Source of the DNA: a virus
DNA length: 64,000 nucleotides
IMG/VR virus record: IMGVR_UViG_3300011113_000675
Coordinates: 62,001 to 126,000 of that record
Direction: 5' to 3' (one strand)
The notes beneath the pieces were generated by a model. That model made no database searches. It worked only from the letters and a program-made list of their open reading frames with translations, and had not been told where the DNA came from. Each line of letters starts with the position of its first letter. Position 1 is the first letter of the stretch. Made by a program: the position numbers and the translations under genes. Of this stretch, positions 1 through 64,000 are shown in pieces.

Positions 1-950
1 GTCGGTGACGCACTTATACTTGGTGTTGGCGTACTTGTTGGTGTCACAGAAGGTGTTGCCGTATTTGTCAACGTAGGGGTAGGTGAAGGGGTACTTGGTG
101 GTGTTGAAGTTGGTGAAGGTGTAATTGATGCGGTGTTTGTCGGTGTTGTAGTTGTCGTAGGAGTGCTTGTATTGGTTGGGGTCAAAGTAACAGTTGGAGT
201 TGGTGTTGGAGTATTTGATGCCGTAGGTGTTGGAGTGATGTCCGAAATACACTCAAGACAACTATTCCACGGACCATTAAATATTGTAACCGAAGCAGCC
301 AACGGTGTTTCAAATCCCTCAGTCACTGTATAACATTGATGACTTCCGTCTTCAAACGCTAAGTCATATATTTTATTATTAATTAACGTTCCCGCAAATT
401 TCACGAAAAACGTTGCTCCACCCTCACATGAATTGATTACATAATAAGTAATTGGCAATGGAGATTTAGTCGGAGTTGGGGTATTTGTTGGTGTAACAGT
501 CGGAGTCGACGTATTAGTCGAAGTGACTGTCACAGTTGGCGTTTGACTTGCAGTGTTTGTTGGAGTTGCAGTGTTTGTTGGTGTTACACTTGGAGTTGAG
601 GTATTAGTTGCAGTTTGTGTAACAGTTGGAGTTAGAGTATTTGTAGGAGTTGTAGTATTAGTTGGAGTTACAGTATTCGTTGGAGTCTGAGTTGGTGTGG
701 CAGTAATTGATGCTGTCGGAGTTGGAGTTATATCCCCAAGACATTCGATACAATTTTCCCAAGGGCCATTAAAAATAGTTGCAGTCGCGGCTAAAGGAGT
801 CTCAAATCCTGATTCGATTGTATAACAACCGTTAGAACCTCCTCCGATGATAAGGTCGTAGATTTTACCTACAATTAGATTTTCTTCAGACTTGATGTAT
901 AAAGTATTAGAAGAATTACAAGAAGACGCAATATAATAATTGAAAGCCAT
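1..950 (-). CDS. Thr/Pro-repeat structural protein, partial at window edge
   Basis: The reading frame runs from an ATG at 950 to the window edge without a stop, so the C-terminus is missing. It carries two copies of a module of about 60 residues (Y-Y-[IV]-x-[SN]-S-C near the start, then CYT[IV]-x-x-GFETPLAA, then IFNGPW and C-x-EC). Each copy is followed by long tracts of T-P-T-x-T repeats. Thr/Pro linkers joining small repeated domains are usual in phage fibre or decoration proteins and in secreted adhesins; no family could be named. A TATTTAT box lies at 965-971 (minus sense), 14 nt before the ATG, matching other late genes here. No signal peptide is seen, favouring a virion protein over a secreted one. 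Confidence 0.75.
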   Translation of the reverse strand, partial: MAFNYYIASSCNSSNTLYIKSEENLIVGKIYDLIIGGGSNGCYTIESGFETPLAATATIFNGPWENCIECLGDITPTPTASITATPTQTPTNTVTPTNTTTPTNTLTPTVTQTATNTSTPSVTPTNTATPTNTASQTPTVTVTSTNTSTPTVTPTNTPTPTKSPLPITYYVINSCEGGATFFVKFAGTLINNKIYDLAFEDGSHQCYTVTEGFETPLAASVTIFNGPWNSCLECISDITPTPTASNTPTPTPTVTLTPTNTSTPTTTTTPTNTASITPSPTSTPPSTPSPTPTLTNTATPSVTPTSTPTPSISASP

Positions 951-1003
951 TTAATTTTTTCTTTATAAATATACGGTTATTCACATTTATTAAGGTGTAA
1001 GTA

Positions 1004-1747
1004 TCAGTCTTCCATTTTTCTCTCAATAGAAAGTTCTTTATCGAGAGCTTTATTTGACATATCAAACAATTTTTCGATGTGTCCCGACCTTCTCAAAAAC
1101 TTAAATACCAAGTTTTCATAAGAAAGTTCCCCTTCTTTTTCCAAACCTGATTTTCTATAATTTTTTAATTTTTCTTTGATTGAATCTATCAATTTGATGT
1201 CATCTTCCGAATTTTCGGATTCTATCACTTTATCAATTTTTTCAGTCCAGTTTTTGATTTTCTTTTCCAAAACTGATTTATCAATCTCGTTTTCTAACTG
1301 TTTAGGTTTTGTCACCCATTCATCATTCATTACTGAATAAACACCTGTTGCAAAATGTGGCTCTTCATTATCTTGGGCATATAGTTCGACATCATAACCA
1401 AATATTTTGATATCGTGTTTGTCGTTGAATACTTGTTTCTTTAGATTATATAATTCTTTATATAAAGGAGCTTCATCCTCAAATTGTTGTAAATCAACAA
1501 GAATGTGCAAATCGAAATCTGAATATTCTGACCAATTAAAATTTGCTAAAGAACCAGTCAAAACTATATCTTCAACAAAAACATCTTCACCAAGATAATC
1601 GATAAATTTTTCAGCAATCTTCAATAAAGCGTTTTTCACCTTCGGAACCATCTTTGCTTTTTGTGGATTCTCAGGGTTCTCCCAAATTTTTGGATTGAGA
1701 GTTTCTTGTACTGAAAAACTATTGAGGATTTTTTGAAAATTATTCAT
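1004..1747 (-). CDS. Predicted nucleotidyltransferase (pol-beta superfamily)
   Basis: A protein of 247 residues. The signature of the minimal nucleotidyltransferase fold is visible: G65-S66 followed by D77-x-D79 (GSLANFNWSEYSDFDLHIL), the metal-binding pair of pol-beta-like enzymes. The C-terminal half is helical and charged. Such free-standing nucleotidyltransferases are common in environmental phages but their substrate is unknown; modification of a nucleic acid or protein is the family expectation. The TATTTAT box at 1752-1758 ends exactly 4 nt before the ATG, so this is probably a leaderless late gene. Confidence 0.7.
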   Translation of the reverse strand: MNNFQKILNSFSVQETLNPKIWENPENPQKAKMVPKVKNALLKIAEKFIDYLGEDVFVEDIVLTGSLANFNWSEYSDFDLHILVDLQQFEDEAPLYKELYNLKKQVFNDKHDIKIFGYDVELYAQDNEEPHFATGVYSVMNDEWVTKPKQLENEIDKSVLEKKIKNWTEKIDKVIESENSEDDIKLIDSIKEKLKNYRKSGLEKEGELSYENLVFKFLRRSGHIEKLFDMSNKALDKELSIERKMED

Positions 1748-1758
1748 CTAAATAAATA

Positions 1759-2001
1759 CTATAACTTCTTATACTTGTAGGCTTTTGATATATCTGTGGT
1801 AAAATACTTTCCTTGTGACTCCGCCATTCTGAATTTAGTGTAAGCTTGGTGAGGAACATCTTCATACTCATATTTGAATCCATTGTTAAATTCTACTACA
1901 AGTTTTTTTGTCTCCGTATCGTATTCTGTTTTTTTAATATTGGAAGATTTTATTTCATTAATAATCTTCGTCCCCTGAATCTCTTCTTTCAGTATCGCCA
2001 T
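1759..2001 (-). CDS. KTSC domain protein
   Basis: An 80-residue protein whose C-terminal half fits the KTSC family: a beta strand with YEYEDVP, an F-x-x-A-x-S-x-GKYF segment and a terminal Y-K-Y-K-KL. KTSC proteins are small and widespread in phages and bacteria, often beside nucleic-acid enzymes, with no assigned function. Its start overlaps the end of the upstream gene by 44 nt, so the two are translated from one transcript. Confidence 0.7.
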   Translation of the reverse strand: MAILKEEIQGTKIINEIKSSNIKKTEYDTETKKLVVEFNNGFKYEYEDVPHQAYTKFRMAESQGKYFTTDISKAYKYKKL

Positions 2002-2290
2002 CTCTGAGTGGTGTTAATTCGTTTATTTTTAGTAGTTGTGGCATGATGAAATCCGAAACTTCATCTTTTGTAACATCAAATCCATAGTTTCGAAGAAAAC
2101 TAACCACATTATTAAATTCATTATTAAACTTTTCTTGTAAACTCATCATCTTGAAAGTGTATGTGGGGGGATTGTCTAACTCAGATTCACTGAATCCCAT
2201 CTCCTGTAAATGTTGTCTTAATCTCAAATAAATGTCCAAGAGATCTCTCAGATGAGAAGAATATGTTAGATATTTTTCAAAAGGTTTCAT
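1958..2290 (-). CDS. Small helical protein, unknown
   Basis: The start is placed at 2290 (MKPFEKYL). A longer frame opens at 2350 but runs through the promoter box TATTTAT at 2295-2301, which ends 4 nt before this ATG, and through the terminator upstream. The protein has 110 residues, is mostly helical, and ends in an acidic tail (GDTERRDSGDEDY). No family was recognised. It forms a two-gene unit with the KTSC gene. Confidence 0.65.
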   Translation of the reverse strand: MKPFEKYLTYSSHLRDLLDIYLRLRQHLQEMGFSESELDNPPTYTFKMMSLQEKFNNEFNNVVSFLRNYGFDVTKDEVSDFIMPQLLKINELTPLRDGDTERRDSGDEDY

Positions 2291-2294
2291 AAAT

Positions 2295-2301
2295 ATAAAT
2301 A
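2295..2301 (-). promoter_or_regulatory. TATTTAT late-type box deciding the start at 2290
   Basis: On the minus strand the sequence reads TATTTATATTTATG; the box ends 4 nt before the ATG at 2290, ruling out the longer upstream frame. Confidence 0.5.
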
Positions 2302-2338
2302 TTATAAAAACTTTTTGTATATAAACTACTACAAAAAT

Positions 2339-2370
2339 AAAAACCCCCACATTTCTGTGGGGGTCTTTTT
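2339..2370. terminator. Bidirectional hairpin terminator
   Basis: An 8-bp stem CCCCCACA/TGTGGGGG with a 4-nt loop is flanked by A and T runs. It lies between the small helical gene and the UVR-motif gene. Confidence 0.7.
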
Positions 2371-2371
2371 G

Positions 2372-2743
2372 TTACTTCAACTTTTTTAGTTGGTCTCTAA
2401 TTTCAATCGACTTTTCGAAGTTTTGTTCTTCAATTGATTTTTTGAGTTCATCTTCAAGTTTGTCAATTTCCTTTTGGTTAGTTTCCAATTTCTTGATTTG
2501 GTCTCTCAGTTCAACTGCTTTTTCGAAATCTTCATTTTCGATTGCGATTTCAAGTTGTTGTTTCAAATTTTTTGAAGTTGGGTCTGTTTTGGTATTGTCG
2601 TAGTAATACGTGGTTATTTTCATTGTCCCATCTTCTGAAACTTTAGTTTGAGTTTTCCACTCACCATTATTTGGGGGAAATTGGGTGAACATTTCATCGA
2701 ATGCTCTAAAGATGTCATTATAAAATCTTCTATTACCAAACAT
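2372..2743 (-). CDS. UVR-motif protein, McsA-like
   Basis: A 123-residue protein with two C-terminal UVR motifs, each of the form L-x-x-x-[LI]-x-x-[AS]-[IV]-E-x-[EQ]-[DN]-FEK-[AS]-[VI]-E-[LI]-RDQ-[IL]-KKL. UVR motifs mediate protein contacts in UvrB/UvrC and in the ClpC system (McsA and the ClpC middle domain). It lies divergently from a ClpC-like gene that also carries one UVR-type segment, so an adaptor or regulator of that ATPase is the natural inference. The N-terminal half lacks the CxxC zinc motifs of bacterial McsA, so the analogy is partial. Confidence 0.65.
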   Translation of the reverse strand: MFGNRRFYNDIFRAFDEMFTQFPPNNGEWKTQTKVSEDGTMKITTYYYDNTKTDPTSKNLKQQLEIAIENEDFEKAVELRDQIKKLETNQKEIDKLEDELKKSIEEQNFEKSIEIRDQLKKLK

Positions 2744-2812
2744 AATTTTAGTTTTTTGTTTTAAGTTTATTTGTTATCTTTGTATTCAAGATTGATGCCG
2801 ACCACAATAATA

Positions 2813-2866
2813 TGACAATCTGTCAGAAAAACAAAGTATTTTTAATTTTTTTATGACAACTTGTCT
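2813..2866. promoter_or_regulatory. Two operator-like palindromes upstream of clpC
   Basis: TGACAATCTGTCA (2813-2825) and TGACAACTTGTCT (2854-2866) share the pattern TGACA-N3-TGTC[AT]. Their centres are 41 nt apart, close to four helical turns. The second site ends 6 nt before the -33 TTG of the clpC promoter, a typical repressor or activator position. The regulator is not identified. Confidence 0.45.
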
Positions 2867-2872
2867 TTTTAG

Positions 2873-2903
2873 TTGGAAAAGAATAAATTTTGATATTACT
2901 TTG
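2873..2903 (+). promoter_or_regulatory. Bacteroidota-type promoter of the clpC-like gene
   Basis: TTG at 2873-2875, 20 nt, then TTACTTTG at 2896-2903, one mismatch from TAnnTTTG. The start codon follows 17 nt later. A further TATCTTTG at 2775-2782 could be a second, upstream promoter. Confidence 0.55.
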
Positions 2904-2920
2904 TAAAAACTAAAAAACGT

Positions 2921-4933
2921 ATGAACGACTTAATGGACGACGAAGACAAAATGATGAGTAAAAAACAGAAGTCAGGAGATTCCTCGACACCTGTGCTAGA
3001 CAATTTCAGTCGAGACTTGAATAAACTTGCAGAGGCGGGAAAATTGGACCCTGTTATCGGAAGAGACCGAGAGATTCTACGAATCGCACAAATTCTCTCC
3101 CGAAGAAAGAAAAATAACCCAATTATTCTTGGTGAACCTGGCTGTGGTAAGACTGCAATTGTTGAAGGTTTGGCGATGAAAATTGTTAATGGTGATTGTC
3201 CTCGTAATCTCTTGGATAAAAGATTGGTTAACCTTGACCTAACTTCAGTTGTTGCTGGTACAAAGTACCGTGGACAATTTGAAGAAAGAATGAAGGTTAT
3301 CATCGAAGAACTTCAAGCTAATCCTAATATCATCGTATTCATTGATGAGATTCATACGTTGGTTGGTTCAGGAAATTCTTCTGGTTCAATGGATGGTTCC
3401 AACATTTTCAAACCAGCTCTATCTCGTGGAGAACTACAAGTAATTGGTGCAACCACTTTGGACGAGTTCAGAAAGAACATCGAAAAAGATGGAGCATTGG
3501 AGCGTAGATTTCAGAAAGTTATTGTTGACCCGTCAACAGTGACTGAGACAATCCAAATTTTGAAGAATGTTCGGGACAAGTACGAAACATATCACAAAGT
3601 GACTTATTCCGATGAGGTCATTGAAACTTGTGTTAAGTTGGCTGATAGATATATCACTGACCGTGAATTTCCTGACAAAGCGTTCGATATCTTGGATGAA
3701 GTTGGTGCCAGAATGCAGACTGAACTCAAGGTTCCCGAGGTAATCGAAGAGTTGAAGCGTAAAGCCGCTGAATTAAAACAACAGAAGTTGGATGTTGTTA
3801 AGAAACAGAATTACGAACAAGCCGCACAACTCCGAGACAAAGAGAAAAAGTTGTTGGATAAATTGGACCAAGAAAAACAAAAGTTCGAAGAACAAATGAC
3901 CAAAGACAAACAGAAGGTTGGAATCGACGACGTTTATGATGTTGTTTCCAACATGACTAAAATCCCTGTCAATAAAATGTCTGTGGATGATACCAAAGCG
4001 TTATTGAACTTGGACAAGCATATTGTTGGAACTGTCATTGGTCAGGATGCTGCGGTTATCAAGGTCGCAAAATCTATTAAGAGAAACCGACTCGGTATCA
4101 AAGATCCGAATCGTCCAATTGGTTCATTCGTTTTCTTGGGTTCAACTGGTGTTGGTAAAACTCACCTTGCGAAACAACTTGCAAAAGAAATGTTCGGAAG
4201 TGAGGACGCGCTAATCCGTGTGGATATGTCCGAATATCAAGAGAAGCATACCGTATCCAAATTGGTTGGAGCACCTCCAGGTTATGTTGGGTACGAAGAA
4301 GGTGGGTTGTTGACCGAGAAAGTTAAGAACAAACCTTACTCTGTTATCTTGTTTGATGAGGTTGAGAAAGCTCACAAGGACGTATTCACGGTATTACTAC
4401 AAATCTTGGACGATGGTCACGTTACAGATAGTTTAGGTAGAAAGATTAACTTCAAGAACACCTTGATTATCTTGACATCGAATCTTGGAGTTAAAAAACT
4501 ACAAGACTTCGGAACTGGTATTGGTTTCTCAACTAATACCTACAGTAACGAGGAAGCGAAGAAAGAAATTTTGATGAAAGAAATGAAAAATTTCTTTTCA
4601 CCTGAATTCATCAACCGTATTGATGACACCATCGTTTTCAATTCTCTATCTCAAGAGGATATCAAGAAAATCACTGACATCGAACTCAAGAAGTTGATGA
4701 AGCGTCTTGACGAAATGAAGTATAAGATAACTTATGATGAATCACTTTTGGATTACCTCTCAAAAATCGGATATGATGAGGTATACGGAGCAAGACCACT
4801 CAAGAGAGCGATTCAGGATAAAGTTGAAGACTTATTATCTGAAGAAGTTCTGACCGACAAAATTATAGTAGGAAAAACCTACGTAATTAAAGTTGAAGAT
4901 GAAGTAGTCAAAGTAGTCAAGAAAGGTCGGTAA
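2921..4933 (+). CDS. clpC: ClpC/ClpA-type AAA+ protease ATPase
   Basis: A 670-residue two-ring AAA+ unfoldase. The first module has Walker A GEPGCGKT (71-78) and Walker [10 protein letters not shown]; the second has Walker A GSTGVGKT (about 406-413), Walker B VILFDE and a FINRID arginine-finger region. Between them lies a short coiled middle domain with a UVR-like segment ([15 protein letters not shown]), typical of ClpC rather than ClpB. A loop G-IGF-S near residue 533 matches the [LIV]GF loop by which ClpA/C/X dock on ClpP, and a phage ClpP lies at 23810. The usual N-terminal substrate or adaptor domain is absent; the protein begins with about 20 charged residues. Substrates are unknown. 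Confidence 0.9.
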
Positions 4934-4939
4934 ATTAAA

Positions 4940-4963
4940 AAGGGGAGAAATCCCCTTTTTTTT
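4940..4963 (+). terminator. Rho-independent terminator after clpC
   Basis: Stem AAGGGGA/TCCCCTT with a GAAA loop followed by a T-run. Confidence 0.75.
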
Positions 4964-4975
4964 ATATTTATAATC

Positions 4976-5584
4976 ATGAGTAATTTTTCCCGACTGTTAG
5001 ATAAGTTTAAAGATTCATTCCCACAAGATTTACAATCGAAAGTCGATGTAATCGAAAATTTTGTTGTAAACTATATTCAAGAAAATAACCTTAATGTAAA
5101 ATTCTTGAATTCATGTAATGCAGGATTCAAAGGGGTTAGAACAAGAGACCAAATTATTATTTGTTCTCCTTTTGGTATGGAAACAATCGGGGATTTTTTA
5201 TATACCATATTTCACGAAATCAGGCATGAACAACAGATTAGAGATTTGAAAATGTTGAATCCTTTGACGGATTTTGATTTAGAAGATTTCGAGGCTCTTT
5301 ACGAACATTACTGGAATATGGAGTTGGATGCTGACAAATTTGCAAAAGAAATGGTTGCAAAACTCGTTATCAAATTAGGGATTCCAATCGATATCGCAAA
5401 AAAATTATTTTCATTGTCACCGTATGTTGAACAATATCCAAGAATGTCGAACATGGTTCGTGGAGGAATTCAACAAATTATCAACGACATCAAGACAATA
5501 AAAAAATCGGGTGGTGAATATACTGATATTCAAGACCACCCGGTAGTACAAAGACACATCGATAAGTTAGAGGATTTTATTTAA
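4976..5584 (+). CDS. Predicted zinc metallopeptidase (zincin)
   Basis: A 202-residue protein with HEIRH at 80-84 (HExxH) and a downstream E116-LDAD, the glutamate/aspartate arrangement of gluzincin-like and ImmA-like peptidases. No signal peptide is present, so it acts in the cytoplasm or the virion. The box TATTTAT at 4965-4971 ends 4 nt before the ATG, placing it in the late class although it follows clpC. It converges with an M20-type peptidase whose stop codon is adjacent (5584/5585). Processing of virion proteins is possible but not shown. Confidence 0.65.
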   Translation: MSNFSRLLDKFKDSFPQDLQSKVDVIENFVVNYIQENNLNVKFLNSCNAGFKGVRTRDQIIICSPFGMETIGDFLYTIFHEIRHEQQIRDLKMLNPLTDFDLEDFEALYEHYWNMELDADKFAKEMVAKLVIKLGIPIDIAKKLFSLSPYVEQYPRMSNMVRGGIQQIINDIKTIKKSGGEYTDIQDHPVVQRHIDKLEDFI

Positions 5585-6418
5585 TCAGAATGGATGAAAT
5601 TGTCCTCTTGGTACCGACTTTTTGAAATGTAGTTTATAACCCAACTCTTCAATCATTTTTCTTCCCATTTCTATCCCGTTGAATACGTCCTCAATAACGA
5701 CATATTCTTCAGGACTATGGTAATCATAATATCCAATAGAAAAGTTGATACAAGAAAAGTCAAATTTAGTTCTCAAAGCATAAACGTCAGTATATGGGTG
5801 AACCATGTATTGCATTTCTTCTTTAATCATTCCTTCAGTCAAAACTTTATCAATTTTTTCAAAAAACTCGGTATCTCTGTCAAATAACATTTGTCCGAAA
5901 CATTTTTCAGTAATCATCCAATTTTCGGGAGCATCGAACTGAATACCATATCCAACATTTTCGAAAAATTTGGGATCGGCGGCCTTTGAACCATGACATC
6001 CAGTTTCTTCTGAAGCAAAGAATGCCGCTTTTATGTTTGGTAATTCTCTGAGTAAAGATAAACAAGCAAACACACCACATTTATCATCTCCACCAATACC
6101 TGTAGGTCTTTCGTTATCATTGAATGCTTTCAATGCTGGTTTCAATTCACCTTGAGCATTTTCTAACATCATTTCTTTGATATTGATTGTATCGATATGG
6201 TGAACTGTATCCGTGTGGGATATTACACAAGGGAAATAAAAATCTTCAGGAAGGTCAGTTGTTTCTTGTTTGGTCGCATAGATATTCAATTTGTCATCGA
6301 CATAATGTTCTATGTTGTTTTCGGTTAACCAATTAACCAAAAATTCAACCATACGATGTTCTTGGTAAGTTTTTGTGGGTACGCTCAGAACTTCTTTGAG
6401 CAAATTTATATCTTTCAT
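5585..6418 (-). CDS. M20-family metallopeptidase (peptidase T-like)
   Basis: A 277-residue protein with a conserved metal-ligand series: H68-x-D70 (SHTDTV), D111 in GIGGDDKCGV, E137-E138 in FFASEETG, a DAPENW segment and a late H in YYDYHSPEE. These fit M20/M28-type di-zinc aminopeptidases such as tripeptidase T, though the protein is shorter than bacterial PepT (about 400) and lacks much of the lid domain. A peptidase of this type would trim peptides in the cytoplasm. Its promoter is host-type and leaves no leader. Confidence 0.75.
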   Translation of the reverse strand: MKDINLLKEVLSVPTKTYQEHRMVEFLVNWLTENNIEHYVDDKLNIYATKQETTDLPEDFYFPCVISHTDTVHHIDTINIKEMMLENAQGELKPALKAFNDNERPTGIGGDDKCGVFACLSLLRELPNIKAAFFASEETGCHGSKAADPKFFENVGYGIQFDAPENWMITEKCFGQMLFDRDTEFFEKIDKVLTEGMIKEEMQYMVHPYTDVYALRTKFDFSCINFSIGYYDYHSPEEYVVIEDVFNGIEMGRKMIEELGYKLHFKKSVPRGQFHPF

Positions 6419-6422
6419 TCTA

Positions 6423-6453
6423 CAAAGATATGAATAAATTAGATTTCATCCAA
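6423..6453 (-). promoter_or_regulatory. Host-type promoter, leaderless
   Basis: On the minus strand: TTG (6453-6451), 20 nt, TATCTTTG (6430-6423), then TAGA and the ATG at 6418. The spacing of 4 nt puts the expected transcription start at the start codon. Confidence 0.65.
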
Positions 6454-7482
6454 ACTAAACAATGAAGGTTGGTATAATAAATTATAAAAATTTTGTTCAC
6501 CTAAAGACAGTGTCTTTTGTTTTAATCCTTTCGACAATGTCACAATTATTTTCATTTCAGGAAATTTGAATCCTTCGATTTTGAATCTTGTTTCTTTTTT
6601 TGAATCTTTCGGTAAAAAGTAAAATTCTTCTTGTCTGAATTTTTTGAGAATTCTTGAAGTCATGTCAGTGAAATCTTTGAAGCTAACTCCTTCCTCTTCT
6701 CCATCTTCCTGAATTGTATCCAAAATTTCAGTAAAAATTTTATTTGCAGTTCCGTTGAAACTTTCAGAATCAAATTCTTCGGGGTCTTCATACGCATAAT
6801 AATCTTCTTGCCAACCACCTGGCGCTTGTTGTCTACCAAAAATTCTTTCTAATAATTTTTTCATAGAAAGGTGAAGGTCACCTTCATTAATATACAAGGC
6901 TATTAAGTCCGCCACCTTAATTCTAAACCCATCTGTATAAGCGTCAATTCCCAACTCATCGAAATACTCATCCATCTCTTTATTCATCGCCGTCGAAAGA
7001 GATCTTTGAAATGCGTGATTTTTTTCATAGACATAATCTTCGATGACATACTTTATTTGTTTTCCGAAATTATCCATCAATACTTGGGATAACTCTTTTC
7101 TGTATTCGTCATCTGAAAAGTCGACTTTCATGGGAAGTATTGCACTAGAAATTTCAGACAATAATTCTTTGTTTTCGTCATCCAAAGTATAGTAAAAACT
7201 ATACCCTTCCATAAAGTCTTCTGTGGATGAATAGTGGTCTATAAATTCATAATCGTTATACGGAGAATTAATCACTTGATAAAACCAAACATCATCTTCC
7301 GATAATCCCAACGCCTGCAAAAATTCTTGTTGATTTTTGAACTCAACACTTATAACGCTTTGACCTGGTGTACTTCGGTCCTCTCTCATGTACGAGAATA
7401 GGTCATCCGAAGATAATAATTCATCTTTAGTTATTTGTCTTTTAGCGTAACTTCTTAAAGCCCTGAAAGTTTCATAATTCAT
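6439..7482 (-). CDS. Acidic phage protein, unknown
   Basis: The start is placed at 7482 (MNYETFRALRSYAK). The frame opens at 7500, but that start lies inside the TATTTAT box at 7490-7496. The protein of 347 residues is acidic and mostly helical, with no recognisable motif, signal peptide or membrane segment. The late-type box and the N-terminal amphipathic helix suggest a virion or assembly protein; this is inference only. Confidence 0.65.
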   Translation of the reverse strand: MNYETFRALRSYAKRQITKDELLSSDDLFSYMREDRSTPGQSVISVEFKNQQEFLQALGLSEDDVWFYQVINSPYNDYEFIDHYSSTEDFMEGYSFYYTLDDENKELLSEISSAILPMKVDFSDDEYRKELSQVLMDNFGKQIKYVIEDYVYEKNHAFQRSLSTAMNKEMDEYFDELGIDAYTDGFRIKVADLIALYINEGDLHLSMKKLLERIFGRQQAPGGWQEDYYAYEDPEEFDSESFNGTANKIFTEILDTIQEDGEEEGVSFKDFTDMTSRILKKFRQEEFYFLPKDSKKETRFKIEGFKFPEMKIIVTLSKGLKQKTLSLGEQNFYNLLYQPSLFSLDEI

Positions 7483-7489
7483 ACTACAA

Positions 7490-7496
7490 ATAAATA
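7490..7496 (-). promoter_or_regulatory. TATTTAT late-type box
   Basis: Reads GATATTTATTT on the minus strand, 7 nt before the chosen ATG at 7482. Confidence 0.5.
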
Positions 7497-7505
7497 TCAA
7501 TTCTG

Positions 7506-7536
7506 TTGGATTCGGAAATATTTATACTTACATTTG
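7506..7536 (+). promoter_or_regulatory. Host-type promoter of the tmRNA
   Basis: TTG (7506-7508), 20 nt, TACATTTG (7529-7536), a full match to the Bacteroidota consensus. The predicted start falls close to the mature tmRNA 5' end at 7546. Confidence 0.7.
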
Positions 7537-7545
7537 TACAACAAT

Positions 7546-7960
7546 GGGGATGAACGGTATTGATTGACATTGTTGGGGATAAGTGGCACGTAGTCAGAAT
7601 TCATCTATGACTTGAATCTATGGTGAAGAAAGTAAACGGCAATACTCTTGCTAAGATGTCTGCTTTAGGTTTGACTAGAGAAGCATCTGTTGTAACTGCT
7701 TAAGAAGTAGATACAACGTCAGGTCGATTGGGCATATAACCTAGGAACAGAAGCCCTCCAAGGTGGATACCACCCAAAGCGTATCAAAAGGTCACGTTCA
7801 GAGGGCTACCTTATTTCAAGTGAACTCGACACAGTTGTTGGTAACGATGTCAAAATAGGAACCATCTATTTCGGAAGGTATGAAAAACCTTGACCTAAAC
7901 GTGTAGGCATTTATTGTCAAAGTGAGCAAGACGCGAGTTCGAATCTCGCCATCTCCACCA
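7546..7960 (+). ncRNA. ssrA: Phage-encoded tmRNA (transfer-messenger RNA)
   Basis: The 5' end GGGGATG pairs with CATCTCC near the 3' end (7 bp, one G-U), followed by ACCA, giving a tRNA-like acceptor with encoded CCA. A T-arm GCGAG-TTCGAAT-CTCGC lies directly before it. The 5' side has the short D-like loop typical of tmRNA, and the 415-nt length suits a tmRNA with several pseudoknots. The likely tag frame runs to a TAA at 7701-7703 and ends in ASVVTA; an ATG at 7620 is in frame and the preceding in-frame stop is TGA, so the tag is at most about 27 residues. The ending differs from the ALAA that bacterial tags usually carry. The resume codon cannot be fixed by eye. tmRNA rescues stalled ribosomes with SmpB; no smpB is seen here. 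Confidence 0.88.
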
Positions 7961-7964
7961 AATA

Positions 7965-7993
7965 AAAAAGGGGTCAAAATGACCCCTTTTTTT
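7965..7993. terminator. Bidirectional terminator
   Basis: Stem GGGGTCA/TGACCCC with flanking A and T runs; it ends the tmRNA and the convergent lipoprotein gene. Confidence 0.8.
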
Positions 7994-9190
7994 TTAGTTT
8001 CCTTTTGATGGAAATCTTGTCCATCCATTTACCCAAACAGGTTTATCTAATTCAGGAATTACCACATCAATTTCTTTATTACTTTTTGATAATGCTAATG
8101 TTTTAAGTTGTTCACTTGTTAGAATTGTGGTTGCTCTACTGATGAAATTCAGAGTTGGATTGAATGTTCCGACTGAATTGTTTTCAAAGACAGATACACC
8201 ATCTTTTACGAACTGTGCGGTTTCATTACTTTCCAAACTTAATCCCCCTTTCATCCATCCCCAAACTACACTGTTCTTCATTGTGAATTGGGTTGCTCTC
8301 CTAAATCTCATCCCCAAGTTGTGGTTTGCTAAAGCTGTAGATACATTTGGTCCAACCAAAATCATATTGTAAAGTTTTGGGTGGGTATATGGTTGTGCTG
8401 AAGATCCTGTTCCGTCATTATCACATTCTACACCATTTCCAGCGTCACCACTGTCGACAAATTGTGGGTCTCTTTTTGCAACTCCATTTGTTATTGTTCC
8501 TGTATAACCAAAGTCAAAATCGAAATCATCATCTGCGGTTGCGTATGCATAAAGATTTTTACCATTTACGGTTCCACCAAAGAATTCGAATGCGTCATCG
8601 TTTGCGTATATGGTTTGAACATTCTCGAGTATGGTTCCATTTCCAACTCCACCTAATGTAAGAGCGTTTATTTCTGAGTTCGGCATCGCGGCAACTCCAG
8701 CATATTCAATTCTGACATATCTAAGAACTCCACTATTGTCTGAATCATCTGTTCCACCATAAGGTCTTCCGATTCCACCTTCAATTGTAGGTTCAGAGGA
8801 ACGGTTTGTCTTCGCTCTACCTAAAATTACTATACCACCCCAATCACCAGGAGATCGTTGTCCCTCAGGTCTCCCTGACGTAAATACGATAGGTTTGGTT
8901 GGGGTTCCCTCAGCAATTATTTGGGAACCTCTTTCAATACATAAAGCACCTTTTTCTGCAACATCAGAAACTATGGTTGTGCCTGGTTGAATGATAAGTT
9001 TTGCTCCATCGGTTACATAAACATATCCTTTAAGTGTCCAAACTTTGTCCGAGGTCAAAGTTATTGTGGTGTTGATGTTTCCTGTCAATGTTGTTGTTTG
9101 TGGAACATTGATTGGTCCTTCACCTCCACCTAAGTCTCTATCACAACTGAAGAGTCCTAATGCAATCATAATTGTTAATAGTTTTTTCAT
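7994..9190 (-). CDS. Lipoprotein partner of the TonB receptor, beta-helix-like
   Basis: A 398-residue protein with a lipoprotein signal (MKKLLTIMIALGLFSC, cysteine at 16) and a Gly-rich tether. The body holds short beta repeats such as GAKLIIQPGTTIV, I-x-x-GTPTKPIVFTSG and GDWGGIVILGRAKTN, resembling right-handed beta-helix surface proteins found beside TonB receptors in Bacteroidota. Its ATG overlaps the receptor stop (ATGA), so the two are coupled. It is presumably anchored in the outer membrane and may help bind the ligand of the receptor. Ligand unknown. A gene of this kind is bacterial in character and unexpected in a phage. Confidence 0.8.
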   Translation of the reverse strand: MKKLLTIMIALGLFSCDRDLGGGEGPINVPQTTTLTGNINTTITLTSDKVWTLKGYVYVTDGAKLIIQPGTTIVSDVAEKGALCIERGSQIIAEGTPTKPIVFTSGRPEGQRSPGDWGGIVILGRAKTNRSSEPTIEGGIGRPYGGTDDSDNSGVLRYVRIEYAGVAAMPNSEINALTLGGVGNGTILENVQTIYANDDAFEFFGGTVNGKNLYAYATADDDFDFDFGYTGTITNGVAKRDPQFVDSGDAGNGVECDNDGTGSSAQPYTHPKLYNMILVGPNVSTALANHNLGMRFRRATQFTMKNSVVWGWMKGGLSLESNETAQFVKDGVSVFENNSVGTFNPTLNFISRATTILTSEQLKTLALSKSNKEIDVVIPELDKPVWVNGWTRFPSKGN

Positions 9191-11670
9191 AAATTTAGAT
9201 TTAAGGTTAATGAAACTATTGTTTCGTTATTTGTGTTTATTAAATTACGGTTTGAAATTCTTTGATAGTTTATTGATGGTTGTGCAAAAATGTCTGATAT
9301 TGCCAACTTCAACTCTCCCTTTGGAAGTTTATGTAAGAATGTAATGTCCAAAACATCTCTACTATTTTCGAATATGTCAGGATATCCTTGGAAACCGACA
9401 GCGGATATTCTTTCACCAATTCTATTGTAGGTTAGATTAAGTGTATTATTTTTCTTATTGATGTTCACACCTGAATTAACAACATAGTTTGATTGTCCTT
9501 GTAATTGTCTTTTTACACCATTCACATCAACCTCAGAATTCATAACTGAAGCATTTGTGTAAAAATCAAACCATCCATTTATTCTTTTTCTAACTTCCAT
9601 TTCAACACCATATACAATCGCAGATTCAGGATTTGCATAAGTTAGAAGTAAGTTGGATGGAACTGACCCGTCAGCAACAACTTGTTCGATTGGGTTTATG
9701 AAGTTTTTACCAAAGAATGAAAGGGAAATATTTTCTGTGTTTGAAGGATATAATTCGTATTTCAGATCAACATTGTATATGTCGGTTTTTTTCAAGTTGG
9801 AGTTTCCTAATATTTGTGCGTTTCTAACAAAATCATAATACGCGAAGTTTGCGACTTCTCTGAACTCTGGTCTTGCCAAGGTCTTACTCAAAGAAAATCT
9901 ATATTTGGTTTTCTCCAAGTTGTAAGAAAGGTTCAATGATGGAAGAATGTCCAAATATGTTCTATTAACTTTTACCTTTTGACCACTAAAATCTGCAGTT
10001 TCAACATCAAACAAGTTGTATTCACCTCTTACACCTGTATTGATTTTCCATTTTCCGATCTCGTTCTCATACATCGTATAAAGATTACCCAAATCAAAGT
10101 CAGCGGTGTATCTATCTGTATTGTTGGTTATTTCATCCAATAAATCTGTTGTTTGATATCTGAAAACTCTTGCATTGAACCCTCGAATCTTTTTCAAATA
10201 ACCTCCACCCACTTCGAATTTACCCAAATCCCTTCTTATGTTTCCATTGAATGAGTTTTCATCCATAACACTCCAAAATCTATAGGTGTCTCTCCACGCC
10301 GTTGCGAATGGTTCATTTACACCCAATGATTTGGTAATAGGGTTAATTCTATAGTCAGGTTGTTCTCTGAAGATGTAATTATATCCGAAATTGAAATCAA
10401 AAGTTTCAATATTACCATCAACCTGTGAGTTGATTACCACGTTATTGATATGGTTTGACGCATTACTCAACACATCTTGAACATTGTCAAAGTTCTGACC
10501 TTCTCTTGTTAGGTATGAACTCTCCTTTTGAAAGTTTGCCAATGTTTTCCAACTATATTTGTTTTTACCCAAATAAGTTAAATTCAATAATCCATTTGTG
10601 GAGAATCTCTGTGTATATAATTTATCGTTATAGTCATACGCCAATTCAGTGGAAGATTGATAATCCTTTCTCTCAATGTTGTTGAGAGTATATGAGTTTC
10701 TTACTGTTGAACTAAATAAGGAACTCCATTTTCCTTTTACATAACCAAATGAAAGTCCTCCATTCAAGTTTGGAATAGATTGAAAACTGTTTTCGGATGG
10801 GTTTCCTATCTGTTTTGTGAATAATCTTTTATCACCATTACCACTTATTCTGTATTTGTAAGTTGAAGGAAAGGTTGATGGAAATGGTATTGATTTCACC
10901 ATTCTGAAATCTCTGAGAGTTGATACGGATCCGAAACCTGTTCCAAAACTGACATCAAAGAAGTTGTCAGATACTTCCTTTGTTGATACTTGAACCAATC
11001 CTCCACTCCAATCACCAAGTTGGTTTGCCGAAAATGATTTGGAAACCATAATATTATCAATCAAAGAAGTTGGGATAATATCAAATGAGAATGCCCGTCT
11101 ATCAGGTTCTGTGGAGGGTAAAGGTGTTTGATTTAACATTGCGGAATTATATCTATCGGCGAGTCCTCGAACCAAAACAAATTTGTCATTCTGAATTGTG
11201 ACACCACTTACTCGTTTTAATGCATCACCCAAATTTCTATCGGGGGTTTTCTTGATGAATTCAATTGATAGTCCATCGGAGACAACAATATTATTTCTAA
11301 TGGATTTCATCACTGAAATATCCGTGACCTTTTGGGCCGTCCCTCGAACCAAAACCTCATTTAATTCTGTATCGGTTTGTTCGAAAATAATATCTATATT
11401 TGTATCCGAGGTTAGATCAATGGTCGTTACGAAATCTTTGTAACCGATGTAAGTTCCTTTAACCTGATATTCATCGGAAACCAAATCAATCTCATATTGA
11501 GCATTTTCATTGGATATTGTAGTGAAAACTTGTCCCTCTTTATTCTGAAATGTTATGTGTGCGAAATATATTTCTTCACTATTTGATTTTGTCTTACCTT
11601 GAAGTTTAACTTTTTCTTGAGAGAAGACACTCAACGGAAAAAGTAACATAAAAATAAAATATTTTGTCAT
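9187..11670 (-). CDS. TonB-dependent outer-membrane receptor
   Basis: An intact 827-residue receptor. A signal peptide (ending VFSQ) is followed by a CarboxypepD_reg-like domain (about 20-105), a plug with the features VKRVSGVTIQNDKFVLVRGL and DRYNSAMLNQTPLPS, and a long beta-barrel rich in alternating aromatic residues that ends LTLNLNL. TonB receptors import ligands such as siderophores, glycans or phosphorylated compounds using host TonB/ExbBD. Nothing here looks broken. Candidate roles in a phage are nutrient uptake during infection or masking of a receptor from competing phages. Its composition resembles its neighbours, and tmRNA and phage genes flank it, which argues against an assembly join. 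Confidence 0.9.
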   Translation of the reverse strand: MTKYFIFMLLFPLSVFSQEKVKLQGKTKSNSEEIYFAHITFQNKEGQVFTTISNENAQYEIDLVSDEYQVKGTYIGYKDFVTTIDLTSDTNIDIIFEQTDTELNEVLVRGTAQKVTDISVMKSIRNNIVVSDGLSIEFIKKTPDRNLGDALKRVSGVTIQNDKFVLVRGLADRYNSAMLNQTPLPSTEPDRRAFSFDIIPTSLIDNIMVSKSFSANQLGDWSGGLVQVSTKEVSDNFFDVSFGTGFGSVSTLRDFRMVKSIPFPSTFPSTYKYRISGNGDKRLFTKQIGNPSENSFQSIPNLNGGLSFGYVKGKWSSLFSSTVRNSYTLNNIERKDYQSSTELAYDYNDKLYTQRFSTNGLLNLTYLGKNKYSWKTLANFQKESSYLTREGQNFDNVQDVLSNASNHINNVVINSQVDGNIETFDFNFGYNYIFREQPDYRINPITKSLGVNEPFATAWRDTYRFWSVMDENSFNGNIRRDLGKFEVGGGYLKKIRGFNARVFRYQTTDLLDEITNNTDRYTADFDLGNLYTMYENEIGKWKINTGVRGEYNLFDVETADFSGQKVKVNRTYLDILPSLNLSYNLEKTKYRFSLSKTLARPEFREVANFAYYDFVRNAQILGNSNLKKTDIYNVDLKYELYPSNTENISLSFFGKNFINPIEQVVADGSVPSNLLLTYANPESAIVYGVEMEVRKRINGWFDFYTNASVMNSEVDVNGVKRQLQGQSNYVVNSGVNINKKNNTLNLTYNRIGERISAVGFQGYPDIFENSRDVLDITFLHKLPKGELKLAISDIFAQPSINYQRISNRNLINTNNETIVSLTLNLNL

Positions 11671-11744
11671 TGCCTGATTTTTTCAACAATAATTACGAGA
11701 GGGTCTCTTCGAAAACTCAAATTCAAAATTATCAAATGATTATG

Positions 11745-11774
11745 TTGTTGTTAAGAAAAAAAATATTAACTTTG
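11745..11774 (+). promoter_or_regulatory. Host-type promoter of the first repeat paralog
   Basis: TTG (11745-11747), 19 nt, TAACTTTG (11767-11774). The ATG follows at 11798. Confidence 0.65.
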
Positions 11775-11797
11775 TGAATTGAAAATTAAAAACCGAT

Positions 11798-12244
11798 ATG
11801 AACGAAAGATTAAAACGGATTATATTCAAGAAGTTAAACCAAGATTTAGGTCATGCTGAAATCATTGTGGATGATAATAAATCCATTTGGTTCATCGATC
11901 GTGCAAATAAGTATTGGTATTTGGAACTGAGAAGTTCAGGGACTCTATGGTGGAGATACTCATTCTTCCGTGATTTTTTTCCGTTGTTTGGCATGGAACG
12001 GCTAGAATATGAATCCGTCATAGCGGAATGGGTGGAAGAGGTACTCAAACGCGGGGTGTCTTCAACTCTACAAAGCAAAATCGCCTACCAGAATCAGGTG
12101 GAAGAGGTTCTCAAACGCGAGGTGTCCTCAACAAATTCCTATGAACATTTACCATTTGAAGTAGAAAAAGTTCTGTCTCTCAAAGCTGGTGTCAGAGAAT
12201 GTAAAATGAAAATTAAAAAATTCTCAAAAAAAATAATAAGTTAA
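11798..12244 (+). CDS. Repeat paralog family protein 1
   Basis: A 148-residue member of a three-gene family in this window (also 52494-52961 and 60257-60982). The shared N-terminal domain of about 85 residues has IWFIDRANKYWY-[LF]-EL, GxLWWRY and an EWVE end. It is followed by imperfect repeats VEEVLKRGVSST, VEEVLKREVSST and VEKVLSLK. At the DNA level the first two repeats are almost identical, which suggests recent duplication. No known family was recognised. The W-F-I-D-R-A-N-K-Y-W-Y block suggests a small beta-sheet fold. Confidence 0.7.
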   Translation: MNERLKRIIFKKLNQDLGHAEIIVDDNKSIWFIDRANKYWYLELRSSGTLWWRYSFFRDFFPLFGMERLEYESVIAEWVEEVLKRGVSSTLQSKIAYQNQVEEVLKREVSSTNSYEHLPFEVEKVLSLKAGVRECKMKIKKFSKKIIS

Positions 12245-12245
12245 A

Positions 12246-12274
12246 ATCCCTCGAATATTCGGGGGATTTTTTTT
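12246..12274 (+). terminator. Terminator after paralog 1
   Basis: Imperfect stem ATCCCTCGAA/TTCGGGGGAT followed by eight T. Its T-run merges into the next promoter box. Confidence 0.65.
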
Positions 12275-12281
12275 ATCTTTG
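12274..12281 (+). promoter_or_regulatory. Host-type -7 box, leaderless gene
   Basis: TATCTTTG, then TAGA, then the ATG at 12286. The string TATCTTTGTAGAATG is identical to the promoter/start of the M20 peptidase gene. No clear TTG at -33 is seen. Confidence 0.5.
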
Positions 12282-12285
12282 TAGA

Positions 12286-12633
12286 ATGGATATAGCCAAA
12301 ATATTACTCGCCACCCTGTTTATGATTTTAGGTCAAATTGGGTCTTTTATGCAATTACAGGGTTCAATCAAATATGGTTGGTCAGAGAAATACCTTTGGT
12401 TACTTTTACTCTCAGGTATTCCAATTAGTTGGTTATATATCAAGTCAGTGAATCTATACGTACAAGGATTCGGTGGTCAAATTTGGCCAAGTAGATTGGT
12501 TGGATTTGCATTAGGTGTAGTTGTTTTCACAATATTATCTTCAATTCTTTTTCAAGAACATATGAACTTAAAAACTGTTACTTGTTTGATTCTCGCGTTC
12601 ACAATCGTTCTAATACAATTATTTTGGAAATGA
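12286..12633 (+). CDS. Four-helix membrane protein
   Basis: A 115-residue protein with four hydrophobic stretches (about 5-22, 37-55, 70-90, 97-113) and conserved WPSRLVGF before the third. It resembles a half-size drug/metabolite-type transporter but is too short to assign. The stop overlaps the next ATG (ATGA), so it is coupled to the HAD gene. Confidence 0.65.
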   Translation: MDIAKILLATLFMILGQIGSFMQLQGSIKYGWSEKYLWLLLLSGIPISWLYIKSVNLYVQGFGGQIWPSRLVGFALGVVVFTILSSILFQEHMNLKTVTCLILAFTIVLIQLFWK

Positions 12634-13235
12634 AAGTTATATTCTTAGATAATGATGGAGTTATTTGCTTGAGCAGTAACTGGGGTTCCCGACACAAAAA
12701 ACAAGATAAGTGGGGTGGGAAAAAATTGTCTATGGATATAACATCAATTCCTGTTGAATGTCGTTTTGATAATTTCGATAAAAAAGCGGTAAAAGTTCTA
12801 AATCAAATATTAGAAACCACAGGAGCTGAGATCGTAGTTAGTTCTGATTGGAGATTACACGGTACCTTAGAAGAATTGGGAGAATACTATACATCTCAAG
12901 GTATCATCAAAAAACCAATCGGATTCACCGAAGTATTTCATTACAAAAATTGGTTGGAAGAAGGTCGTGTCCCATCTGATTTCGATTGGAATAGAACTGA
13001 TGGTCGAGAACAAGAAAGACACTTCGAGATTAAAGATTGGTTAAAATCACATCCCGAAGTCACACATTGGGTTGCTGTTGATGATTTACATATGGGTATT
13101 CATGTTAAGAATAGTTCCTACGGTCCGTTCGATAGAGATTGGGGGTTAGAACACTTCGTATGGACGCCTAGAATGTGGGAGGGTATCAAACAAAGTGGAA
13201 TTAAACAAAAAATAATAAAACATTTATCATGCTAG
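12630..13235 (+). CDS. HAD-superfamily phosphatase (RNA-repair type)
   Basis: The start at 12630 gives 201 residues and an ATGA overlap with the upstream gene. HAD motifs are visible: FLDNDG with nucleophile D6 and D8, VVSSDWR (motif II), and AVDDLHM (motif IV). The sequence resembles the HAD domains associated with RNA-repair proteins (HAD_SAK type), which remove phosphates from RNA ends. In a phage with many tRNAs, repair of cleaved tRNA is a reasonable but unproven role. Confidence 0.7.
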   Translation: MKVIFLDNDGVICLSSNWGSRHKKQDKWGGKKLSMDITSIPVECRFDNFDKKAVKVLNQILETTGAEIVVSSDWRLHGTLEELGEYYTSQGIIKKPIGFTEVFHYKNWLEEGRVPSDFDWNRTDGREQERHFEIKDWLKSHPEVTHWVAVDDLHMGIHVKNSSYGPFDRDWGLEHFVWTPRMWEGIKQSGIKQKIIKHLSC

Positions 13236-13423
13236 TTAACGTTAAAAAAATATTGGAAGAAGAAGGTGAAGTTCGTAAATTCGGTGGAGTTGCTCCCGAA
13301 GGGTTTGTTTTAGTCCATGAAAAAACTCTTGAATCTCTGAAAGATTTCGAGACATGGAAAATGTGGAAACATAATCAAATTACTATAAAAGAATTAAATA
13401 AAACTAACTTTGATAATAGTTAA
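13229..13423 (+). CDS. Small protein, unknown
   Basis: 64 residues, no recognised motif. Its ATG lies 7 nt inside the HAD gene, so it is probably co-translated. The segment GVAPEGFVLVHEKTL suggests a short beta-alpha fold. Confidence 0.5.
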   Translation: MLVNVKKILEEEGEVRKFGGVAPEGFVLVHEKTLESLKDFETWKMWKHNQITIKELNKTNFDNS

Positions 13424-13429
13424 TTATAT

Positions 13430-13762
13430 ATGATAGATTTTATTAAAATTTCACCTAAAAGACATTTATTAAAAACAATAAGCTACAGACTTGTGAGTAG
13501 TCTAATTGGGTTTTTGGTAATGTGGTTCCTATTTGGAATCTCAATCGCAATTACTTTCGCGTCATTCGAATTGATTTGGAAATGTATTCAGTACTATATT
13601 CATGAAAAAATATGGTACAGGTTCATAAAATTCGGTATTACAAAAGTTGAGGAACGTATCAAACCCGATTTCCGTATAATGGATACAGTTACTACTGAGG
13701 TCGCAGAAAATGTTACAACTACGGGGCCCAAAAGATTAGTTTATACAAAGAAGACCGAATAA
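13430..13762 (+). CDS. DUF2061 membrane protein
   Basis: 110 residues. The N-terminal half carries the DUF2061 pattern: KTISYRLVSSLIGF-x-x-MWFLFG, a second hydrophobic helix, and YYIHEKIWYR-x-x-x-GI. The C-terminus is a polar tail. DUF2061 proteins are two-helix membrane proteins often near sulphate-assimilation genes; function unknown. Confidence 0.75.
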   Translation: MIDFIKISPKRHLLKTISYRLVSSLIGFLVMWFLFGISIAITFASFELIWKCIQYYIHEKIWYRFIKFGITKVEERIKPDFRIMDTVTTEVAENVTTTGPKRLVYTKKTE

Positions 13763-13779
13763 CTCGGTCTTTTTTTTTG
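13752..13779 (+). terminator. Terminator after the DUF2061 operon
   Basis: Stem AGACCGA/TCGGTCT followed by a run of nine T. Confidence 0.75.
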
Positions 13780-13797
13780 TCTTGATATTTATTTAGT

Positions 13798-14532
13798 ATG
13801 AGTATTGAAAAAAATATTTTTAGAGTTTTAGAAGAGATAAAAAAATCTCGCGAACTTATTTCAGAAGTTATCACTTTAAGTGAGTCAAGTACCTTTTCAC
13901 CACCGCTTGATAAACTTCAGGTAACTTCTCCTTTCGGACCTAGATGGGGAAAGCATCACGATGGAGTTGATTTAGTTGCAGTAGACGAACCAATAAAATC
14001 TTTAGCAGATGGAACCGTAATTGCCACTTATGATGATAAATACCCTTGTGGGGGAACCATCGTCATCCAACACTCAGACGGATATACTACCGGTTTTTGT
14101 CATATGCAAAAAATAAATGTCAAAGTAGGACAACAAGTAAAAAAAGGTGATATAATTGGAATCAGTGGTGGTGGAGAAGGTGATCCAGGTAGGGGAAGGA
14201 GCGACGGAAAACACTTACACTTAACAATAAGAAAAAACGATAAGCCTTTAGACCCTATGAAGTTTATAGACAAAGAAGGTGTTTTGACTGGAAAAATTCC
14301 TTCAGGTTTTGTTGTTCCTGGCTCATTAGATTTTGACGGGACATCTGACTCAACGGACATTTCAAACTCTGAAGCTTCCTCAACCCAAAGTAGTACCTCA
14401 AGTTTTGGTTCAGATGACTTCGATTTTTTAACTAAAGAACTACCTGGAAAAATGGACGATTTCTATTTTTTGAAAGAAATCAAGAAACGAAAGATTACTG
14501 AAAATATCAAAAAAATTAAAAAAATGTTATAA
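13798..14532 (+). CDS. M23 (LytM-type) endopeptidase, virion lysin candidate
   Basis: A 244-residue protein with the zinc ligands of M23 peptidases: H54-x3-D58 (HHDGVDL) and H139-x-H141 (HLHL), after SPFGPRWG. Such enzymes cut peptidoglycan cross-links. There is no signal peptide; the N-terminus is a helix ending in ITLSESS, like other putative virion tags here. A TATTTAT box at 13786-13792 lies 5 nt before the ATG, so late expression and delivery in the particle are likely. A Ser-rich linker and a basic C-terminal helix complete it. Confidence 0.8.
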   Translation: MSIEKNIFRVLEEIKKSRELISEVITLSESSTFSPPLDKLQVTSPFGPRWGKHHDGVDLVAVDEPIKSLADGTVIATYDDKYPCGGTIVIQHSDGYTTGFCHMQKINVKVGQQVKKGDIIGISGGGEGDPGRGRSDGKHLHLTIRKNDKPLDPMKFIDKEGVLTGKIPSGFVVPGSLDFDGTSDSTDISNSEASSTQSSTSSFGSDDFDFLTKELPGKMDDFYFLKEIKKRKITENIKKIKKML

Positions 14533-14566
14533 AAAAACCCACCTAAGGTGGGTTTCTTTTTTTTTC
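14532..14566 (+). terminator. Terminator after the M23 gene
   Basis: Stem AAACCCACCT/AGGTGGGTTT with a T-rich tail. Confidence 0.75.
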
Positions 14567-14579
14567 AGTCAAGTCGAGA

Positions 14580-14798
14580 TTACTTTACTGCCTCGCCTTT
14601 AACGGCTCCACTTTCTACGCCTGCAGCACCACCACCGATAACCTCTGCACCTTCAACTGCTACTGAGTCAGCAACAACTGCTGTTGAGTCTACAACTACT
14701 GTTGCGGAATCAGTTGCTTCTGCTTCTACAGCTTTACCTCCGCAAGATGCAAGAACCATGGTAGATAGGATTGCGAATACTACTAAACTTTTTTTCAT
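14580..14798 (-). CDS. Small Ala/Val-rich lipoprotein
   Basis: 72 residues with a lipoprotein signal (MKKSLVVFAILSTMVLASC). The mature part is a low-complexity run of V, A, D, S and T (DSATVVVDSTAVVADSVAVE) ending in Gly/Ala. A TATTTAT box lies at 14838-14844. It may be an abundant surface or periplasmic lipoprotein made late in infection; no family was identified. Confidence 0.65.
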   Translation of the reverse strand: MKKSLVVFAILSTMVLASCGGKAVEAEATDSATVVVDSTAVVADSVAVEGAEVIGGGAAGVESGAVKGEAVK

Positions 14799-14897
14799 TT
14801 TTTTTGTGTTTTTTGTTTTTTATTTAATTTACGAACTATAAATATACGAAAGTTTCTCGAGGTCGTCAAATTTTTTGTATTTTTTACAAAACATTTT

Positions 14898-15236
14898 TCA
14901 AGAAAGAATCTGTATAAAATAATATGACAGTTTATATCCTGTAAAAGCCCCTAATGTAGATGGTATCGGAAATACAATTAATTTCCCCAAATCTGTGACA
15001 TACTTTGGTCGGTTAACAATTTTACCCATGAAGAAATAATAAGTCAAATAACCTATTAAAACCGCCAAATCAGTTTTAGTTGCGATAAAAACAACTAAAG
15101 TTGCGGCAATAAATCCAAAGATAAAATTATCTCGAACTCCCTCCCATATTTCATAAGAACTTGCATCCTTATACTCTTTTACAATTTTGTTGAATTTGGC
15201 TTTGTTACCAACTCTTCTTTTCACTCGAATTTCCAT
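14898..15236 (-). CDS. Membrane protein, unknown
   Basis: 112 residues with a basic cytoplasmic N-terminus (MEIRVKRRVGNK) and two to three hydrophobic helices between 38 and 110. It follows directly after the Ile tRNA gene, so it is probably on the tRNA transcript. Confidence 0.6.
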   Translation of the reverse strand: MEIRVKRRVGNKAKFNKIVKEYKDASSYEIWEGVRDNFIFGFIAATLVVFIATKTDLAVLIGYLTYYFFMGKIVNRPKYVTDLGKLIVFPIPSTLGAFTGYKLSYYFIQILS

Positions 15237-15237
15237 G

Positions 15238-15312
15238 TTGGGATAGGTGGACTCGAACCACCAACCTTTCGCGTATCAGACGAAAGCTCTAAACCAATTG
15301 AGCTATATCCCA
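15238..15312 (-). tRNA. tRNA-Ile (GAT)
   Basis: Acceptor TGGGATA/TATCCCA, D-stem GCTC/GAGC, anticodon loop CTGATAC (anticodon GAT), T-loop TTCGAGT. CCA is not encoded. Confidence 0.9.
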
Positions 15313-15318
15313 TTGTTG

Positions 15319-15477
15319 CTGTAAGGGAAGGAGTCGAACCTTCACGAGGAGATTCAATTGATAACACAACGCTTGCAAGCTGGTGGTCTACCCCATATTA
15401 TCAATCTATTTCTTTATCCCCGCCCTCGAGACAGGAGGGTGTGTATGCCAAGTTCTAGAACATTTCACCACCTTACA
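15319..15477 (-). ncRNA. tRNA-like RNA with inserted D-loop and giant variable arm (anticodon GTC)
   Basis: On the minus strand a 7-bp acceptor TGTAAGG/CCTTACA closes a 158-nt element. It holds a D-stem GTG/CAC, an anticodon stem CCCTC/GAGGG with loop CTGTCTC, and a T-arm GAAGG-TTCGACT-CCTTC with discriminator G. The D-loop carries an extra palindrome GTTCTAGAAC. The variable region is 79 nt and can fold through GGGGA/TCTCC and TTGATAA/TTATCAA. The anticodon and G73 suggest Asp, but the D-arm resembles Leu class II tRNAs, and position 37 is T. It could be a modified tRNA, a tRNA with an insertion, or a tRNA-derived RNA. No group I intron core was seen. Confidence 0.5.
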
Positions 15478-15491
15478 ATATAAACTTGAAG

Positions 15492-15576
15492 CAGAGAGTA
15501 TTGGATTCGAACCAATGCATCCCTTTCGAGATGACAGATTAGCAATCTGCTCCTTTAACCACTCAGGCAACTCTCT
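15492..15576 (-). tRNA. tRNA-Ser (GCT)
   Basis: Acceptor AGAGAGT/ACTCTCT, anticodon stem GCAGA/TCTGT with loop TTGCTAA, long variable arm, T-loop TTCGAAT, discriminator G. Confidence 0.9.
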
Positions 15577-15580
15577 GTAG

Positions 15581-15651
15581 ATGTCTCATCAGGATTCGAA
15601 CCTGAAAAAACTGAACCAAAATCAGTTGTGTTACCGTTACACCATGAGACA
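15581..15651 (-). tRNA. tRNA-Gln (TTG)
   Basis: Acceptor TGTCTCA/TGAGACA, anticodon stem ACTGA/TCAGT with loop TTTTGGT, T-loop TTCGAAT. Confidence 0.88.
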
Positions 15652-15654
15652 AAG

Positions 15655-16056
15655 TTAATACAAACTTTCCTTTTTTACAACCCCCCAATCATATCCACAA
15701 TCTCTATCTAATCTGAAATAGTAATGACCACCAGTAGAATATGCCCTGAACTTTAACATCCAAAAGATTGTATTTTCTAATTCGGAGATTATAGATTCAT
15801 TACCACTCCAACCACAAGTATGGAGTTCAATCATACCATCTTCTTGATTGTATGCATCTGATCCATAGTACCATATTTGTTTGATGTAGTCTAACAGATC
15901 GGTATAATCAGTATTATCGAAAAACTTACCATATACTAACTCACCATCAATCTTTTCACTACCCCAATTTCGGATATACTTTAACGCTTCGTCAGTGGGA
16001 TATCCATCCTCATCTAATAGGTGAAACGGATACAGATAATCTAGTTTATTTTCCAT
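15655..16056 (-). CDS. Conserved phage-type protein, unknown
   Basis: 133 residues, acidic, with conserved-looking HTCGWSGNE and YFRLDRDCGYDWG. No signal or membrane segment. It sits between the Tyr and Gln tRNA genes and shares their transcript. Function not recognised. Confidence 0.65.
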   Translation of the reverse strand: MENKLDYLYPFHLLDEDGYPTDEALKYIRNWGSEKIDGELVYGKFFDNTDYTDLLDYIKQIWYYGSDAYNQEDGMIELHTCGWSGNESIISELENTIFWMLKFRAYSTGGHYYFRLDRDCGYDWGVVKKESLY

Positions 16057-16067
16057 AATTTAATTTT

Positions 16068-16152
16068 TGGTGGGAACGATAGGACTCGAACCTATGAACT
16101 CCTAAGAGAGGAGATTTACAGTCTCCGGCAATTGCCGCTATGCGACGTTCCC
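16068..16152 (-). tRNA. tRNA-Tyr (GTA), CCA encoded
   Basis: Acceptor GGGAACG/CGTTCCC followed by ACCA; anticodon stem GGAGA/TCTCC with loop CTGTAAA; long variable arm; T-loop TTCGAGT. Confidence 0.9.
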
Positions 16153-16293
16153 AAGGTTAGGAAAGGAGAAGATGGTTCCGTGGACAACTCCTTTTACGAT
16201 TGGCTTTACTACGATGATTCCAAACTCCAAATGTACCACCTCCATCATCAGGTTAACATACATTCCTTCCCCAATCAACCTTTATATCTTATA

Positions 16294-16710
16294 CTACTTG
16301 TTTAACAACCAAGACGAAGATTGAATCTTATCACCAAGTCCATCAATCAACTTGATACCCCACCAATCACATACCTGTCTCTCAGGGATTGAATTATTGT
16401 TTTGGTCCCCACCATTGGCGAAAATAAGTTCGTTTGTTGGATCCTCTCCAGAATGAATCAAACCGAGTGTCTTACATACAGTTCTATCCGTATCAATGGA
16501 TAGAAATGCTTTGTCAACCATTTTTAGGTTTTCGATAATGAACATTCTTTCATCTTCGTCTTGGAACTCTTTACTACCTTTCAACTCTCTCTGTTTGTCG
16601 TTATTTACAATTACATAGAGTTTATCCCCATGTTCTTTGGCTTTATTGAAATATTCAATATGACCTTTATGAACAGGATTAAAATATCCGCTTACAATTA
16701 CAATTTTCAT
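16294..16710 (-). CDS. Cytidylyltransferase-like nucleotidyltransferase
   Basis: 138 residues starting IVIVSGYFNPVHKGH, the HxGH nucleotide-binding motif (H14-K-G-H17) of the TagD/RfaE2 family. These enzymes attach AMP or CMP to a phosphorylated alcohol or sugar. A second family member lies at 61404. Its ATG overlaps the stop of the small upstream gene by 4 nt. The substrate is unknown. Confidence 0.75.
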   Translation of the reverse strand: MKIVIVSGYFNPVHKGHIEYFNKAKEHGDKLYVIVNNDKQRELKGSKEFQDEDERMFIIENLKMVDKAFLSIDTDRTVCKTLGLIHSGEDPTNELIFANGGDQNNNSIPERQVCDWWGIKLIDGLGDKIQSSSWLLNK

Positions 16711-16895
16711 TTCGTTTCGTAGGTTAAAGTTTCTAATTCTAGTTCACTTTCATAGAAATATGGACATGCCCAAACAGGTTTATCACATTTGAGTTTAACC
16801 ATTCTTCCTTTGTTGTATCCAAGAGAAATGACTATTGCCCATCCTGAATACTTTGTTTTAACTCTGTCTCCAACTTTTAATTCGCTAAATGTCAT
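16707..16895 (-). CDS. Small SH3-like protein
   Basis: 62 residues with a beta-barrel pattern (ELKVGDRVKTKYSGWAIVISLG), like small KOW/SH3-type phage proteins. Overlaps both neighbours (4 nt and 11 nt), so it is translationally coupled. Confidence 0.55.
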   Translation of the reverse strand: MTFSELKVGDRVKTKYSGWAIVISLGYNKGRMVKLKCDKPVWACPYFYESELELETLTYETK

Positions 16896-17193
16896 CTTCT
16901 ACAGTATCGAGTTCAAAGTTACTAAATTTTAATCCCCACATCAAAGAAATCATTGACATTTGTTGTTCAGCCATTTTAGCATACATACGAAGTTCTTTCA
17001 TAAGGTATTTTTTACCCCATTTTTTCCATTCTTCGTTTTGTTCCATAGTCATAGTCCAATCAGTATACCAACTATCCTTACGGTCCTTGACATCGTCAAA
17101 TGTTACGGGATGACCTGCGATCTCGAACATCTTGTTTATCATATCGACAACCATTTTTTGTTTTTTCTGTTCTTTAGATAATCTCGGTTTCAT
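16885..17193 (-). CDS. Helical protein, unknown
   Basis: 102 residues, basic N-terminus (MKPRLSKEQKKQK), helical, with several Trp and Met. It begins immediately after the Cys tRNA gene and opens a three-gene overlapping unit. No family recognised. Confidence 0.6.
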   Translation of the reverse strand: MKPRLSKEQKKQKMVVDMINKMFEIAGHPVTFDDVKDRKDSWYTDWTMTMEQNEEWKKWGKKYLMKELRMYAKMAEQQMSMISLMWGLKFSNFELDTVEDDI

Positions 17194-17209
17194 AATTTTT
17201 ATTGTTTAG

Positions 17210-17283
17210 AGGTCAAGAAGGGATTCGAACCCTTGGATACTTGTTTTGCAGACAAGCCCCTTAAGCCACTTGGGTACTTGACC
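17210..17283 (-). tRNA. tRNA-Cys (GCA)
   Basis: Acceptor GGTCAAG/CTTGACC, anticodon stem CTTGT/ACAAG with loop CTGCAAA, T-loop TTCGAAT. Confidence 0.88.
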
Positions 17284-17289
17284 GTTTTG

Positions 17290-17361
17290 TGTGACCGAAG
17301 AGAATCGAACTCTTACATGAAGTGCCACAAACTTCCGCCCTACCATTAGGCCACAGCCACC
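17290..17361 (-). tRNA. tRNA-His (GTG)
   Basis: Anticodon stem GAAGT/ACTTC with loop TTGTGGC, T-loop TTCGATT; acceptor GTGGCTG/CGGTCAC with two wobble pairs and an extra 5' G at -1. Confidence 0.85.
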
Positions 17362-17376
17362 ATATAATCTTAATGT

Positions 17377-17444
17377 AAGTCAGGACGGGTTTCTAACCCG
17401 CTCTTCAGTTAATCACTGCGTGCTGCCATTTACACCACCTGACT
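17377..17444 (-). tRNA. Degenerate tRNA-like gene, isotype unresolved
   Basis: Acceptor AGTCAGG/CCTGACT and D-stem GTG/CAC are sound. The anticodon arm has only CAGT/ACTG around a 5-nt loop GATTA, and the T-loop is TTAGAAA instead of TTCRANN. It may be a decayed tRNA or a tRNA mimic. The acceptor is identical to that of the neighbouring element. Confidence 0.4.
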
Positions 17445-17510
17445 AATTTTTAGATTTCTAAAACTCATCCCTAACGGGGTAAAGAAACTCCATCTTATTT
17501 GTTTTTTGCG

Positions 17511-17601
17511 TAGTCAGGACAGGATTCGAACCTGTAACTTTTGTCTTTTGGTTCCGAAAATCGGATTACTCACCAACACGTTACCCTTGCGTCACCTGAC
17601 T
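17511..17601 (-). tRNA. tRNA-like gene with enlarged anticodon arm
   Basis: Acceptor AGTCAGG/CCTGACT, D-stem ACG/CGT and T-arm ACAGG-TTCGAAT-CCTGT are regular. Between them a stem TTGGT/ACCAA closes a 19-nt region that itself forms TCCGA/TCGGA around TTT. Without the 6 nt GAGTAA the two stems would stack into one 10-bp helix. The anticodon cannot be read with confidence; Lys (TTT) is one option. Confidence 0.45.
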
Positions 17602-17614
17602 ATAAAGTGAATGG

Positions 17615-17688
17615 TACTCCGTACGGGACTCGAACCCGTAAGCTCTCCCGTGAAAGGGGAGTGTCCTAACCAATTAGACGAACGGAGC
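17615..17688 (-). tRNA. tRNA-Glu (TTC)
   Basis: Acceptor GCTCCGT/ACGGAGT (one wobble), anticodon stem CTCCC/GGGAG with loop CTTTCAC, T-loop TTCGAGT. Confidence 0.9.
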
Positions 17689-17700
17689 TTGTTTGTCTTA

Positions 17701-17729
17701 CAAAGATACTACAATATTTCAAAGAACAA
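17701..17729 (-). promoter_or_regulatory. Host-type promoter of a tRNA operon
   Basis: Minus strand: TTG (17729-17727), 18 nt, TATCTTTG (17708-17701), just upstream of tRNA-Glu. It can drive the minus-strand genes below it. Confidence 0.6.
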
Positions 17730-17746
17730 AAGAAGTCATAAAAAAA

Positions 17747-17773
17747 CCCCGAACTTTTTTTAAGAGTTCGGGG
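17747..17773 (-). terminator. Hairpin terminator
   Basis: Stem CCCCGAACT/AGTTCGGGG with a T-run on the minus strand. Confidence 0.65.
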
Positions 17774-17986
17774 TTTGAAAAATTAGTTTTTACAAGTAAA
17801 AAAAATTTCTATCTTATGACATCCGAACTACAGGGCAAATAGGTTCATAACAACAATTTTCTTGTTGATTATTACTGATAATATTATGACTTGTAGTTCT
17901 CATTGTTCTATAATTACTTCAAATGTATGAAATGTTTTAATTTTGTCAAATGTTTTTTATGGATAGAACTTTTAATTCTATGCATA

Positions 17987-17993
17987 TATTTAT
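17987..17993 (+). promoter_or_regulatory. TATTTAT box deciding the HNH start
   Basis: Ends 4 nt before the ATG at 17998; the longer frame from 17950 would start upstream of it. Confidence 0.5.
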
Positions 17994-17997
17994 TATT

Positions 17998-18369
17998 ATG
18001 GAAAAAAAAGTTTGTTCAACCTGCAATGAAGAAAAACCATTGACTGATTTTTATTTGCGCAATTCAAGAAATAATAAACCTTATGATAGATGTAAAAAAT
18101 GTTTTAACCGTTATTGTGGTGACCGATGGATCACTAAAAAGATTAACGCAATAATTTACAAAGGTTCTAAATGCCTTGATTGCTTTTTATCCTATCCTAA
18201 TGAACCATATGTAATTTTTGATTTTCATCATCGTGAGCCAAACGAAAAAGATTTCGATTGGGGTAAATTAAGATTGAAATCTGATAATACCATAAAGTCC
18301 GAATTAGATAAATGTGATTTACTATGTTCAAATTGTCATAGAAAACGACATCATTTATCTGATTTGTAG
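17998..18369 (+). CDS. HNH endonuclease, probably free-standing homing type
   Basis: 123 residues. An N-terminal zinc cluster (CSTCNEEKPLTDFY, CKKC) is followed by an HNH core FDFHHRE ... CDLLCSNCHRKRHH. It is the only plus-strand gene inside the minus-strand tRNA cluster, and its stop codon overlaps the 3' end of tRNA-Arg, a typical position for a mobile endonuclease gene in phage tRNA arrays. Confidence 0.75.
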   Translation: MEKKVCSTCNEEKPLTDFYLRNSRNNKPYDRCKKCFNRYCGDRWITKKINAIIYKGSKCLDCFLSYPNEPYVIFDFHHREPNEKDFDWGKLRLKSDNTIKSELDKCDLLCSNCHRKRHHLSDL

Positions 18370-18438
18370 CCCCACCAAGATTCGAACTTGGAAATCTTCT
18401 TTAGAAGAGAAGCGGTATATCCCTTTACCTATGGAGCC
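18367..18438 (-). tRNA. tRNA-Arg (TCT)
   Basis: Acceptor GGCTCCA/TGGGGCT (two wobbles), D-stem GGT/ACC, anticodon stem CTTCT/AGAAG with loop CTTCTAA, T-arm CCAAG-TTCGAAT-CTTGG. The 3' end overlaps the HNH stop codon on the other strand. Confidence 0.87.
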
Positions 18439-18454
18439 TTAACCGATTATTGAA

Positions 18455-18619
18455 TTACTTCAATAAATCAATCTTTTTTGCGACTTCTTCGGCTTCCGCC
18501 ATAAGTTTGTCCGATTGGGTTCTGTTGGAATGAGAAGCCTTATAAGCTTCTTCCATCAACTTCTTATAAGTTTCTTGTAACCTTTCCTTTTCAGTTTTTT
18601 TCTTGAATATCCCGAACAT
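18455..18619 (-). CDS. Lacal_2735-like small protein
   Basis: A 54-residue frame starting MFGIFKKKTEKERLQ, helical and charged throughout. It matches the general form of the small Lacal_2735 family of Bacteroidota (MFG-x-FKKK start, Y-x-x-L-x-x-E, SNR-x-x-SD). Function unknown. A homolog otherwise found in host-type genomes supports the Bacteroidota assignment. Confidence 0.65.
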   Translation of the reverse strand: MFGIFKKKTEKERLQETYKKLMEEAYKASHSNRTQSDKLMAEAEEVAKKIDLLK

Positions 18620-18662
18620 AATTTAGAATTAACACTATCGTCTTTGAAAGTTTATTTAACGT

Positions 18663-18908
18663 TTATGCCTGACGGCTAGATAATTTTCTTTCAAGTTTAT
18701 CAAGACGTGAATCCATTGTTCGATAAATGTCATCGACAATTCTATCACGATCTCTCAGTTGATTTTCAATTTCTCTTGCAAGAAATTGGTGAATCTGTTG
18801 TATTTCTTCTTTTTGTTTATTCACCCTAACAAAAGCCATAACCGCAACCACCGCAACTGCAATGACCACAATTATAGACATTCCTAAAATAAATGATATT
18901 AAATCCAT
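18663..18908 (-). CDS. Single-pass membrane protein with coiled coil
   Basis: 81 residues: a hydrophobic N-terminal helix (about 4-27) followed by a charged helix with heptad-like spacing (IENQLRDRDRIVDDIYRTMDSRLDKLERKL cannot form a globular fold; it is cited only by its ends IENQL and LERKL). Orientation and role unknown. Confidence 0.6.
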   Translation of the reverse strand: MDLISFILGMSIIVVIAVAVVAVMAFVRVNKQKEEIQQIHQFLAREIENQLRDRDRIVDDIYRTMDSRLDKLERKLSSRQA

Positions 18909-18946
18909 ATGATTTTCTCCTTTATTTCAAAGAACGATAGTGTTTG

Positions 18947-19030
18947 TATCAGGAGAGGGAATCGAACCCTCACTCGCGTTGGCGAACAACATTTTAAGTG
19001 TTGCGTGTCTACCTATTCCACCACCCCGAC
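18947..19030 (-). tRNA. tRNA-Leu (TAA)
   Basis: Class II tRNA with anticodon stem CAACA/TGTTG and loop CTTAAAA, long variable arm, T-arm GAGGG-TTCGATT-CCCTC. Acceptor GTCGGGG/TCCTGAT contains three wobble pairs. Confidence 0.88.
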
Positions 19031-19039
19031 ATTGTTTTA

Positions 19040-19069
19040 CAAATGTAATCGATTTTCAGATACTTTCAA
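19040..19069 (-). promoter_or_regulatory. Host-type promoter of tRNA-Leu
   Basis: Minus strand: TTG (19069-19067), 19 nt, TACATTTG (19047-19040), 9 nt before the tRNA. It lies across the end of the methyltransferase gene. Confidence 0.65.
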
Positions 19070-19706
19070 CCCGATGTTTCATGATTTCACAATACTTCTC
19101 GTCGACATCATAACTAACAGAATTAAACCCCAACTCTTTGGCAACTTTACTGGTGGTTCCACTTCCACCAAAAACGTCAATGATTGTTTGGTTTGGTTCT
19201 GCAGTTGTTAAAATAATTCTTCTGATGACTTCCTCAGGTATCTGACAAGGGTGTTCGGTCTTTTCCTTACTCACATTCTTTACCTGATTGATTTCCCACC
19301 AATCATAAAGTTTTGCTCCCGTCTTTCCTTCGGCAATTCGTTGTTGAATCCTTTTATCTTTGAGATTTTTGTATGGTTGTCTAACCTTTCTAAAATCAGG
19401 CTTACATCCCCACCATGAAATTAAACGACTTTGTTTCCCTGTGTTTGAATTATACACCCAACAAACAACCTGTTCACACTTGGCCTTTATTGCTTTTGGT
19501 AACAAGTTGATTGTTTCTTCGGGGTAATGAATGATTACACAAGGGGTTGGGATTTTGGATAATAGTTCAATATAATCCTCTTCACTTAATTTGTCTTTGT
19601 ATTCGTTGTACGAATATTCTTGATTATAAGGTGGGTCTGTAATTGTTAATCCTTTTGGTATGACGCAGTTTCTGAAGTCGTCATTGATAATTGTTGTTTC
19701 CACCAT
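19056..19706 (-). CDS. Orphan DNA methyltransferase (N4-C/N6-A, beta class)
   Basis: 216 residues. The catalytic motif DPPYN lies at 24-28 and the SAM-binding motif DVFGGSGTT near 180, i.e. motif IV before motif I as in beta-class enzymes; HPCQIPEEVIRRII precedes motif I. No restriction endonuclease is adjacent, so it is probably an orphan that protects phage DNA or marks it. Target sequence cannot be read. Confidence 0.85.
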   Translation of the reverse strand: MVETTIINDDFRNCVIPKGLTITDPPYNQEYSYNEYKDKLSEEDYIELLSKIPTPCVIIHYPEETINLLPKAIKAKCEQVVCWVYNSNTGKQSRLISWWGCKPDFRKVRQPYKNLKDKRIQQRIAEGKTGAKLYDWWEINQVKNVSKEKTEHPCQIPEEVIRRIILTTAEPNQTIIDVFGGSGTTSKVAKELGFNSVSYDVDEKYCEIMKHRVESI

Positions 19707-19723
19707 AAAATTAATTAATCACC

Positions 19724-20422
19724 TTAAAATTCTTCTTCCCAAATTGTATTGGACTTGTCTATAATAGTGTTGTATGTGTGTTTTAATATAACAGTTTTTT
19801 CCTTAAAATCAAACTCAAATTCTCCTTGAGATCCTTCATTAATTTCCCAACCTCCGAAGTTTTCTTCTAATTCTTTATAACACCAATTTTCTATTTCGGT
19901 TGGTACAGGTTCACCATTATCGAAATCCGACTCGATATATCCACTATCTCCCCCTCCGTTATACTTCAAGGTCATGTAACCATCTTCAGGAATTTCCATA
20001 TCTTCAAAGACCCCTTTTTCTTCCCACTCTTCAATCATATCATCGTATTCAACTCCACTCGTGTCTCCTTCATCATTATAACTATAGATGTGAGTTAAAG
20101 ATATTTCTTTTTTTACAGAATCAATTGTAATTTCGAATCGTTGATAATCCATGTAAGCACTATCAGGCAATTCTGTTTCTAAATCTTCATCTTCAAAATA
20201 AAAGATAATTCTTTTCAGTATTGGTACAAGTCCGTCTGGAATTTCTGCAACATAATTATTGTCAAAGTGGGTTGGAAAGTCCTCATCACTGTATGAAATT
20301 TGTTCATGATCTGGTTCCATTTCGAATTGAATATCTCCATATTTCATTCCCAATGAAGCAAGATATCTCGCTACTCTCCCTAAATATTTTTTTTCTTCTG
20401 GTAATAGTATATTTTCTGCCAT
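19724..20422 (-). CDS. Acidic conserved phage protein
   Basis: The start is set at 20422 (MAENILLPEEKKYLG), 4 nt after the TATTTAT box at 20427-20433; a longer frame to 20473 would include it. The protein of 232 residues is strongly acidic, with a conserved-looking C-terminal block YNGGGDSGYIESDF ... YKELEENFGGWE. No known domain was recognised. Confidence 0.65.
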   Translation of the reverse strand: MAENILLPEEKKYLGRVARYLASLGMKYGDIQFEMEPDHEQISYSDEDFPTHFDNNYVAEIPDGLVPILKRIIFYFEDEDLETELPDSAYMDYQRFEITIDSVKKEISLTHIYSYNDEGDTSGVEYDDMIEEWEEKGVFEDMEIPEDGYMTLKYNGGGDSGYIESDFDNGEPVPTEIENWCYKELEENFGGWEINEGSQGEFEFDFKEKTVILKHTYNTIIDKSNTIWEEEF

Positions 20423-20426
20423 ACAA

Positions 20427-20433
20427 ATAAATA
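20427..20433 (-). promoter_or_regulatory. TATTTAT late-type box
   Basis: Minus strand; ends 4 nt before the ATG at 20422 and fixes that start. Confidence 0.5.
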
Positions 20434-20787
20434 TCAGTCTTCGAATTCTAATTTGACTGTCTTCAACATCCACTGTGGTCTTTGACTGGACGCCACATTA
20501 TTAACCCACTCTTTTGCTGACGGAATGTAATTGTTACAATCCTCTTTTACATGTTGTTCTCCAACATAACGGGTGTACACCGTTTTACCATCGGAGTTTT
20601 TGAATTCGGTCCCGAACCTTTTTTCCATTTCAAAAATTCCTTCACTATGGTGTCTGAACATTCTATGTAAGGAATCACCAAACCAAGATTTGGTCTCATC
20701 CAACCATTCGTGGAGGTGAATATAGTCTTCGGGTTTTCCACCAAATTTTTTGGCAGATGATTTAGCATGTAAGTTTGGATGTGCCAC
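20434..20787 (-). CDS. DUF6915-like protein
   Basis: 117 residues beginning MAHPNLHAKSSAKKFGGKPED, then HEWLDETK, HRMFRHHSEGIF and YVGEQHVKEDC. This His-rich pattern matches the DUF6915 family found in phages and bacteria. The histidines suggest metal binding, but the activity is unknown. Confidence 0.7.
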   Translation of the reverse strand: MAHPNLHAKSSAKKFGGKPEDYIHLHEWLDETKSWFGDSLHRMFRHHSEGIFEMEKRFGTEFKNSDGKTVYTRYVGEQHVKEDCNNYIPSAKEWVNNVASSQRPQWMLKTVKLEFED

Positions 20788-20796
20788 AATAAAACT

Positions 20797-21513
20797 TCAA
20801 TTTATTTTTTTTATGTAAATTTTAATATTGTTTCCTGCAAAATAATGGTTTCCAATCAATTCAAAATTAGTTCTGTTAGCTAAAACTTCATTATAAATGT
20901 TTGCTCCTTTTCCGAAAATAGGATATTCTATTTTTTTCCAAATTTCATTATTTGGAAAAACCCACTGTAAATTCGTATCTTTCATCCAATTATCATCGAT
21001 TAAGATAATTCCACCTTTTGGCATAAGATTTTGTATGGATTCAAATTCTTTCCAATGATGAAGTGTTGAAGGAAAAGGATTGAACAAGTCCAAGTCAAAA
21101 CTATCCAAATGAACTATGTTGGGAACAAATGGGGGTCTTTTGAGAAATTCGACGGAATCCATACAATAAGTTTTGTAATTAATCCCATGAAAATTTTCCG
21201 AAAAAATTTCCTCACTTTGTTCACATGATACACAATCAGTATCAACCGAAGCCATCCGACCTCCGTAATTATGGACTAAACTTCCTAAAAAAAATCCGAA
21301 CAAACCGTAACCTACTTTTCCACTTGTACCAGTTTCAATTAGATTTATTTCGTCAAAATCGAAATGTTGTGAAATTAAATCTTTAAAAATTTGAATCTGA
21401 TTAACTCTGTTTTGAACCAAGAAGGAATTTTCTGAGTCAGAAACATGCTTACTCATGAAATTTTTGTACTCCATTTCAGCATGATTCAGTGAAAAAATTA
21501 ATTTATCTGACAT
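20797..21513 (-). CDS. SAM-dependent methyltransferase-like protein
   Basis: 238 residues with a Rossmann-type pattern: [17 protein letters not shown] (motif I-like), MASVDTD, a conserved C-x-x-S-x-EIF, [11 protein letters not shown] and [10 protein letters not shown]. It resembles class I methyltransferases of the macrocin/CmcI-like type that act on small molecules or glycans. The substrate is unknown. Confidence 0.6.
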
Positions 21514-21532
21514 ATTAGTTTTTACAATTATG

Positions 21533-21617
21533 CAGAGGAGGACGGATTCGAACCCCCGTTACCTTTCAGTAAAATAGTTTTCAAGACTACCGCCATAAAC
21601 CACTCGGCCACTCCTCT
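21533..21617 (-). tRNA. tRNA-Ser (TGA)
   Basis: Acceptor AGAGGAG/CTCCTCT, anticodon stem GTAGT/ACTAT with loop CTTGAAA, long variable arm, T-loop TTCGAAT with one mismatch in the T-stem. Confidence 0.87.
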
Positions 21618-22110
21618 ATTTTATTACTTTGTACCCAAAATTATGTAAAACATCTTTACATAATTCTATAAATTCTTCAACACTTAAATTACCTTTAGCA
21701 AAATTTGCTTCGGGTGTTGCAACACCCAAGTTTTCAAAAGTAGATTCACCACCCTTGGATACAGGAACAATATGGTCAAATTGATATTTAGTCACATCCG
21801 ACGTATCAATTTCCCTACCCGATAAATAACATTTCGTTACTGAGTCCAAATACTCTTGGATTTTGACTCTATCGAAATATTTCGAATTATACGTTATGTT
21901 TTCACCTTTATATCTATCGATAAAGTGCTCCTGTTTTTTTAACCAAGGATGTAGATTTCTTTGTTTTACCACTCTCTGATACGCTTTTTCTTTTTGTCCT
22001 AATCCACAATGGTATGATATTGTAGAACGAGAACATCCAAGTTCTTTTTCTATTTGTTTGTAACTTTTTCCCTCTTCCCTAAGATTTAGTATCTGTTTTT
22101 TTAATTCCAT
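21616..22110 (-). CDS. HNH endonuclease with helix-turn-helix
   Basis: The start at 22110 ([27 protein letters not shown]) lies 4 nt after a TATTTAT box at 22115-22121. The protein of 164 residues has an N-terminal helix-turn-helix ([21 protein letters not shown]) and a C-terminal HNH core ([21 protein letters not shown]). It directly precedes tRNA-Ser, again a tRNA-associated homing-type endonuclease. Confidence 0.8.
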
Positions 22111-22114
22111 ACAT

Positions 22115-22121
22115 ATAAATA
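22115..22121 (-). promoter_or_regulatory. TATTTAT late-type box
   Basis: Minus strand; 4 nt before the ATG at 22110, excluding the longer frame to 22158. Confidence 0.5.
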
Positions 22122-22239
22122 TAAGGTTCGAAACAAAAAGATACGAACTTAAACACAAATAATAGGAATGAGTATTTGCAACTGCCCATTCCCTTCAAAA
22201 GACCTACCCTGGTACGTTCTAGCGTGGTAAGTAATTTGG

Positions 22240-22311
22240 AGCTCCCACTCGGAATCGAACCAAGTTATCATGATTACAAGTCATGCGCATCGCCAGCAAT
22301 GCTTTAGGAGC
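22240..22311 (-). tRNA. tRNA-Thr (TGT)
   Basis: Acceptor GCTCCTA/TGGGAGC, D-stem GCAT/ATGC, anticodon stem CATGA/TCATG with loop CTTGTAA, T-loop TTCGATT. Confidence 0.88.
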
Positions 22312-22319
22312 TTTTTCTA

Positions 22320-23048
22320 TTATTGGTTTCTTAATCCTCTGATGTAAACATCATTTCTCGAATTTAGATTCAACACCATACCACGATCAGTTGTTGTGTA
22401 TATCCTGTATTGTCCAGCGGGAATACGATTACCAGTATAATTAATCACTACTTCTGACAAAACATTATCAGTTTTAATATCTTTTGGAGATCCAGTCCCT
22501 TCAACAATACGTATCCAAGTTTGTCTTTTTGTATCGTTGTTCATAGCATTAATTGGTATTAGAACTACGATATAAGAAAAACTATCATTAACAGTATTTT
22601 TTGCAATTTTTACTGTTTTGAAATTAAATGCTTGGACAGGATTACCAAATGTGTCAATTCCTCCACTTGTTTGGGGAACATCAACTTGCATAATTTGTGG
22701 TAATCTACCATCAATCCAGTGAGGCATATTAATATAATTTGAAAAATTTGGAAAATTGGATTTCATGTTCTCTCCAAGACCAACCCCATGAAACCCAACG
22801 AAGGGTAATCTTCCGGTGAATGGTACAGTCATCAAATAGTTCCTAATCATCGTATGTTTCGATCTTGGTTCAACGAAAATATACGCTCTCAACGATGTTT
22901 GTGTACCACCAACACTCGATGTTGACATAGTTGCATGTTCCATGTTAACAACTGGATTGATTTCACTACCAAGAATATCTTCTTTCGAACAAGATGTTAG
23001 AAATACTAAAAATGTGAGGAGAGACAGTAATAAGTGTTTAATTTTCAT
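22320..23048 (-). CDS. Lipoprotein, unknown
   Basis: 242 residues with a lipoprotein signal (LLTFLVFLTSC). The body is beta-rich with FTGRLPFVGFHGVG and a C-terminal domain GNRIPAGQYRIYTTTDRGM. No family was recognised. It stands between the Met and Thr tRNA genes and adds to the unusual number of exported lipoproteins in this genome. Confidence 0.7.
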   Translation of the reverse strand: MKIKHLLLSLLTFLVFLTSCSKEDILGSEINPVVNMEHATMSTSSVGGTQTSLRAYIFVEPRSKHTMIRNYLMTVPFTGRLPFVGFHGVGLGENMKSNFPNFSNYINMPHWIDGRLPQIMQVDVPQTSGGIDTFGNPVQAFNFKTVKIAKNTVNDSFSYIVVLIPINAMNNDTKRQTWIRIVEGTGSPKDIKTDNVLSEVVINYTGNRIPAGQYRIYTTTDRGMVLNLNSRNDVYIRGLRNQ

Positions 23049-23087
23049 GATTGTTTTGTTTTATTGTGTTTTTATCGAGTTTCAAAG

Positions 23088-23161
23088 TGGGCCTGGTAGG
23101 AATCGAACCTACTACCTTCACATTATGAGTGTGCCGCTCTAACCTAGTGAGCTACAGGCCC
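23088..23161 (-). tRNA. tRNA-Met (CAT)
   Basis: Acceptor GGGCCTG/CAGGCCC, D-stem GCTC/GAGC, anticodon loop CTCATAA, T-arm GTAGG-TTCGATT-CCTAC. Elongator-type; an Ile tRNA with modified CAT cannot be excluded. Confidence 0.85.
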
Positions 23162-23205
23162 GATTAATGTAAATACTAATTACGTTTGTTCTTTAATCAA
23201 CATGA

Positions 23206-23236
23206 CAAAGGTAATAAAATTTTTAATTTACAACAA
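23206..23236 (-). promoter_or_regulatory. Host-type promoter of the tRNA-Met operon
   Basis: Minus strand: TTG (23236-23234), 20 nt, TACCTTTG (23213-23206). Confidence 0.65.
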
Positions 23237-23260
23237 CTTTCGTTTCTAAAAAAAATAAAT

Positions 23261-23268
23261 TACTTTTG
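23261..23268 (+). promoter_or_regulatory. Host-type -7 box of the HNH gene
   Basis: TACTTTTG, 16 nt before the ATG at 23285, divergent from the tRNA-Met promoter. The -33 element is weak. Confidence 0.5.
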
Positions 23269-23284
23269 TCGAAATATTTGATAA

Positions 23285-23770
23285 ATGAGTACAGTATTAG
23301 TTTTGAACTCTGATTACACTCCTTTGAATGTAACAAGTGTACAGAGAGGATTTGTTTTGGTCACCAAAGGAAAGGCGGAAGTGTTAAGGTCGGATGAGAA
23401 TCCAATTGTAACAGGTTACAAGACGTTTATACGACCCGTTATCATACGCCTATTGAAATATATCAGACATAGAACAAGGCTCAATAAACCGAATCGTAGT
23501 CGTATCTATAAAAGGGACGGATATGAGTGTGTTTATTGTGGGTCAAAAAAGAATCTAACATTAGACCACGTAATACCCAAATCAAGAGGAGGTTCCAATG
23601 AATGGACAAACTTAGTTACTTGTTGCTCAAAGTGTAATAGAGATAAGGACAACAAAACTCCTGAGGAAGCTAAAATGCTAATGAAAAAACCAGCATACGA
23701 ACCACCAATAATGTATGATAATGTGGTATTATTAAATGTCTGGACAGATTTTCAGAAATCTTTTGTATAA
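23285..23770 (+). CDS. HNH endonuclease family protein
   Basis: 161 residues. The N-terminus VLVLNSDYTPLNV and GKAEVL belong to a widespread bacterial and phage HNH family; the nuclease core is CVYCGSKKNLTLDHVIPKSRGG ... CCSKCNRDKDNKTP, listed here only by its ends CVYCG and CNRDK. Unlike mobile HNH genes it may serve DNA processing in the phage cycle. It lies 39 nt upstream of clpP. Confidence 0.8.
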   Translation: MSTVLVLNSDYTPLNVTSVQRGFVLVTKGKAEVLRSDENPIVTGYKTFIRPVIIRLLKYIRHRTRLNKPNRSRIYKRDGYECVYCGSKKNLTLDHVIPKSRGGSNEWTNLVTCCSKCNRDKDNKTPEEAKMLMKKPAYEPPIMYDNVVLLNVWTDFQKSFV

Positions 23771-23792
23771 AATAAAAATTGTATTAACTTTG
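23763..23792 (+). promoter_or_regulatory. Host-type promoter of clpP
   Basis: TTG (23763-23765), 19 nt, TAACTTTG (23785-23792). The in-frame GTG at 23792 overlaps the box, so translation must start at the ATG at 23810. Confidence 0.7.
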
Positions 23793-23809
23793 TGGAAAAT
23801 AAATTAGAT

Positions 23810-24490
23810 ATGAACATCGGACAAGAATTTCAAAACTATTACGTAAAACATTTGGGTAAGGGGTCCTTGGACCTTCACAATTTCTCAAGTCAAATTCAAT
23901 CATCAATGACTCCTTATATTCTTGAAGAACGAGAAATGAGAGCAACTCAAATCGATATCTTCTCAAGATTGATGAGAGACAGAATTATTTGGGTGGCTGG
24001 TCCTGTGGATGATAGAATGTCCACTATTGTACAAGCACAGTTAATGTTTATGGACAATGTTGATAAGACGGACATTACAATGCACATTGATAGTCCAGGT
24101 GGAAGTGTGAAGTCAGGATTGTCTATGGTTGATGTAATGAACTACATTGCTTGTGATATCAGAACTGTAAACACGGGTATGGCGGCATCTATGGGTTCCG
24201 TATTGTTGGGGGCAGGAACCAAAGGAAAGAGAAGTTCATTAAGATTTTCGAGAACGATGTTACACCAATCTTCTGGAGGATTCGGAGGAAATATTCAGGA
24301 TGCTGAAATCAGTATGAAAGAATGGCATAAATTGAATGACATTCTATTTAATCTTCTTGGTGAGTACTGTGGAAAAGACCCTGAACAAGTTAAGTTAGAC
24401 GCTACCCGAGATTTGTGGTTAGATAGTGAACAAGCTCTCGAATATGGAATTATTGACGAGATTGTTAAAACGAAAAAGAGGGGTAAATAA
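23810..24490 (+). CDS. clpP: ClpP-type serine protease
   Basis: 226 residues from the ATG at 23810. The catalytic triad is S127 (GMAASMG), H152 (LHQSSGG) and D201 (TRDLWLDSEQALEYG). FSRLMRDRIIW and HIDSPGGSV are typical of ClpP, and there is no prohead-protease feature. The protein forms a 14-subunit chamber fed by an AAA+ partner; the phage ClpC-like ATPase at 2921 has a matching IGF loop. It may process virion proteins or degrade host proteins. The N-terminus is longer than in E. coli ClpP and may act as a propeptide. Confidence 0.9.
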   Translation: MNIGQEFQNYYVKHLGKGSLDLHNFSSQIQSSMTPYILEEREMRATQIDIFSRLMRDRIIWVAGPVDDRMSTIVQAQLMFMDNVDKTDITMHIDSPGGSVKSGLSMVDVMNYIACDIRTVNTGMAASMGSVLLGAGTKGKRSSLRFSRTMLHQSSGGFGGNIQDAEISMKEWHKLNDILFNLLGEYCGKDPEQVKLDATRDLWLDSEQALEYGIIDEIVKTKKRGK

Positions 24491-24506
24491 CCCCTCTTTT
24501 TTTTTA
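24475..24506 (+). terminator. Terminator after clpP
   Basis: Stem GAGGGGT/ACCCCTC that includes the clpP stop codon, followed by nine T. Confidence 0.75.
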
Positions 24507-24571
24507 GACTTAGAACACCCCCTTTTCTTTTTGTTCGTCAGTTTATCACAAAATAATTTTACTTATTTTGG

Positions 24572-25240
24572 CTACGGTGTGAATAATCCTCCATCCACAT
24601 CAGGTTTCAATTTGTCATAAACTTTAGACGCCTTTTCACTCATTTTACTAAATAAATCACATACTATATCACTAATTTTTCTTTCCACATTTTCCACAAA
24701 CGTTTGGTCTTTGACTGCATCCGCTAAAGCACTATTCAAGAATTTTGATTCAATCGTATTGGGCCCACTTTGTCCCATAATTCTTTCATGTACCGCCTTG
24801 GATAAAGATTCTGCAACTAACTTGGATAACTCATCACAACTTCTCAATGATTGAGCAAACTTCGTTGGATCTGAAGACAATGAGGACTTTAAAGATTCTT
24901 TGAAATAATCCGCTAATTCCAATGATTTCATCAGCGAATCGACCAACGGTCCAATGATTGTTTGAAAAACTCCTGTCATCCCGTCTCCGAAAATTTTACC
25001 TATAAAGTCTTTCAATTGTTCGTTCAATAAATTTATTTCTTCTAAGTAATTTATTTCGTAAACAAGTTTGTAGGCGATTTTTTCTTGTTTCGATTTTGTC
25101 AAATAACCGAAATTTTTGATATTATATTCAGATTCAAAAATCATAAGAATCCTATTCTTCACCAAACTTTGTTCGATCAAGAGTTTTTCTTTTCTTTCTT
25201 TTGTTTCTAAGATTGCTTTTTTTATTTTTATTTCTAACAT
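24572..25240 (-). CDS. Helical virion-type protein
   Basis: 222 residues, helical, with an N-terminal segment (LEIKIKKAILETKERKEKLL, then IEQ) reminiscent of the tag seen in other late proteins. The central part is rich in S, L and K (DYFKESLKSSLSSDPTKF). It follows the peptidoglycan-binding gene by 8 nt and has no promoter of its own. Function unknown. Confidence 0.6.
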   Translation of the reverse strand: MLEIKIKKAILETKERKEKLLIEQSLVKNRILMIFESEYNIKNFGYLTKSKQEKIAYKLVYEINYLEEINLLNEQLKDFIGKIFGDGMTGVFQTIIGPLVDSLMKSLELADYFKESLKSSLSSDPTKFAQSLRSCDELSKLVAESLSKAVHERIMGQSGPNTIESKFLNSALADAVKDQTFVENVERKISDIVCDLFSKMSEKASKVYDKLKPDVDGGLFTP

Positions 25241-25248
25241 GAGTGTAA

Positions 25249-26517
25249 TTACTTAATTCTCCATATTGAATCCGGTCCTTGTGTTAATGGTCCTCCCGCC
25301 ACACGACCTGATAAAACATCTAACATATTATCAATATTTCGACCACCTCTTCCTAATACACCAAATTTTCCATAGTGCTGGTCTTTACAAGCCTGAACAA
25401 TTCTTCTTGCTTGTGCAATTGTTGTAGGGTCAACGACGATACTATTCTTTTGTTGGAATGATGTGTAAAAATCTCTGATATTTTTTCTACAAACTGATTT
25501 ATCAATCGATTGGTTATCTAAAATATCACTTAAAATACTATCTCGTCTTCTAAGTGTGGATTGTTGATTAGGATCGGAGTATCCTGCCGCTGGCCCAATT
25601 TGCGTTGGTTCTGTAACAGGTTCATCTGTTTGTGTTTGTTGGGTGACAGGTTGGGCTTCTTGTGCCGCAGGTTGTGTTTCTTTTTGGTTGAGTATCTGTG
25701 AAAAGAATTCTTCGGAATTTCTACTCTCGAAATTTAGCTCCCCAATACTACTTTTCATTGTAAAGTTTGAATCTCCATCACAACTCCATTCACCGTTGTC
25801 AGTGAAAACTCCATTTGTGAACTGTTTCCAAGTTTTCTTCCCATCTGCCCAACTGTTAAATCTCCAAATCAGGTTTGTTATTTTAAATATTACTTCAAAT
25901 TCATTTTTACCCTCTATGGTATTTTGTAAGTGGCTAAAGCTCGAATAAAGATACTTGTTCGCTCGAAAAAAAGTTTGAATACATGAGAATATGTCATCAG
26001 GTTGAGTTTGTTGTGTGACAGGCTGTGTTCCTTTTGAGATTTGTCCAAATTCCTTTGGTGCTAAACGTAACTGCGAATCCGAAGTTTTTACTTTACTTTG
26101 AACTGGATTAGCCGCAACCCTCATTTTTTCATCTGATTTTTTGAGTAATGCTTTGATGGTCTCAGGTCCAACTATACCATCCTTCTTCAATGGTTCCCCC
26201 TCATCATTTTTATTTTCTGATTGAAATTTTTCAACTTGTGCTTTAGTTAAACTACCAAAATCATCATCAACCTCACCTGATTTACTAATATTTGTATATC
26301 CCGCAGAAATCAACAACTCCTGTATTTTACCCACAATTGGACCTTTCATTCCAGATTTAACAACAGATTTACCATTTTTTATATCATCAATTGTCAAGTC
26401 TGTCGTTTGTTCCAAAACTAAAGTCTTATTTTCAGTCAAGGTTTTAGACAAATCATACTTCATCATCAACTTTACTCTCTCTAATGCTTCTTGGGGGTTA
26501 TATTTCGCCTTAACCAT
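25249..26517 (-). CDS. Peptidoglycan-binding virion-type protein
   Basis: 422 residues. The N-terminus has the late-protein helix (EALERVKLMMKYDL ... LVLEQTT). A PG_binding_1 domain (about 57-130: GPIVGKIQELLISAGY, DDDFGSLTKAQVEKFQ, KDGIVGPETIKALL) follows, then Gln/Thr/Pro linkers around a 75-residue module ending GEWSCDGDSNFTM that recurs in the 53659-54360 protein. The box at 26535-26541 marks it as late. Likely a component that contacts cell-wall peptidoglycan during entry. Confidence 0.75.
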   Translation of the reverse strand: MVKAKYNPQEALERVKLMMKYDLSKTLTENKTLVLEQTTDLTIDDIKNGKSVVKSGMKGPIVGKIQELLISAGYTNISKSGEVDDDFGSLTKAQVEKFQSENKNDEGEPLKKDGIVGPETIKALLKKSDEKMRVAANPVQSKVKTSDSQLRLAPKEFGQISKGTQPVTQQTQPDDIFSCIQTFFRANKYLYSSFSHLQNTIEGKNEFEVIFKITNLIWRFNSWADGKKTWKQFTNGVFTDNGEWSCDGDSNFTMKSSIGELNFESRNSEEFFSQILNQKETQPAAQEAQPVTQQTQTDEPVTEPTQIGPAAGYSDPNQQSTLRRRDSILSDILDNQSIDKSVCRKNIRDFYTSFQQKNSIVVDPTTIAQARRIVQACKDQHYGKFGVLGRGGRNIDNMLDVLSGRVAGGPLTQGPDSIWRIK

Positions 26518-26549
26518 ATTTACTAATTTATATTATAAATACACGTAAT

Positions 26550-26795
26550 TTACCAAATTTGATTTGCGGCTCCTCTTGTAAGACCTGTTTCCCATTTTTC
26601 GCCAGATGCACCTAATCTATTCGCTTTACCTCTTGTAATTGTATATGAGTCAGACCATTTTGGGACTTTTCCTCCACCACCTCCTGAAGATGCCGGAGCA
26701 GCCCCAGCATCATCTTGTTCACCCATTTCATCTTTAGTTCCCATTTGAGAATACTTAGAAAAAAAATCTATAAGGAAGTCAACGTCTAAAATCAT
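26550..26795 (-). CDS. Small Gly-rich late protein
   Basis: 81 residues: a hydrophobic/acidic N-terminal helix, a Gly/Ala/Ser linker (AAPASSGGGGGKVP), and a basic C-terminal block SDSYTITRGKANRLG ... GLTRGAANQIW. The TATTTAT box at 26800-26806 ends 4 nt before the ATG. The architecture suggests a small structural or linker protein. Confidence 0.6.
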   Translation of the reverse strand: MILDVDFLIDFFSKYSQMGTKDEMGEQDDAGAAPASSGGGGGKVPKWSDSYTITRGKANRLGASGEKWETGLTRGAANQIW

Positions 26796-26843
26796 ACTAA
26801 TAAATATTTGTTTAATTAGAAATTTTTTTTTACTCTTTGAAAG

Positions 26844-27374
26844 ATGAAAAAGATTATACCTCTAATTCTTTTATTTTTAACCTCTTGTCAATTCTACGTC
26901 ACCGAAATTAAGGATGTTACGTTGAGTGGAAAGTATGTTGTTTCCAAATTGGAAATTACAAATGTTGACCAAAATCAAACTAAAGACCAAATTTACTTAG
27001 TGGGAGACACGTACGTAAATCAAAATCTCCCCCATCCATTCAATAACATCAAGATTAACAATTTTTACATACACTTTGACTATTCTACAGTCAAAATGGA
27101 TTTCCTCGGGTCAACAAAGTCAGGTGAAGATATTTGGAGATATGGTGTCAATCCTGATGAAATTTTTTATAACATATTTGGAACGACTCCATTCCACTCT
27201 GGGTACCTTCAATACGACTACACATCAAAAGATGGAAGCCACGTTTTGTTAACATTTATGATCGAAGATGACGGTTTTGAAACACTTCAACTAAAATCCT
27301 CAGGAGCTTGGTTTGGTGGTAAATTTGGTCAAAAACAAGTTATGACAATTCAATTAACTCGAGTTGGTCCTTAA
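26844..27374 (+). CDS. Lipoprotein, unknown
   Basis: 176 residues with a lipoprotein signal (MKKIIPLILLFLTSC). The mature part is beta-rich with a lipocalin-like repeating strand pattern (LSGKYVVSKLEI, MTIQLTRVGP) but no certain family. The stop overlaps the convergent acidic gene. A CTTTG box 4 nt before the ATG resembles the leaderless host-type promoters. Confidence 0.65.
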   Translation: MKKIIPLILLFLTSCQFYVTEIKDVTLSGKYVVSKLEITNVDQNQTKDQIYLVGDTYVNQNLPHPFNNIKINNFYIHFDYSTVKMDFLGSTKSGEDIWRYGVNPDEIFYNIFGTTPFHSGYLQYDYTSKDGSHVLLTFMIEDDGFETLQLKSSGAWFGGKFGQKQVMTIQLTRVGP

Positions 27375-27673
27375 TAGAATTCAGGTTGTGGGATTGAATC
27401 GGGATTAACGATATAATATTCATTCAGAAAGGACATCAACTCCTCTTCATCCAACTCTACTTTTTCTTCATCATCATAAGAATCCTCTTCAATTTCATCA
27501 TCGAAAAAATCAAAAGATTCCGTGATTAAATCGAAACCATAACTCTCGACAATGTTGTAATCGATAACGTCGATTCTAACGACATCTTCTTCGTCTTCAA
27601 TAGTTCTGAACGAAACTTCCAAAAGGTTTTTCTCACCGTTAAAGTAGTAAGAGACGATTTCTTTTATTTCCAT
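27371..27673 (-). CDS. Acidic protein, unknown
   Basis: Start at 27673 (MEIKEIVSYYFNGEK). 100 residues, with a long Asp/Glu-rich stretch (FFDDEIEEDSYDDEE). No family recognised; acidic phage proteins of this kind can mimic DNA, but nothing here supports that specifically. Confidence 0.55.
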   Translation of the reverse strand: MEIKEIVSYYFNGEKNLLEVSFRTIEDEEDVVRIDVIDYNIVESYGFDLITESFDFFDDEIEEDSYDDEEKVELDEEELMSFLNEYYIVNPDSIPQPEFY

Positions 27674-27739
27674 ATGACAACAATTTATTAACAAATATTA
27701 GAAAATATATGAAAAGTCATATATTTGTTGGAATTAAAT

Positions 27740-27766
27740 AAAAAACCCCATATTTCTATGGGGTTG
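27740..27766 (-). terminator. Terminator after the large acidic gene
   Basis: Stem CCCCATA/TATGGGG with a T-run on the minus strand. Confidence 0.7.
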
Positions 27767-27812
27767 AAACTCATCTGAGTCGGTCCTACGAGACTATCGT
27801 AGGAGGGGTAAT

Positions 27813-29267
27813 TTATTTTATCACTTTCATTCTATTCATCATTTCCACAATTTTGTTTTTTTGATTGTGGAAGGATTCTTGTAAATCTTCATCCATTTCA
27901 AATTCTTCCTCTTCTTCAACTTCCTCTTCATTGTAACTTGACCTTTGATATGGTCCTGCACTACCAGGTCCTTTGGAATCAAAGTCATATGGAGGGTCCA
28001 TTTCACCATAAATTCCTTGAGAACCTGATACATCAACTTCATCTATTTCATCGGCAAATGCTGATTCCATGAACATAAAGTCCTCTTCTTCTTCCTCTTC
28101 TTGTCCTCCGCATTCTTCGTAATAACCAGTAATTAAATCTTCTCCGAACCAATCTTTACAGATGTCATGTAATTCATCAAACATCTCATCACCTTCAGGA
28201 TTTTGTCCCGTTTCTGCAAAGAAATTATCGATTGCCGAAGAAATTATATTGTCAGCATATTCAAATTCATCACTGAAATCATTACACATATCCCATTGAG
28301 TTTTTTCAAATTCAATGAAAGTCAACAAGTTGTCATAAGTTATCCCTCTTCTTCTGAATCTAATCATGTTCTCAGGTGCTTGCTCTTCCATTTCTCCCTC
28401 GGTTGGATATACTTCATCAGGACCGTCACTTATAAAGTCATATGCTGGTTTGATGTTACTAATATCCATGTCGGGAGCATTACCACCTCCTGTATAACCT
28501 TGTTCATCGATAGTTTCCATCCCCTTCAACAAATCTTTGTCGATAAGACCAACTTTTATTAAACGGTTCAATAAAGTTTTTCTAGGAAGTTTTCTCAAAT
28601 ATCTAATTACAATCGGCGGGATATCTTCCCCATATTGACCGAATAAATTATTCAAGATTTCATTTTCTTTTGGAGATGGGATAAATGAAGCTCTCGATCT
28701 TGATGCTTTCATCCCTCTCGGACCTTTCTCATAAGGCATATCATCCATGAATTGTTCGTCCATTTCTTCACCAGCTTGTAAGTCCTCGAATCCATCATCT
28801 TCATTGTCAGGATCTTCGTATTCACCTTCTGATTTTATTTTTTTCATGTGGTGCATTTTTTCAAAAGTATCTACACTATTAGATGGTCCTTCGATGTAAT
28901 CAAATCCTGCAGATGGGTTCAAATCTTCTTCATCATAGATATCATCTAATTTGCCAACACCTTCTTCCATTTCTCTGCCACCACATTGTTCACATATACC
29001 TTCAGCCATTCGACCTCCGCATTGTTCACACATTTCTTTTTCTTCAACTTGTTCGTTGATTCCCATATTTGTATATTTCTTAACCTCACCTTTGTTGTTA
29101 ACAACCATTCCGTCTTTGTCACCAGCGAAATCGTAGGTATATAAAGGTTGAGTGTTTGAAACCTGTGGTTGCATGGTTTGGTATCCATTATACAAACTCT
29201 TGTGTTGGTCCAAAATATTTTGTTTCTCTGTTGCAGATAATTGACCTAATCCAAAGTATCCTCTCAT
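27813..29267 (-). CDS. Large acidic zinc-ribbon protein, virion-type
   Basis: 484 residues, strongly acidic. Two CxxCGG zinc knuckles lie near 80-100 (CEQCGGRMAEGICEQCGG). Short peptides of the form [YF]D[FY]-x-x-x-GP recur (FDYIEGPSNS, YDFISDGPDE, YDFDSKGPGS). A domain in the last third (DFSDEFEYADNIISSAIDNF ... WFGEDL ... YEECGG) is homologous to one in the protein at 57713-60166. The box at 29285-29291 marks it as late. Acidity and abundance of repeats would suit a prohead-core or scaffold role, which is inference. Confidence 0.7.
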   Translation of the reverse strand: MRGYFGLGQLSATEKQNILDQHKSLYNGYQTMQPQVSNTQPLYTYDFAGDKDGMVVNNKGEVKKYTNMGINEQVEEKEMCEQCGGRMAEGICEQCGGREMEEGVGKLDDIYDEEDLNPSAGFDYIEGPSNSVDTFEKMHHMKKIKSEGEYEDPDNEDDGFEDLQAGEEMDEQFMDDMPYEKGPRGMKASRSRASFIPSPKENEILNNLFGQYGEDIPPIVIRYLRKLPRKTLLNRLIKVGLIDKDLLKGMETIDEQGYTGGGNAPDMDISNIKPAYDFISDGPDEVYPTEGEMEEQAPENMIRFRRRGITYDNLLTFIEFEKTQWDMCNDFSDEFEYADNIISSAIDNFFAETGQNPEGDEMFDELHDICKDWFGEDLITGYYEECGGQEEEEEEDFMFMESAFADEIDEVDVSGSQGIYGEMDPPYDFDSKGPGSAGPYQRSSYNEEEVEEEEEFEMDEDLQESFHNQKNKIVEMMNRMKVIK

Positions 29268-29438
29268 AACTATTAGTTTTATTAATAAATACTTTTATTT
29301 CTTTGTTTTTTCATTTGACATTATTTCAGATAAATTTTATTATTGTATTACACAAGTGAGTTTCATATTTTCATCCGATAGTATCTTGGTAATTTATTTA
29401 TCGCCTCAATTTATGGGCTCACTTGTTACTTCTCTACT

Positions 29439-29693
29439 ATGACAATCAACAACTACGATATCGACGAATACGCTGAAGGTGCCATCATTTTGGATGGACT
29501 AGATGAAGCCATAATTGGAATTGTCGAAGAGTTCGGAAACGGACCTCGAATCCTATATTCAAAAAACAAAATCCTCAACATTCTCTGTGAAAGAGATTCA
29601 ATGACTCATTCTGAGGCAGAAGAGTTTTACGACTACAATATCATCGGTTTATACGCTGGAGAACAAAACCCGATATTTTTGGTTTCCGAGTAA
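29439..29693 (+). CDS. Conserved phage protein
   Basis: 84 residues of a type frequent in large myophages: ILDGLDEAIIGIVEEFGNGP, RILYSKNKILNIL and AEEFYDYNIIGLYAGEQNPIF. Function unknown. A TATTTAT box at 29395-29401 may drive it. It opens the plus-strand operon ending at 34146. Confidence 0.7.
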   Translation: MTINNYDIDEYAEGAIILDGLDEAIIGIVEEFGNGPRILYSKNKILNILCERDSMTHSEAEEFYDYNIIGLYAGEQNPIFLVSE

Positions 29694-29723
29694 TTTTTTA
29701 TTATCATTGTAAAAAACAAAAAA

Positions 29724-29912
29724 ATGTATTGGAAAGTCAACTACGGTAAATTTGTAACATTTACAGGAAGGTATTGGATAATACCTTGTATATCAATTTG
29801 GTATGATAGATACTATTTTCTTGAAACAGGAATTGAAACTCCTGCTTTCGGGTTTCAGATTAGCTTTCTCAATTTTGCTTACGGAATAAGAATACAAAAA
29901 CAATACTATTAA
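29724..29912 (+). CDS. Small aromatic-rich protein
   Basis: 62 residues, rich in W, Y and F, with two short hydrophobic stretches. Possibly membrane-associated; no family recognised. Confidence 0.5.
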   Translation: MYWKVNYGKFVTFTGRYWIIPCISIWYDRYYFLETGIETPAFGFQISFLNFAYGIRIQKQYY

Positions 29913-29916
29913 AACT

Positions 29917-30087
29917 ATGAAAAAGAAAATATTTCAAGGTATCGCCTTAATTGGAGTGTTTACTTTAGGTATGTACACTGCAAGTCAATTTGTGTTTGGT
30001 ACCCCAGTGGATACCCATAGATGGTTAATAACTACCCTAGCGATTGTACTGCTTTTGTCATTCGCCGACGAGAAAGAAAAAGAATAA
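29917..30087 (+). CDS. Small two-helix membrane protein
   Basis: A 56-residue frame, MKKKIFQGIALIGVFTLG to DEKEKE, with two hydrophobic helices and a charged C-terminus. It fits the tight spacing of the operon (4 nt from each neighbour). Function unknown. Confidence 0.55.
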   Translation: MKKKIFQGIALIGVFTLGMYTASQFVFGTPVDTHRWLITTLAIVLLLSFADEKEKE

Positions 30088-30090
30088 TGT

Positions 30091-30318
30091 ATGAAACTAT
30101 TTTGTAAAATTGGGCTTCATTATTGGAAAACCAAAAAGGAAAAACATGAAGTAATTGACCACCCAAAAGGTAGAAAAGACATAAGGGTTAATGTCCGAGA
30201 ATGTAAACTCTGTGGTGATAGACAATATTATTCTCTACCAGATAAGAATGATTTACGGACATGGAAACCATGTCCATTCAAAAAAACCGATAAAATAACA
30301 TTAAATCAAATTAAATAA
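30091..30318 (+). CDS. Small zinc-binding protein
   Basis: 75 residues with a first cysteine and GLHYW, then ECKLCGDRQYY: the C-x-GxHxW ... C-x-x-CG pattern of DUF1660-like prophage proteins. Probably binds one zinc. Function unknown. Confidence 0.6.
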   Translation: MKLFCKIGLHYWKTKKEKHEVIDHPKGRKDIRVNVRECKLCGDRQYYSLPDKNDLRTWKPCPFKKTDKITLNQIK

Positions 30319-30319
30319 T

Positions 30320-30541
30320 ATGCAAACATTAGTATTCAACACCAAAACCAAAAACGTAACAGTCTACTCAGACAAACCTGGATCGACAATGATTTCCAAC
30401 TTTTCAGACGTTCCGACTGTAAAAGTTATGGAATCTTATTATGAAGTGATGCAAAAACAAACCGATGACACTGGAATTGAAAATCGTATTCCTGTTGCAA
30501 GATTTCCAATTGCAAACACAAATATGTTAATCCAAAGTTAA
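30320..30541 (+). CDS. Small conserved phage protein
   Basis: 73 residues, beta-rich start (TLVFNTKTKNVTVYS) and VPTVKVMESYYEVMQK. Spaced 1 nt from the upstream stop. No family recognised. Confidence 0.55.
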   Translation: MQTLVFNTKTKNVTVYSDKPGSTMISNFSDVPTVKVMESYYEVMQKQTDDTGIENRIPVARFPIANTNMLIQS

Positions 30542-30545
30542 ACAC

Positions 30546-30746
30546 ATGAAACCCAACTTAGAGAAAATATTGAGTAAATACATTGTTCACACCGGATTTT
30601 TTGACAGAGATTCGGTGGAAAAATGTATGGAAAAATCTTATGATTTGGGGATTAAAGAATTTTTGAATTGGTTATCAAAACAAGGACATTTGTCAGACAA
30701 CATAAATTACATTATAGAGGAATGGAATAGTCAAAATAAAAAATGA
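30546..30746 (+). CDS. Small helical protein
   Basis: 66 residues, helical, with no recognised motif. The stop overlaps the next start (ATGA). Confidence 0.5.
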   Translation: MKPNLEKILSKYIVHTGFFDRDSVEKCMEKSYDLGIKEFLNWLSKQGHLSDNINYIIEEWNSQNKK

Positions 30747-31072
30747 AATATTATTTTTTGGTTTTGGTGTTTCAAATTATGTTCAATATCTTTAAGGTGT
30801 TGGAAATAAAATACACCTATGAGAATAAGTTAGGTCTCTTACTGTATAACTCCGTCTACATCAATTTGGTTGCACTGGCATCAGTATATTGGTCTTTGGA
30901 CAGATTATTTGAAGGTGATTGGTGGATTATACCATTTTATCTTGCAGGAAGCGTAATTGGGAAATGGATTGCCATGCGTCATATTGAAAACATCAGATAC
31001 AAAATATTCAAATTATTCGGGAAAAAAATTAGTAAGTTGCAACATAAATTTTCAAATCGAGATGAAGACTAA
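30743..31072 (+). CDS. Membrane protein, unknown
   Basis: 109 residues with about three hydrophobic helices, an aromatic loop (GDWWIIPFY) and a basic C-terminus. The end overlaps the following gene by 11 nt. Confidence 0.55.
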   Translation: MKYYFLVLVFQIMFNIFKVLEIKYTYENKLGLLLYNSVYINLVALASVYWSLDRLFEGDWWIIPFYLAGSVIGKWIAMRHIENIRYKIFKLFGKKISKLQHKFSNRDED

Positions 31073-31688
31073 CATAGAAAGTACGTTTGAATTCAAGGAC
31101 AATAGACCTTTCAAAGAAAAGACATTGGATTTTCTTCAAAGTCTTATGTTTTGGAAGGGAAGAAAAAAAGGAATGATTTTTACCCGAGATATTTCTTTCG
31201 ACGAAATCCGTGCAGTTTTTTTCCCAAAAAATTTTTACGAAAAGTATCATTATTTAGGATCAGTTCCTTACCGAGAAGATGGAAAATTGTTTAAAGCATT
31301 GTATCCTTTAGTTCTTGCAATGGATTATGAGGCAAAACCGAAATGGTGTCCAAGATGGGTTCTTCGTTTTCTACACTTATTCGGTTCTGATAACTCCATT
31401 GTAAGAGTTCGTAATTTCACTTTACATAATTGGGAGAAAAAACTTACAAAAGGAATGATGATTTGGGATTACAAAACCAAGTGGACCGACTATGATTTGA
31501 GAATTTCAATAAACGCTCCAAAGCATCTACAGGATTTGGCGGATTACATCGAAGATGGATATTATTCTAAGGGGAGACAAGAAGAATTAGTGGGGCAAAT
31601 CAAAGCTATCGATCCTGAGGCAAAAATAGTTTGGGGCAGTGTGGATAGATTAGTTGACCAATTAAATAAATTGAGAGATACTAAATAA
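31062..31688 (+). CDS. Conserved protein, unknown
   Basis: 208 residues from the ATG at 31062; the frame extends upstream to 30957 but only inside the previous gene. Trp-rich centre (WCPRWVLRFLHLFG) and a C-terminal alpha/beta segment. No signal or motif recognised. Confidence 0.55.
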   Translation: MKTNIESTFEFKDNRPFKEKTLDFLQSLMFWKGRKKGMIFTRDISFDEIRAVFFPKNFYEKYHYLGSVPYREDGKLFKALYPLVLAMDYEAKPKWCPRWVLRFLHLFGSDNSIVRVRNFTLHNWEKKLTKGMMIWDYKTKWTDYDLRISINAPKHLQDLADYIEDGYYSKGRQEELVGQIKAIDPEAKIVWGSVDRLVDQLNKLRDTK

Positions 31689-31696
31689 TTAATGAC

Positions 31697-31852
31697 ATGA
31701 CAACAACATTAATATTTTTAATCATTTGTATAACCCTATTTCCTGTGACATGGCTTTGGATTAAACGAATTGATTATATGCATAAAAATCATCCTGACTA
31801 CAAAGGTGAAGATTTATTTGACGAAAATGAAAAAGACAATTTCAAAAATTAA
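31697..31852 (+). CDS. Small single-pass membrane protein
   Basis: A 51-residue frame with one N-terminal hydrophobic helix (LIFLIICITLFPVTWLW) and a charged tail. It follows the upstream stop by 8 nt. Confidence 0.5.
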   Translation: MTTTLIFLIICITLFPVTWLWIKRIDYMHKNHPDYKGEDLFDENEKDNFKN

Positions 31853-31934
31853 GACAGTGCTTAAAGACATTTGGTTAGGATTTACATTATCAAATGAATT
31901 TAGAAATAACCATCAACAATGGCCCAAAATTTAG
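31827..31934 (+). CDS. Possible tiny overlapping gene
   Basis: A 35-residue frame MKKTISKIKTVLKDIWLGF... overlapping the previous gene by 26 nt. Short and unsupported by homology. If real, thymidylate synthase would start at 31937, directly after its stop. Confidence 0.3.
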   Translation: MKKTISKIKTVLKDIWLGFTLSNEFRNNHQQWPKI

Positions 31935-33076
31935 TTATGAATAACATAGATATGCAATATCAACAACTACTCGGAGACATTCTAGAGAATGGTGTTGAAA
32001 AAAATGATAGAACAGGAACTGGTACTCTTTCAGTATTTGGTAGACAAATTCGTCACAAAATGAGTGAAGGATTCCCTTTACTTACAACCAAGAAGATGGC
32101 ATGGAAAACTATGGTGACAGAACTCCTATGGTTCTTACGTGGTGATACAAATATCAAATTCCTATTGGATTATGATTGTCATATTTGGGATGGTGATGCG
32201 TACAAAAATTATTTTAACAAAAATAAAGCTGATATATTCCATCCAATATTACCACAAGATGCGTTTATCAATGCAATTAAAACTATTCCAGATTTTGCAA
32301 AAGAGTATGGTGATTTAGGTCCAATCTATGGTAAACAATGGAGAAGTTGGAAAAAGCCTAAATGGGTTGAAACTGAAATGTCAATTGCAAGTGGAGGTAC
32401 TCATGGAGGAAGTGAGTATAAACCGATTTATATTGACCAAATCCAAAACCTAATCAACGAACTCAAAACAAATCCGGATAGTAGAAGATTGATGGTTAGT
32501 GCTTGGAATGTAGGTGAATTAGACAAAATGGTTTTACCACCCTGTCATTATGGATTTCAAGTTTATACAAGAGAGTTAAAAGTTTGGGAAAGATTGAATT
32601 TGGCATCGAAAACCTATGATTCATTCGACCCATTTGATTTTGGAACTCCTGACGATGTAGACCATGACGAAATTGATAAATTATATCCAGTCCCAAAACG
32701 GGGAATCTCTTTAATGTGGAACCAACGAAGTGTAGACACGTTTTTAGGTTTACCATTTAACATTGCTTCTTATGGATTATTGTTGGAAATTATTGCAAGG
32801 GAAGTCAATATGGTTCCTGATGAATTGATTGGTAATTTGGGAGATGTTCATCTATACAAAAACCATATCGAACAAGCAAAAGAACAAATGTATCGGAGAC
32901 CTTATGATTTACCAAAAGTTAAAATCACTGAAAGAAATTGGTATCAACATGAGTTAGTAAAAAAACGTTTAGGTGAAAAAACTTTCGAACAAAAAATTAT
33001 GAGTTATAGACCTGAGTGTTTCGAATTAGTGGGATATCAGTCACATGAAAAAATCAAAGCACCATTAAGTAATTAG
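31919..33076 (+). CDS. thyA: Thymidylate synthase (ThyA)
   Basis: 385 residues. Hallmarks: DRTGTGTLSVFG, FPLLTTKK, the catalytic cysteine in VLPPCHY (about residue 209), WNQRSVDTFLGLPFNIASY and GDVHLYKNH. It makes dTMP from dUMP with methylene-tetrahydrofolate, supplying phage DNA synthesis. It is longer than the 264-residue E. coli enzyme because of insertions before the active site, as in many phage and eukaryotic-like ThyA. An alternative start is 31937. Confidence 0.95.
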   Translation: MAQNLVMNNIDMQYQQLLGDILENGVEKNDRTGTGTLSVFGRQIRHKMSEGFPLLTTKKMAWKTMVTELLWFLRGDTNIKFLLDYDCHIWDGDAYKNYFNKNKADIFHPILPQDAFINAIKTIPDFAKEYGDLGPIYGKQWRSWKKPKWVETEMSIASGGTHGGSEYKPIYIDQIQNLINELKTNPDSRRLMVSAWNVGELDKMVLPPCHYGFQVYTRELKVWERLNLASKTYDSFDPFDFGTPDDVDHDEIDKLYPVPKRGISLMWNQRSVDTFLGLPFNIASYGLLLEIIAREVNMVPDELIGNLGDVHLYKNHIEQAKEQMYRRPYDLPKVKITERNWYQHELVKKRLGEKTFEQKIMSYRPECFELVGYQSHEKIKAPLSN

Positions 33077-33091
33077 TAAAAATACAAAATT

Positions 33092-33343
33092 ATGAAAGAA
33101 ACTTTAAATACTGAAATTTTAGATAGGGCAATGTGGAATATGTATCAAACTATGAAAGATGATAATTTTCAATTTGATGGATATTCAAATGAAGATAAAG
33201 TTATGATGGTAAATCACATATTACCATACTTTGAAAAGATAGGGGAGTATGAGATTTGTAAAGAACTTTATGACCAAATCACACCCAGCAATAAAAGCAC
33301 CTTTGTCAAATCGATCCATGCAGATTGTCATTCTACTCAGTAA
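33092..33343 (+). CDS. Small protein, unknown
   Basis: 83 residues, acidic helical start (MKETLNTEILDRAMWNMY). The last 26 nt overlap the next gene in another frame, so one of these two boundaries may be wrong. Confidence 0.5.
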   Translation: MKETLNTEILDRAMWNMYQTMKDDNFQFDGYSNEDKVMMVNHILPYFEKIGEYEICKELYDQITPSNKSTFVKSIHADCHSTQ

Positions 33344-33554
33344 AGATGTTCCTAAGGAGATTTCAGAGTTAATCTTGGAACACAAGTTGGAGGGTGGTTA
33401 CTCGATAGATTACGCTCTAAATTCTTTGGTTTCCTATTTTAATGGTAAAGAAATTATTATATTTGATTTTACAAAGTATCTCAGATTGGACAACAGATTT
33501 AGTGGATACGAAATAGACGATTACGGAACAAAAATAGTTATAAATTTCAAATAA
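33318..33554 (+). CDS. Small protein, unknown
   Basis: 78 residues from an internal ATG (MQIVILLSKDVPKEI); alternating beta and helix, with KEIIIFDFTKYL. The frame is open upstream to 33249 but only within the previous gene. Confidence 0.5.
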   Translation: MQIVILLSKDVPKEISELILEHKLEGGYSIDYALNSLVSYFNGKEIIIFDFTKYLRLDNRFSGYEIDDYGTKIVINFK

Positions 33555-33791
33555 ATGTTACATCTAACTGAAACACAAAAAAAACAAACTTATGAGATAA
33601 GTTTGGAGTCGAATGGTATTGTTGTCGGGTCATTTGTAAAAATTGATGGATTCTTCTATTATTACCCACCCAAAGAAAGATTTTGGGGATGTTACTCAGA
33701 AGAATTTCTCAAGAGTTTATCAAATGAATTAGAAAAATTAAATTACCCAATAAATAAAAGTATTGACGAATACTTCGAATTACAAACATAG
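33555..33791 (+). CDS. Small protein, unknown
   Basis: 78 residues, aromatic centre (GFFYYYPPKERFWGCYSEEF). Starts immediately after the upstream stop codon. Confidence 0.5.
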   Translation: MLHLTETQKKQTYEISLESNGIVVGSFVKIDGFFYYYPPKERFWGCYSEEFLKSLSNELEKLNYPINKSIDEYFELQT

Positions 33792-33800
33792 AATTATATC

Positions 33801-33959
33801 ATGGAAGATTCGAAAGCTCGTTGCAAATGTGGTTGGCCTTGGATATTCCATTATAATTCGAAAGGGAAAATAAATGCAGTATTCAAAGCCAAGATTCCAC
33901 CAAAAACTATTACAGATTATATAAATGGAGATTATTGGCTAAAAAATGAAAAAAGTTAA
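33801..33959 (+). CDS. Small Cys-containing protein
   Basis: A 52-residue frame with CKCGWPWIFHY near the N-terminus. The end overlaps the following ATG by 14 nt. Function unknown. Confidence 0.5.
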   Translation: MEDSKARCKCGWPWIFHYNSKGKINAVFKAKIPPKTITDYINGDYWLKNEKS

Positions 33960-34146
33960 AGAAGTATTTGTAATTTTTAATCCTTACGATAATGGATACT
34001 ATGATGGGTATGGATATTTTCGAGGGATTTTGTTTAGTAAAAAATATGCCGAAAAAGAAATGGCAGTTTCGGAAATGGAAAAAATTCTTGATCGTTCAAG
34101 TGGACAAACTTTCTTGAAGATTGAATCATTTAACACTTTCTCGTGA
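33946..34146 (+). CDS. Small protein, unknown
   Basis: 66 residues: VFVIFNPYDNGYYDGYGYF, then a charged helix. Last gene of the plus-strand operon. Confidence 0.5.
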   Translation: MKKVKEVFVIFNPYDNGYYDGYGYFRGILFSKKYAEKEMAVSEMEKILDRSSGQTFLKIESFNTFS

Positions 34147-34162
34147 AATCAAGGATAATTCA

Positions 34163-34190
34163 GGGAGAGATAATTAATCTCTCCCATTTT
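34163..34190. terminator. Bidirectional hairpin
   Basis: Perfect 9-bp stem GGGAGAGAT/ATCTCTCCC between convergent genes; T-run on the plus side. Confidence 0.65.
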
Positions 34191-34422
34191 ATTCACCAGA
34201 AGAAAGTTTCTTCCACGAATCTGTCGAACTAATCAGTGCTAATCCAGATCCATTTTCCCATTGAACACTAATTATTTTTTCATCTTCATTGGGTTCGAAA
34301 GGGTCTGAAGATATATTGGTTACTTTTCCAATCGTACCAGGAGGTACTCCAATTTCCCCATCCATGTGATAGCACATGACTTTATCTCCAACTTTTAATT
34401 CTGCGTTTAATGATCCTTTCAT
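34189..34422 (-). CDS. KOW/SH3-like small protein
   Basis: Start at 34422 (MKGSLNAELKVGDKVMCYHM), 4 nt after the TATTTAT box at 34427-34433. 77 residues with a beta-barrel pattern (VGDKVMCYHMDGEIG, GTIGKVTNI). Function unknown. Confidence 0.6.
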   Translation of the reverse strand: MKGSLNAELKVGDKVMCYHMDGEIGVPPGTIGKVTNISSDPFEPNEDEKIISVQWENGSGLALISSTDSWKKLSSGE

Positions 34423-34426
34423 AACA

Positions 34427-34449
34427 ATAAATATATACAATATATTTAT
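34427..34449. promoter_or_regulatory. Divergent pair of TATTTAT boxes
   Basis: One box on the minus strand (34427-34433, 4 nt from the ATG at 34422) and one on the plus strand (34443-34449, 6 nt from the ATG at 34456), only 9 nt apart. Confidence 0.55.
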
Positions 34450-34455
34450 AATCAT

Positions 34456-35076
34456 ATGGAATTTTTAATTACAGAATCTCAACTAAGAGTTCTTCTTCAA
34501 GAAGAAGAAAAATCCCAATTAGGGTTATACGTGAAAAACATGTACGCCTTCACAAAACAAATGATAAATAAAGTTTTCAAATCTTATGGTATAAACTTAA
34601 GAATGTTGTTAACTTGGGGTACATCAGTTGGAGGTTTGGTTCTTCCTTTAGACCAATATTTGAGAACTCAACATTTAGGTTTGAATGAAGACCAAAGAAT
34701 GTTGGTATTAGTTGGAATTATTTTTGCTTTATTTTTTGAGACCAAGAGACCATTTATGAAAATTATGTCCTTGATTGAAAAAAATGGTTTAGAAGATATT
34801 TTTCAGGATGGTCTTCGAAAAGGAACTGAATTGAGAGATGCATTTACAAACTTTTTATCGTCCGCTAACACAGGAGTTGGAACATTTTTGGAAGCTATCG
34901 CCTACAGTTTCCTAATTCCTATTATTACAGATGTTCAATCCGTATTAGGTCAAACTGAAGACATCGAAACCGCAGCAATATTGATTGTTGAAAGATTGTT
35001 GGCCGCGGGAGTTATCTTAATTGGAAGACAAACTTTGATTGATGTAGTGAAAAACGTTTTGAAAAAATTAGGATAA
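34456..35076 (+). CDS. Tagged membrane protein, late
   Basis: 206 residues. The N-terminus FLITESQLRVLLQEEE is the clearest copy of the recurrent late-protein tag. It is followed by two or three hydrophobic segments (about 55-95 and 130-200) and amphipathic helices. The membrane character plus a possible head-targeting tag suggests a virion protein that acts on the host membrane during entry; unproven. Confidence 0.65.
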   Translation: MEFLITESQLRVLLQEEEKSQLGLYVKNMYAFTKQMINKVFKSYGINLRMLLTWGTSVGGLVLPLDQYLRTQHLGLNEDQRMLVLVGIIFALFFETKRPFMKIMSLIEKNGLEDIFQDGLRKGTELRDAFTNFLSSANTGVGTFLEAIAYSFLIPIITDVQSVLGQTEDIETAAILIVERLLAAGVILIGRQTLIDVVKNVLKKLG

Positions 35077-35083
35077 CAACACT

Positions 35084-35470
35084 CTAATTTACAAGGTTAA
35101 CAACTTCGGTACAAACCAATGGATTTTCTATCCCAAAGTAAATTAAAACATCTGATAATAAATCATTGGTTTTACGAACTACCATATAATAAGATCCACG
35201 TTCGGCGGTTAAAGTTCTTTCTCCCGCCAAATCTTTAATCGCGGAAAAAAATATATCTGACCCTCCTCCTGATGGTAAAATATAAAGGGTATATTCAATA
35301 TATTCTTTGTCACTGACTTGTCTATAAATTTTTGTCCCTGTTAATTCCATTTTGAATTTTGTATGGAATTTGAAAGATTCATCAACGCCAGGTGGAGTCC
35401 ATTCCAAATCGAATGTATGTGTTTCTAAAAATCTGTTAATACTATTCCATAAAGGACTTGATGGTTCCAT
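35084..35470 (-). CDS. Conserved late protein, unknown
   Basis: 128 residues, alpha/beta, with YTLYILPSGGGSDIFFSAIK. Third gene of a late unit led by the gene at 36363; no motif recognised. Confidence 0.55.
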   Translation of the reverse strand: MEPSSPLWNSINRFLETHTFDLEWTPPGVDESFKFHTKFKMELTGTKIYRQVSDKEYIEYTLYILPSGGGSDIFFSAIKDLAGERTLTAERGSYYMVVRKTNDLLSDVLIYFGIENPLVCTEVVNLVN

Positions 35471-35473
35471 ATC

Positions 35474-35740
35474 CTATAATTCTTCAATTTCGACAACCAA
35501 TTGGGCCGGTCCTTTTATGACTCTGTGCCAAACAAATTTGGGAATGTGAATATGACTGGCCCGAGACAATTTGACCGGCAATTCATTTTCCATTTGAAAT
35601 GACCATCCACCATCTTCAATTATGGTCACATTTCGGTCATTTAAGTCTTGGTGCCACTTCAATTCTTCTTCCTCCACATCAGGGTTAAATGTCCTGATTT
35701 TTTTATTATCTACTTCTATTTGTTCAAAAGGAAAATCCAT
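35474..35740 (-). CDS. Cupin-like small protein
   Basis: Start at 35740 (MDFPFEQIEVDNK), sharing one base with the upstream stop codon (TAATG). 88 residues; LKWHQDLNDRNVTII, MENELPVKLSRASHIHIP and WHRVIKG suggest a small cupin-type beta barrel with a His pair. Activity unknown. Confidence 0.6.
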   Translation of the reverse strand: MDFPFEQIEVDNKKIRTFNPDVEEEELKWHQDLNDRNVTIIEDGGWSFQMENELPVKLSRASHIHIPKFVWHRVIKGPAQLVVEIEEL

Positions 35741-36363
35741 TACCAAGAATTTGAAGATGATAATCCGAGTTGTTTTGCGTACCGACCTACATTACAGCTC
35801 CAGTATCCTGCGGTGGTTCTGTCTTTCTTTTGGTCACACTTATGTCGTGCTCTGAATGATTTTGCCGCTCCCTTATTTTTGTTTCTAACTCTCAAGTTAG
35901 GATCTCCAAAAGATACTTTTTTGATTCCTCCACTCGGAGATTTCACATAAACCGCAAATTTCTTAGGTCCACCTGAAGTTCTAAATGGTTTATTTAACTT
36001 GACATTTTTACCTCTATGTTTTGCTTCCTCTAAAACATCCTCGTCATCGTCTTCTTCCATCAAAAATGGAGCATCGAGATAAATTAATTGTCCTTTGACC
36101 ATTACTTTCTTACCCAAATCAGATTCTACCATTAACGTATCCTCCTCATTCAATTCAATCTTACCAGCTTCCCACAATCTTCTTACTTCATTTACCAAAT
36201 CAAAATAACTTTCAGAATATGCTCTGAAAATATTATTTGTCAAAGTCAATTCATTATCAACATGGTATTTCAATGCTTCAGAAAGTTCAACAGACTCTTT
36301 AATAATTAAAGATTTGTTCAAATGGTCTTCTAATGTTTCTTTGATAAGTTGTCTTAAATCCAT
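35740..36363 (-). CDS. Late protein with DUF5872-like C-terminus
   Basis: 207 residues. The C-terminal region (KPFRTSGGPKKFAVYVK, VSFGDPNLRVRNKNK, SFRARHKCD, AGYWSCNVGRY) matches the DUF5872-type domain that occurs at the end of diverse phage proteins, some annotated as prohead proteins. The N-terminal part is helical with IIKESVELSEAL, a tag-like segment. Late box at 36380-36386. A prohead-associated role is plausible. Confidence 0.7.
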   Translation of the reverse strand: MDLRQLIKETLEDHLNKSLIIKESVELSEALKYHVDNELTLTNNIFRAYSESYFDLVNEVRRLWEAGKIELNEEDTLMVESDLGKKVMVKGQLIYLDAPFLMEEDDDEDVLEEAKHRGKNVKLNKPFRTSGGPKKFAVYVKSPSGGIKKVSFGDPNLRVRNKNKGAAKSFRARHKCDQKKDRTTAGYWSCNVGRYAKQLGLSSSNSW

Positions 36364-36389
36364 TGGTTTGTTATTTCTTATAAATACTC

Positions 36390-37007
36390 TTACTCCTTAT
36401 TAAATTTTAATTTCCAATACACCCCGCCAGTCACATAAGGAGTGAAACTTCCTGTCACCCCATCGAAGGTTCGATTTGCGACACCTCCACCAAGTTGAAA
36501 TATTTTGTCATCCTTTGTTTTCAACAAAATGCTTGTTCCAAGTGAATTGACCCAATCTTGATGGCTCAACGCTCCATTCAATCCAACATATACCTGATTT
36601 CTAACTTTCGGTGGTTCAGGTGCTGGTTCTCTTACAATTTTTGGTTTGATATTCGCGGTAAATTTTCTTGCAACAACATTATTTTGGGATATGGTGTCAA
36701 ACAAATATATGACCCCCTGATTATTACTCAAGGTTATTGTATCTTGAACAAAATTTTTCAAGTAAAAATTTTTAAGGATGAATGCCGTATCAACAAGTGG
36801 AGTTGGAGCTGGCACTTCAACAATTTTTTCAACTTCGACTTCGTATGGAACTTCAACTTCAACCTCGTATATGAGTTCCTGAGGGATTGTATCATATACC
36901 AACTTTTCCTCGATTTGAATCTGTGGAGGAACAAAAAACTGAAGGAATATTATTGCTCCAACCATCAGGAGGATTATTATGTGTCTTATGTCAAATATCT
37001 TTTTCAT
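36390..37007 (-). CDS. Envelope-anchored protein with barrel-like C-terminus
   Basis: Start at 37007 (MKKIFDIRHI). 205 residues: one N-terminal membrane helix (about 9-26), a Glu/Val/Pro-rich stalk (YEVEVEVPYEVEVEKIVEVP), and a C-terminal beta segment (QVYVGLNGALSH, GGGVANRTF, TPYVTGGVYWKLKF) resembling part of a small outer-membrane barrel. Last gene of the CsgG-type operon; it could span the periplasm. Confidence 0.65.
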   Translation of the reverse strand: MKKIFDIRHIIILLMVGAIIFLQFFVPPQIQIEEKLVYDTIPQELIYEVEVEVPYEVEVEKIVEVPAPTPLVDTAFILKNFYLKNFVQDTITLSNNQGVIYLFDTISQNNVVARKFTANIKPKIVREPAPEPPKVRNQVYVGLNGALSHQDWVNSLGTSILLKTKDDKIFQLGGGVANRTFDGVTGSFTPYVTGGVYWKLKFNKE

Positions 37008-37011
37008 ATCA

Positions 37012-38349
37012 TTATAGAATAAATCTTGAACCAATTAAGAAATTGTTTAGTATTGGGGACTTAGGTTCGGTTGACCCCATGGCTCTATAGTTTAGGCTTA
37101 GTCCGAATCGTTTACTTATTTTGTAGTCGAATGATGAACCAACCAAAAAGGAAAAATTTCTATTCACTGTGGTTTCACCTGTTCTTGAGTTGTATGAGAT
37201 TGGTGAGTTGATTAAGAAAACCTGTGGGGATAAACTGAGTTTGGTATTGACCGTGTATGGTTTTGTCCAAAATACAACTGCTGACGTTGAGAGAGATAGT
37301 TTGAATACTCTATTGATTCGTCTTGTTTCAATATCAACTTCTGTGTCTCGTAATAACAATGTTATTACACCTACGTTATATCCATACGTTCCATATTTTG
37401 GGTTCGGCTTGATGTTGGTATATCCAACTAACCCCATATAATTTCCCTCCAAATATGCCCCTGTAATTGAGTAAGAATGGATTTGATTCAATTTACCCTG
37501 TTGGAAATCCATTTTGGTATATCCTCCACCCAAGGCAAACTGATTCAACGTACTCCAAATCATGGCGTTTGCACTCCAAGTTTCATTTCCTGCCAATGAT
37601 GATTGACTAATTCCGAAGGAGGCAATCGCACTGTATTTCATATCGGGTCCCTGTGTGGTTGTTAAATCGGATGCAACCAACATTGGATTCACGGGAGCTG
37701 TTTTCTTTTTGTCTCCTTTCCCTTTTCCATCAGAACTTTCTTCATTACTTTCACTAGATTCTCCACCTTCAGAACTACTCTCTTCAGATCCTCCTTCACT
37801 TGAACTCGACTCACTTGAACTTGATTCTGAGGAACTAGATTCACTTGAGCTTGATGATGAAGAGGATTCTTGTGATGAGGATTGTGAGGATGAACTTGAA
37901 GTTGAGCTCGAAGATGAGGAAGTTGGTGTTGAACTCGCCGCTGACGAAGATGCGGTGGAGGACGCAGTCGAAGACGCTGCCGATGATGCTGCGGATGAAG
38001 CGGCGGAGGAGGCTGCCGATGATGCGGCTGAAGAGGCTGCGTTTGCCGCGGCTTGGGAAACTGCCTGTGTTACAGTTTGAGTTACAACAACACTTACAGG
38101 ACAGGGGGCGGCAAAAATACTGTTAATCCAAGTTGTAACCTCCCCTGATAAAAATTGTTGGTAATTGAATACTTTCGATTTACTACGAACAATTATGAGG
38201 ACACCCGCATTTGTTTGGATGGGGAATGATACAACATAAGTTTTCGAATCACAGGGGTCAATGTAAGTTTGAGTTACAACTTGTCCCTGTGATTCGCTGA
38301 TGAAAAACATCACAAAAAATAATATCAACAATATTTTTAGAATTTTCAA
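37012..38349 (-). CDS. Outer-membrane barrel protein with Ala/Ser/Glu repeat linker
   Basis: 445 residues with a signal peptide (ending SESQGQ). An N-terminal domain with a Cys pair (DPCDSK ... APCP) precedes about 130 residues of low complexity: repeats of AASS, then SSSS/ESSSS, then GGE/ESN. The C-terminal 220 residues form an outer-membrane barrel pattern (FALGGGYTKMDF, LSLSPQVFLINS, FGLSLNYRAMG) ending in IL. It resembles a surface protein with a flexible periplasmic or extracellular arm and probably works with the upstream CsgG-like protein. Confidence 0.75.
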   Translation of the reverse strand: MKILKILLILFFVMFFISESQGQVVTQTYIDPCDSKTYVVSFPIQTNAGVLIIVRSKSKVFNYQQFLSGEVTTWINSIFAAPCPVSVVVTQTVTQAVSQAAANAASSAASSAASSAASSAASSAASSTASSTASSSAASSTPTSSSSSSTSSSSSQSSSQESSSSSSSSESSSSESSSSESSSSEGGSEESSSEGGESSESNEESSDGKGKGDKKKTAPVNPMLVASDLTTTQGPDMKYSAIASFGISQSSLAGNETWSANAMIWSTLNQFALGGGYTKMDFQQGKLNQIHSYSITGAYLEGNYMGLVGYTNIKPNPKYGTYGYNVGVITLLLRDTEVDIETRRINRVFKLSLSTSAVVFWTKPYTVNTKLSLSPQVFLINSPISYNSRTGETTVNRNFSFLVGSSFDYKISKRFGLSLNYRAMGSTEPKSPILNNFLIGSRFIL

Positions 38350-38370
38350 TTTTCATCAGTTTCAAAAAAA

Positions 38371-39096
38371 TTATTCTGTAAAGATTCCTTTCTTAATCAT
38401 TCTATCCAAAATTCTTGCACAAGCAATGTCGAGTGCTTTTTTGGTTGCGATTGATATTGTAGACTGATTGAATTTCACTTCATCTACTGTCGCATCAGAT
38501 AAGAAAGTTAGTTCTCTTGTTGTGGTTGCTTCACCAAGACCTGAGGCGGCAAATACAACACCAGTTTCAGCATTTGTGAATCTAACCTGAAGACCAATTC
38601 TTGTAACCATCATATTTTTCACACCGTCCTTTAGATTTATAGTTTCATCTTCAGAAACCGAATAATCATAACATTCGATTGTGACAAAATATTCTGCAAG
38701 GTTGATTTTACCGAATCCATCAAGTTGATTCTCTGAAATACCTGCCTGAGACGCTTGAAATTGTTTTACCATCCTGTTCTTAATCTCTGTTTTGTCTTCA
38801 GTAAATTTGAATCTATTGAGATTTTCAAGATATTCCATTGATATGTTTGCAACACCAAGTCCAACTCTCTTCTCCTTCAACTCAGGATACATCTCATACA
38901 TTTCGTCAGAAATACCTGCCTTAAGAATTTGAATTGGAATTTGTTTTCCTTCATAATCCATAAATTGACTAATGTCAATTGCGGTTTCAAATGACGCTTT
39001 GTATTGTTCAGTTTTGGTGCTTCCCAATGTTTGGGCATACAATCCGTTACTGAAAATCAGTGCGGTCAATAATAACAATAATTTTTTCATGTTCAC
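38371..39096 (-). CDS. CsgG/HfaB-like outer-membrane secretion protein
   Basis: 241 residues with a signal peptide (MKKLLLLLTALIFSNGLYAQ). The core has the CsgG-type arrangement: GVGVANISMEYL-like strand (VGLGVANISM), a long polar helix region (AEYFVTIECYDYSV), amphipathic strands MVTRIGLQVRFTNAETGVVFAASG, and a C-terminal helix IATKKALDIACARILDRM. CsgG forms an oligomeric outer-membrane channel for curli subunits. The lipid-anchoring cysteine of CsgG is not seen; the protein is cleaved after YAQ instead. An alternative is another member of the same fold (HfaB, LPP20-type). It lies in the middle of an eight-gene export operon. Confidence 0.65.
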   Translation of the reverse strand: MNMKKLLLLLTALIFSNGLYAQTLGSTKTEQYKASFETAIDISQFMDYEGKQIPIQILKAGISDEMYEMYPELKEKRVGLGVANISMEYLENLNRFKFTEDKTEIKNRMVKQFQASQAGISENQLDGFGKINLAEYFVTIECYDYSVSEDETINLKDGVKNMMVTRIGLQVRFTNAETGVVFAASGLGEATTTRELTFLSDATVDEVKFNQSTISIATKKALDIACARILDRMIKKGIFTE

Positions 39097-39112
39097 CTTT
39101 TTTTGTATTTCA

Positions 39113-39274
39113 TTATGGTCTTTTAGGCCATGCCCAACCTTTTTTCTTACCTCTAAGAAGTAGATAAGTCGTTCCTCCGAAAAATATTGTTAAAAACAAT
39201 ATCGGAGATTCAATCACAAACATGGTTGTCATCAGCAATGTGATTAGAACCATAAAACTAAATCCTTGTTCCAT
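39113..39274 (-). CDS. Small two-helix membrane protein
   Basis: A 53-residue frame, MEQGFSFMVLITLLMTTM to WAWPKRP, with two hydrophobic helices and a basic C-terminus. It fits exactly between its neighbours in the operon (16 nt and 5 nt gaps). Confidence 0.6.
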   Translation of the reverse strand: MEQGFSFMVLITLLMTTMFVIESPILFLTIFFGGTTYLLLRGKKKGWAWPKRP

Positions 39275-39279
39275 AATTT

Positions 39280-39603
39280 TTACCATTTTGGAGCGGTCTC
39301 TTTGAACTCGTCTCCTTCTTTTTTAGGTTTATTTTCTGCTTGTTTTTGAGGTGCAGATTCTTCTGCCTTCTCTCTGATTATCACAGTTTCTTTTCCGCCA
39401 GACTGTTGTTGCTGTTGATTGTTGTTGTTGATGATTACTGGGATTGGTTGTTGAACGGGTGCTGCAACTTCTTCTTCTCCACCGAGGAATTTACTTGTCA
39501 TAACACCTCCAGCTCCGAGAACCGCAGTTGTCAACAATCCGATGATTGTTTTTTTCAAACCTGTCCAAGTTCCGTCATTGTGATCTTCTGTTTCTTCACT
39601 CAT
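39280..39603 (-). CDS. Membrane-anchored Gln/Asn-rich protein
   Basis: 107 residues: a hydrophilic start, one membrane helix (about 15-40, IIGLLTTAVLGAGGVM), then a periplasmic or cytoplasmic Q/N-rich tail (VIINNNNQQQQQSGGKE) and a charged end. Part of the export operon; role unknown. Confidence 0.65.
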   Translation of the reverse strand: MSEETEDHNDGTWTGLKKTIIGLLTTAVLGAGGVMTSKFLGGEEEVAAPVQQPIPVIINNNNQQQQQSGGKETVIIREKAEESAPQKQAENKPKKEGDEFKETAPKW

Positions 39604-39625
39604 TTTTTTGTTGTTTGATTTTAGT

Positions 39626-39982
39626 TTATTTAACGATTATTGGATATTTTATCTCATTCCCTGAGATGTCGATGAAGAGTAAATCGTAATACCCTTTTTT
39701 TTCATTCGAGAGGTCATATGTCTTCTCGGTAGTTTCATTCATTGCAGTAAATCCTTCTTTCTTGATTGGTTCTTCAGACCCGAACGGAAATATCTGAACA
39801 GAGTATTTTGCACCTATTGTGGTGCTAAAAACAATCTGAACTATATTGTCCGATACTGTGACTGATTTAATTGTTGTTGATGTTGAAAGTTGTCCCAAAT
39901 CGATTGAGGTTTCCTCAATGAATGGATCGGTGCAACTATACATCACAAGAAAAAGAAATAATATTGTTAATGTTTTTTTCAT
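39626..39982 (-). CDS. Small lipoprotein of the export operon
   Basis: 118 residues with a lipoprotein signal (MKKTLTILFLFLVMYSC). The mature part forms one beta-sandwich-like domain (SDNIVQIVFSTTIGAKYSVQ, KKGYYDLLFIDISGNE). It ends 1 nt after the stop region of the cohesin-type gene, so the two are tightly linked. Confidence 0.7.
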   Translation of the reverse strand: MKKTLTILFLFLVMYSCTDPFIEETSIDLGQLSTSTTIKSVTVSDNIVQIVFSTTIGAKYSVQIFPFGSEEPIKKEGFTAMNETTEKTYDLSNEKKGYYDLLFIDISGNEIKYPIIVK

Positions 39983-39983
39983 T

Positions 39984-42104
39984 TTAGAAGTAGTTATATC
40001 CTGTCAATTTAATTTGTGTGTTATTCAAGTTGATTCCCAACTGAACTCCGTTGTTTCCACTTGCATCCATGTTCGGAGAAACCTTGATTGATGTTAGAAT
40101 ATCAACACCATTTCCGATAGTTGAAAATTTCAATTTGAATGGGGTTGCATTTCCACTTATCGGTGTTTTGTTTTGGTCTAACGAACCAAACTTTACTTTT
40201 CCATCTACAGAGTTCACGAAAACATACCATGTGTTAGGTAGGTTGCTTTGTAATTCTTCGAATTTCAATTTTGTTTGGTCGTAGGTGAATTCGAACTGAA
40301 GACCCCCCAAAGTATTTCCATTTGTGTTTATATTGATTGGGATCTCGATAGTGTTTGTTGTCACCGTCAAATTTGATAGATTTACATCTATCGATGGGAC
40401 ATTATTAGGAGTGTTAATGAACATTCCAAGTGCATCTGTTTTGAATGATGTATTGTTTTTCAAACTATTTGATGCTCTACTTACAACTGATGCAATTCCA
40501 TTGTTACTTACAACAACTTGAGACGAATGAGAACGATTCACATCACCCCAAAGGAGATATTTCAAATACACAAGAGTATTTGACCCTATTGTTCCTGTTT
40601 TAACTAAAACTTTTGGGGTTGTGAAATTCTTCCAATTGGTTGTTGTTATTGAACCCCATGAAATGGATGGGTTAGTATTAAATTCAACTTCAGTTCTGAT
40701 TCCATAATCATTACCATTTATGTTTCTTATGTATGGAAGGAATGTTGTTCCTATAATCGAAGCAAAATCCGATGGAACCTTATATGATGCCCATGTTGCG
40801 TCTTTACTTACAAATTCAACTGGTCCATTGTATAAGTCCAACAACTGTAAACTCTTAATGTCCTCGGGAATAATGTTTGTATTGATAAATTCTCTCATGT
40901 CAATGAGGACTCTTGAAGATGCTTGTCCATAGTTATTTACTGTCAATACAACCCACTCAACCTCTCCTGAAACAGTTCTTGCATCAGTTGAAACCCAAGT
41001 AGGAACATTCATATAACCACCGCTTCCTTGTGTATAACCTTCAGGAACTGTAGTTATATTGTCGATTCCAACGACTTGAGCCAATAATTTTGGTAAGTCA
41101 CCACCATCTATATTTTTGTTTCTATTGATGTCAGCGGCATACAAAGATTGACCTGTATTGATTACAGTTCCTTTACTACCATCAAGACCCATAGTTGTGA
41201 ATTCTGATTGTGCTGAGGTGAAATCAGATACGCTGATTGCTCCATTATATATGGTGTTTAATTTGTCTGATTCGTGTTGAACAGTAACCTCATAAACTTT
41301 ATTTTCAGATAAAAGGGATTGGTTAATATCGACATTCCCATTTGTTAATATTGGGAATGACTGAACAGTATTGGTGACCGTGTCCCTAAATGCAACTTTG
41401 AGACCTGATATGTTGAAAAGGTTCGAATTGACATCAACTTTCGCTGTGACAAGTTTTCCTGTATTTTGATTCAAAATAACATCAGTTGTCAATGGAGTTT
41501 CCATTATTGTAGAAACTTGTTGCCCATTTCCATTCCATCCAGCTGCAAAATTCAACTTTATCGGATTAAATGTTGTTGCCGTAGAAGTTGGTTTTACTCT
41601 GAATCTGATGACCAAGAAATTCTCGTAATTTGTATTATTAACACCAGAATTACTTGCCCAAGTAATCATGGCTCTTATAATGGTATTATTTGAACTTTGG
41701 TTGAAAGTATATCCCGCGGTTTGAAACCTCGTGGTTCCGTTTGTGTTGGTTGAATTTCCAACATATGAATATCCAGGATAATTCTGAAATGATATTTGTG
41801 GGTTTGAATTAACAGGTAAAATTCCTCCACTGCCTACAACTCCAGTGTGATTGATCGTAATTAAATCGAAGTGACTTTTATCATATTCCAAATCAAACAA
41901 TACTTGTTTGATTACGTTGTCACCATTTCCATTGGCAACCACAATAACATTAAACTCATCACCTCTGTCTATGACTTGATTATTCAAATCTGAGATGACC
42001 TTGTCACTTGGAAATTTGAATTTCATATTGGATTGACCAAATGACACAAATGATGTAATCAGTAAAGCAAATAATAGTGTATATCTCATTTTAGTTGTTT
42101 TCAA
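39984..42104 (-). CDS. Exported cohesin/dockerin-type protein
   Basis: 706 residues with a signal peptide (ending SFGQS). Two cohesin-like beta-sandwich domains are suggested near the N-terminus (EFNVIVVANGNGD, VLFDLEYDKSHFDL) and the C-terminus (IPININTNGNTLGGLQFEF, YDQTKLKFEEL, FKLKFSTIGNG). A dockerin-like calcium loop DINRNKNIDGGDLPKLLAQV lies near 320. The middle is beta-rich. Such proteins build surface assemblies by domain pairing. It overlaps the upstream gene by 14 nt. It may be the substrate or surface partner of the CsgG-like channel. Confidence 0.75.
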   Translation of the reverse strand: MKTTKMRYTLLFALLITSFVSFGQSNMKFKFPSDKVISDLNNQVIDRGDEFNVIVVANGNGDNVIKQVLFDLEYDKSHFDLITINHTGVVGSGGILPVNSNPQISFQNYPGYSYVGNSTNTNGTTRFQTAGYTFNQSSNNTIIRAMITWASNSGVNNTNYENFLVIRFRVKPTSTATTFNPIKLNFAAGWNGNGQQVSTIMETPLTTDVILNQNTGKLVTAKVDVNSNLFNISGLKVAFRDTVTNTVQSFPILTNGNVDINQSLLSENKVYEVTVQHESDKLNTIYNGAISVSDFTSAQSEFTTMGLDGSKGTVINTGQSLYAADINRNKNIDGGDLPKLLAQVVGIDNITTVPEGYTQGSGGYMNVPTWVSTDARTVSGEVEWVVLTVNNYGQASSRVLIDMREFINTNIIPEDIKSLQLLDLYNGPVEFVSKDATWASYKVPSDFASIIGTTFLPYIRNINGNDYGIRTEVEFNTNPSISWGSITTTNWKNFTTPKVLVKTGTIGSNTLVYLKYLLWGDVNRSHSSQVVVSNNGIASVVSRASNSLKNNTSFKTDALGMFINTPNNVPSIDVNLSNLTVTTNTIEIPININTNGNTLGGLQFEFTYDQTKLKFEELQSNLPNTWYVFVNSVDGKVKFGSLDQNKTPISGNATPFKLKFSTIGNGVDILTSIKVSPNMDASGNNGVQLGINLNNTQIKLTGYNYF

Positions 42105-42585
42105 ATAATTGATTCACCAAGACACCCGATGCTTTCTTCAAAGCATTACTCAAAGATTGTTGATTGAAGTTTCCTCCATTGTCTACTATCAAGGTCGACA
42201 TGGAAATTTCAGATGACTCTTCTTCTACAACAATTTCTTTGGTTTTTTTCCCATCAACTTTCAAAACACCTTTCAATCGAATTACAACTGACTCCTTATC
42301 CTTGTGGATTACAGAAAAATTTGACTTAGTTTTTAACACATCCAAATACACAATTTCCACAACCAACTTAGTGGATGAGTCAGGATCTAAATCAAAATTT
42401 TGTTCTTGTAAAAACTCCTCAATGATATTTCTGACACCGAATTCTAAATTTCGATTACCAGCAAGATTTCCAATCTGAATCTTGTTAGAAACAGATTCAA
42501 CCCATATAACATCATTGTTTTGTAAGGTGGGGTGAGGCATTGCAAATTGCAAAATGCTCACCAAAAGGAGTATAAGCAAATTCAT
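42091..42585 (-). CDS. Exported periplasmic protein, first gene of export operon
   Basis: 164 residues with a signal peptide (MNLLILLLVSILQFAMP). The mature domain alternates strands and helices (KLVVEIVYLDVLKTKS, VVIRLKGVLKVDGKK) and ends in a helix (ALKKASGVLVNQLFE), recalling small CsgG-related or YajG/LptE-like periplasmic domains. Driven by the TATTTAT box at 42606-42612, with a 20-nt leader that contains the repeated 15-mer CGATAGTATCTTGGT. Confidence 0.65.
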   Translation of the reverse strand: MNLLILLLVSILQFAMPHPTLQNNDVIWVESVSNKIQIGNLAGNRNLEFGVRNIIEEFLQEQNFDLDPDSSTKLVVEIVYLDVLKTKSNFSVIHKDKESVVIRLKGVLKVDGKKTKEIVVEEESSEISMSTLIVDNGGNFNQQSLSNALKKASGVLVNQLFENN

Positions 42586-42605
42586 TCGATAGTATCTTGG
42601 TTACT

Positions 42606-42612
42606 ATAAATA
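42606..42612 (-). promoter_or_regulatory. TATTTAT box heading the export operon
   Basis: Minus strand, reads GAGTATTTATAG. No other promoter-like box is evident before 36390, and the eight genes overlap or lie within 25 nt, except for short gaps at 39097-39112 and 38350-38370. Confidence 0.55.
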
Positions 42613-42707
42613 CTCAAAAAAGAGTATTCGGGCCAAAAATTTTATTATTTTATTCTATTAACCCTATCCGTTTTTTTGAATATTTATGAAAATAAACATA
42701 AATTACT

Positions 42708-43535
42708 ATGATACTAAAGAATGGGTCTAAGGGAGAAGACGTTAAAAAACTCCAAGCGAAATTAGGTTTAGTAGCCGACGGGGTTTTCGGGTCTGGAACC
42801 GAAGCAGCGGTAAAAAAATGGCAAGCCGCAAACGGATTAACTGCTGACGGTATTGTTGGCGAAGGAACTTGGACAAAGATGTTCGGAGAAAAACAACTTA
42901 TCACAGAACCATCAACTCCAATAGTTAATGCTGGTCCTTTGAAGTTGGAAAACCTTAAAGGTCACATCCCTGATGCGGTCATTGCTCAGATTCCTGATGC
43001 AGCTAAAAAATTCAACATTTCTAATCCATTACGTTTGGCACACTTCTTGGCTCAGTGTGGTCATGAATCTGCTGGATTCAAAGCGGTTCAAGAAAACTTG
43101 AACTACTCTGCCGATGGTTTGAAAAAAATATTCCCTAAGTATTTCCCTGGTAATCTTGCTGAAGGTTATGCAAGAAACCCTGAGAAGATTGCTTCCAAAG
43201 TTTATGGAGGTAGAATGGGTAATGGAGATGAAACAACCAAAGAAGGTTTCAAATTTAGAGGACGTGGTTACATTCAATTGACAGGAAAAGACAACTATAC
43301 AAAATTTGCGAAATTTATCGGAGAAGATACAGTTGGAAATCCTGACTTAGTTGCAACAAAATATCCTTTAGCATCTGCGGCATTTTTCTTTGATTCCAAC
43401 AAATTATGGGAAATCTGCGATAGAGGAGCGGATGATGCAACAGTAACTGCAGTAACAAAAAGAGTTAATGGTGGTACTATCGGTCTTGCAGATAGAATCA
43501 AACACTTCAAAGAGTACTTTGGATTGTTGAAATAA
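42708..43535 (+). CDS. Endolysin: peptidoglycan-binding domain plus GH19 lysozyme
   Basis: 275 residues. PG_binding_1 occupies about 1-60 (VKKLQAKLGLVADGVFG, LTADGIVGEGTW). A GH19 chitinase/lysozyme domain follows with the catalytic Glu in CGHESAGF (E120), RGRGYIQLTG and NPDLVATKY. GH19 endolysins hydrolyse the glycan backbone of peptidoglycan. There is no signal peptide, so it depends on a holin; a small two-helix candidate lies at 46065. Late box at 42681-42687. Confidence 0.9.
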   Translation: MILKNGSKGEDVKKLQAKLGLVADGVFGSGTEAAVKKWQAANGLTADGIVGEGTWTKMFGEKQLITEPSTPIVNAGPLKLENLKGHIPDAVIAQIPDAAKKFNISNPLRLAHFLAQCGHESAGFKAVQENLNYSADGLKKIFPKYFPGNLAEGYARNPEKIASKVYGGRMGNGDETTKEGFKFRGRGYIQLTGKDNYTKFAKFIGEDTVGNPDLVATKYPLASAAFFFDSNKLWEICDRGADDATVTAVTKRVNGGTIGLADRIKHFKEYFGLLK

Positions 43536-43604
43536 AAGTTGAAAATAAACCTCAACAATTTTAATTATTTATTCTTGTGGGTTTCGCAGAGTAAATTTTT
43601 ATTG

Positions 43605-43612
43605 TATCTTTG
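43605..43612 (+). promoter_or_regulatory. Host-type -7 box
   Basis: TATCTTTG, 16 nt before the ATG at 43629. The -33 element is not clear. Confidence 0.45.
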
Positions 43613-43628
43613 TTGTAAATAAATAACC

Positions 43629-43868
43629 ATGATGACAATGAATATGACTTCCGCAATCAAAGATTTCAAATGGGTATTAAAACTACTCCAATCTTCGAAG
43701 AGTAAAGCACATTTAGACACAACACTTCGGTGTTTCAATCTTTGGGAAAACAAACATACCAAAGATAAACTCACTGAAGCAGATGCTGATGCGGTAAAAC
43801 ATATGAGATATCAATTTTGGTGTTTTTTCAAAAATAAAAATTCAAGATTTGGACTCTTACCAAAGTAA
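43629..43868 (+). CDS. Small basic helical protein
   Basis: 79 residues, mainly helical (TSAIKDFKWVLKLLQSSKSK), with several possible ATG starts at the beginning. Function unknown. Confidence 0.55.
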   Translation: MMTMNMTSAIKDFKWVLKLLQSSKSKAHLDTTLRCFNLWENKHTKDKLTEADADAVKHMRYQFWCFFKNKNSRFGLLPK

Positions 43869-43971
43869 AAAAATTACTCTGTGCATATCGTGAATCGAAT
43901 TTTTTTGAAAATTTACATATTTATTTACACAATCGCTCACAAAGTGAGTGTTCTCATATATCCCTTTATTT

Positions 43972-44006
43972 AAGACCCACATTTTTTGGTGGGTCTTATT
44001 TTTTTT
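43972..44006 (+). terminator. Hairpin terminator
   Basis: Stem AAGACCCAC/GTGGGTCTT followed by a T-run, directly before the next promoter box. Confidence 0.7.
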
Positions 44007-44008
44007 AC

Positions 44009-44016
44009 TATATTTG
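44009..44016 (+). promoter_or_regulatory. Host-type -7 box
   Basis: TATATTTG, 19 nt before the ATG at 44036; a TTTG at 43984-43987 could be the -33 element. Confidence 0.45.
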
Positions 44017-44035
44017 TATATTAAATCTAAAGACT

Positions 44036-44536
44036 ATGAACTGGAAAAACCTAACTTATCCAATCCGAAGAAAATACCAACAAATCAAACGAGTAATCGA
44101 CTTTTTACCGATTATTTGGAATGGATTCGATTTTGATTACACCTATTCAATTCAACTTTTCAAGAAACAACTCGAAAGACAAGCAAAGTATTTCGAGTCG
44201 GGTAAATCATATTCAGAAAGGGCAGACCAAAATGTGTCAAGAATCAGAACCGCAATTCGTTTGATGGATAAAGTTTATGATGAAGAATATTCCACAGAAT
44301 GGCCCGATATACTCAGAGAGAAATACGGAGATGATGTTTTAGATTGGGATTGGGAAGAAACAAGTCAAGGAAGTGGTCTTTCTTATCACAGATGGAAGTT
44401 TGAAACTTGGGATAATGCCGAAGAAATTAGACAAATGAAACTCGACCTGATTAGTAAAGGAGAGGCAAAACAAAAGAACGCCGAAGAATTATTATGGAAA
44501 TTTATAGGGCACAATATTCGTTACTGGTGGGATTGA
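44036..44536 (+). CDS. Conserved phage protein, helical
   Basis: 166 residues, helical and charged, with VSRIRTAIRLMDKVYDEE and WRFETWDN-like segments. Similar proteins are frequent in large phages; function unknown. First of a plus-strand unit. Confidence 0.6.
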   Translation: MNWKNLTYPIRRKYQQIKRVIDFLPIIWNGFDFDYTYSIQLFKKQLERQAKYFESGKSYSERADQNVSRIRTAIRLMDKVYDEEYSTEWPDILREKYGDDVLDWDWEETSQGSGLSYHRWKFETWDNAEEIRQMKLDLISKGEAKQKNAEELLWKFIGHNIRYWWD

Positions 44537-44537
44537 T

Positions 44538-44669
44538 ATGAAAATATATGAAATTTACGGGCAAATCTATCTTTTCCCATTTGTGAAAATAACCCATACC
44601 AAAAAACTCAATGGTGATTTGGAATTCATCATTGGTTGGTTGAAGTGGGAATTGACAATAAAATTATGA
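44538..44669 (+). CDS. Small protein
   Basis: A 43-residue frame, MKIYEIYGQIYLFPFVKI to LTIKL. It begins 1 nt after the upstream stop and its stop overlaps the next ATG (ATGA), which supports its reality. Confidence 0.5.
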   Translation: MKIYEIYGQIYLFPFVKITHTKKLNGDLEFIIGWLKWELTIKL

Positions 44670-45346
44670 AAAAGAAAATAACATTCATCTCTGACACTCA
44701 CAACAAACACAAACACCTTACAAGTAAGGGGATGGGAAATATATTGGGTAGTGGAGATATACTCGTACACGCAGGAGACTGCACAAGTATGGGATATAAA
44801 CATGAAATCGAACAGTTTTTGGAATGGTTTTCAAATACTGATTTCAAACATAAAATTTTCATTGCCGGAAATCACGATTTCGGATTCGAACAACAAACCG
44901 ATATAGCGCAAGTATATAAAGACTTAGGAGTAATCTATTTGTTTGATAATGAAGTTACCATAGATGGAATAAAGTTTTATGGAAGTCCTTGGCAACCTGA
45001 ATTCCACAATTGGGCGTTCAATCTGTCAAGAGGAGAAGAATTGGCAGAAAAATGGGAACAAATTCCAAATGATGTTGATGTTCTAATCACTCACGGACCA
45101 GCTTATGGAATCTTGGATTACGCTCCAATAGGTGGTCATGTTGGTTGTGAAGAATTATATCGCAAGATTGTGGAGGTGAAACCTAAAATTCACGTTTGTG
45201 GTCACATTCACGATGGATATGGGCAAAAAACTATGGGTGGAATTGAATTTCTTAATGCTTCAGTTCTAAACGAAAGATATGAATATGCTCACAAACCAAT
45301 TGTTGTAGAATACGATACTGAAACAAAAGAAATTAATTATATCTAA
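44666..45346 (+). CDS. Calcineurin-like metallophosphoesterase
   Basis: 226 residues from the ATG at 44666. Metal-binding motifs: D10-x-H12 (FISDTHNKH), HAGD, GNHDF, THGP and CGHIHDGYG. The pattern fits the UPF0046/MPPED-like branch. Substrate unknown; nucleotide or RNA-end phosphodiesters are possible. It is followed by a cyclic-phosphate receiver-like gene. Confidence 0.85.
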   Translation: MKKKITFISDTHNKHKHLTSKGMGNILGSGDILVHAGDCTSMGYKHEIEQFLEWFSNTDFKHKIFIAGNHDFGFEQQTDIAQVYKDLGVIYLFDNEVTIDGIKFYGSPWQPEFHNWAFNLSRGEELAEKWEQIPNDVDVLITHGPAYGILDYAPIGGHVGCEELYRKIVEVKPKIHVCGHIHDGYGQKTMGGIEFLNASVLNERYEYAHKPIVVEYDTETKEINYI

Positions 45347-45347
45347 A

Positions 45348-45764
45348 ATGAAAAAAATGTATAAGGTCTATTTGGATGATGTCAGAACTCCATTAGATAA
45401 TGATTGGGAAATTGCAAGAAATTATGACCAATTCGTAGAAATAATCCAAAGGTTGGGATTGGAAAATATTGAAGTAATTTCTTTGGACCACGATTTGGAC
45501 GACTCGGCAATTGCGGAATATTACGCCAATGCCAAACCAAATAACACCTTGAACTATGACAACATTTTGGAGAAGACAGGTATGGATTGTTGTAAGTTTT
45601 TGGTTCAGGAAAGTATGGACACTAACATTTCTTTACCTCAAGTTTATGTTCATTCGTCCAATCCACCAGGTAGAGAAAATATGATGGGGTTAATCAACAA
45701 TTATTTGAAAAGTTGCGGATTACCTGAAACCTGTGAAAGAAAAATTGTGAAGTTCAGTGTATAA
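45348..45764 (+). CDS. Cyclic-phosphate processing receiver-like (cREC) protein
   Basis: 138 residues with the layout of the cyclic-phosphate processing receiver domain: YLDDVRTPLD near the start, RNYDQF, ISLDHDLDD, TGMDCCKFLV and YVHSSNPPGRENM. This receiver-like family is linked to RNA-repair systems that handle cyclic phosphate ends. It follows the phosphoesterase gene by 1 nt, which suggests a joint role. Confidence 0.7.
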   Translation: MKKMYKVYLDDVRTPLDNDWEIARNYDQFVEIIQRLGLENIEVISLDHDLDDSAIAEYYANAKPNNTLNYDNILEKTGMDCCKFLVQESMDTNISLPQVYVHSSNPPGRENMMGLINNYLKSCGLPETCERKIVKFSV

Positions 45765-45798
45765 AAAAAAGATGGAGAAATCCATCTTTTATTTTTTT
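45765..45798 (+). terminator. Terminator after the phosphoesterase unit
   Basis: Stem AAAGATGGA/TCCATCTTT with a GAAA loop and T-rich tail. Confidence 0.75.
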
Positions 45799-46001
45799 GT
45801 TCGTGTACGTTTTCTCGCTTCCTGAGCCAAATCCCCTAAAGTTTTCTTTTTCTGTTCTGTAGGATGTTTGTATCCTGCCTTGTATTTGAATTCTACAGAT
45901 ACGGGCCCATTTCTATTAATATCCGAATTGTACTTAAAAACAGATATTGATTCCTCATCTTCGAATGTAATCTCCCACTTTGTTGTTCCTGATGTTCTCA
46001 T
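45789..46001 (-). CDS. Small basic protein, unknown
   Basis: 70 residues, beta-rich start (TTKWEITFEDEESISVFKY) and a basic helical end. Expressed from a leaderless host-type promoter. Confidence 0.55.
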   Translation of the reverse strand: MRTSGTTKWEITFEDEESISVFKYNSDINRNGPVSVEFKYKAGYKHPTEQKKKTLGDLAQEARKRTRTKK

Positions 46002-46005
46002 AGAA

Positions 46006-46013
46006 CAAAGATA
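46006..46013 (-). promoter_or_regulatory. Host-type -7 box, leaderless gene
   Basis: Minus strand TATCTTTG, then TTCT and the ATG at 46001 (4-nt spacing). No clear -33 TTG. Confidence 0.5.
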
Positions 46014-46030
46014 CTCAACTTTTTCATAAA

Positions 46031-46064
46031 AAAAACCCCCACTCTTTCGGGTGGGGATTTTTTG
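46031..46064. terminator. Hairpin terminator
   Basis: Stem CCCCAC/GTGGGG between minus-strand genes, with A and T runs on both sides. Confidence 0.6.
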
Positions 46065-46316
46065 TTACTCTTCGATTGAGTCTGACTTACCTTTGTTAAT
46101 CCACTTGTCGACAGAACCGATTCCAAAGGAACCAAGAACTAACCACAAGAATGAATTAAAGATAAATTCGTTAATCACAAGATCTTTCCCTAAAGTTCCT
46201 GTTACGATGTCGGCAATAGCGAATCCAGCCATCATTAAGAAAGCTAAGAAACCTACAACACTTTTTTCATTGATTGAGTTGTTGTCATTGAACAACTGAG
46301 ATAAGAATTTTTTCAT
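46065..46316 (-). CDS. Two-helix late membrane protein, holin candidate
   Basis: 83 residues with two hydrophobic helices (about 20-42 and 51-70, VVGFLAFLMMAGFAIADIV and NSFLWLVLGSFGIG) and a charged C-terminus. Size and topology suit a holin, and the gene has a late box (46341-46347), but it is not next to the endolysin. Its leader contains ATAGTATTTTGGTAA, similar to the 15-mer seen before 42585. Confidence 0.5.
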   Translation of the reverse strand: MKKFLSQLFNDNNSINEKSVVGFLAFLMMAGFAIADIVTGTLGKDLVINEFIFNSFLWLVLGSFGIGSVDKWINKGKSDSIEE

Positions 46317-46373
46317 AGTATTTTGGTAATTTACTTACCAATAAATATCAGAGAAAACCTATAACTTTAGTTG

Positions 46374-47504
46374 TTAGAAATTTTGAGATTGCTTTATTCT
46401 TAAAATAAAATTATCAACTACAGTCTGACACTCTGCCTGAGTAACTAATTGTCCTCCGTTTTTACTCAATAAAGTTTTAATTGTCAAAATATTTTGTGTA
46501 CCTGCACCTGTCGTGTAAAGATATCCTCCACAACCCCCAACATTAGTTGGTTGTGCGAAAGAAGTTACAGTTCCAAATGTCGAGTTCCAATTAGGGTGAC
46601 CTAATAAAATATATAAGTCACAGTGTGATGGATCTCCAGCATTGTAAGTCTCTCGGAAGAATGAGTAGACGGTAAATCCACTTACAGTTGCTCCACTATA
46701 AATTGTTCCACTAGCTAACGTTCCTCCTCCATCAGCTCCTGAATTACCTCCTGTTTGAAATCCAATAGGTAGGTTAGGACCATAAGTTTCATTGTCTCTC
46801 GATCCCAAAACTGTTAGTGGTAAATAGGTTAAACTTTGTGTTCCAGTGTATTGTTGATATCCCAAACTAATGTATCCAAAACTCGTGTCTAAAGTTTGAG
46901 TTGTTGCAGATTGAGTGTAATCAACCGCGAATGGGTATGCTCCTGGATTATAACCTCCAGTACCAACGTATTCAGTGTTTGCAACTATCCATGGTGAAGA
47001 AATATTACCATTATCATACATGTCTCCACCTCCGTCCTCTATGAAATAACTATTACCATCCAATTGATAAGCGTAAAAACTTGGATTCCTGAATTCAGGC
47101 ATGTAATTTCTTAAATATTCTGCTATAGTTTGAAGTTCAGAATACGGTGTTTTTGGAGAATAAGATGTCCAATATCCATTTGCATTCAACCAAGTTGCGG
47201 CGTCTGTACCACCTGTAAAGCTCTGGCCAAATAAACTATTTGTATATTGAACAAAAGAGTTTTCAGTCAATAATGGACTTCTAAAAAAGCCTACAGATGC
47301 AGTCACACCCGATAATGGTGTTGGTTGAGTATTTCCTGAAACCGACTGAGCAATGACGTATCCTAATTCTTCATCGGGTCCATTCCAATACTGTGGACTA
47401 TTGGTAAATCCTGATGTTGGGGCCCCGATTGATAAGTCCCCTATTTGAGATGTTCCTGCAATTGAGGGTCCTGGATTGTATGCGAAAGGTCTTGCTTTTG
47501 CCAT
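46374..47504 (-). CDS. Tail-fibre-like structural protein
   Basis: 376 residues, beta-rich, with many G, S, T, Y and N. The start YNPGPSIAGTSQIGDLSIG and YWNGPDEELGYVIA is of a kind I associate with phage fibre or virion-surface proteins of large environmental phages. No signal peptide. Late box at 47517-47523. It may be a receptor-binding or fibre subunit. Confidence 0.65.
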   Translation of the reverse strand: MAKARPFAYNPGPSIAGTSQIGDLSIGAPTSGFTNSPQYWNGPDEELGYVIAQSVSGNTQPTPLSGVTASVGFFRSPLLTENSFVQYTNSLFGQSFTGGTDAATWLNANGYWTSYSPKTPYSELQTIAEYLRNYMPEFRNPSFYAYQLDGNSYFIEDGGGDMYDNGNISSPWIVANTEYVGTGGYNPGAYPFAVDYTQSATTQTLDTSFGYISLGYQQYTGTQSLTYLPLTVLGSRDNETYGPNLPIGFQTGGNSGADGGGTLASGTIYSGATVSGFTVYSFFRETYNAGDPSHCDLYILLGHPNWNSTFGTVTSFAQPTNVGGCGGYLYTTGAGTQNILTIKTLLSKNGGQLVTQAECQTVVDNFILRIKQSQNF

Positions 47505-47523
47505 GATTTTTTAATAATAAATA

Positions 47524-47828
47524 TACAGGCACTAAAAAAGGGGACACCGTCGTGTCCCCCAATTTTCCCCGTCGAGAAAATGTAGCGTGTCTTGTTGGAT
47601 TAGGCTGATCACAAACCTCAAGGATGGATGGTCCTTTGTTTTATTTATCGTCTCAAAACATCCAATAGTGACGTGTTTAATTCTATCTTTTTCAAGGTCA
47701 AAGATACAGGAAACAACAACTTCTAACCTCCGATACCTGATTTTACGTTTTTCTAATTTATAAAGCGGAGAAGAAATTGTGAAGGTGAGTAAGGGAAAAC
47801 ACCACTATCAAACATTCCGCTATCCATT
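47524..47828. other. Intergenic region without a gene
   Basis: About 305 nt. It holds a strong hairpin at 47540-47559 (GGGGACAC/GTGTCCCC) that can end minus-strand transcripts, a TATTTAT on the plus strand at 47642-47648 with no gene behind it, and a minus-strand TATCTTTG at 47699-47706. No coding frame or recognisable RNA was found. Confidence 0.45.
47534..47562 (-). terminator. Terminator below the tRNA-Phe transcript
   Basis: Stem GGGGACAC/GTGTCCCC with a T-run on the minus strand. Confidence 0.65.
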
Positions 47829-47921
47829 TGGTGGCTGGGAGTGGGTTCGAACCACTGGCTCATCGGTGTTCACCCGATTGCTCTACCATGAATTCCGAAG
47901 AACTCCTGAGCTACCACAACC
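47829..47921 (-). tRNA. tRNA-Phe (GAA) with D-loop hairpin insertion, CCA encoded
   Basis: Anticodon stem ATCGG/CCGAT with loop GTGAACA (GAA), D-stem GCTC/GAGC, T-arm AGTGG-TTCGAAC-CCACT, 3' ACCA. The D-loop contains an extra hairpin GAGTTCTTCGGAATTC with a TTCG tetraloop. The acceptor GGTTG(T)GG/CCCAGCC needs one bulged T. It stands apart from the main tRNA cluster and has its own promoter. Confidence 0.75.
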
Positions 47922-47983
47922 ATATTGTTTCTCAGGGTTTGGAACCGAGTATCTTTCATCACCTGTAAGTCCCAAACCCTTTA

Positions 47984-48014
47984 CAAATATAGAAAATTGT
48001 TTTCGGACTGTCAA
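47984..48014 (-). promoter_or_regulatory. Host-type promoter of tRNA-Phe
   Basis: Minus strand: TTG (48014-48012), 20 nt, TATATTTG (47991-47984). The leader can form AGGGTTTGG/CCAAACCCT before the tRNA. Confidence 0.65.
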
Positions 48015-48122
48015 ACTATTTATGAAAAAAAGCCTCCCCTTTTTTGGGGCGTTTAGGACCGTTCCAGTTATGGGACAATTTAAGAGAACGATTCGCTACC
48101 GTTCTCTTTTTTTTGTTGCAAC

Positions 48123-48129
48123 TATTTAT
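48123..48129 (+). promoter_or_regulatory. TATTTAT box deciding the start at 48143
   Basis: Lies within the upstream extension of the frame from 48044, so that extension is unlikely to be translated. Confidence 0.45.
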
Positions 48130-48142
48130 AGAAAAAAATAAT

Positions 48143-48280
48143 ATGGCAAAAGGTACAAAGGGTGGATCTTCATCCCAATCTCGTAAAATTTCATTTGGAA
48201 AGAAAAGAACAGGTGTTGCAAAAAAAAGTTATTCCAAATACGAGCAAAAACCTAAAAAATATTTGGGTCAGGGAAGATAA
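48143..48280 (+). CDS. Small basic late protein
   Basis: 45 residues, very basic and Ser/Gly/Lys-rich (MAKGTKGGSSSQSRKISFG). Start at 48143, since the TATTTAT box at 48123-48129 lies inside the longer frame. A DNA-binding or virion accessory protein is possible. Confidence 0.55.
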   Translation: MAKGTKGGSSSQSRKISFGKKRTGVAKKSYSKYEQKPKKYLGQGR

Positions 48281-48317
48281 ACCGAGTTTTTTTATTTTTT
48301 TTTAATATATTTTTATC

Positions 48318-48608
48318 ATGTCAGATAAGAAACGTAGATTCTATCGCCTTTTGGAAACCTATATGAATAAGTGTCGAAAAGAAGAGATTGAACTTGTATA
48401 CGGTAAAGACGCAAAAATTAAAATTCACAATTGGACCCATAATGTTAAAGGAGACCAATTTATATTTGAATTAATTGTTGTGTTGGGAAATACGATTAAC
48501 GAATCCGTTATGGACACAGGTCTCGCCGAAGTCTTATTAAAAGATGCTCTACAATATTTTTATCCCGAAGTAACAAAAGTATGTTATATGACAAGATTTG
48601 ATGTCTGA
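48318..48608 (+). CDS. Small protein, unknown
   Basis: 96 residues: basic helix (RRFYRLLETYMNKCRKEE), then beta strands (QFIFELIVVLG). No family recognised. Confidence 0.55.
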   Translation: MSDKKRRFYRLLETYMNKCRKEEIELVYGKDAKIKIHNWTHNVKGDQFIFELIVVLGNTINESVMDTGLAEVLLKDALQYFYPEVTKVCYMTRFDV

Positions 48609-48610
48609 GA

Positions 48611-48895
48611 TTATAGACCTGTAGGATTTTTGGATTGTAAAAATTCAACTTTGACTGTTAGAGCCGCCACTTGTTCTGTAAGTTTCAAAATTGTTGCTCT
48701 CATTTCGTCCTTTTCTCTCGATGAACTTTCTAAAAGTGCTTCTAATTTGGCTATTCTGTCTTTGCAGTCATGTCGGATGAAATCTTCATCTCTTTCTCTT
48801 TTCATTGCTCTTTTTTCATAAAATCTCCAAGCTGAACCTCCACCTAAAACTGTAATCAGAGTCATTACGACCGTCCAAATAGTTTGTGTCTCCAT
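48611..48895 (-). CDS. Membrane-anchored coiled-coil protein
   Basis: 94 residues: one N-terminal membrane helix (about 5-22) and a charged coiled coil (AKLEALLESSSREKDE, LTEQVAALTVKVEFL). The topology resembles an inner-membrane spanin subunit, but no partner lipoprotein is adjacent. Late box at 48913-48919. Confidence 0.6.
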   Translation of the reverse strand: METQTIWTVVMTLITVLGGGSAWRFYEKRAMKRERDEDFIRHDCKDRIAKLEALLESSSREKDEMRATILKLTEQVAALTVKVEFLQSKNPTGL

Positions 48896-49039
48896 TTTTG
48901 CACTTTTTGATGATAAATATAAGAGAAAAGATAAATAAATTATTTTTTGAACAAAAAACTTTTAGTCGAAAGGGCAATAATTATTATTCTTATAGAATAA
49001 TAATATAATATTAAAAATATAAAAACTAGTGCACTAGTT

Positions 49040-49288
49040 CTAAGTAAAATCCACACAACACTCAAAACCAAATAATGAATTTAAAAAATTTGTTACGTCC
49101 ATTACTGTGTCGACACCAGTCTCATTTTTTTTCAGTTGTATAAAAAAAGTATGAGAATCTGGAACCCAATCATCTTTGATTTCATCGTGTAGATAAGTTG
49201 GTAATACGACCATGTCCACAACTTCCAAATTTGGGAATGAATTTTTGAGAGCTTTTAAACAAATTTTTTTTAATTTATCTTCGACCAT
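49040..49288 (-). CDS. Small protein, unknown
   Basis: 82 residues, alpha/beta, overlapping the upstream DUF2452-like gene by 19 nt. The region below it (48950-49039) is AT-rich and appears empty. Confidence 0.5.
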   Translation of the reverse strand: MVEDKLKKICLKALKNSFPNLEVVDMVVLPTYLHDEIKDDWVPDSHTFFIQLKKNETGVDTVMDVTNFLNSLFGFECCVDFT

Positions 49289-49653
49289 GTCATATCACTG
49301 TTTAATACTGTGGAATAAAGATATTTTTGATTCCATAAGGAAGGTTCAATTATGGAAAGAAACTTTGTCCCATCCTTTTTCTCGTAGAGGTGGTAAATCT
49401 CCCCTATAATCGGTTCAAATCTATAAGATGAGTCGTAGACCTCCTGAGTAATAAGAAACGAATTTTGAAGGGTTTCTGCCTCTTTTAGGAGTTCTTGATA
49501 TCTTCGGTTGAATATCTTGTTTGCTTTATCGGTTCCGTTTTGTTTGAACGGTGTCAAATCGGTGGGTACAATCTTTGGGGCACCAACATGATGGGGATAT
49601 TCCATCAAATTTGGAGTCAAATTTACTTTATCGATATGAGATTGTGTTGACAT
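49270..49653 (-). CDS. DUF2452-like protein
   Basis: 127 residues with PHHVGAPKIVPTDLTPFKQ and FNRRYQELLKEAETLQNSF ... RFEPIIGEIYHLY. This resembles the DUF2452 family known mainly from Bacteroidota, with no known function. It supports host-derived gene content. Confidence 0.65.
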   Translation of the reverse strand: MSTQSHIDKVNLTPNLMEYPHHVGAPKIVPTDLTPFKQNGTDKANKIFNRRYQELLKEAETLQNSFLITQEVYDSSYRFEPIIGEIYHLYEKKDGTKFLSIIEPSLWNQKYLYSTVLNSDMTWSKIN

Positions 49654-49682
49654 AAAAAAACCTCGGATATACCGAGGTTAAA
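49654..49682 (-). terminator. Hairpin terminator
   Basis: Stem CCTCGG/CCGAGG with a T-run on the minus strand, between the 50207 gene and the DUF2452-like gene. Confidence 0.65.
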
Positions 49683-49709
49683 TATAAACATTATTTTTTG
49701 AGATACAAA

Positions 49710-50207
49710 TTATTCTCCTTTTATCATTCCCAAGCTGTGTTTCAAAAATTCTTTTGCTCTTTGAGAAACATTGGACAAGGCATAAACTTTTTCGATGTCC
49801 TTTACAAGTTCCTCACCGTGTTCGTTTTCTTTGTACAACTCGATAATTTTATCCATCGCTTTATTACATTGATTTTTGGTTTCATCAAAATAGTTGTAGG
49901 GTTTGAATGCTTTCAAATGATTCATGATGTTATATGCAACATGCTCTCCACCATCAGTAATATTAGGGTGAATTCTCAAAGTCTTTAATAATTCAATTCT
50001 ATCAGTAAGGGCTCCTACACCATTTTTTCGAAGTTGTACTCCCTCGATATAGTCTTCAAGTTCGTCAGATCCAACAATGTCTTCAAGGGTCTTAACGTTT
50101 CCACCATGACAGAATTTTCTATCACCTTTTTCTTCTGATTGCTCAATCATGTATAATTTTTTGATTGACTGTTTTTCTTCTTCTGTAAGTACAAATCTTT
50201 TGCTCAT
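49710..50207 (-). CDS. Tagged late protein, helical
   Basis: Start at 50207 (MSKRFVLTEEEKQSIKKLYM), 4 nt after the TATTTAT box at 50212-50218. 165 residues, helical and acidic; the N-terminus continues IEQSEEKG, one of the tag copies. A single Cys/His patch (RKFCHGG) follows. Probably a virion-internal protein. Confidence 0.6.
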   Translation of the reverse strand: MSKRFVLTEEEKQSIKKLYMIEQSEEKGDRKFCHGGNVKTLEDIVGSDELEDYIEGVQLRKNGVGALTDRIELLKTLRIHPNITDGGEHVAYNIMNHLKAFKPYNYFDETKNQCNKAMDKIIELYKENEHGEELVKDIEKVYALSNVSQRAKEFLKHSLGMIKGE

Positions 50208-50263
50208 ACCGATAAATATATCAATCATTGTAAATTACTAATCTATTTATCCATAAAAAACAC

Positions 50264-50911
50264 ATGAAAAGAATTTTATACTTTATATCAGTAATTTTAT
50301 TATCCCTATTATTTGCGAGTTCAACTCAGCTACAAGATGAGGTGGTTCTAAAACACACAAATTACACTTCAACATTTAGCATCTCAAAAAAATATCCCGT
50401 GATTGTTGAGTGGTGGGTTACAAAGGCAAAGGTAAGTTGTCCAACACCTTTAAAAAGAAAAGATAATTTCAAACCAGATCCATTATTACCACAACACACA
50501 GACATTGCGAAGGATTATGTAGGTAGTGGATATGATAGAGGACATATGATGCCAGCGGCAGACAATTTATGTCAGACTCAACAGATTCAAGACGAAAGTT
50601 TTTATTTTTCTAACATGGCGGCTCAAACACATAGGTTAAATGCTGGAGATTGGAAATCATTGGAAACATTTACTCGGGACGAATCTAAGTTGAAGGATTC
50701 AATCCATGTTTGGGCGGGTAATGTTGGGGAAGTAAAAAAAATAGGAAGTGTGTCCGTCCCAAAATATTGTTGGAAAGTTATTCACATTAAAAAGGAAAAT
50801 AAGTGGGTAGCGTACTTGTTTGAAAACAATACGTCAGCTCCTGATGGATTCAAAAACAACGAAGTCGCCCTTAAGGACATTATGTCCTTAACTGGTTTTA
50901 CATTTCGCTAA
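50264..50911 (+). CDS. Secreted DNA/RNA non-specific endonuclease
   Basis: 215 residues with a signal peptide (MKRILYFISVILLSLLFASS). The catalytic motif of the NUC family is SGYDRGHMMPAADN (91-100, H94 as general base), with the metal-binding Asn in FYFSNMAAQ. It would degrade DNA and RNA in the periplasm or outside. Late box at 50244-50250. It could clear host or rival DNA at lysis or block incoming phage DNA. Confidence 0.88.
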   Translation: MKRILYFISVILLSLLFASSTQLQDEVVLKHTNYTSTFSISKKYPVIVEWWVTKAKVSCPTPLKRKDNFKPDPLLPQHTDIAKDYVGSGYDRGHMMPAADNLCQTQQIQDESFYFSNMAAQTHRLNAGDWKSLETFTRDESKLKDSIHVWAGNVGEVKKIGSVSVPKYCWKVIHIKKENKWVAYLFENNTSAPDGFKNNEVALKDIMSLTGFTFR

Positions 50912-51125
50912 ACAAATATTTGTTAATATTGTCTATAGTGAAGACCGTTTCTCTCTTATCATAGACATGTTCCCACAATGTTTTGTTTTTAAGATATGGG
51001 TGAGGTTGAGACTTCGCCCATTTTTTTCCCATCTCATAGTCTTCGACTTTGTAGGTTAATTTTTTAGTTGGTTTTGTTGCGAACCAACTTCTCACCGTCA
51101 TTTTTAGTTGATGTATCATAAGCAT
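50898..51125 (-). CDS. Small basic protein, unknown
   Basis: 75 residues, basic, with WFATKPTKKLTYKV; overlaps the nuclease gene end by 14 nt on the other strand. The exact start (51125 or 51119) is uncertain, and no promoter box is seen. Confidence 0.45.
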   Translation of the reverse strand: MLMIHQLKMTVRSWFATKPTKKLTYKVEDYEMGKKWAKSQPHPYLKNKTLWEHVYDKRETVFTIDNINKYLFSEM

Positions 51126-51153
51126 AAAAAAACCCCTAATGTAAGGGGTCTAA
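51126..51153 (-). terminator. Hairpin terminator
   Basis: Stem ACCCCT/AGGGGT with a T-run on the minus strand. Confidence 0.6.
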
Positions 51154-51159
51154 AGTTTT

Positions 51160-51354
51160 TTATAGATATAATTTCTGTGTATCCAAATAAAGTTGTTTCA
51201 TTCGTCCTTCCAAAATAGTAATTTGTTTTTGGTCGGCTTCCGAAACATCAAAACTTTTGGCTTTAATCAGTCTAACTTGTTCCGCCATTTTTTCGTATCT
51301 GAATAACATGTCGTTGTAAAGTTTTGCTTTTTCGTCGTTTGTTAAATAACCCAT
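51160..51354 (-). CDS. Small coiled-coil late protein
   Basis: 64 residues, helical throughout (YLTNDEKAKLYNDMLFRYEK). The N-terminal LTNDEK resembles the tag pattern. Late box at 51368-51374. Confidence 0.55.
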   Translation of the reverse strand: MGYLTNDEKAKLYNDMLFRYEKMAEQVRLIKAKSFDVSEADQKQITILEGRMKQLYLDTQKLYL

Positions 51355-51399
51355 AATTTTGTTTTTTATAAATATATTCTGAGATTTTAAAATTGTAAA

Positions 51400-51681
51400 T
51401 TACTTTTCGTATTTGATTTCGGTATGTGCTTTCTTAATTCCGTCAAGACCTTTATAAATCAAATCCTTAACTTCAGGACGAGTTTTCTTTCCTCCCTTAA
51501 ACATTGATATTAATTCTTCCAAACTATCAATTACTTCTTCACTTGCATCGATTACATCCAAATTACCATTATCAGTGTCTGTTTGCATGGGTTGTGTATA
51601 TATGTCCAAGTCCATGGCAACACTATTTGACCCTGTTTCAACTAATTTTTTATATTGACTTTCACTAATAATGACTTTCAT
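51400..51681 (-). CDS. Tagged late protein
   Basis: 93 residues beginning MKVIISESQYKKLVE, a clear copy of the late tag, followed by a short acidic linker and helices (ASEEVIDSLEELISMFKGG). No other motif. Late box at 51701-51707. Confidence 0.6.
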   Translation of the reverse strand: MKVIISESQYKKLVETGSNSVAMDLDIYTQPMQTDTDNGNLDVIDASEEVIDSLEELISMFKGGKKTRPEVKDLIYKGLDGIKKAHTEIKYEK

Positions 51682-51695
51682 CGTAATCTCGATTA

Positions 51696-51707
51696 TATTT
51701 ATAAATA
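51696..51707. promoter_or_regulatory. Overlapping divergent TATTTAT boxes
   Basis: TATTTATAAATA at 51696-51707 contains one box on each strand, serving the genes at 51681 (minus) and 51717 (plus). Confidence 0.55.
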
Positions 51708-51716
51708 CATAAAAGT

Positions 51717-52307
51717 ATGGATATGAGACAAATTATAAAATTAATCTTCGTTTTGTCATTAGTTATTATGACATCTTGTTCAAGTCAACAAGGAATAGTT
51801 TATAGAAATTGTGATTGTAATACCACAAACTTTGGGTTTGGATGGAATAATAATCCATATTGGGGGTTAAACAACGGATTTTATGGATGGAATAACCCAT
51901 TTTGGGGATGGAATAGTTGGAATTGGTACCCTTATCGTGTAATTCCGAGATATTACGTATATCCGAATAGAATTCAACCATCTGAACCTTCGAGATATGA
52001 AAGAAGACAGACTATTGGAGCTAGACCAAGTAGAAGTTTCCAAAATGAACCAAGTAATACAGATAATTTGTATCCAAGAAGAACTGAATCGAACAGATTT
52101 GAGAATCAAACTCCAAATAGATGGGAATCACCATCTAGAACTCAACCAAATAGAGTAGAAACACCTTCGAGGGTTCAACAAAGGACCAATTCAAACGTTA
52201 ACACTCAACCAAGTCGTGTGGAATCACCTTCAAGAGTCCAACAACGAACAAATACACCTGTCACAACACAACCAACAAGAAGTAGAGTCCAAAACAGGGA
52301 AAATTAA
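51717..52307 (+). CDS. Lipoprotein with Trp/Asn and Arg-Pro-Ser repeats
   Basis: 196 residues with a lipoprotein signal (FVLSLVIMTSC). After the lipobox comes a WGW/NNP-rich segment (FGFGWNNNPYWGLNNG, GWNNPFWGWNSWNWYP) and then a basic repeat region: RVETPSRVQQRTNSNVN and RVESPSRVQQRTNTPVT. Mature protein is probably an extended cell-surface or periplasmic arm. No family recognised. Confidence 0.65.
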   Translation: MDMRQIIKLIFVLSLVIMTSCSSQQGIVYRNCDCNTTNFGFGWNNNPYWGLNNGFYGWNNPFWGWNSWNWYPYRVIPRYYVYPNRIQPSEPSRYERRQTIGARPSRSFQNEPSNTDNLYPRRTESNRFENQTPNRWESPSRTQPNRVETPSRVQQRTNSNVNTQPSRVESPSRVQQRTNTPVTTQPTRSRVQNREN

Positions 52308-52513
52308 GGTTTTTTTGGTTTTTTTGAGGATTTATCCTTCCATTCTAACCAAAAACCTGTTGCAACAACGATATTCATGCCCATGGACGCAATAATTTCA
52401 TGTAAATCATCGTAAATGTTGGTTGTTAGGTGTACATGCCCAACAATCCAAAAAGGAATTGATAAATTCGAGGCAATCCACTTAATCAAAAACTTAAAAA
52501 ACTTCAATTTCAT
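52304..52513 (-). CDS. Small membrane protein
   Basis: 69 residues with a hydrophobic N-terminal region and a basic tail (SSKKPKKP). Overlaps the upstream paralog by 20 nt. Confidence 0.45.
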   Translation of the reverse strand: MKLKFFKFLIKWIASNLSIPFWIVGHVHLTTNIYDDLHEIIASMGMNIVVATGFWLEWKDKSSKKPKKP

Positions 52514-52961
52514 GTAAAAAATGTTCTACTGTAATGTTTTTTTCGGGAATGTGCTTTTTGAGCTCCAAAAATCGTCTTACAAGACTGTATGGAAACCCAT
52601 ATCGTTCATTAAGTTTCCAATTTTTGGTATTTTCTTGGGTAATTCCGTCAATATAATAAGAAATATCCAAACTTCTCCTTGAAATTTGGTTTATTGGGTG
52701 TCCAAAACTACTTTCTACCCATTTTTTTAACAAAATTTGATATTCTTTCTGTTCCAAAGAGAAAAAATAAAAAAAATCATCAAAAAACTTCGGGTTATAG
52801 TGTAATTTTCCCTCACTATCGTACTGAAAATACCAATTTACCTCTTCTAAATCCAAAATCCATATATCTTTACCATAGGGATAGTAAATTTTACCCGATA
52901 TTTCATTAAAAAGTCGTTGAAAAATGAATTTTCTCAGTTTTTTATTGTCTATTATAGTCAC
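52494..52961 (-). CDS. Repeat paralog family protein 3 (divergent)
   Basis: About 155 residues. It aligns with the N-terminal domain of the 11798 and 60257 proteins (KLRKFIFQRLF, KDIWILDLEEVNWYF, LHYNPKFFDDFFYFFSL, LLKKWVE), but lacks the V-E-x-V-L repeat tail. No ATG is available; GTG at 52961 or TTG at 52964 must serve. This divergent copy shows the family is older than the repeat expansion. Confidence 0.55.
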   Translation of the reverse strand: MTIIDNKKLRKFIFQRLFNEISGKIYYPYGKDIWILDLEEVNWYFQYDSEGKLHYNPKFFDDFFYFFSLEQKEYQILLKKWVESSFGHPINQISRRSLDISYYIDGITQENTKNWKLNERYGFPYSLVRRFLELKKHIPEKNITVEHFLHEIEVF

Positions 52962-53008
52962 CAAAAAAAAAATATATTATAAATTATATAAAGAACATAG
53001 GTATATAC

Positions 53009-53034
53009 AAAAAAACCCTCATTCAATGAGGGAT
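53009..53034 (-). terminator. Hairpin terminator
   Basis: Stem CCCTCATT/AATGAGGG with a T-run on the minus strand. Confidence 0.65.
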
Positions 53035-53202
53035 TTATTTGGATTTTCTTTTCGTTAAAAAATAACGTATCCCTTTTACATCGAAAAACTCAGTGCCGAC
53101 CTCAAAAACATGTTTTTTCAGAGGTTCGAACGTCAAAACTTCATCAGAATATTTTAAGAGAATCCTGTTTTCTTCGATTTTAATTAAATTGATATTTTCC
53201 AT
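53035..53202 (-). CDS. Small protein, unknown
   Basis: A 55-residue frame, MENINLIKIEENRILLKY to TKRKSK, compact alpha/beta. It fits between two terminators. Confidence 0.5.
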   Translation of the reverse strand: MENINLIKIEENRILLKYSDEVLTFEPLKKHVFEVGTEFFDVKGIRYFLTKRKSK

Positions 53203-53228
53203 AACTAAAATATAAGAAATTTTTCCAA

Positions 53229-53258
53229 TAAAAAAAACCTCACTTCAAAGGTGAGGTC
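53229..53258 (-). terminator. Hairpin terminator
   Basis: Stem CCTCAC/GTGAGG with a T-run on the minus strand, ending the 57380-53264 operon. Confidence 0.65.
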
Positions 53259-53263
53259 AAATT

Positions 53264-53659
53264 TTAAGGAAACTCTGCGTTGAGTTTATCAACACTCGAG
53301 GTACATTCACATTGGGTTATGTTGAATACTTTATTCCCATCAGTTCTTTTGGCATACCAATCATTTTCAATCTTTATGTATCTCCATCTTGTATCACCTG
53401 GATATTGTTTGAGATTAGCCTCATCTTCGAATTTCTGAGTTATGTTTGTATCAGTTACTGGTGGACATGGTTTTACTCTACATCCACTTGAGGAAGTCGT
53501 TGTTGCCTCAGATGGGTATGAGCCTATATTATTGGCCTCAAAAAAAGATGCACTCACTTCACCTTCAGTTTCAGTTGCAGTACTTTGCTCTAACATCAAC
53601 TTTTTGTGTAAGTTAATTATTCTAACTTTTTCTTCTTCGGATACTATAAACTTTTTCAT
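53264..53659 (-). CDS. Tagged late protein
   Basis: 131 residues. N-terminus MKKFIVSEEEKVRIINLHKK continuing LMLEQST is a tag copy. A Ser/Thr-rich linker and a Cys-containing C-terminal domain (CRVKPCPPVTDTN, ITQCECTSSVDK) follow; KQYPGDTRWRYIKIENDWYAK looks like a small SH3-type fold. Last gene of the operon. Confidence 0.6.
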   Translation of the reverse strand: MKKFIVSEEEKVRIINLHKKLMLEQSTATETEGEVSASFFEANNIGSYPSEATTTSSSGCRVKPCPPVTDTNITQKFEDEANLKQYPGDTRWRYIKIENDWYAKRTDGNKVFNITQCECTSSVDKLNAEFP

Positions 53660-54360
53660 TAAATTAAATTATTATCTTTTTGATACTGAACCAATTTATC
53701 TTTTGTTTTATTTCCAAATATACCATCGGTAACTAATTTAGTACCTGTACCTTTTTCATTCAAGAAATGTTGAAGCTGGACCACTTTGGGTCCCCGACTA
53801 TCAAATTTTAAAGGAAAATCAGATGTGTCTGTTTCATCAGACGTATCAGAATCCGAATCACCAGTTTGACTTGAGTATGTTTCTCCACCGTCTTTTTTTA
53901 TAGTAAAATTCGAATCTCCATCACATGCCCACTCCCCTCTTTCGGCGAAAACAAGGTTCTTCATATTGACCCATCTTAGCTTGTTATCTGAGTTAGGTTT
54001 ATAAAATATCCATATTTCTGTTGGAGAAATTCTAATACCTTTCGAATCATCCCAATTTATGATTTCAACTCCTTTTTCTCTGAAATGATTCAGGATACAA
54101 TTGAAATTGAAGACCCAAGCAAATGATTTAGACGAAAACGTATAATCTCCAGAGGTGACAAAATAATTGTCATTTCCATCACATTCCCATGTTCCAGTGT
54201 CTAAAATTTCCATATTTTTTGTATGGGTCCATTTTCCATCATCATAGAATTCCCATGATTCTGATCTGCCAATATAATGCAAAATATATGAATCATATTC
54301 CCTCCAGGTATATGTTCTTGCATCAGCAGCTTTCTTAACACATTCTCTATTTCTACTCAT
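53659..54360 (-). CDS. Peptidoglycan-binding protein with WxCDG modules
   Basis: 233 residues. Two copies of a module (GTWECDGNDNYFV and GEWACDGDSNFTI) are followed by an acidic linker and a C-terminal PG_binding_1 domain (PKVVQLQHFLNEKG, VTDGIFGNKTKDKLVQYQK). The same module is in the 25249 protein. Probably a virion component that touches the cell wall during entry. Confidence 0.7.
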   Translation of the reverse strand: MSRNRECVKKAADARTYTWREYDSYILHYIGRSESWEFYDDGKWTHTKNMEILDTGTWECDGNDNYFVTSGDYTFSSKSFAWVFNFNCILNHFREKGVEIINWDDSKGIRISPTEIWIFYKPNSDNKLRWVNMKNLVFAERGEWACDGDSNFTIKKDGGETYSSQTGDSDSDTSDETDTSDFPLKFDSRGPKVVQLQHFLNEKGTGTKLVTDGIFGNKTKDKLVQYQKDNNLI

Positions 54361-54361
54361 A

Positions 54362-56095
54362 TTATTGTCGATTTCTACCAGATTGTTGATTTCTACCAGG
54401 TCTAGCCGGAGGTGGTGTTGGTCCTTGTCTTGGTGTAGTGTCTACTCCTTGTACATCAGTTGGTGTTAGTACTCTCGTTAAAGAATCAAGTCTTTGTCGA
54501 TCGAGTTGATTAGCTCTCATTGCGGAATCCAACCTTGCCTGACTCACATCTGCTAAAGAATCTAATTCTCGTTGATATCGTACCGCTTCAGCTCCAGCGT
54601 TTTGAGCCGCCTCGATTGACAAATCTCGTATACCTCCTTGCGTGACCCAATAATCCGTTTCATCAATCAATTTTTGCCAAATATTTGTAAATGGGTTCAA
54701 TGCTTTAAGTACATCCACCACGGGGATTGGTAATTCTTTCCCGTGTATTTTAATAAATTCATCAGTATATATACCCATCGCTTTCTTGAATTCTTCGAAC
54801 ATGAAATATTTTACTGCTTCGGTGGTCTCTTCAAACGGTATTTCTTGAGTGATAAGACTATTTTTAATGTATTCCCATAACCCGAAGAAAACTGGCCAAA
54901 CAATTTTAGCAACTCCTTGGAAATATAAATATAAGTACCAAGCCCCTTTTGGTACTCCATATCTTAGTAAGAAACTTTTATAAATTGCCGAAATGTTAGT
55001 TGCATATCCTATAGTTATTCCTGAAAATATTCTTTGTAAGAGTTTTGCCCAGCCTGTAGTAATTCCTACTAATTTATCCTTTGTCATATTAACAAAAGGA
55101 ACCCATTGGAAAGCATCACTTATTTCTTGGATTAACTGATTATCATCTAACACACTCTTGAAATATGATTCAGCATTCTTGCCAAGTGCCTCATTTGCTT
55201 TTAGAGCTTGAACTATGTCCAACCCTTTATCTGTACCTGTAGCCTTATTTACTTCACGTTGAATTAAATTATAAATTTCTTGTTTAACTAAATCTTCGTT
55301 TTTCCTAAGTGCTTCGATTTCTGTATCAATTAATCGATATAATTCTGCTGGTGATTCTGCTTCATTTATCAATTTATCAGCAGCTTCTTTGAGATAACCC
55401 ACAATTCTCTCCATACTTTGAGCCCTTTGACCCTTGAACCTATTCAATAGATTGGTAATAGTGTATTTCAACTTAGCTCTAAATCCTCTGAACGCGCCGA
55501 GTCCCATGAGTTTTTTATCCACAATACTCAAAACACCTGGTGCAATTTCATCCCATTTTTTGAAAGTATCTCGTAAATCTTTCATCAGTTTATCGTCTGG
55601 AACATTTTTGGGTGGTGGGGTGATTGGATTCCTTGGTACTCCATCCAAAACATCTTTGATTTGTTTCTTAATAATTTTGTCTATTCCAGGCCATTGCTCG
55701 AAAAGACCCTCGAGGGCTCGCAACTGACTATCAATTATTTCATCATCTATTCTTAGATTATTTTTTTTGAAATCCGTTAGACGGTTTGTTACAGCTGTAA
55801 TCTCGGCTTGATAACTATCATCCAAAACCCCAAATATTCTTGGAATAATCTCGTCGGCAAACCTTTTTTCCAAGGTTACTAATTCGGATAAAACCTCAAC
55901 TGCTTCCACATCAGTTTTTGCGTTTCGTAAACGTAAAAATTCATCAGAGTGCTTTGCGAAAAGTTCCGCCAATTCATCACCCAAACTCAAAAGTACGTCG
56001 GCAATCGCTTTGTATCGAGATTCAGTAAGTAATTGAACTTCCATTAAAACTCTCATTCTTGAGATTTCTTCATTTAACGTTTTTCTATTTTTCAT
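54362..56095 (-). CDS. Large tagged helical/membrane protein
   Basis: 577 residues. Tag-like N-terminus (LNEEISRMRVLMEVQLLTES), a long coiled-coil region (30-290), a hydrophobic region (about 330-430, ISGITIGYATNISAIYKSFL, YLYLYFQGVAKIVWPVFFG), and a Pro/Gln/Arg-rich tail. The layout suits a virion protein that inserts into the host membrane (tape-measure-like or internal ejection protein), not shown by homology. Confidence 0.6.
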   Translation of the reverse strand: MKNRKTLNEEISRMRVLMEVQLLTESRYKAIADVLLSLGDELAELFAKHSDEFLRLRNAKTDVEAVEVLSELVTLEKRFADEIIPRIFGVLDDSYQAEITAVTNRLTDFKKNNLRIDDEIIDSQLRALEGLFEQWPGIDKIIKKQIKDVLDGVPRNPITPPPKNVPDDKLMKDLRDTFKKWDEIAPGVLSIVDKKLMGLGAFRGFRAKLKYTITNLLNRFKGQRAQSMERIVGYLKEAADKLINEAESPAELYRLIDTEIEALRKNEDLVKQEIYNLIQREVNKATGTDKGLDIVQALKANEALGKNAESYFKSVLDDNQLIQEISDAFQWVPFVNMTKDKLVGITTGWAKLLQRIFSGITIGYATNISAIYKSFLLRYGVPKGAWYLYLYFQGVAKIVWPVFFGLWEYIKNSLITQEIPFEETTEAVKYFMFEEFKKAMGIYTDEFIKIHGKELPIPVVDVLKALNPFTNIWQKLIDETDYWVTQGGIRDLSIEAAQNAGAEAVRYQRELDSLADVSQARLDSAMRANQLDRQRLDSLTRVLTPTDVQGVDTTPRQGPTPPPARPGRNQQSGRNRQ

Positions 56096-57380
56096 TTCCT
56101 TGTTTTTTTTCGTCAGATTTCATTTTTAATAGTTCCAACGTTTTGGAATCAACTATACCAGTTTCTTCCAATTCATTATTCCATTGAAACAATATAACTG
56201 CGTCAAAAGTATTATTACCGAAATCTCCATCGACACCTTTTTTCTCTGTATTATATCCTTTCAAAGTCAATCCATACTCCAAACTATCCAACATCTCTTG
56301 TACTTTTCTTACAGATTCTCCTTTTTGTCCGAATTCAATAACATATGGTTTTTTTGTTTTTGGGTCAATTTTTCCTGCCAACACATCCTGAATCGGTGGT
56401 GATATCATTTGATTTTCAGATTTTATCTTTTCCTCTAATCCTCTCATGGTTTCCTGATGTTCTTGTTCCAGTCGTGCTGACTCTGTGCAATCAACTTGTT
56501 TTAATAAATTAGGATTATCCTTGAACATTTGTTCGTGTTTCTTAAAATAGTCTCCTACTTCTTTTACAATACGTTCTTTAATCTTGGGATCTTTGAGAAA
56601 CTGTACCAATTGATAAAAAGATGAATCCTGACGTAGTTTCATTTTTTCTTCATCGGTTCCATAAAGGGCTAAATAAACTTCATCATATGTGTAGTAAATC
56701 CCTCCAATTGTAAAACCGAGCTTACCAAGACTCCAACTCATTTTTGTCAACAATAACACTGTCCCAAATAATAATTTACCACCAGTTTGTAGTATATTCG
56801 CAACGACTTGAGTGACGAAATATTTTTGTGTCAGATTTGCAATTTTCTGAGAATGTTGGGTAAGTTCTGACATTAATTCATCGGCTTGTTTTACTATTGC
56901 CTTTTCTGCGTCGGTCAATGTTTTCCTTTTAGCAAGTTCCCTACCCTTTTTGATGGTATCAAGGACCTGTTTTTTTCCTCTAGCCATGCTTCTTGAAACT
57001 CTTGGGCTCATGAGAGCAAATTCTGATGCAGGAATCAAACAAAAAGATAAAACCAATCCCGCCATGTAGTCGTCATCTTCATATAAATAAAGCCCTCCAT
57101 CAGCAAGACACGCTGCGGTTGAAACTCCCAAAAGAACTCCAGATGCTGGTGATGGAATTAATCCTAAGAGACCTGCTGCAACGTCGACAAAAGTCAACCA
57201 ATCATGTGCATCCCATGTTCTCATCCACTGTGGTGTTTTCGTGACTAACAATCCACCTGGAGAGAGCCCCCAGGCGCTTATGTTATTAAGTCCGATTTGC
57301 TCGTTGAGAACATTAACTCCCATCAAACTTTGAATTCGTTCTATTTCAGATTCATAAAGATATTTACCTCCTTGGTTCAC
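56085..57380 (-). CDS. Tagged membrane and peptidoglycan-binding protein
   Basis: Start at GTG 57380, 17 nt after the box at 57398-57404, with AAGGAGGT downstream; the frame to 57419 starts above the box. 432 residues. The tag IERIQSLMGVNVLNEQ is followed by hydrophobic helices (about 50-110 and 180-220) and a C-terminal PG_binding_1-like domain (KGESVRKVQEMLDSL, GDFGNNTFDAVILFQ). Probably a virion-internal protein acting at the envelope. Confidence 0.65.
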   Translation of the reverse strand: MNQGGKYLYESEIERIQSLMGVNVLNEQIGLNNISAWGLSPGGLLVTKTPQWMRTWDAHDWLTFVDVAAGLLGLIPSPASGVLLGVSTAACLADGGLYLYEDDDYMAGLVLSFCLIPASEFALMSPRVSRSMARGKKQVLDTIKKGRELAKRKTLTDAEKAIVKQADELMSELTQHSQKIANLTQKYFVTQVVANILQTGGKLLFGTVLLLTKMSWSLGKLGFTIGGIYYTYDEVYLALYGTDEEKMKLRQDSSFYQLVQFLKDPKIKERIVKEVGDYFKKHEQMFKDNPNLLKQVDCTESARLEQEHQETMRGLEEKIKSENQMISPPIQDVLAGKIDPKTKKPYVIEFGQKGESVRKVQEMLDSLEYGLTLKGYNTEKKGVDGDFGNNTFDAVILFQWNNELEETGIVDSKTLELLKMKSDEKKQGNEK

Positions 57381-57397
57381 AATTAAATCTTTTTTAT

Positions 57398-57404
57398 ATA
57401 AATA
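57398..57404 (-). promoter_or_regulatory. TATTTAT box deciding the GTG start
   Basis: Minus strand; the only start codon in frame below it is GTG at 57380. Confidence 0.5.
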
Positions 57405-57406
57405 TA

Positions 57407-57437
57407 TTGGTAATATCAATTATTTTGTATACTTTTG
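57407..57437 (+). promoter_or_regulatory. Host-type promoter, leaderless
   Basis: TTG (57407-57409), 20 nt, TACTTTTG (57430-57437), then TTTC and the ATG at 57442. It partly overlaps the minus-strand late box. Confidence 0.65.
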
Positions 57438-57441
57438 TTTC

Positions 57442-57696
57442 ATGATAAATTGGAACATTGGATCGAAAATAAAGTCTCTCGCAAAAAAAACAATTCACGT
57501 TATTGAGTCGATTGAGACTGTTGAAGGAAAAACTGTGATTTTCACTGAAGACACAAAATGTTTTCCAGCTGAAGATGTTAAAGAACATTACGACTCGTTC
57601 GTAGCAGAATACTTTATGAAAGTGTTTTCAGGACAGGAACCCACCATCGAAGATCGAGAAAAGATGAAAAAAATATTCAGGGCAAAAAAACAGTGA
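57442..57696 (+). CDS. Small protein, unknown
   Basis: 84 residues, beta-rich first half (TIHVIESIETVEGKTVIFT) and helical charged end. Early-type promoter; function unknown. Confidence 0.55.
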   Translation: MINWNIGSKIKSLAKKTIHVIESIETVEGKTVIFTEDTKCFPAEDVKEHYDSFVAEYFMKVFSGQEPTIEDREKMKKIFRAKKQ

Positions 57697-57712
57697 TTTA
57701 TAATAAGTAATG

Positions 57713-60160
57713 TTATTCCTTCAAATGATTAAACCTGAAGACAATGTTTTCCTCTTCAGGTTTATCTGAAAACAACGGACCCAAATATTCTCTGAAGTTG
57801 TTTCTCAACTTCATCTCGATTTGTTTTTCAACCTTTTCGGGAGTAAGGTTTGGTATTTCACCTTTCAAATAGTTTTCCGGTGTTGGAACTTGTTTTCCGT
57901 CTATCACTTTCAAAACGTCTTGAATATCCACGTTTACGACGTTCTTGTCGTCAATGTCTTCAACGGAAGAAATTTTGAACTTGATACTAATTTTCGGTTC
58001 CGCACCATAAGACGGAGATTTTGCGGTTGAAACTTTTTGAGATACTAATGAAGGTGCCATATCTCTAAATGCCTTTCGTTTAAGTTCCATAACTTTCTCA
58101 TGAGTAACACCTCTCTCAATCATTTCCATTTCCTGACGAGACAATAGATAAACTTGGGACTCTAAGGTGTCGTTCCATCTATATGGTCGAGACGCATTCA
58201 TTTGCTTCCCTGTGGAGGAAGAATATCTATCTGAGGTTTCATACCACTTACCGTCTTTGTAGATATAAACTGGATACCACCCATAAGACTCGACAATATA
58301 TATCTTTCCATCCATTGTTGCTCTCCAATATCCTCTTAGGTTTGAACCCTTAAATGGAAGTTGTGCTTTGGTATAAACCTTGGCATTATAATTTGGAGTA
58401 CGTTTCCCTTTCATCTTTCTCGGATCGATAAAGTTGTCCTTTGTCAATGATGAATAATCACCATCTTGTCGATAGTTCAAAAGATATAATTCCAAAATAT
58501 ATGGTGCAAAATCGGGATCGATTCCGAAATAAGGTAAATAATCCTTGATTGCTGTTTGTAAGTCTCTTTTGTTGTTGTAATTACTTTTTTGGGTATTAAG
58601 AATTTTGAATAGCTTGACAATCACCTTATTCGGTTCAATATCAATGTTGACCGCCTCATTCATCATATCATCACCACAAGCGGTAAGATAATATTCCATC
58701 AAATCATCACCATACCAATTTTGGGCCAAGGGGAAAATTATATCGATAAATTTTTCATAACTACCCTCGGGAAAATAATCTTCATTGACAGTGAAAAAAT
58801 GGTCAATCGCCATAGCGATAATGTTACCGGAATATTCGTATTCATCGGCATAGTCTCCACAAAGATCTGGAAATTCCTCCTGTGTCTCAAGAATATATTT
58901 CATGAAGGATTCCTTATTAACCCTTCGTTTCAATCTATCCATAAAGTCAGACTCAGACAATAATTCATGCTGTGATTCAACAATTCTTTGAAGTTGTAAT
59001 TCTGTCAAAATGTAATCTTTTTTCATTTTCGATTCCGTAACTTGTATAGGTATTGTGGGTAAATCTGGATTATTCCAACCTAATTTTGGATAATTTGTAC
59101 TTAAATATATATCATCCATCGGATTTTTAGACAGAGCTTTTTCAAGTTCAGATGCAATATTTTTTTGGTCATTGAAACTAATTCTTATAAGTTTTATTCC
59201 ATTCTCCTTACAGAATTTGTTTTTCGCCAAATCGTTCAATACCCTTTCTTTGTATCCCTCCAAACCTCTGTACCTACCCTCTACAGGAAAAAAATGTTGT
59301 CTCCCATCGAATTCTGCGATTACAACGGTTCCATCTTCTTTAACGAAATAAGCGTCCGATTTTAATTTATTTCGATTTCCACTTCCTTTAAAACTGTACG
59401 CCCCTAATTTTTTTTCTGTATCGACCGTATATCCTGAAACTTTTAGTGTGTCCACCATAGTGTATTCTCCCTTCCACTTGATATTTCTTTCCTTGTTGCA
59501 CACAGGACAAGCAAATTTTAAGTGGTTATCAAAGTATGCTACGGTACCCTTAGGATAAAGATTTACTGGTGTCTCGTGATTAGTACATTTGAAATTTTTT
59601 ACAAAGAGTCTAGTTTGATTCGATCCTTCACTTCTCGGAACTAAATAAAAATTTTCTTTTTCGAAACTTAGCGTTGTATCTTGAGGAACCGTACTCATAA
59701 ACTTTTCTATCTTGGAATCAAGATCTTGTGGATACATTTGATTAAGCCATTCAGAATAACATTTTTTACATGAGTTTTGTTTTAATTGTTCCAATCTGAT
59801 TTCACCAACCTCTCCATGAACTACTCCTTCTGAATCTGTTTTTTCACATATTACTCCATCGATGGTTTTGTGATGCCTCTCATCTTTACCATACGTAACA
59901 TTATCAAAGTTAAAATCAGGAAATAATTCTTTAAGCTTTTCAGTAGTCTGTTTGTTGTCCTTATCTTTTAATTCGGACAACATATTTTGCATGGTAAGAG
60001 TTTGGTCACCAGTACGATTTCTTCTATTACTAATCCATACTGCTATATCATTGTATTCGGGACTTTCATAAAAATCCTTCAATGTATTGAATTGAGAAAT
60101 ATATTCTTTAACTGAATCTATATCCCATTTTGATTCTCTACCTTCCGAAATTACTTCCAT
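57713..60160 (-). CDS. Endonuclease-like domain fused to a tagged virion-type protein
   Basis: About 815 residues. The start is MEVISEGRES (60160) or two residues earlier (60166). Residues up to about 375 hold a KWDIDSVKEYI-type DNA-recognition start, two zinc pairs (CKKC, CPVC) and a PD-(D/E)XK/Vsr-like core (VVIAEFDGRQHFFPVE ... LNDLAKNKFCKENGIKLIRI). A second tag begins at M381 (MKKDYILTELQLQRIVESQ). The rest includes the DEYEYSGNII ... WYGDDL domain shared with 27813-29267. It looks like a homing-type nuclease fused in front of a late protein. Confidence 0.6.
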   Translation of the reverse strand: MEVISEGRESKWDIDSVKEYISQFNTLKDFYESPEYNDIAVWISNRRNRTGDQTLTMQNMLSELKDKDNKQTTEKLKELFPDFNFDNVTYGKDERHHKTIDGVICEKTDSEGVVHGEVGEIRLEQLKQNSCKKCYSEWLNQMYPQDLDSKIEKFMSTVPQDTTLSFEKENFYLVPRSEGSNQTRLFVKNFKCTNHETPVNLYPKGTVAYFDNHLKFACPVCNKERNIKWKGEYTMVDTLKVSGYTVDTEKKLGAYSFKGSGNRNKLKSDAYFVKEDGTVVIAEFDGRQHFFPVEGRYRGLEGYKERVLNDLAKNKFCKENGIKLIRISFNDQKNIASELEKALSKNPMDDIYLSTNYPKLGWNNPDLPTIPIQVTESKMKKDYILTELQLQRIVESQHELLSESDFMDRLKRRVNKESFMKYILETQEEFPDLCGDYADEYEYSGNIIAMAIDHFFTVNEDYFPEGSYEKFIDIIFPLAQNWYGDDLMEYYLTACGDDMMNEAVNIDIEPNKVIVKLFKILNTQKSNYNNKRDLQTAIKDYLPYFGIDPDFAPYILELYLLNYRQDGDYSSLTKDNFIDPRKMKGKRTPNYNAKVYTKAQLPFKGSNLRGYWRATMDGKIYIVESYGWYPVYIYKDGKWYETSDRYSSSTGKQMNASRPYRWNDTLESQVYLLSRQEMEMIERGVTHEKVMELKRKAFRDMAPSLVSQKVSTAKSPSYGAEPKISIKFKISSVEDIDDKNVVNVDIQDVLKVIDGKQVPTPENYLKGEIPNLTPEKVEKQIEMKLRNNFREYLGPLFSDKPEEENIVFRFNHLKE

Positions 60161-60164
60161 ACTC

Positions 60165-60171
60165 ATAAATA
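60165..60171 (-). promoter_or_regulatory. TATTTAT late-type box
   Basis: Minus strand; ends 4 nt before the ATG at 60160 and overlaps the alternative ATG at 60166, favouring the shorter start. Confidence 0.45.
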
Positions 60172-60209
60172 CCCAATAAAAACGAAATCCCTATGATTAT
60201 AAAATAGAA

Positions 60210-60240
60210 TTGTCATATTGGAAAAAAAACAATATATTTG
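60210..60240 (+). promoter_or_regulatory. Host-type promoter of repeat paralog 2
   Basis: TTG (60210-60212), 20 nt, TATATTTG (60233-60240); the ATG at 60257 follows 16 nt later, excluding the in-frame upstream start at 60218. Confidence 0.65.
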
Positions 60241-60256
60241 TTCAACAACTAATTTT

Positions 60257-60982
60257 ATGAATCCGGGTCTCAAAAAAGTCGTATTTCGAAAACTGAATTT
60301 GGATTTATCCAAGGTTGAAATCATTTTGGCTGAAAATCACTCCATTTGGTTCATCGACCGTGCAAATAAGTATTGGTACTTTGAATTGGAAAAATCAGGT
60401 AAGTTATGGTGGAGATATGAGTTTTTTACCGATTTTTTTATCCTTTTTTCTCTCAAAATCGATGAATTCCAACCTCTACTCTCTGAATGGGTGGAAGGGA
60501 TTTTCGATAGTAATGTAAACATGACTCCGCGATCCGGACATAGACTTCATAGCACGGTAGAAGGTATCCTCAATCATGGATACAGAAAGGGATCTCGTAA
60601 GATAGATGAGGTACTAAATCGTGAGATTAACGAAATTGATGGGGGAGAGTTATTTAATGATAGTACAGTGGTAAAGGTTCTCAATATTGATATAAACGAA
60701 ACAATAGGAACCACAATTCGAGAACCAAATCAAATAATCGAGGTGATGAATCGTGAAGATATACTTAATCATAAGGTCGTTTCAATTTCACATGGGAATG
60801 AACTCATTGATATACACAATCAGATTCTTCTTAATGAGTTAGTATATGAAGTTGAATCTGCAGATCCTTTGGACACACCAGCACACGATTCGGTGGATGA
60901 AGTATTAAAATACAAAGTAACCCGAACCATACCCGACCTTAGTGAATCACTGACAGAAATCGATATTTTATTGAACCAATAA
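60257..60982 (+). CDS. Repeat paralog family protein 2
   Basis: 241 residues. N-terminal domain as in the 11798 protein (IWFIDRANKYWYFELEKSGK, LWWRYEFFTDFFILF, LSEWVE). The tail has at least six degenerate repeats of [VI]-[ED]-x-[VI]-[LMF]-N/K: VEGIFDSNVN, VEGILNHG, IDEVLNREIN, VVKVLNIDIN, IIEVMNRE, VDEVLKYKVT. Repeat number and spacing differ strongly from the 11798 protein, so the tail evolves fast. Function unknown. Confidence 0.7.
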   Translation: MNPGLKKVVFRKLNLDLSKVEIILAENHSIWFIDRANKYWYFELEKSGKLWWRYEFFTDFFILFSLKIDEFQPLLSEWVEGIFDSNVNMTPRSGHRLHSTVEGILNHGYRKGSRKIDEVLNREINEIDGGELFNDSTVVKVLNIDINETIGTTIREPNQIIEVMNREDILNHKVVSISHGNELIDIHNQILLNELVYEVESADPLDTPAHDSVDEVLKYKVTRTIPDLSESLTEIDILLNQ

Positions 60983-61023
60983 TTTATTATGGAGGTTTAA
61001 TTTTTTTTTATTATATTTTTTGT

Positions 61024-61407
61024 ATGGAAAAACCGAAAGTTCATAATGTAACGGAATGTCCCTCATGTAAAATCCCAAAAGGATGGGGGGAAGAAATTAT
61101 AATTTGTAATCATGAATTATATTGTGGTAAATTACTTTGTTTCAAGGAAGGTGCAAAATTCTCAATGCACTACCACATGATTAAAGATGAAACTTGGTAT
61201 GTTGATGAAGGTCAATTCATTTATAGATGGATTGATACAGAAACTGCACAAGTTAATGAACAAATCTTGAATGTCGGAGATGTCGTAAGACAACGACCAG
61301 GACAACCACATCAACTCGAAGCTCTTACCAAAGGTGTGGTCTTCGAAGTATCAACAGAACACTTTGATTCGGATTCATATAGAATTTGGAAAGGAGATAC
61401 ACAATGA
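61024..61407 (+). CDS. Cupin protein, sugar-phosphate isomerase-like
   Basis: 127 residues with a cupin barrel: PKGWGEEIIICNHEL, MHYHMIKDETWYVDEG, GDVVRQRPGQPHQLEAL. The HxH ... E metal site and KGWG start resemble the type II mannose-6-phosphate isomerase/GDP-mannose cupin. It starts the operon with HldE-like genes and may supply or modify a sugar phosphate. Confidence 0.75.
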   Translation: MEKPKVHNVTECPSCKIPKGWGEEIIICNHELYCGKLLCFKEGAKFSMHYHMIKDETWYVDEGQFIYRWIDTETAQVNEQILNVGDVVRQRPGQPHQLEALTKGVVFEVSTEHFDSDSYRIWKGDTQ

Positions 61408-61805
61408 AGATTTGGTTAAATGGTTGTTTTGATGTCCTACATCACGGACATTTCAAATTAATACAACATGCTACCTCATTTGGTGGTCAAGTTATGATTG
61501 GAATCGATTCTGATGAACGAGTAAAAAAACTAAAAGGAGAAGGGAGACCATTTCACTCCGAAAGTGAAAGAGCATTCAATCTTAAACAAATCTCAGGAGT
61601 AGATTCCGTAGTGGTGTTTGATTCTGATGAAATGTTAAGAGAAATTCTCGAACGTTATAAACCCGATAAATTTATTATAGGCTCAGATTATCTTGGAAAA
61701 AAAATAATCGGACAAGAGTTTGCAAAACAAGTTGTAATCTTCAACAGACTTGATAAATTTTCAACCACTGAAATACTAAATTATGCAAATAACGATAATA
61801 GGTGA
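61404..61805 (+). CDS. HldE2/RfaE2-like sugar adenylyltransferase
   Basis: 133 residues from the ATG at 61404 (ATGA overlap with the cupin stop). NGCFDVLHHGHFKLI holds the HxGH motif, and SERAFNLKQISGVDSVVVF and GSDYLGKKIIGQEF are typical of the C-terminal (nucleotidyltransferase) half of HldE, which makes ADP-heptose from heptose-1-phosphate. Confidence 0.8.
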   Translation: MKIWLNGCFDVLHHGHFKLIQHATSFGGQVMIGIDSDERVKKLKGEGRPFHSESERAFNLKQISGVDSVVVFDSDEMLREILERYKPDKFIIGSDYLGKKIIGQEFAKQVVIFNRLDKFSTTEILNYANNDNR

Positions 61806-62526
61806 ACTATGCCATGACGTATTCATCTATGGTGATGTGAAAAGACTATGCCCCGAAGCTCCAGTTCCAATTTTAACAGACATCGTCACAGAATCTAACT
61901 TAGGAATGGCCGGAAATGTCAAGGAAAATTTAAAGGCACATGATCCTTCACTAAAAATATCATTGATTCACCAAACAAATTCAATTACCAAAACGAGATA
62001 TATCGATCACAAAACAAATCATATGTTTCTTAGAGTTGACGAAGGTGAAGATAATATTGATTCATTAATACTTACATCAGAAATAATTGAAGAAATCTCA
62101 AAGTCGGATTTAGTAATTGTCAGTGATTACAACAAAGGATTTTTGAACGACGAAACTTTGATTCAAATTGGTAAGTTATCAAAACTATCCGTAATTGACA
62201 CCAAAAAAATTATTACCAAAAGACTAATTGAATCATTTACTTTTATGAAGTTGAATGAACACGAATATCAACGAAACAAGTTCATTTCAGATAAGAACAA
62301 AGATAAACTTATAATCACGTTGGGAATGCATGGTGCTAAACATGACGACATTGTATATTTATCACCATCTCCAAAACAAACGATTGATGTTAGTGGTGCT
62401 GGGGATACATTTACGGCATTTTTTAGTTTGAAATATTATGAAACTAAAAATATTTCGGAATCAATAAAATTTGCAAATCAAATGGCGTCTATTGTTGTAT
62501 CCAAAAGAGGTGTAGCAACTCCGTAA
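61783..62526 (+). CDS. HldE1/RfaE1-like PfkB sugar kinase, short form
   Basis: 247 residues. GELCHDVFIYGDVKRLCPEA and PVP-I match the start of HldE1; SDYNKGFL and VSGAGDTFTAFF (GAGD anion hole near 204) are the kinase motifs. It overlaps the adenylyltransferase by 23 nt. HldE1 proteins are usually about 320 residues, so internal parts are reduced. Together the two genes give a split version of the bifunctional HldE of ADP-heptose synthesis. Confidence 0.8.
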   Translation: MQITIIGELCHDVFIYGDVKRLCPEAPVPILTDIVTESNLGMAGNVKENLKAHDPSLKISLIHQTNSITKTRYIDHKTNHMFLRVDEGEDNIDSLILTSEIIEEISKSDLVIVSDYNKGFLNDETLIQIGKLSKLSVIDTKKIITKRLIESFTFMKLNEHEYQRNKFISDKNKDKLIITLGMHGAKHDDIVYLSPSPKQTIDVSGAGDTFTAFFSLKYYETKNISESIKFANQMASIVVSKRGVATP

Positions 62527-62532
62527 GTCAAG

Positions 62533-62862
62533 TTATACACTAAAACTTTCACCACATCCACATGTTCTTGATGCGTTCGGGTTTCTCCATTCGAATCCCT
62601 TACCATTCAACCCATCCTCATAATCTAATTCGGTACCAACCAAATACAACAAAGATAATTTATTGATGCAAACTTGAATGGTATCAAGATCGACAATTGT
62701 GTCTGTTGGTTCTACCTTATCATCAAACTTCATTTGATAAGATAATCCACTACAACCTCCCCCAATTACTCCGACTCTTAACTTATGAGTTTCAGGAGAT
62801 ATACCCTCATTCTCCATTAAAACCATAAGTTGATTTTTTGCTCGTTCTGATAGTGTAACCAT
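62533..62862 (-). CDS. A-type iron-sulphur carrier (IscA/ErpA-like)
   Basis: 109 residues with the three conserved cysteines: C37 in GGGCSGLSY and C101/C103 in RTCGCGESF. Members transfer Fe-S clusters to target proteins. Length equals the bacterial family. The stop lies 6 nt from the convergent kinase stop. In a phage it may support Fe-S enzymes during infection. Confidence 0.88.
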   Translation of the reverse strand: MVTLSERAKNQLMVLMENEGISPETHKLRVGVIGGGCSGLSYQMKFDDKVEPTDTIVDLDTIQVCINKLSLLYLVGTELDYEDGLNGKGFEWRNPNASRTCGCGESFSV

Positions 62863-62871
62863 ATAAAATTA

Positions 62872-63174
62872 TTAAAAAAGACCTAAATCGGAAACTTCTA
62901 CTCCCGTTAAATCATATACGAGTCTTCTGACTACTTTTCCAGCTTCCTTATCACTCAGTAAAAATAAGTCCATAATAGAACTGAAAATTCTTTCATCGAT
63001 GTTGAAGTAATACGCATTCATTTCAGGTGAATAAACTAGCACCGCGGTTTCTCGTCCATTCTTTTCGAAAATCTCCAATGTTGGAATTTCGGAATTTTTC
63101 AATTCCCCTAATTCGTTGAGTAAGTATTTTGTTGCGATTGTCTCTAATCTTGACTTATTTATCTCATATTTCAT
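62872..63174 (-). CDS. Small late protein, paralog of the next gene
   Basis: 100 residues. The start MKYEINKSRLETIATKYLL is a weak tag copy. The rest (IFSSIMDLFLLSDKEAGKVV) parallels the 63164-63502 protein in order and length, suggesting tandem duplication. Overlaps that gene by 11 nt. Confidence 0.55.
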   Translation of the reverse strand: MKYEINKSRLETIATKYLLNELGELKNSEIPTLEIFEKNGRETAVLVYSPEMNAYYFNIDERIFSSIMDLFLLSDKEAGKVVRRLVYDLTGVEVSDLGLF

Positions 63175-63502
63175 CTAAATCTATATGGTTAAAGGTTCCG
63201 AAATGCATTACTTTTGGTGGTTCGATACCAAGGTAGTTTGAAAACCATTTTCTGATTGATTCCTTTTTTTCTTCATAATCAAGTGAAAACATATTTACTA
63301 ACGGGTCTGAAATTTTTGCCCTATCGAAGAATACTCTGTCTTCAGATTCATTACTCATAAACACTATTTCTCCATTTTTGGTGGCAAAAACCCATTGTTT
63401 GTAATTTTTTTTACCTGGAACCCAAACTAAATCATTATATGCATCATTCAAAAAATATGCCCCCAAGTCAATCAGTCTCGATTCTGTGATTATTACCTTC
63501 AT
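63164..63502 (-). CDS. Tagged late protein
   Basis: 112 residues. Start MKVIITESRLIDLGAYFLND is a strong tag copy. A small alpha/beta body follows (QWVFATKNGEIVFMSNES, KISDPLVNMFSLDYEEKKE). Late box at 63508-63514, 5 nt before the ATG. Confidence 0.6.
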   Translation of the reverse strand: MKVIITESRLIDLGAYFLNDAYNDLVWVPGKKNYKQWVFATKNGEIVFMSNESEDRVFFDRAKISDPLVNMFSLDYEEKKESIRKWFSNYLGIEPPKVMHFGTFNHIDLDEI

Positions 63503-63514
63503 AAGTAATAAATA

Positions 63515-63994
63515 TCAAAGATGAGGGTTAGAAAGAGTATTTTTTTCAACAGAACGTATTTTCTCGATAATGCTGTCTGCAATTATTCTATGAAATTTTT
63601 TTGATGGGTGAAGATCGAAAGGTGGGTTTTCACCAAAGAATTCATAATCTGTAGAAATCTTTAAATTTTTATCATCCTCCCAAACATCACTCATAGACTT
63701 AAATTCTTTATTTTTATTTTTTATATAAATTTTTCTTTGATTCATATAATCATCTCCTTCTATCAATTTGTTATAATCATTAGACCAATTGAAAATCAGA
63801 GGTACTATACCTTTATTTTCATAACGAATGAAAATTTCTTTGATTCTATCGAAAATCTGTCCACATAATTTTTCTAGATAGTCTTCATAATTAATGAAAT
63901 TATACATTTCAAAAAATTCATGAATTTTGTTATAATCGTCACTGAATCTAAATTTACTACCATCAGGTAAAATATAATGACTTCTTTGGGGCAT
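63515..63994 (-). CDS. Protein of unknown function at window edge
   Basis: 159 residues from the ATG at 63994, 6 nt from the window end, so a longer N-terminus cannot be excluded. Helical and charged, with SHYILPDGSKFRFS and PPFDLHPSKKFHRIIAD. No family recognised. Confidence 0.5.
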   Translation of the reverse strand: MPQRSHYILPDGSKFRFSDDYNKIHEFFEMYNFINYEDYLEKLCGQIFDRIKEIFIRYENKGIVPLIFNWSNDYNKLIEGDDYMNQRKIYIKNKNKEFKSMSDVWEDDKNLKISTDYEFFGENPPFDLHPSKKFHRIIADSIIEKIRSVEKNTLSNPHL

Positions 63995-64000
63995 TGATGT

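Follow-up and report, generated by a model that had tools for sequence, protein, structure and literature searches.

A TonB-dependent receptor and lipoprotein pair with a predicted Pho box in large phages of Bacteroidota

In Flavobacterium johnsoniae, the TonB-dependent transporter (TBDT) Fjoh_0545 and its partner Fjoh_0546, a lipoprotein of the FII type, are encoded in the PUSIV/phoBR operon and are strongly induced upon phosphate depletion only (PMC8115612). Among phages, control of host phosphorus acquisition has so far been shown mainly in marine cyanophages, whose pstS and phoA genes are placed under the host PhoBR system (PMC10976474). A TonB-dependent receptor (TBDR), described as SusC-like and read as serving carbohydrate uptake, has been noted in the megaphages Mar_Mega_1 and LR745206; the available part of that account describes no lipoprotein, Pho box or slot (PMC9723777). 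Beyond this report, our literature search for phage TBDRs linked with phosphate returned nothing. The remark in the first-pass annotation that no phage TBDR is well described was thus nearly right, the two megaphages being the exception. Freshwater Bacteroidetes phages carrying bS21 reach 331 kb, and TonB receptors are mentioned nowhere in the paper that describes them (PMC9723584). The phage analysed here resembles them in its bS21 gene and in the large genomes of its relatives, yet it does encode such a receptor. We studied a 64,000-nucleotide stretch of its record (the window). What appears to be new is the phosphate link and the slot in which the receptor lies, phage TBDRs themselves having been noted earlier.

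The receptor-lipoprotein pair and its phage

The pair consists of two intact, full-length genes coupled through an ATGA, the start of the lipoprotein gene overlapping the stop of the receptor gene, as had been noticed at first reading:

7994..9190, minus strand: surface-type lipoprotein of 398 aa, FII-like (Fjoh_0546 type), right-handed beta-helix-like (ORF call; AlphaFold2)
9187..11670, minus strand: TBDR of 827 aa (ORF call; Pfam; AlphaFold2 and Foldseek)

Both products also appear to carry the expected export signals: the receptor begins with MTKYFIFMLLFPLSVFSQ, a Sec-type signal as judged by eye, and the lipoprotein sequence has an LFSC lipobox with the cysteine at position 16. In the receptor, the signal peptide is followed by a CarboxypepD_reg-like N-domain, a plug and a beta-barrel, with a TonB-box-like ELNEVLVRG (recognized by eye) between N-domain and plug. 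Plug and OMP_b-brl_3 score above the Pfam cut-off and CarbopepD_reg_2 just under it; the AlphaFold2 model (pLDDT 86) is a TBDT barrel with Foldseek matches in the PDB down to E 1.5e-23. Domains and modelled fold together point to a TonB-dependent transporter. Many phage TBDRs are of a 750-aa form that has lost the CarboxypepD_reg domain.

The lipoprotein model (pLDDT 90) is beta-helix-like. Foldseek aligns it weakly with pectate lyases and tailspikes, and no solved structural relative was found at E <= 1. SusCD and BtuBG-type complexes likewise combine a barrel transporter with a surface lipoprotein, and the fold search with the phage TBDR returned BtuB-BtuG (8bmx) as one of its matches; by sequence, however, the phage lipoprotein belongs to neither SusD nor BtuG. 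SusD identity was ruled out by the absence of a SusD Pfam match in any partner lipoprotein or homolog tested and by a beta-helix-like rather than alpha-helical model, which would place the pair outside the SusCD systems.

The record that harbors the pair is 142 kb long and encodes terminase, major head protein, portal and DNA polymerase; bS21 is encoded next to portal but on the other strand, and PhoH, a Clp-type protease, thymidylate synthase and dUTPase are present too, as in the described freshwater bS21 phages (PMC9723584). Its relatives measure 309-326 kb. The locus belongs to a genuine large Bacteroidota phage of lake type. Since the source is metagenomic and both genes look bacterial, one could envision that contamination or a chimeric assembly had put bacterial DNA into a viral bin. 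This explanation, named in the first-pass annotation as what would refute its observation and given a negligible probability here, is rejected because independent contigs (L002-L005) run colinear through the locus at 77-93% nucleotide identity and share identical junctions. Phage structural genes are present on the same contigs as the pair; among the records tested, a capsid gene was found in 17 of 50 and a portal gene in 18 of 35. The closest bacterial pair found is 59% (TBDR) and about 70% (lipoprotein) identical, and the genomes searched yielded no full-length bacterial TBDR above 59%.

Nor is the pair a singleton. Sought in other phages, it proved common in this phage group: the receptor is encoded on at least 116 viral contigs, and the lipoprotein adjoins it in all 69 viral loci that could be checked. 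For the TBDR, dN/dS is about 0.06-0.17, and 73 viral homologs contain no internal stop; the phage pair is kept under purifying selection. These selection data already largely refute the notion that the genes are a functionless passenger, host DNA captured recently. Their patchy presence, with 34 of 52 complete slots lacking any large ORF, would suit a passenger, but carriage by more than 100 viral contigs, constant adjacency, dN/dS well below 1 and retention across several genomic contexts with a conserved operator would not, and we regard this origin as very improbable. As befits an auxiliary gene for phosphorus acquisition, the pair lies in a true phage genome and has been retained there.

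Phosphorus genes around bacterial relatives and the predicted Pho box

The tie to Fjoh_0545/0546 runs through Pfam architecture and through synteny via locus L232, not through direct alignment. The set PF07715, PF13715 and PF14905 is common to Fjoh_0545 and the phage TBDR, and both lipoproteins are partners of pectin-lyase-fold type, on the phage side according to AlphaFold2 with weak Foldseek support; unlike the phage genes, the Flavobacterium pair is chromosomal (PMC8115612). L232 has the order GT(PF04101)-PhoR-PhoB-TBDR-lipoprotein, as in Fjoh_0541 and 0543-0546, and its pair is about 30% (TBDR) and 40% (lipoprotein) identical to the phage pair. By architecture and model, the latter would be a PUSIV-type Pho-regulon TBDT with an FII lipoprotein.

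In Aquirufa, the pair heads a phosphate/phosphonate island, with a phosphatase-superfamily enzyme, PitA, PhnZ, a PhnX-like protein and alkaline phosphatase encoded downstream. Elsewhere its bacterial neighbors include PstS, PhoR, PhoB, PiT, PhoU and Porin_O_P. Phosphorus-specific genes lie close to the pair in 9 of 42 bacterial loci compared with 0 of 20 control regions, and in about 40 of the 42 the TBDT is paired directly with the lipoprotein. By its neighbors and by the published induction of Fjoh_0545/0546, the bacterial pair belongs to phosphorus acquisition and to the Pho regulon, and the phage pair appears to derive from such a phosphorus-acquisition gene. The Aquirufa pair nests within the viral clade; therefore, the last transfer may have gone either way.

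A putative control element precedes the phage receptor gene:

11721..11754, minus strand: Pho-box-like 11-bp direct repeats TTAACAACAACA / TAATCATTTGA / TAATTTTGAAT, at -51 to -84 from the TBDR ATG

The repeat consensus is TTAAYAATTTnnTTAAYAT (also written TTAAYAATTnnTTAAYAT). Spacing of 11 bp occurs in 33 of 56 upstream regions, other spacings in 8 at most, the harmonic of 22 excepted. An 11-bp period is that of the cyanobacterial Pho box. The half-site logic PyTTAAPyPyT/A of the cyanophage Pho box is likewise the same (PMC10976474). Box scores above 10 were obtained for 35 of 54 phage TBDRs but for only 19 of 1847 other phage ORFs. A model whose training left out this phage group places 11721-11754 first among the sites of the whole 142 kb record (16.5; the runner-up, at 16.2, precedes an unrelated gene). 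A phage-only model applied to bacteria ranks the upstream regions of PstS, porin, PiT and PhoB highest, with 0 of 313 control ORFs above 10. The 2.5 Mb Aquirufa genome has five exact sites, every one of them before Pho genes or flanked by them: one at PhoB, one at PiT, two at another PiT and one in the divergent region at the TBDR. About one-third of phage TBDR upstream regions have no recognizable box (for example, in the contexts around L041, L053 and L038). The Bacteroidota -33/-7 promoter was considered as well and found unsupported, with full matches before 0 of 65 viral TBDRs and a -7 element before 11 against 7.8 expected. We predict that the repeat is a Pho box and that it controls the phage pair.

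These findings bear on the proposal, made for the megaphage TBDR in the available part of its description, that such receptors import glycans for the infection (PMC9723777). The architecture of a Bacteroidota TBDR with a lipoprotein, the resemblance of the lipoprotein model to pectate-lyase beta-helices and the earlier SusC annotation would all accommodate a general SusCD-like carbohydrate uptake. The partner is not SusD, however, a Pho box lies upstream, and the bacterial neighbors are phosphorus genes, carbohydrate-enzyme families being absent among the most frequent neighbors listed. We consider glycan import quite improbable. The megaphage receptor, too, resides in a large phage, and in LR745206 a related lipoprotein lies alongside; its pair differs from that of the window in gene order, which is reversed, and in sequence (26% and 41% identity).

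A proposed role in phosphorus acquisition

The first-pass annotation had suggested that the phage might raise nutrient uptake during infection. This idea stands, and it narrows to phosphorus because the bacterial orthologs are assigned to the Pho regulon and a predicted Pho box lies upstream of the phage genes. We think it likely that the locus works as an auxiliary metabolic cassette for acquiring phosphorus. When the host is starved of phosphate, its phosphorylated PhoB would bind the 11-bp repeats and turn the operon on. The lipoprotein would be exported to the cell surface, bind a ligand containing phosphorus (an organic phosphate, a phosphonate or phosphate bound to a polymer) and pass it to the TBDR, and host TonB-ExbBD would power import into the periplasm. 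There, host phosphatases and transporters might free the phosphate and bring it in, to supply phage DNA synthesis as the host's mRNA breaks down. Because an intact uptake system carries the host's phosphate-scavenging switch sequence, phages with the pair probably keep the infected, phosphate-starved cell feeding, as ocean cyanophages do through a different protein.

By analogy, the best reading of the pair is as phosphate-regulated auxiliary metabolic genes, an outer-membrane counterpart of cyanophage pstS. In both cases, host-derived phosphorus-acquisition genes are carried by large phages and exchanged between them (PMC10976474). The host phylum differs, as does the product: periplasmic PstS there, an outer-membrane TBDR with a surface lipoprotein here. 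PstS was rejected as a companion gene, being found in 0 of 31 phage records. If the proposed role is correct, phage manipulation of host phosphorus acquisition would shift outwards, with the outer membrane taking the place of the periplasm, and would take in the phages of Bacteroidota, a phylum that does much of the breakdown of dissolved organic matter in lakes. For this phylum, TTAAYAATTnnTTAAYAT offers a testable Pho-box model.

A variable slot beside the tmRNA

The pair occupies a region whose content varies among relatives:

5585..6418, minus strand: M20/M42-like peptidase c13, conserved phage gene, left flank (Pfam)
6439..7500, minus strand: conserved phage gene c12, 353 aa, left flank (cluster 12; slot survey)
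7546..7960, plus strand: tmRNA, left border (Rfam RF00023, 76.6 bits)
7961..12285, no strand: variable cargo slot, from the tmRNA to an EamA-like ORF (survey of relatives)
7970..7995, no strand: terminator-like hairpin GGGGTCAAAATGACCCC with a T-run between tmRNA and lipoprotein stop, possibly used in both directions (inspection only)
12286..12633, plus strand: small EamA-like membrane protein, right flank (ORF call; family named by eye, no profile)

A survey anchored on c13 (515 relatives in viral contigs) covered 52 complete slots, of which 34 have no large ORF and 18 are filled. The filled ones hold the pair, in either orientation, an Oar-type TBDR or another TBDR; all large genes seen there are receptors, and most slot TBDRs carry a predicted Pho box. 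The patchiness recalls cyanophage pstS/phoA, present in about one-third of genomes; pstS there lacks conserved synteny (PMC10976474), whereas a slot dedicated to exchange is found in one group of the present relatives. The Oar-type TBDRs of the slot and their bacterial homologs (13 of 16 copies) also carry the predicted box, and neighborhood analysis gave no link between Oar-type TBDRs and phosphorus genes in bacteria. The data suggest that FII-linked and Oar-type TBDRs, both poorly understood, act in phosphorus uptake.

TBDRs are common phage receptors. The pair might accordingly mask, compete with or replace the receptors of other phages, in line with the suggestion at first reading that it occupies the surface against them; three unrelated TBDR families in one slot would fit surface-antigen switching, and bS21 phages encode surface-polysaccharide genes too (PMC9723584). 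Superinfection exclusion of this kind predicts neither a Pho box, which it leaves unexplained, nor descent from Pho-regulon bacterial pairs, and the lipoprotein, a partner conserved in bacteria, is not a small blocker of the Llp type. We found no positive evidence for this role and judge it improbable. Turning back to phosphorus acquisition, we lean towards a dedicated receptor slot in which related phages would swap the pair for unrelated Pho-regulon TBDRs (TBDR with FII lipoprotein, Oar-type, classical TBDR), most of them behind a Pho box that host PhoB would recognize, tailoring outer-membrane phosphorus import to host and lake. With such an all-receptor slot, one can ask in a natural setting which pressures select for nutrient receptors in phage genomes.

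Both flanks proposed at first reading were borne out. The tmRNA, missed in an ARAGORN run, adjoins the slot also in L009, L018, L055, L056 and L264. On the other side of the pair, ORF 11798-12244 has paralogs in the record at 50% and 24% identity, in keeping with a phage repeat family.

The receptor-lipoprotein pair and its phage context

The following features make up the locus, where the ORF call places the TonB-dependent receptor (TBDR) and lipoprotein genes exactly as in the first-pass annotation, with the ATGA overlap joining them:

7546-7960, plus strand: tmRNA
7994-9190, minus strand: lipoprotein, 398 aa
9187-11670, minus strand: TBDR, 827 aa

The flanks are likewise as that annotation described them. 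On one side lies the tmRNA, followed by a terminator-like hairpin immediately ahead of the lipoprotein stop; on the other, the proposed phage repeat paralog, a 148-aa ORF (11798-12244), has two paralogs in the record (122257-122577 and 114506-114946; 50% and 24% identity). The receptor carries Plug and OMP_b-brl_3 Pfam domains above cut-off and CarbopepD_reg_2 slightly under it, and its structure model is that of a TBDT (pLDDT 86), with fold matches including PhuR, Cir, PfeA and BtuB-BtuG. The lipoprotein model is of high confidence (pLDDT 90) and resembles a right-handed beta-helix; Foldseek gave only weak pectate-lyase and tailspike matches for it, and a search for a solved sequence relative found none.

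The record (142,443 bases, the window being 62001-126000) encodes terminase, major head protein, portal, DNA polymerase, PhoH, dUTPase, thymidylate synthase, head maturation protease and a Clp-type ATPase. Outside the window, a bS21 gene (record 53237-53383, plus strand) adjoins the portal gene on the opposite strand, the hallmark layout in bS21-encoding Bacteroidetes phages from freshwater lakes, which reach 331 kb (PMC9723584); this places the phage in that group. Since its IMG/VR relatives reach 309-326 kb, the record probably represents part of a ~320 kb genome. A chimeric join, raised at the outset as what could refute the presence of the pair in a phage, is not borne out: four independent contigs (L002-L005) are colinear over the locus at 77-93% nucleotide identity, ruling out a private chimera. 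Elsewhere in the window, twelve tRNA genes cluster at 15237-23161 with small ORFs in between. A tRNA-SeC called by ARAGORN at 47829-47921 (minus strand) is probably false, as Rfam lacks it.

Spread, selection and bacterial relatives

Among viral contigs, TBDR relatives are encoded in 116 stretches and lipoprotein relatives in 136. The same pair, which the first-pass annotation suggested seeking in other phages, is common there: the lipoprotein directly adjoins the receptor gene in 69/69 viral TBDR loci reaching far enough to test. Among the records tested, 17/50 contained a major head protein and 18/35 a portal; since the contigs are fragmentary, both figures are minimum values. The dN/dS ratio for the window against its nearest relatives is about 0.05-0.1, with a median over all usable pairs of 0.17-0.18, and the TBDR homologues compared have no internal stops. 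The CarboxypepD_reg N-domain is absent from many viral TBDRs (L028-L035, L041-L043, L053-L067 and similar stretches), which have a 750-aa form that retains the signal peptide, a TonB-box-like segment, plug and barrel.

A tree built on 115 TBDRs groups 73 viral sequences with two Aquirufa genomes in a single clade (SH-aLRT 100). Aquirufa is nested there as sister to ten viral sequences (SH-aLRT 96), and other Bacteroidota fall outside. At least nine changes of genomic context along the tree indicate that the pair has moved among phage contexts. The nearest bacterial match (59% identity) is rare, occurring in 3/38 genomes of its genus.

In bacteria, the pair is a phosphorus system. The two genes are adjacent in about 40 of 42 Bacteroidota loci sampled, and the lipoprotein family occurs in 237/395 of the Bacteroidota genomes sampled. 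After the pair, the Aquirufa antheringensis locus continues with genes for a phosphatase-superfamily enzyme, PitA, a PhnZ-family phosphonate oxygenase, a TIGR03364 oxidoreductase, a PhnX-like hydrolase and alkaline phosphatase. Phosphorus-specific genes lie near 9/42 bacterial loci versus 0/20 control regions of the same genomes, a modest difference taken alone; PstS (7), PhoR and PhoB are among the commonest neighbour families, and PiT, PhoU and a phosphate porin also occur. In one bacterial locus (L232) the genes run glycosyltransferase (PF04101)-PhoR-PhoB-TBDR-lipoprotein, the order of the published F. johnsoniae phoBR locus except for OprP (Fjoh_0542) in the latter. There, strong induction, restricted to phosphate depletion, is published for Fjoh_0545, with three Pfam domains identical in kind to those of the phage TBDR, and for Fjoh_0546, lipoprotein FII with a pectin-lyase fold (PMC8115612).

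A candidate Pho box upstream of the receptor

An 11-bp direct repeat precedes the phage receptor gene. TAAY.A-N5-TAAY occurs at exactly this spacing in 33/56 non-redundant viral TBDR upstreams, and at any other in at most 8, save the harmonic 22 (17). With a weight matrix built on 31 phage sites, 35/54 viral TBDR upstreams scored >10 versus 19/1847 other phage ORFs (Fisher p ~7e-47); no lipoprotein gene did (0/48). Because the viral sites scored include the training set, the matrix was tested independently in two ways. With the window's group left out of training, it still ranked 11714-11745 top among all sites on either strand of the 142 kb record (16.5); the second site (16.2; record 54116-54147, minus strand) directly precedes an unrelated 232-aa gene adjoining portal (L162:13411-14109, a stretch outside the window). 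The full matrix found 38 sites against 0.7 in dinucleotide shuffles. Among bacterial upstreams, the phage-trained matrix scored highest PstS (24.3), Porin_O_P (22.2), PiT (21.5, 19.2, 16.1), PhoB (19.0, 15.8, 11.1) and TBDRs, with 0/313 control ORFs >10. The 2.5 Mb A. antheringensis genome holds just five exact matches to TTAAYAATTNNNTAAYAT:

ahead of a PhoB-like regulator: one
ahead of a second PiT (identified via the homologous L221): two in tandem
ahead of PitA: one
within the TBDR divergent region: one

In the same genomic region, a site with one mismatch precedes a metallophosphoesterase. Cyanobacterial Pho-box repeats are also spaced at 11 bp. Their published consensus, PyTTAAPyPyT/A, has the same half-site as the phage repeat (PMC10976474). 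From these sequence patterns we conclude that the repeat is the putative Pho box of these bacteria, also carried by the phage. As about one third of viral TBDR upstreams lack a recognisable box, some phages may express the receptor by read-through or from phage promoters. Another conserved stretch, TAATTATTG(T/G)TG, lies ~15-35 bp before many viral TBDR ATGs in differing contexts (window 11684-11696, for example) and is possibly a phage promoter or translation element.

Most likely, the phage sustains outer-membrane phosphorus import in a host starved of phosphate, with host PhoBR providing the switch. On sequence grounds this is supported by the intact genes, their setting in a phage, selection, homology to a Pho-regulon pair and the predicted operator. 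Host PhoB would bind the operator, the receptor system would be displayed at the surface and import a presumably phosphorus-bearing ligand driven by TonB, and continued import would benefit the phage. Cyanophages are known to carry phosphorus genes controlled by PhoBR (PMC10976474). The initial impression that no phage TBDR is well described is nearly right, a SusC-like one having been noted in two megaphages and read as carbohydrate-related (PMC9723777). Our literature search turned up no account of Pho-regulated receptors carried by phages, of phages with the pair, or of a receptor slot.

A variable slot beside the tmRNA

A close relative of the window's phage (L264), matching it at 90% nucleotide identity over the left flank and 85% over the right, has no such pair; in its place stands a different, Oar-type TBDR of 1082 aa (PF25183 and PF13620). 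We surveyed this slot from the flanking peptidase in the best 80 of 515 related contigs, 52 with a complete slot; counts include near-identical contigs. The pair occupies 8/52 (3 in the window's orientation, 5 inverted), an Oar-type TBDR 9/52 and a classical TBDR 1/52 (L327), while 34/52 have no ORF of ≥600 aa; every ORF of that size in the 52 slots is a TBDR, and a single phage (L284) has both receptor types. The slot is hypervariable (window 6439-12633; L284-L363), the pair appearing in either orientation between corresponding flanks.

The box precedes other receptors too: 5/11 slot Oar-type upstreams score >10, that of L327 scores 13.4, and 13/16 bacterial Oar-type copies (L270-L283 loci) carry it. 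The common trait of the slot cargo is thus predicted Pho-box control, not protein family. The bacterial Oar homologues do not neighbour phosphorus genes, lying instead by housekeeping genes such as a selD-like one; orphan Bacteroidota Oar-type TBDRs may be unrecognised Pho-regulon members. The tmRNA border of the slot invites the idea of an integration site. Between the putative Pho box and the ATG of slot Oar genes L290, L320, L326 and L355, roughly -75 to -30 from the ATG, lies a conserved hairpin, TCCCGnnnnCGGGATTTTTT, which may be the terminator of the tmRNA or an attenuating leader.
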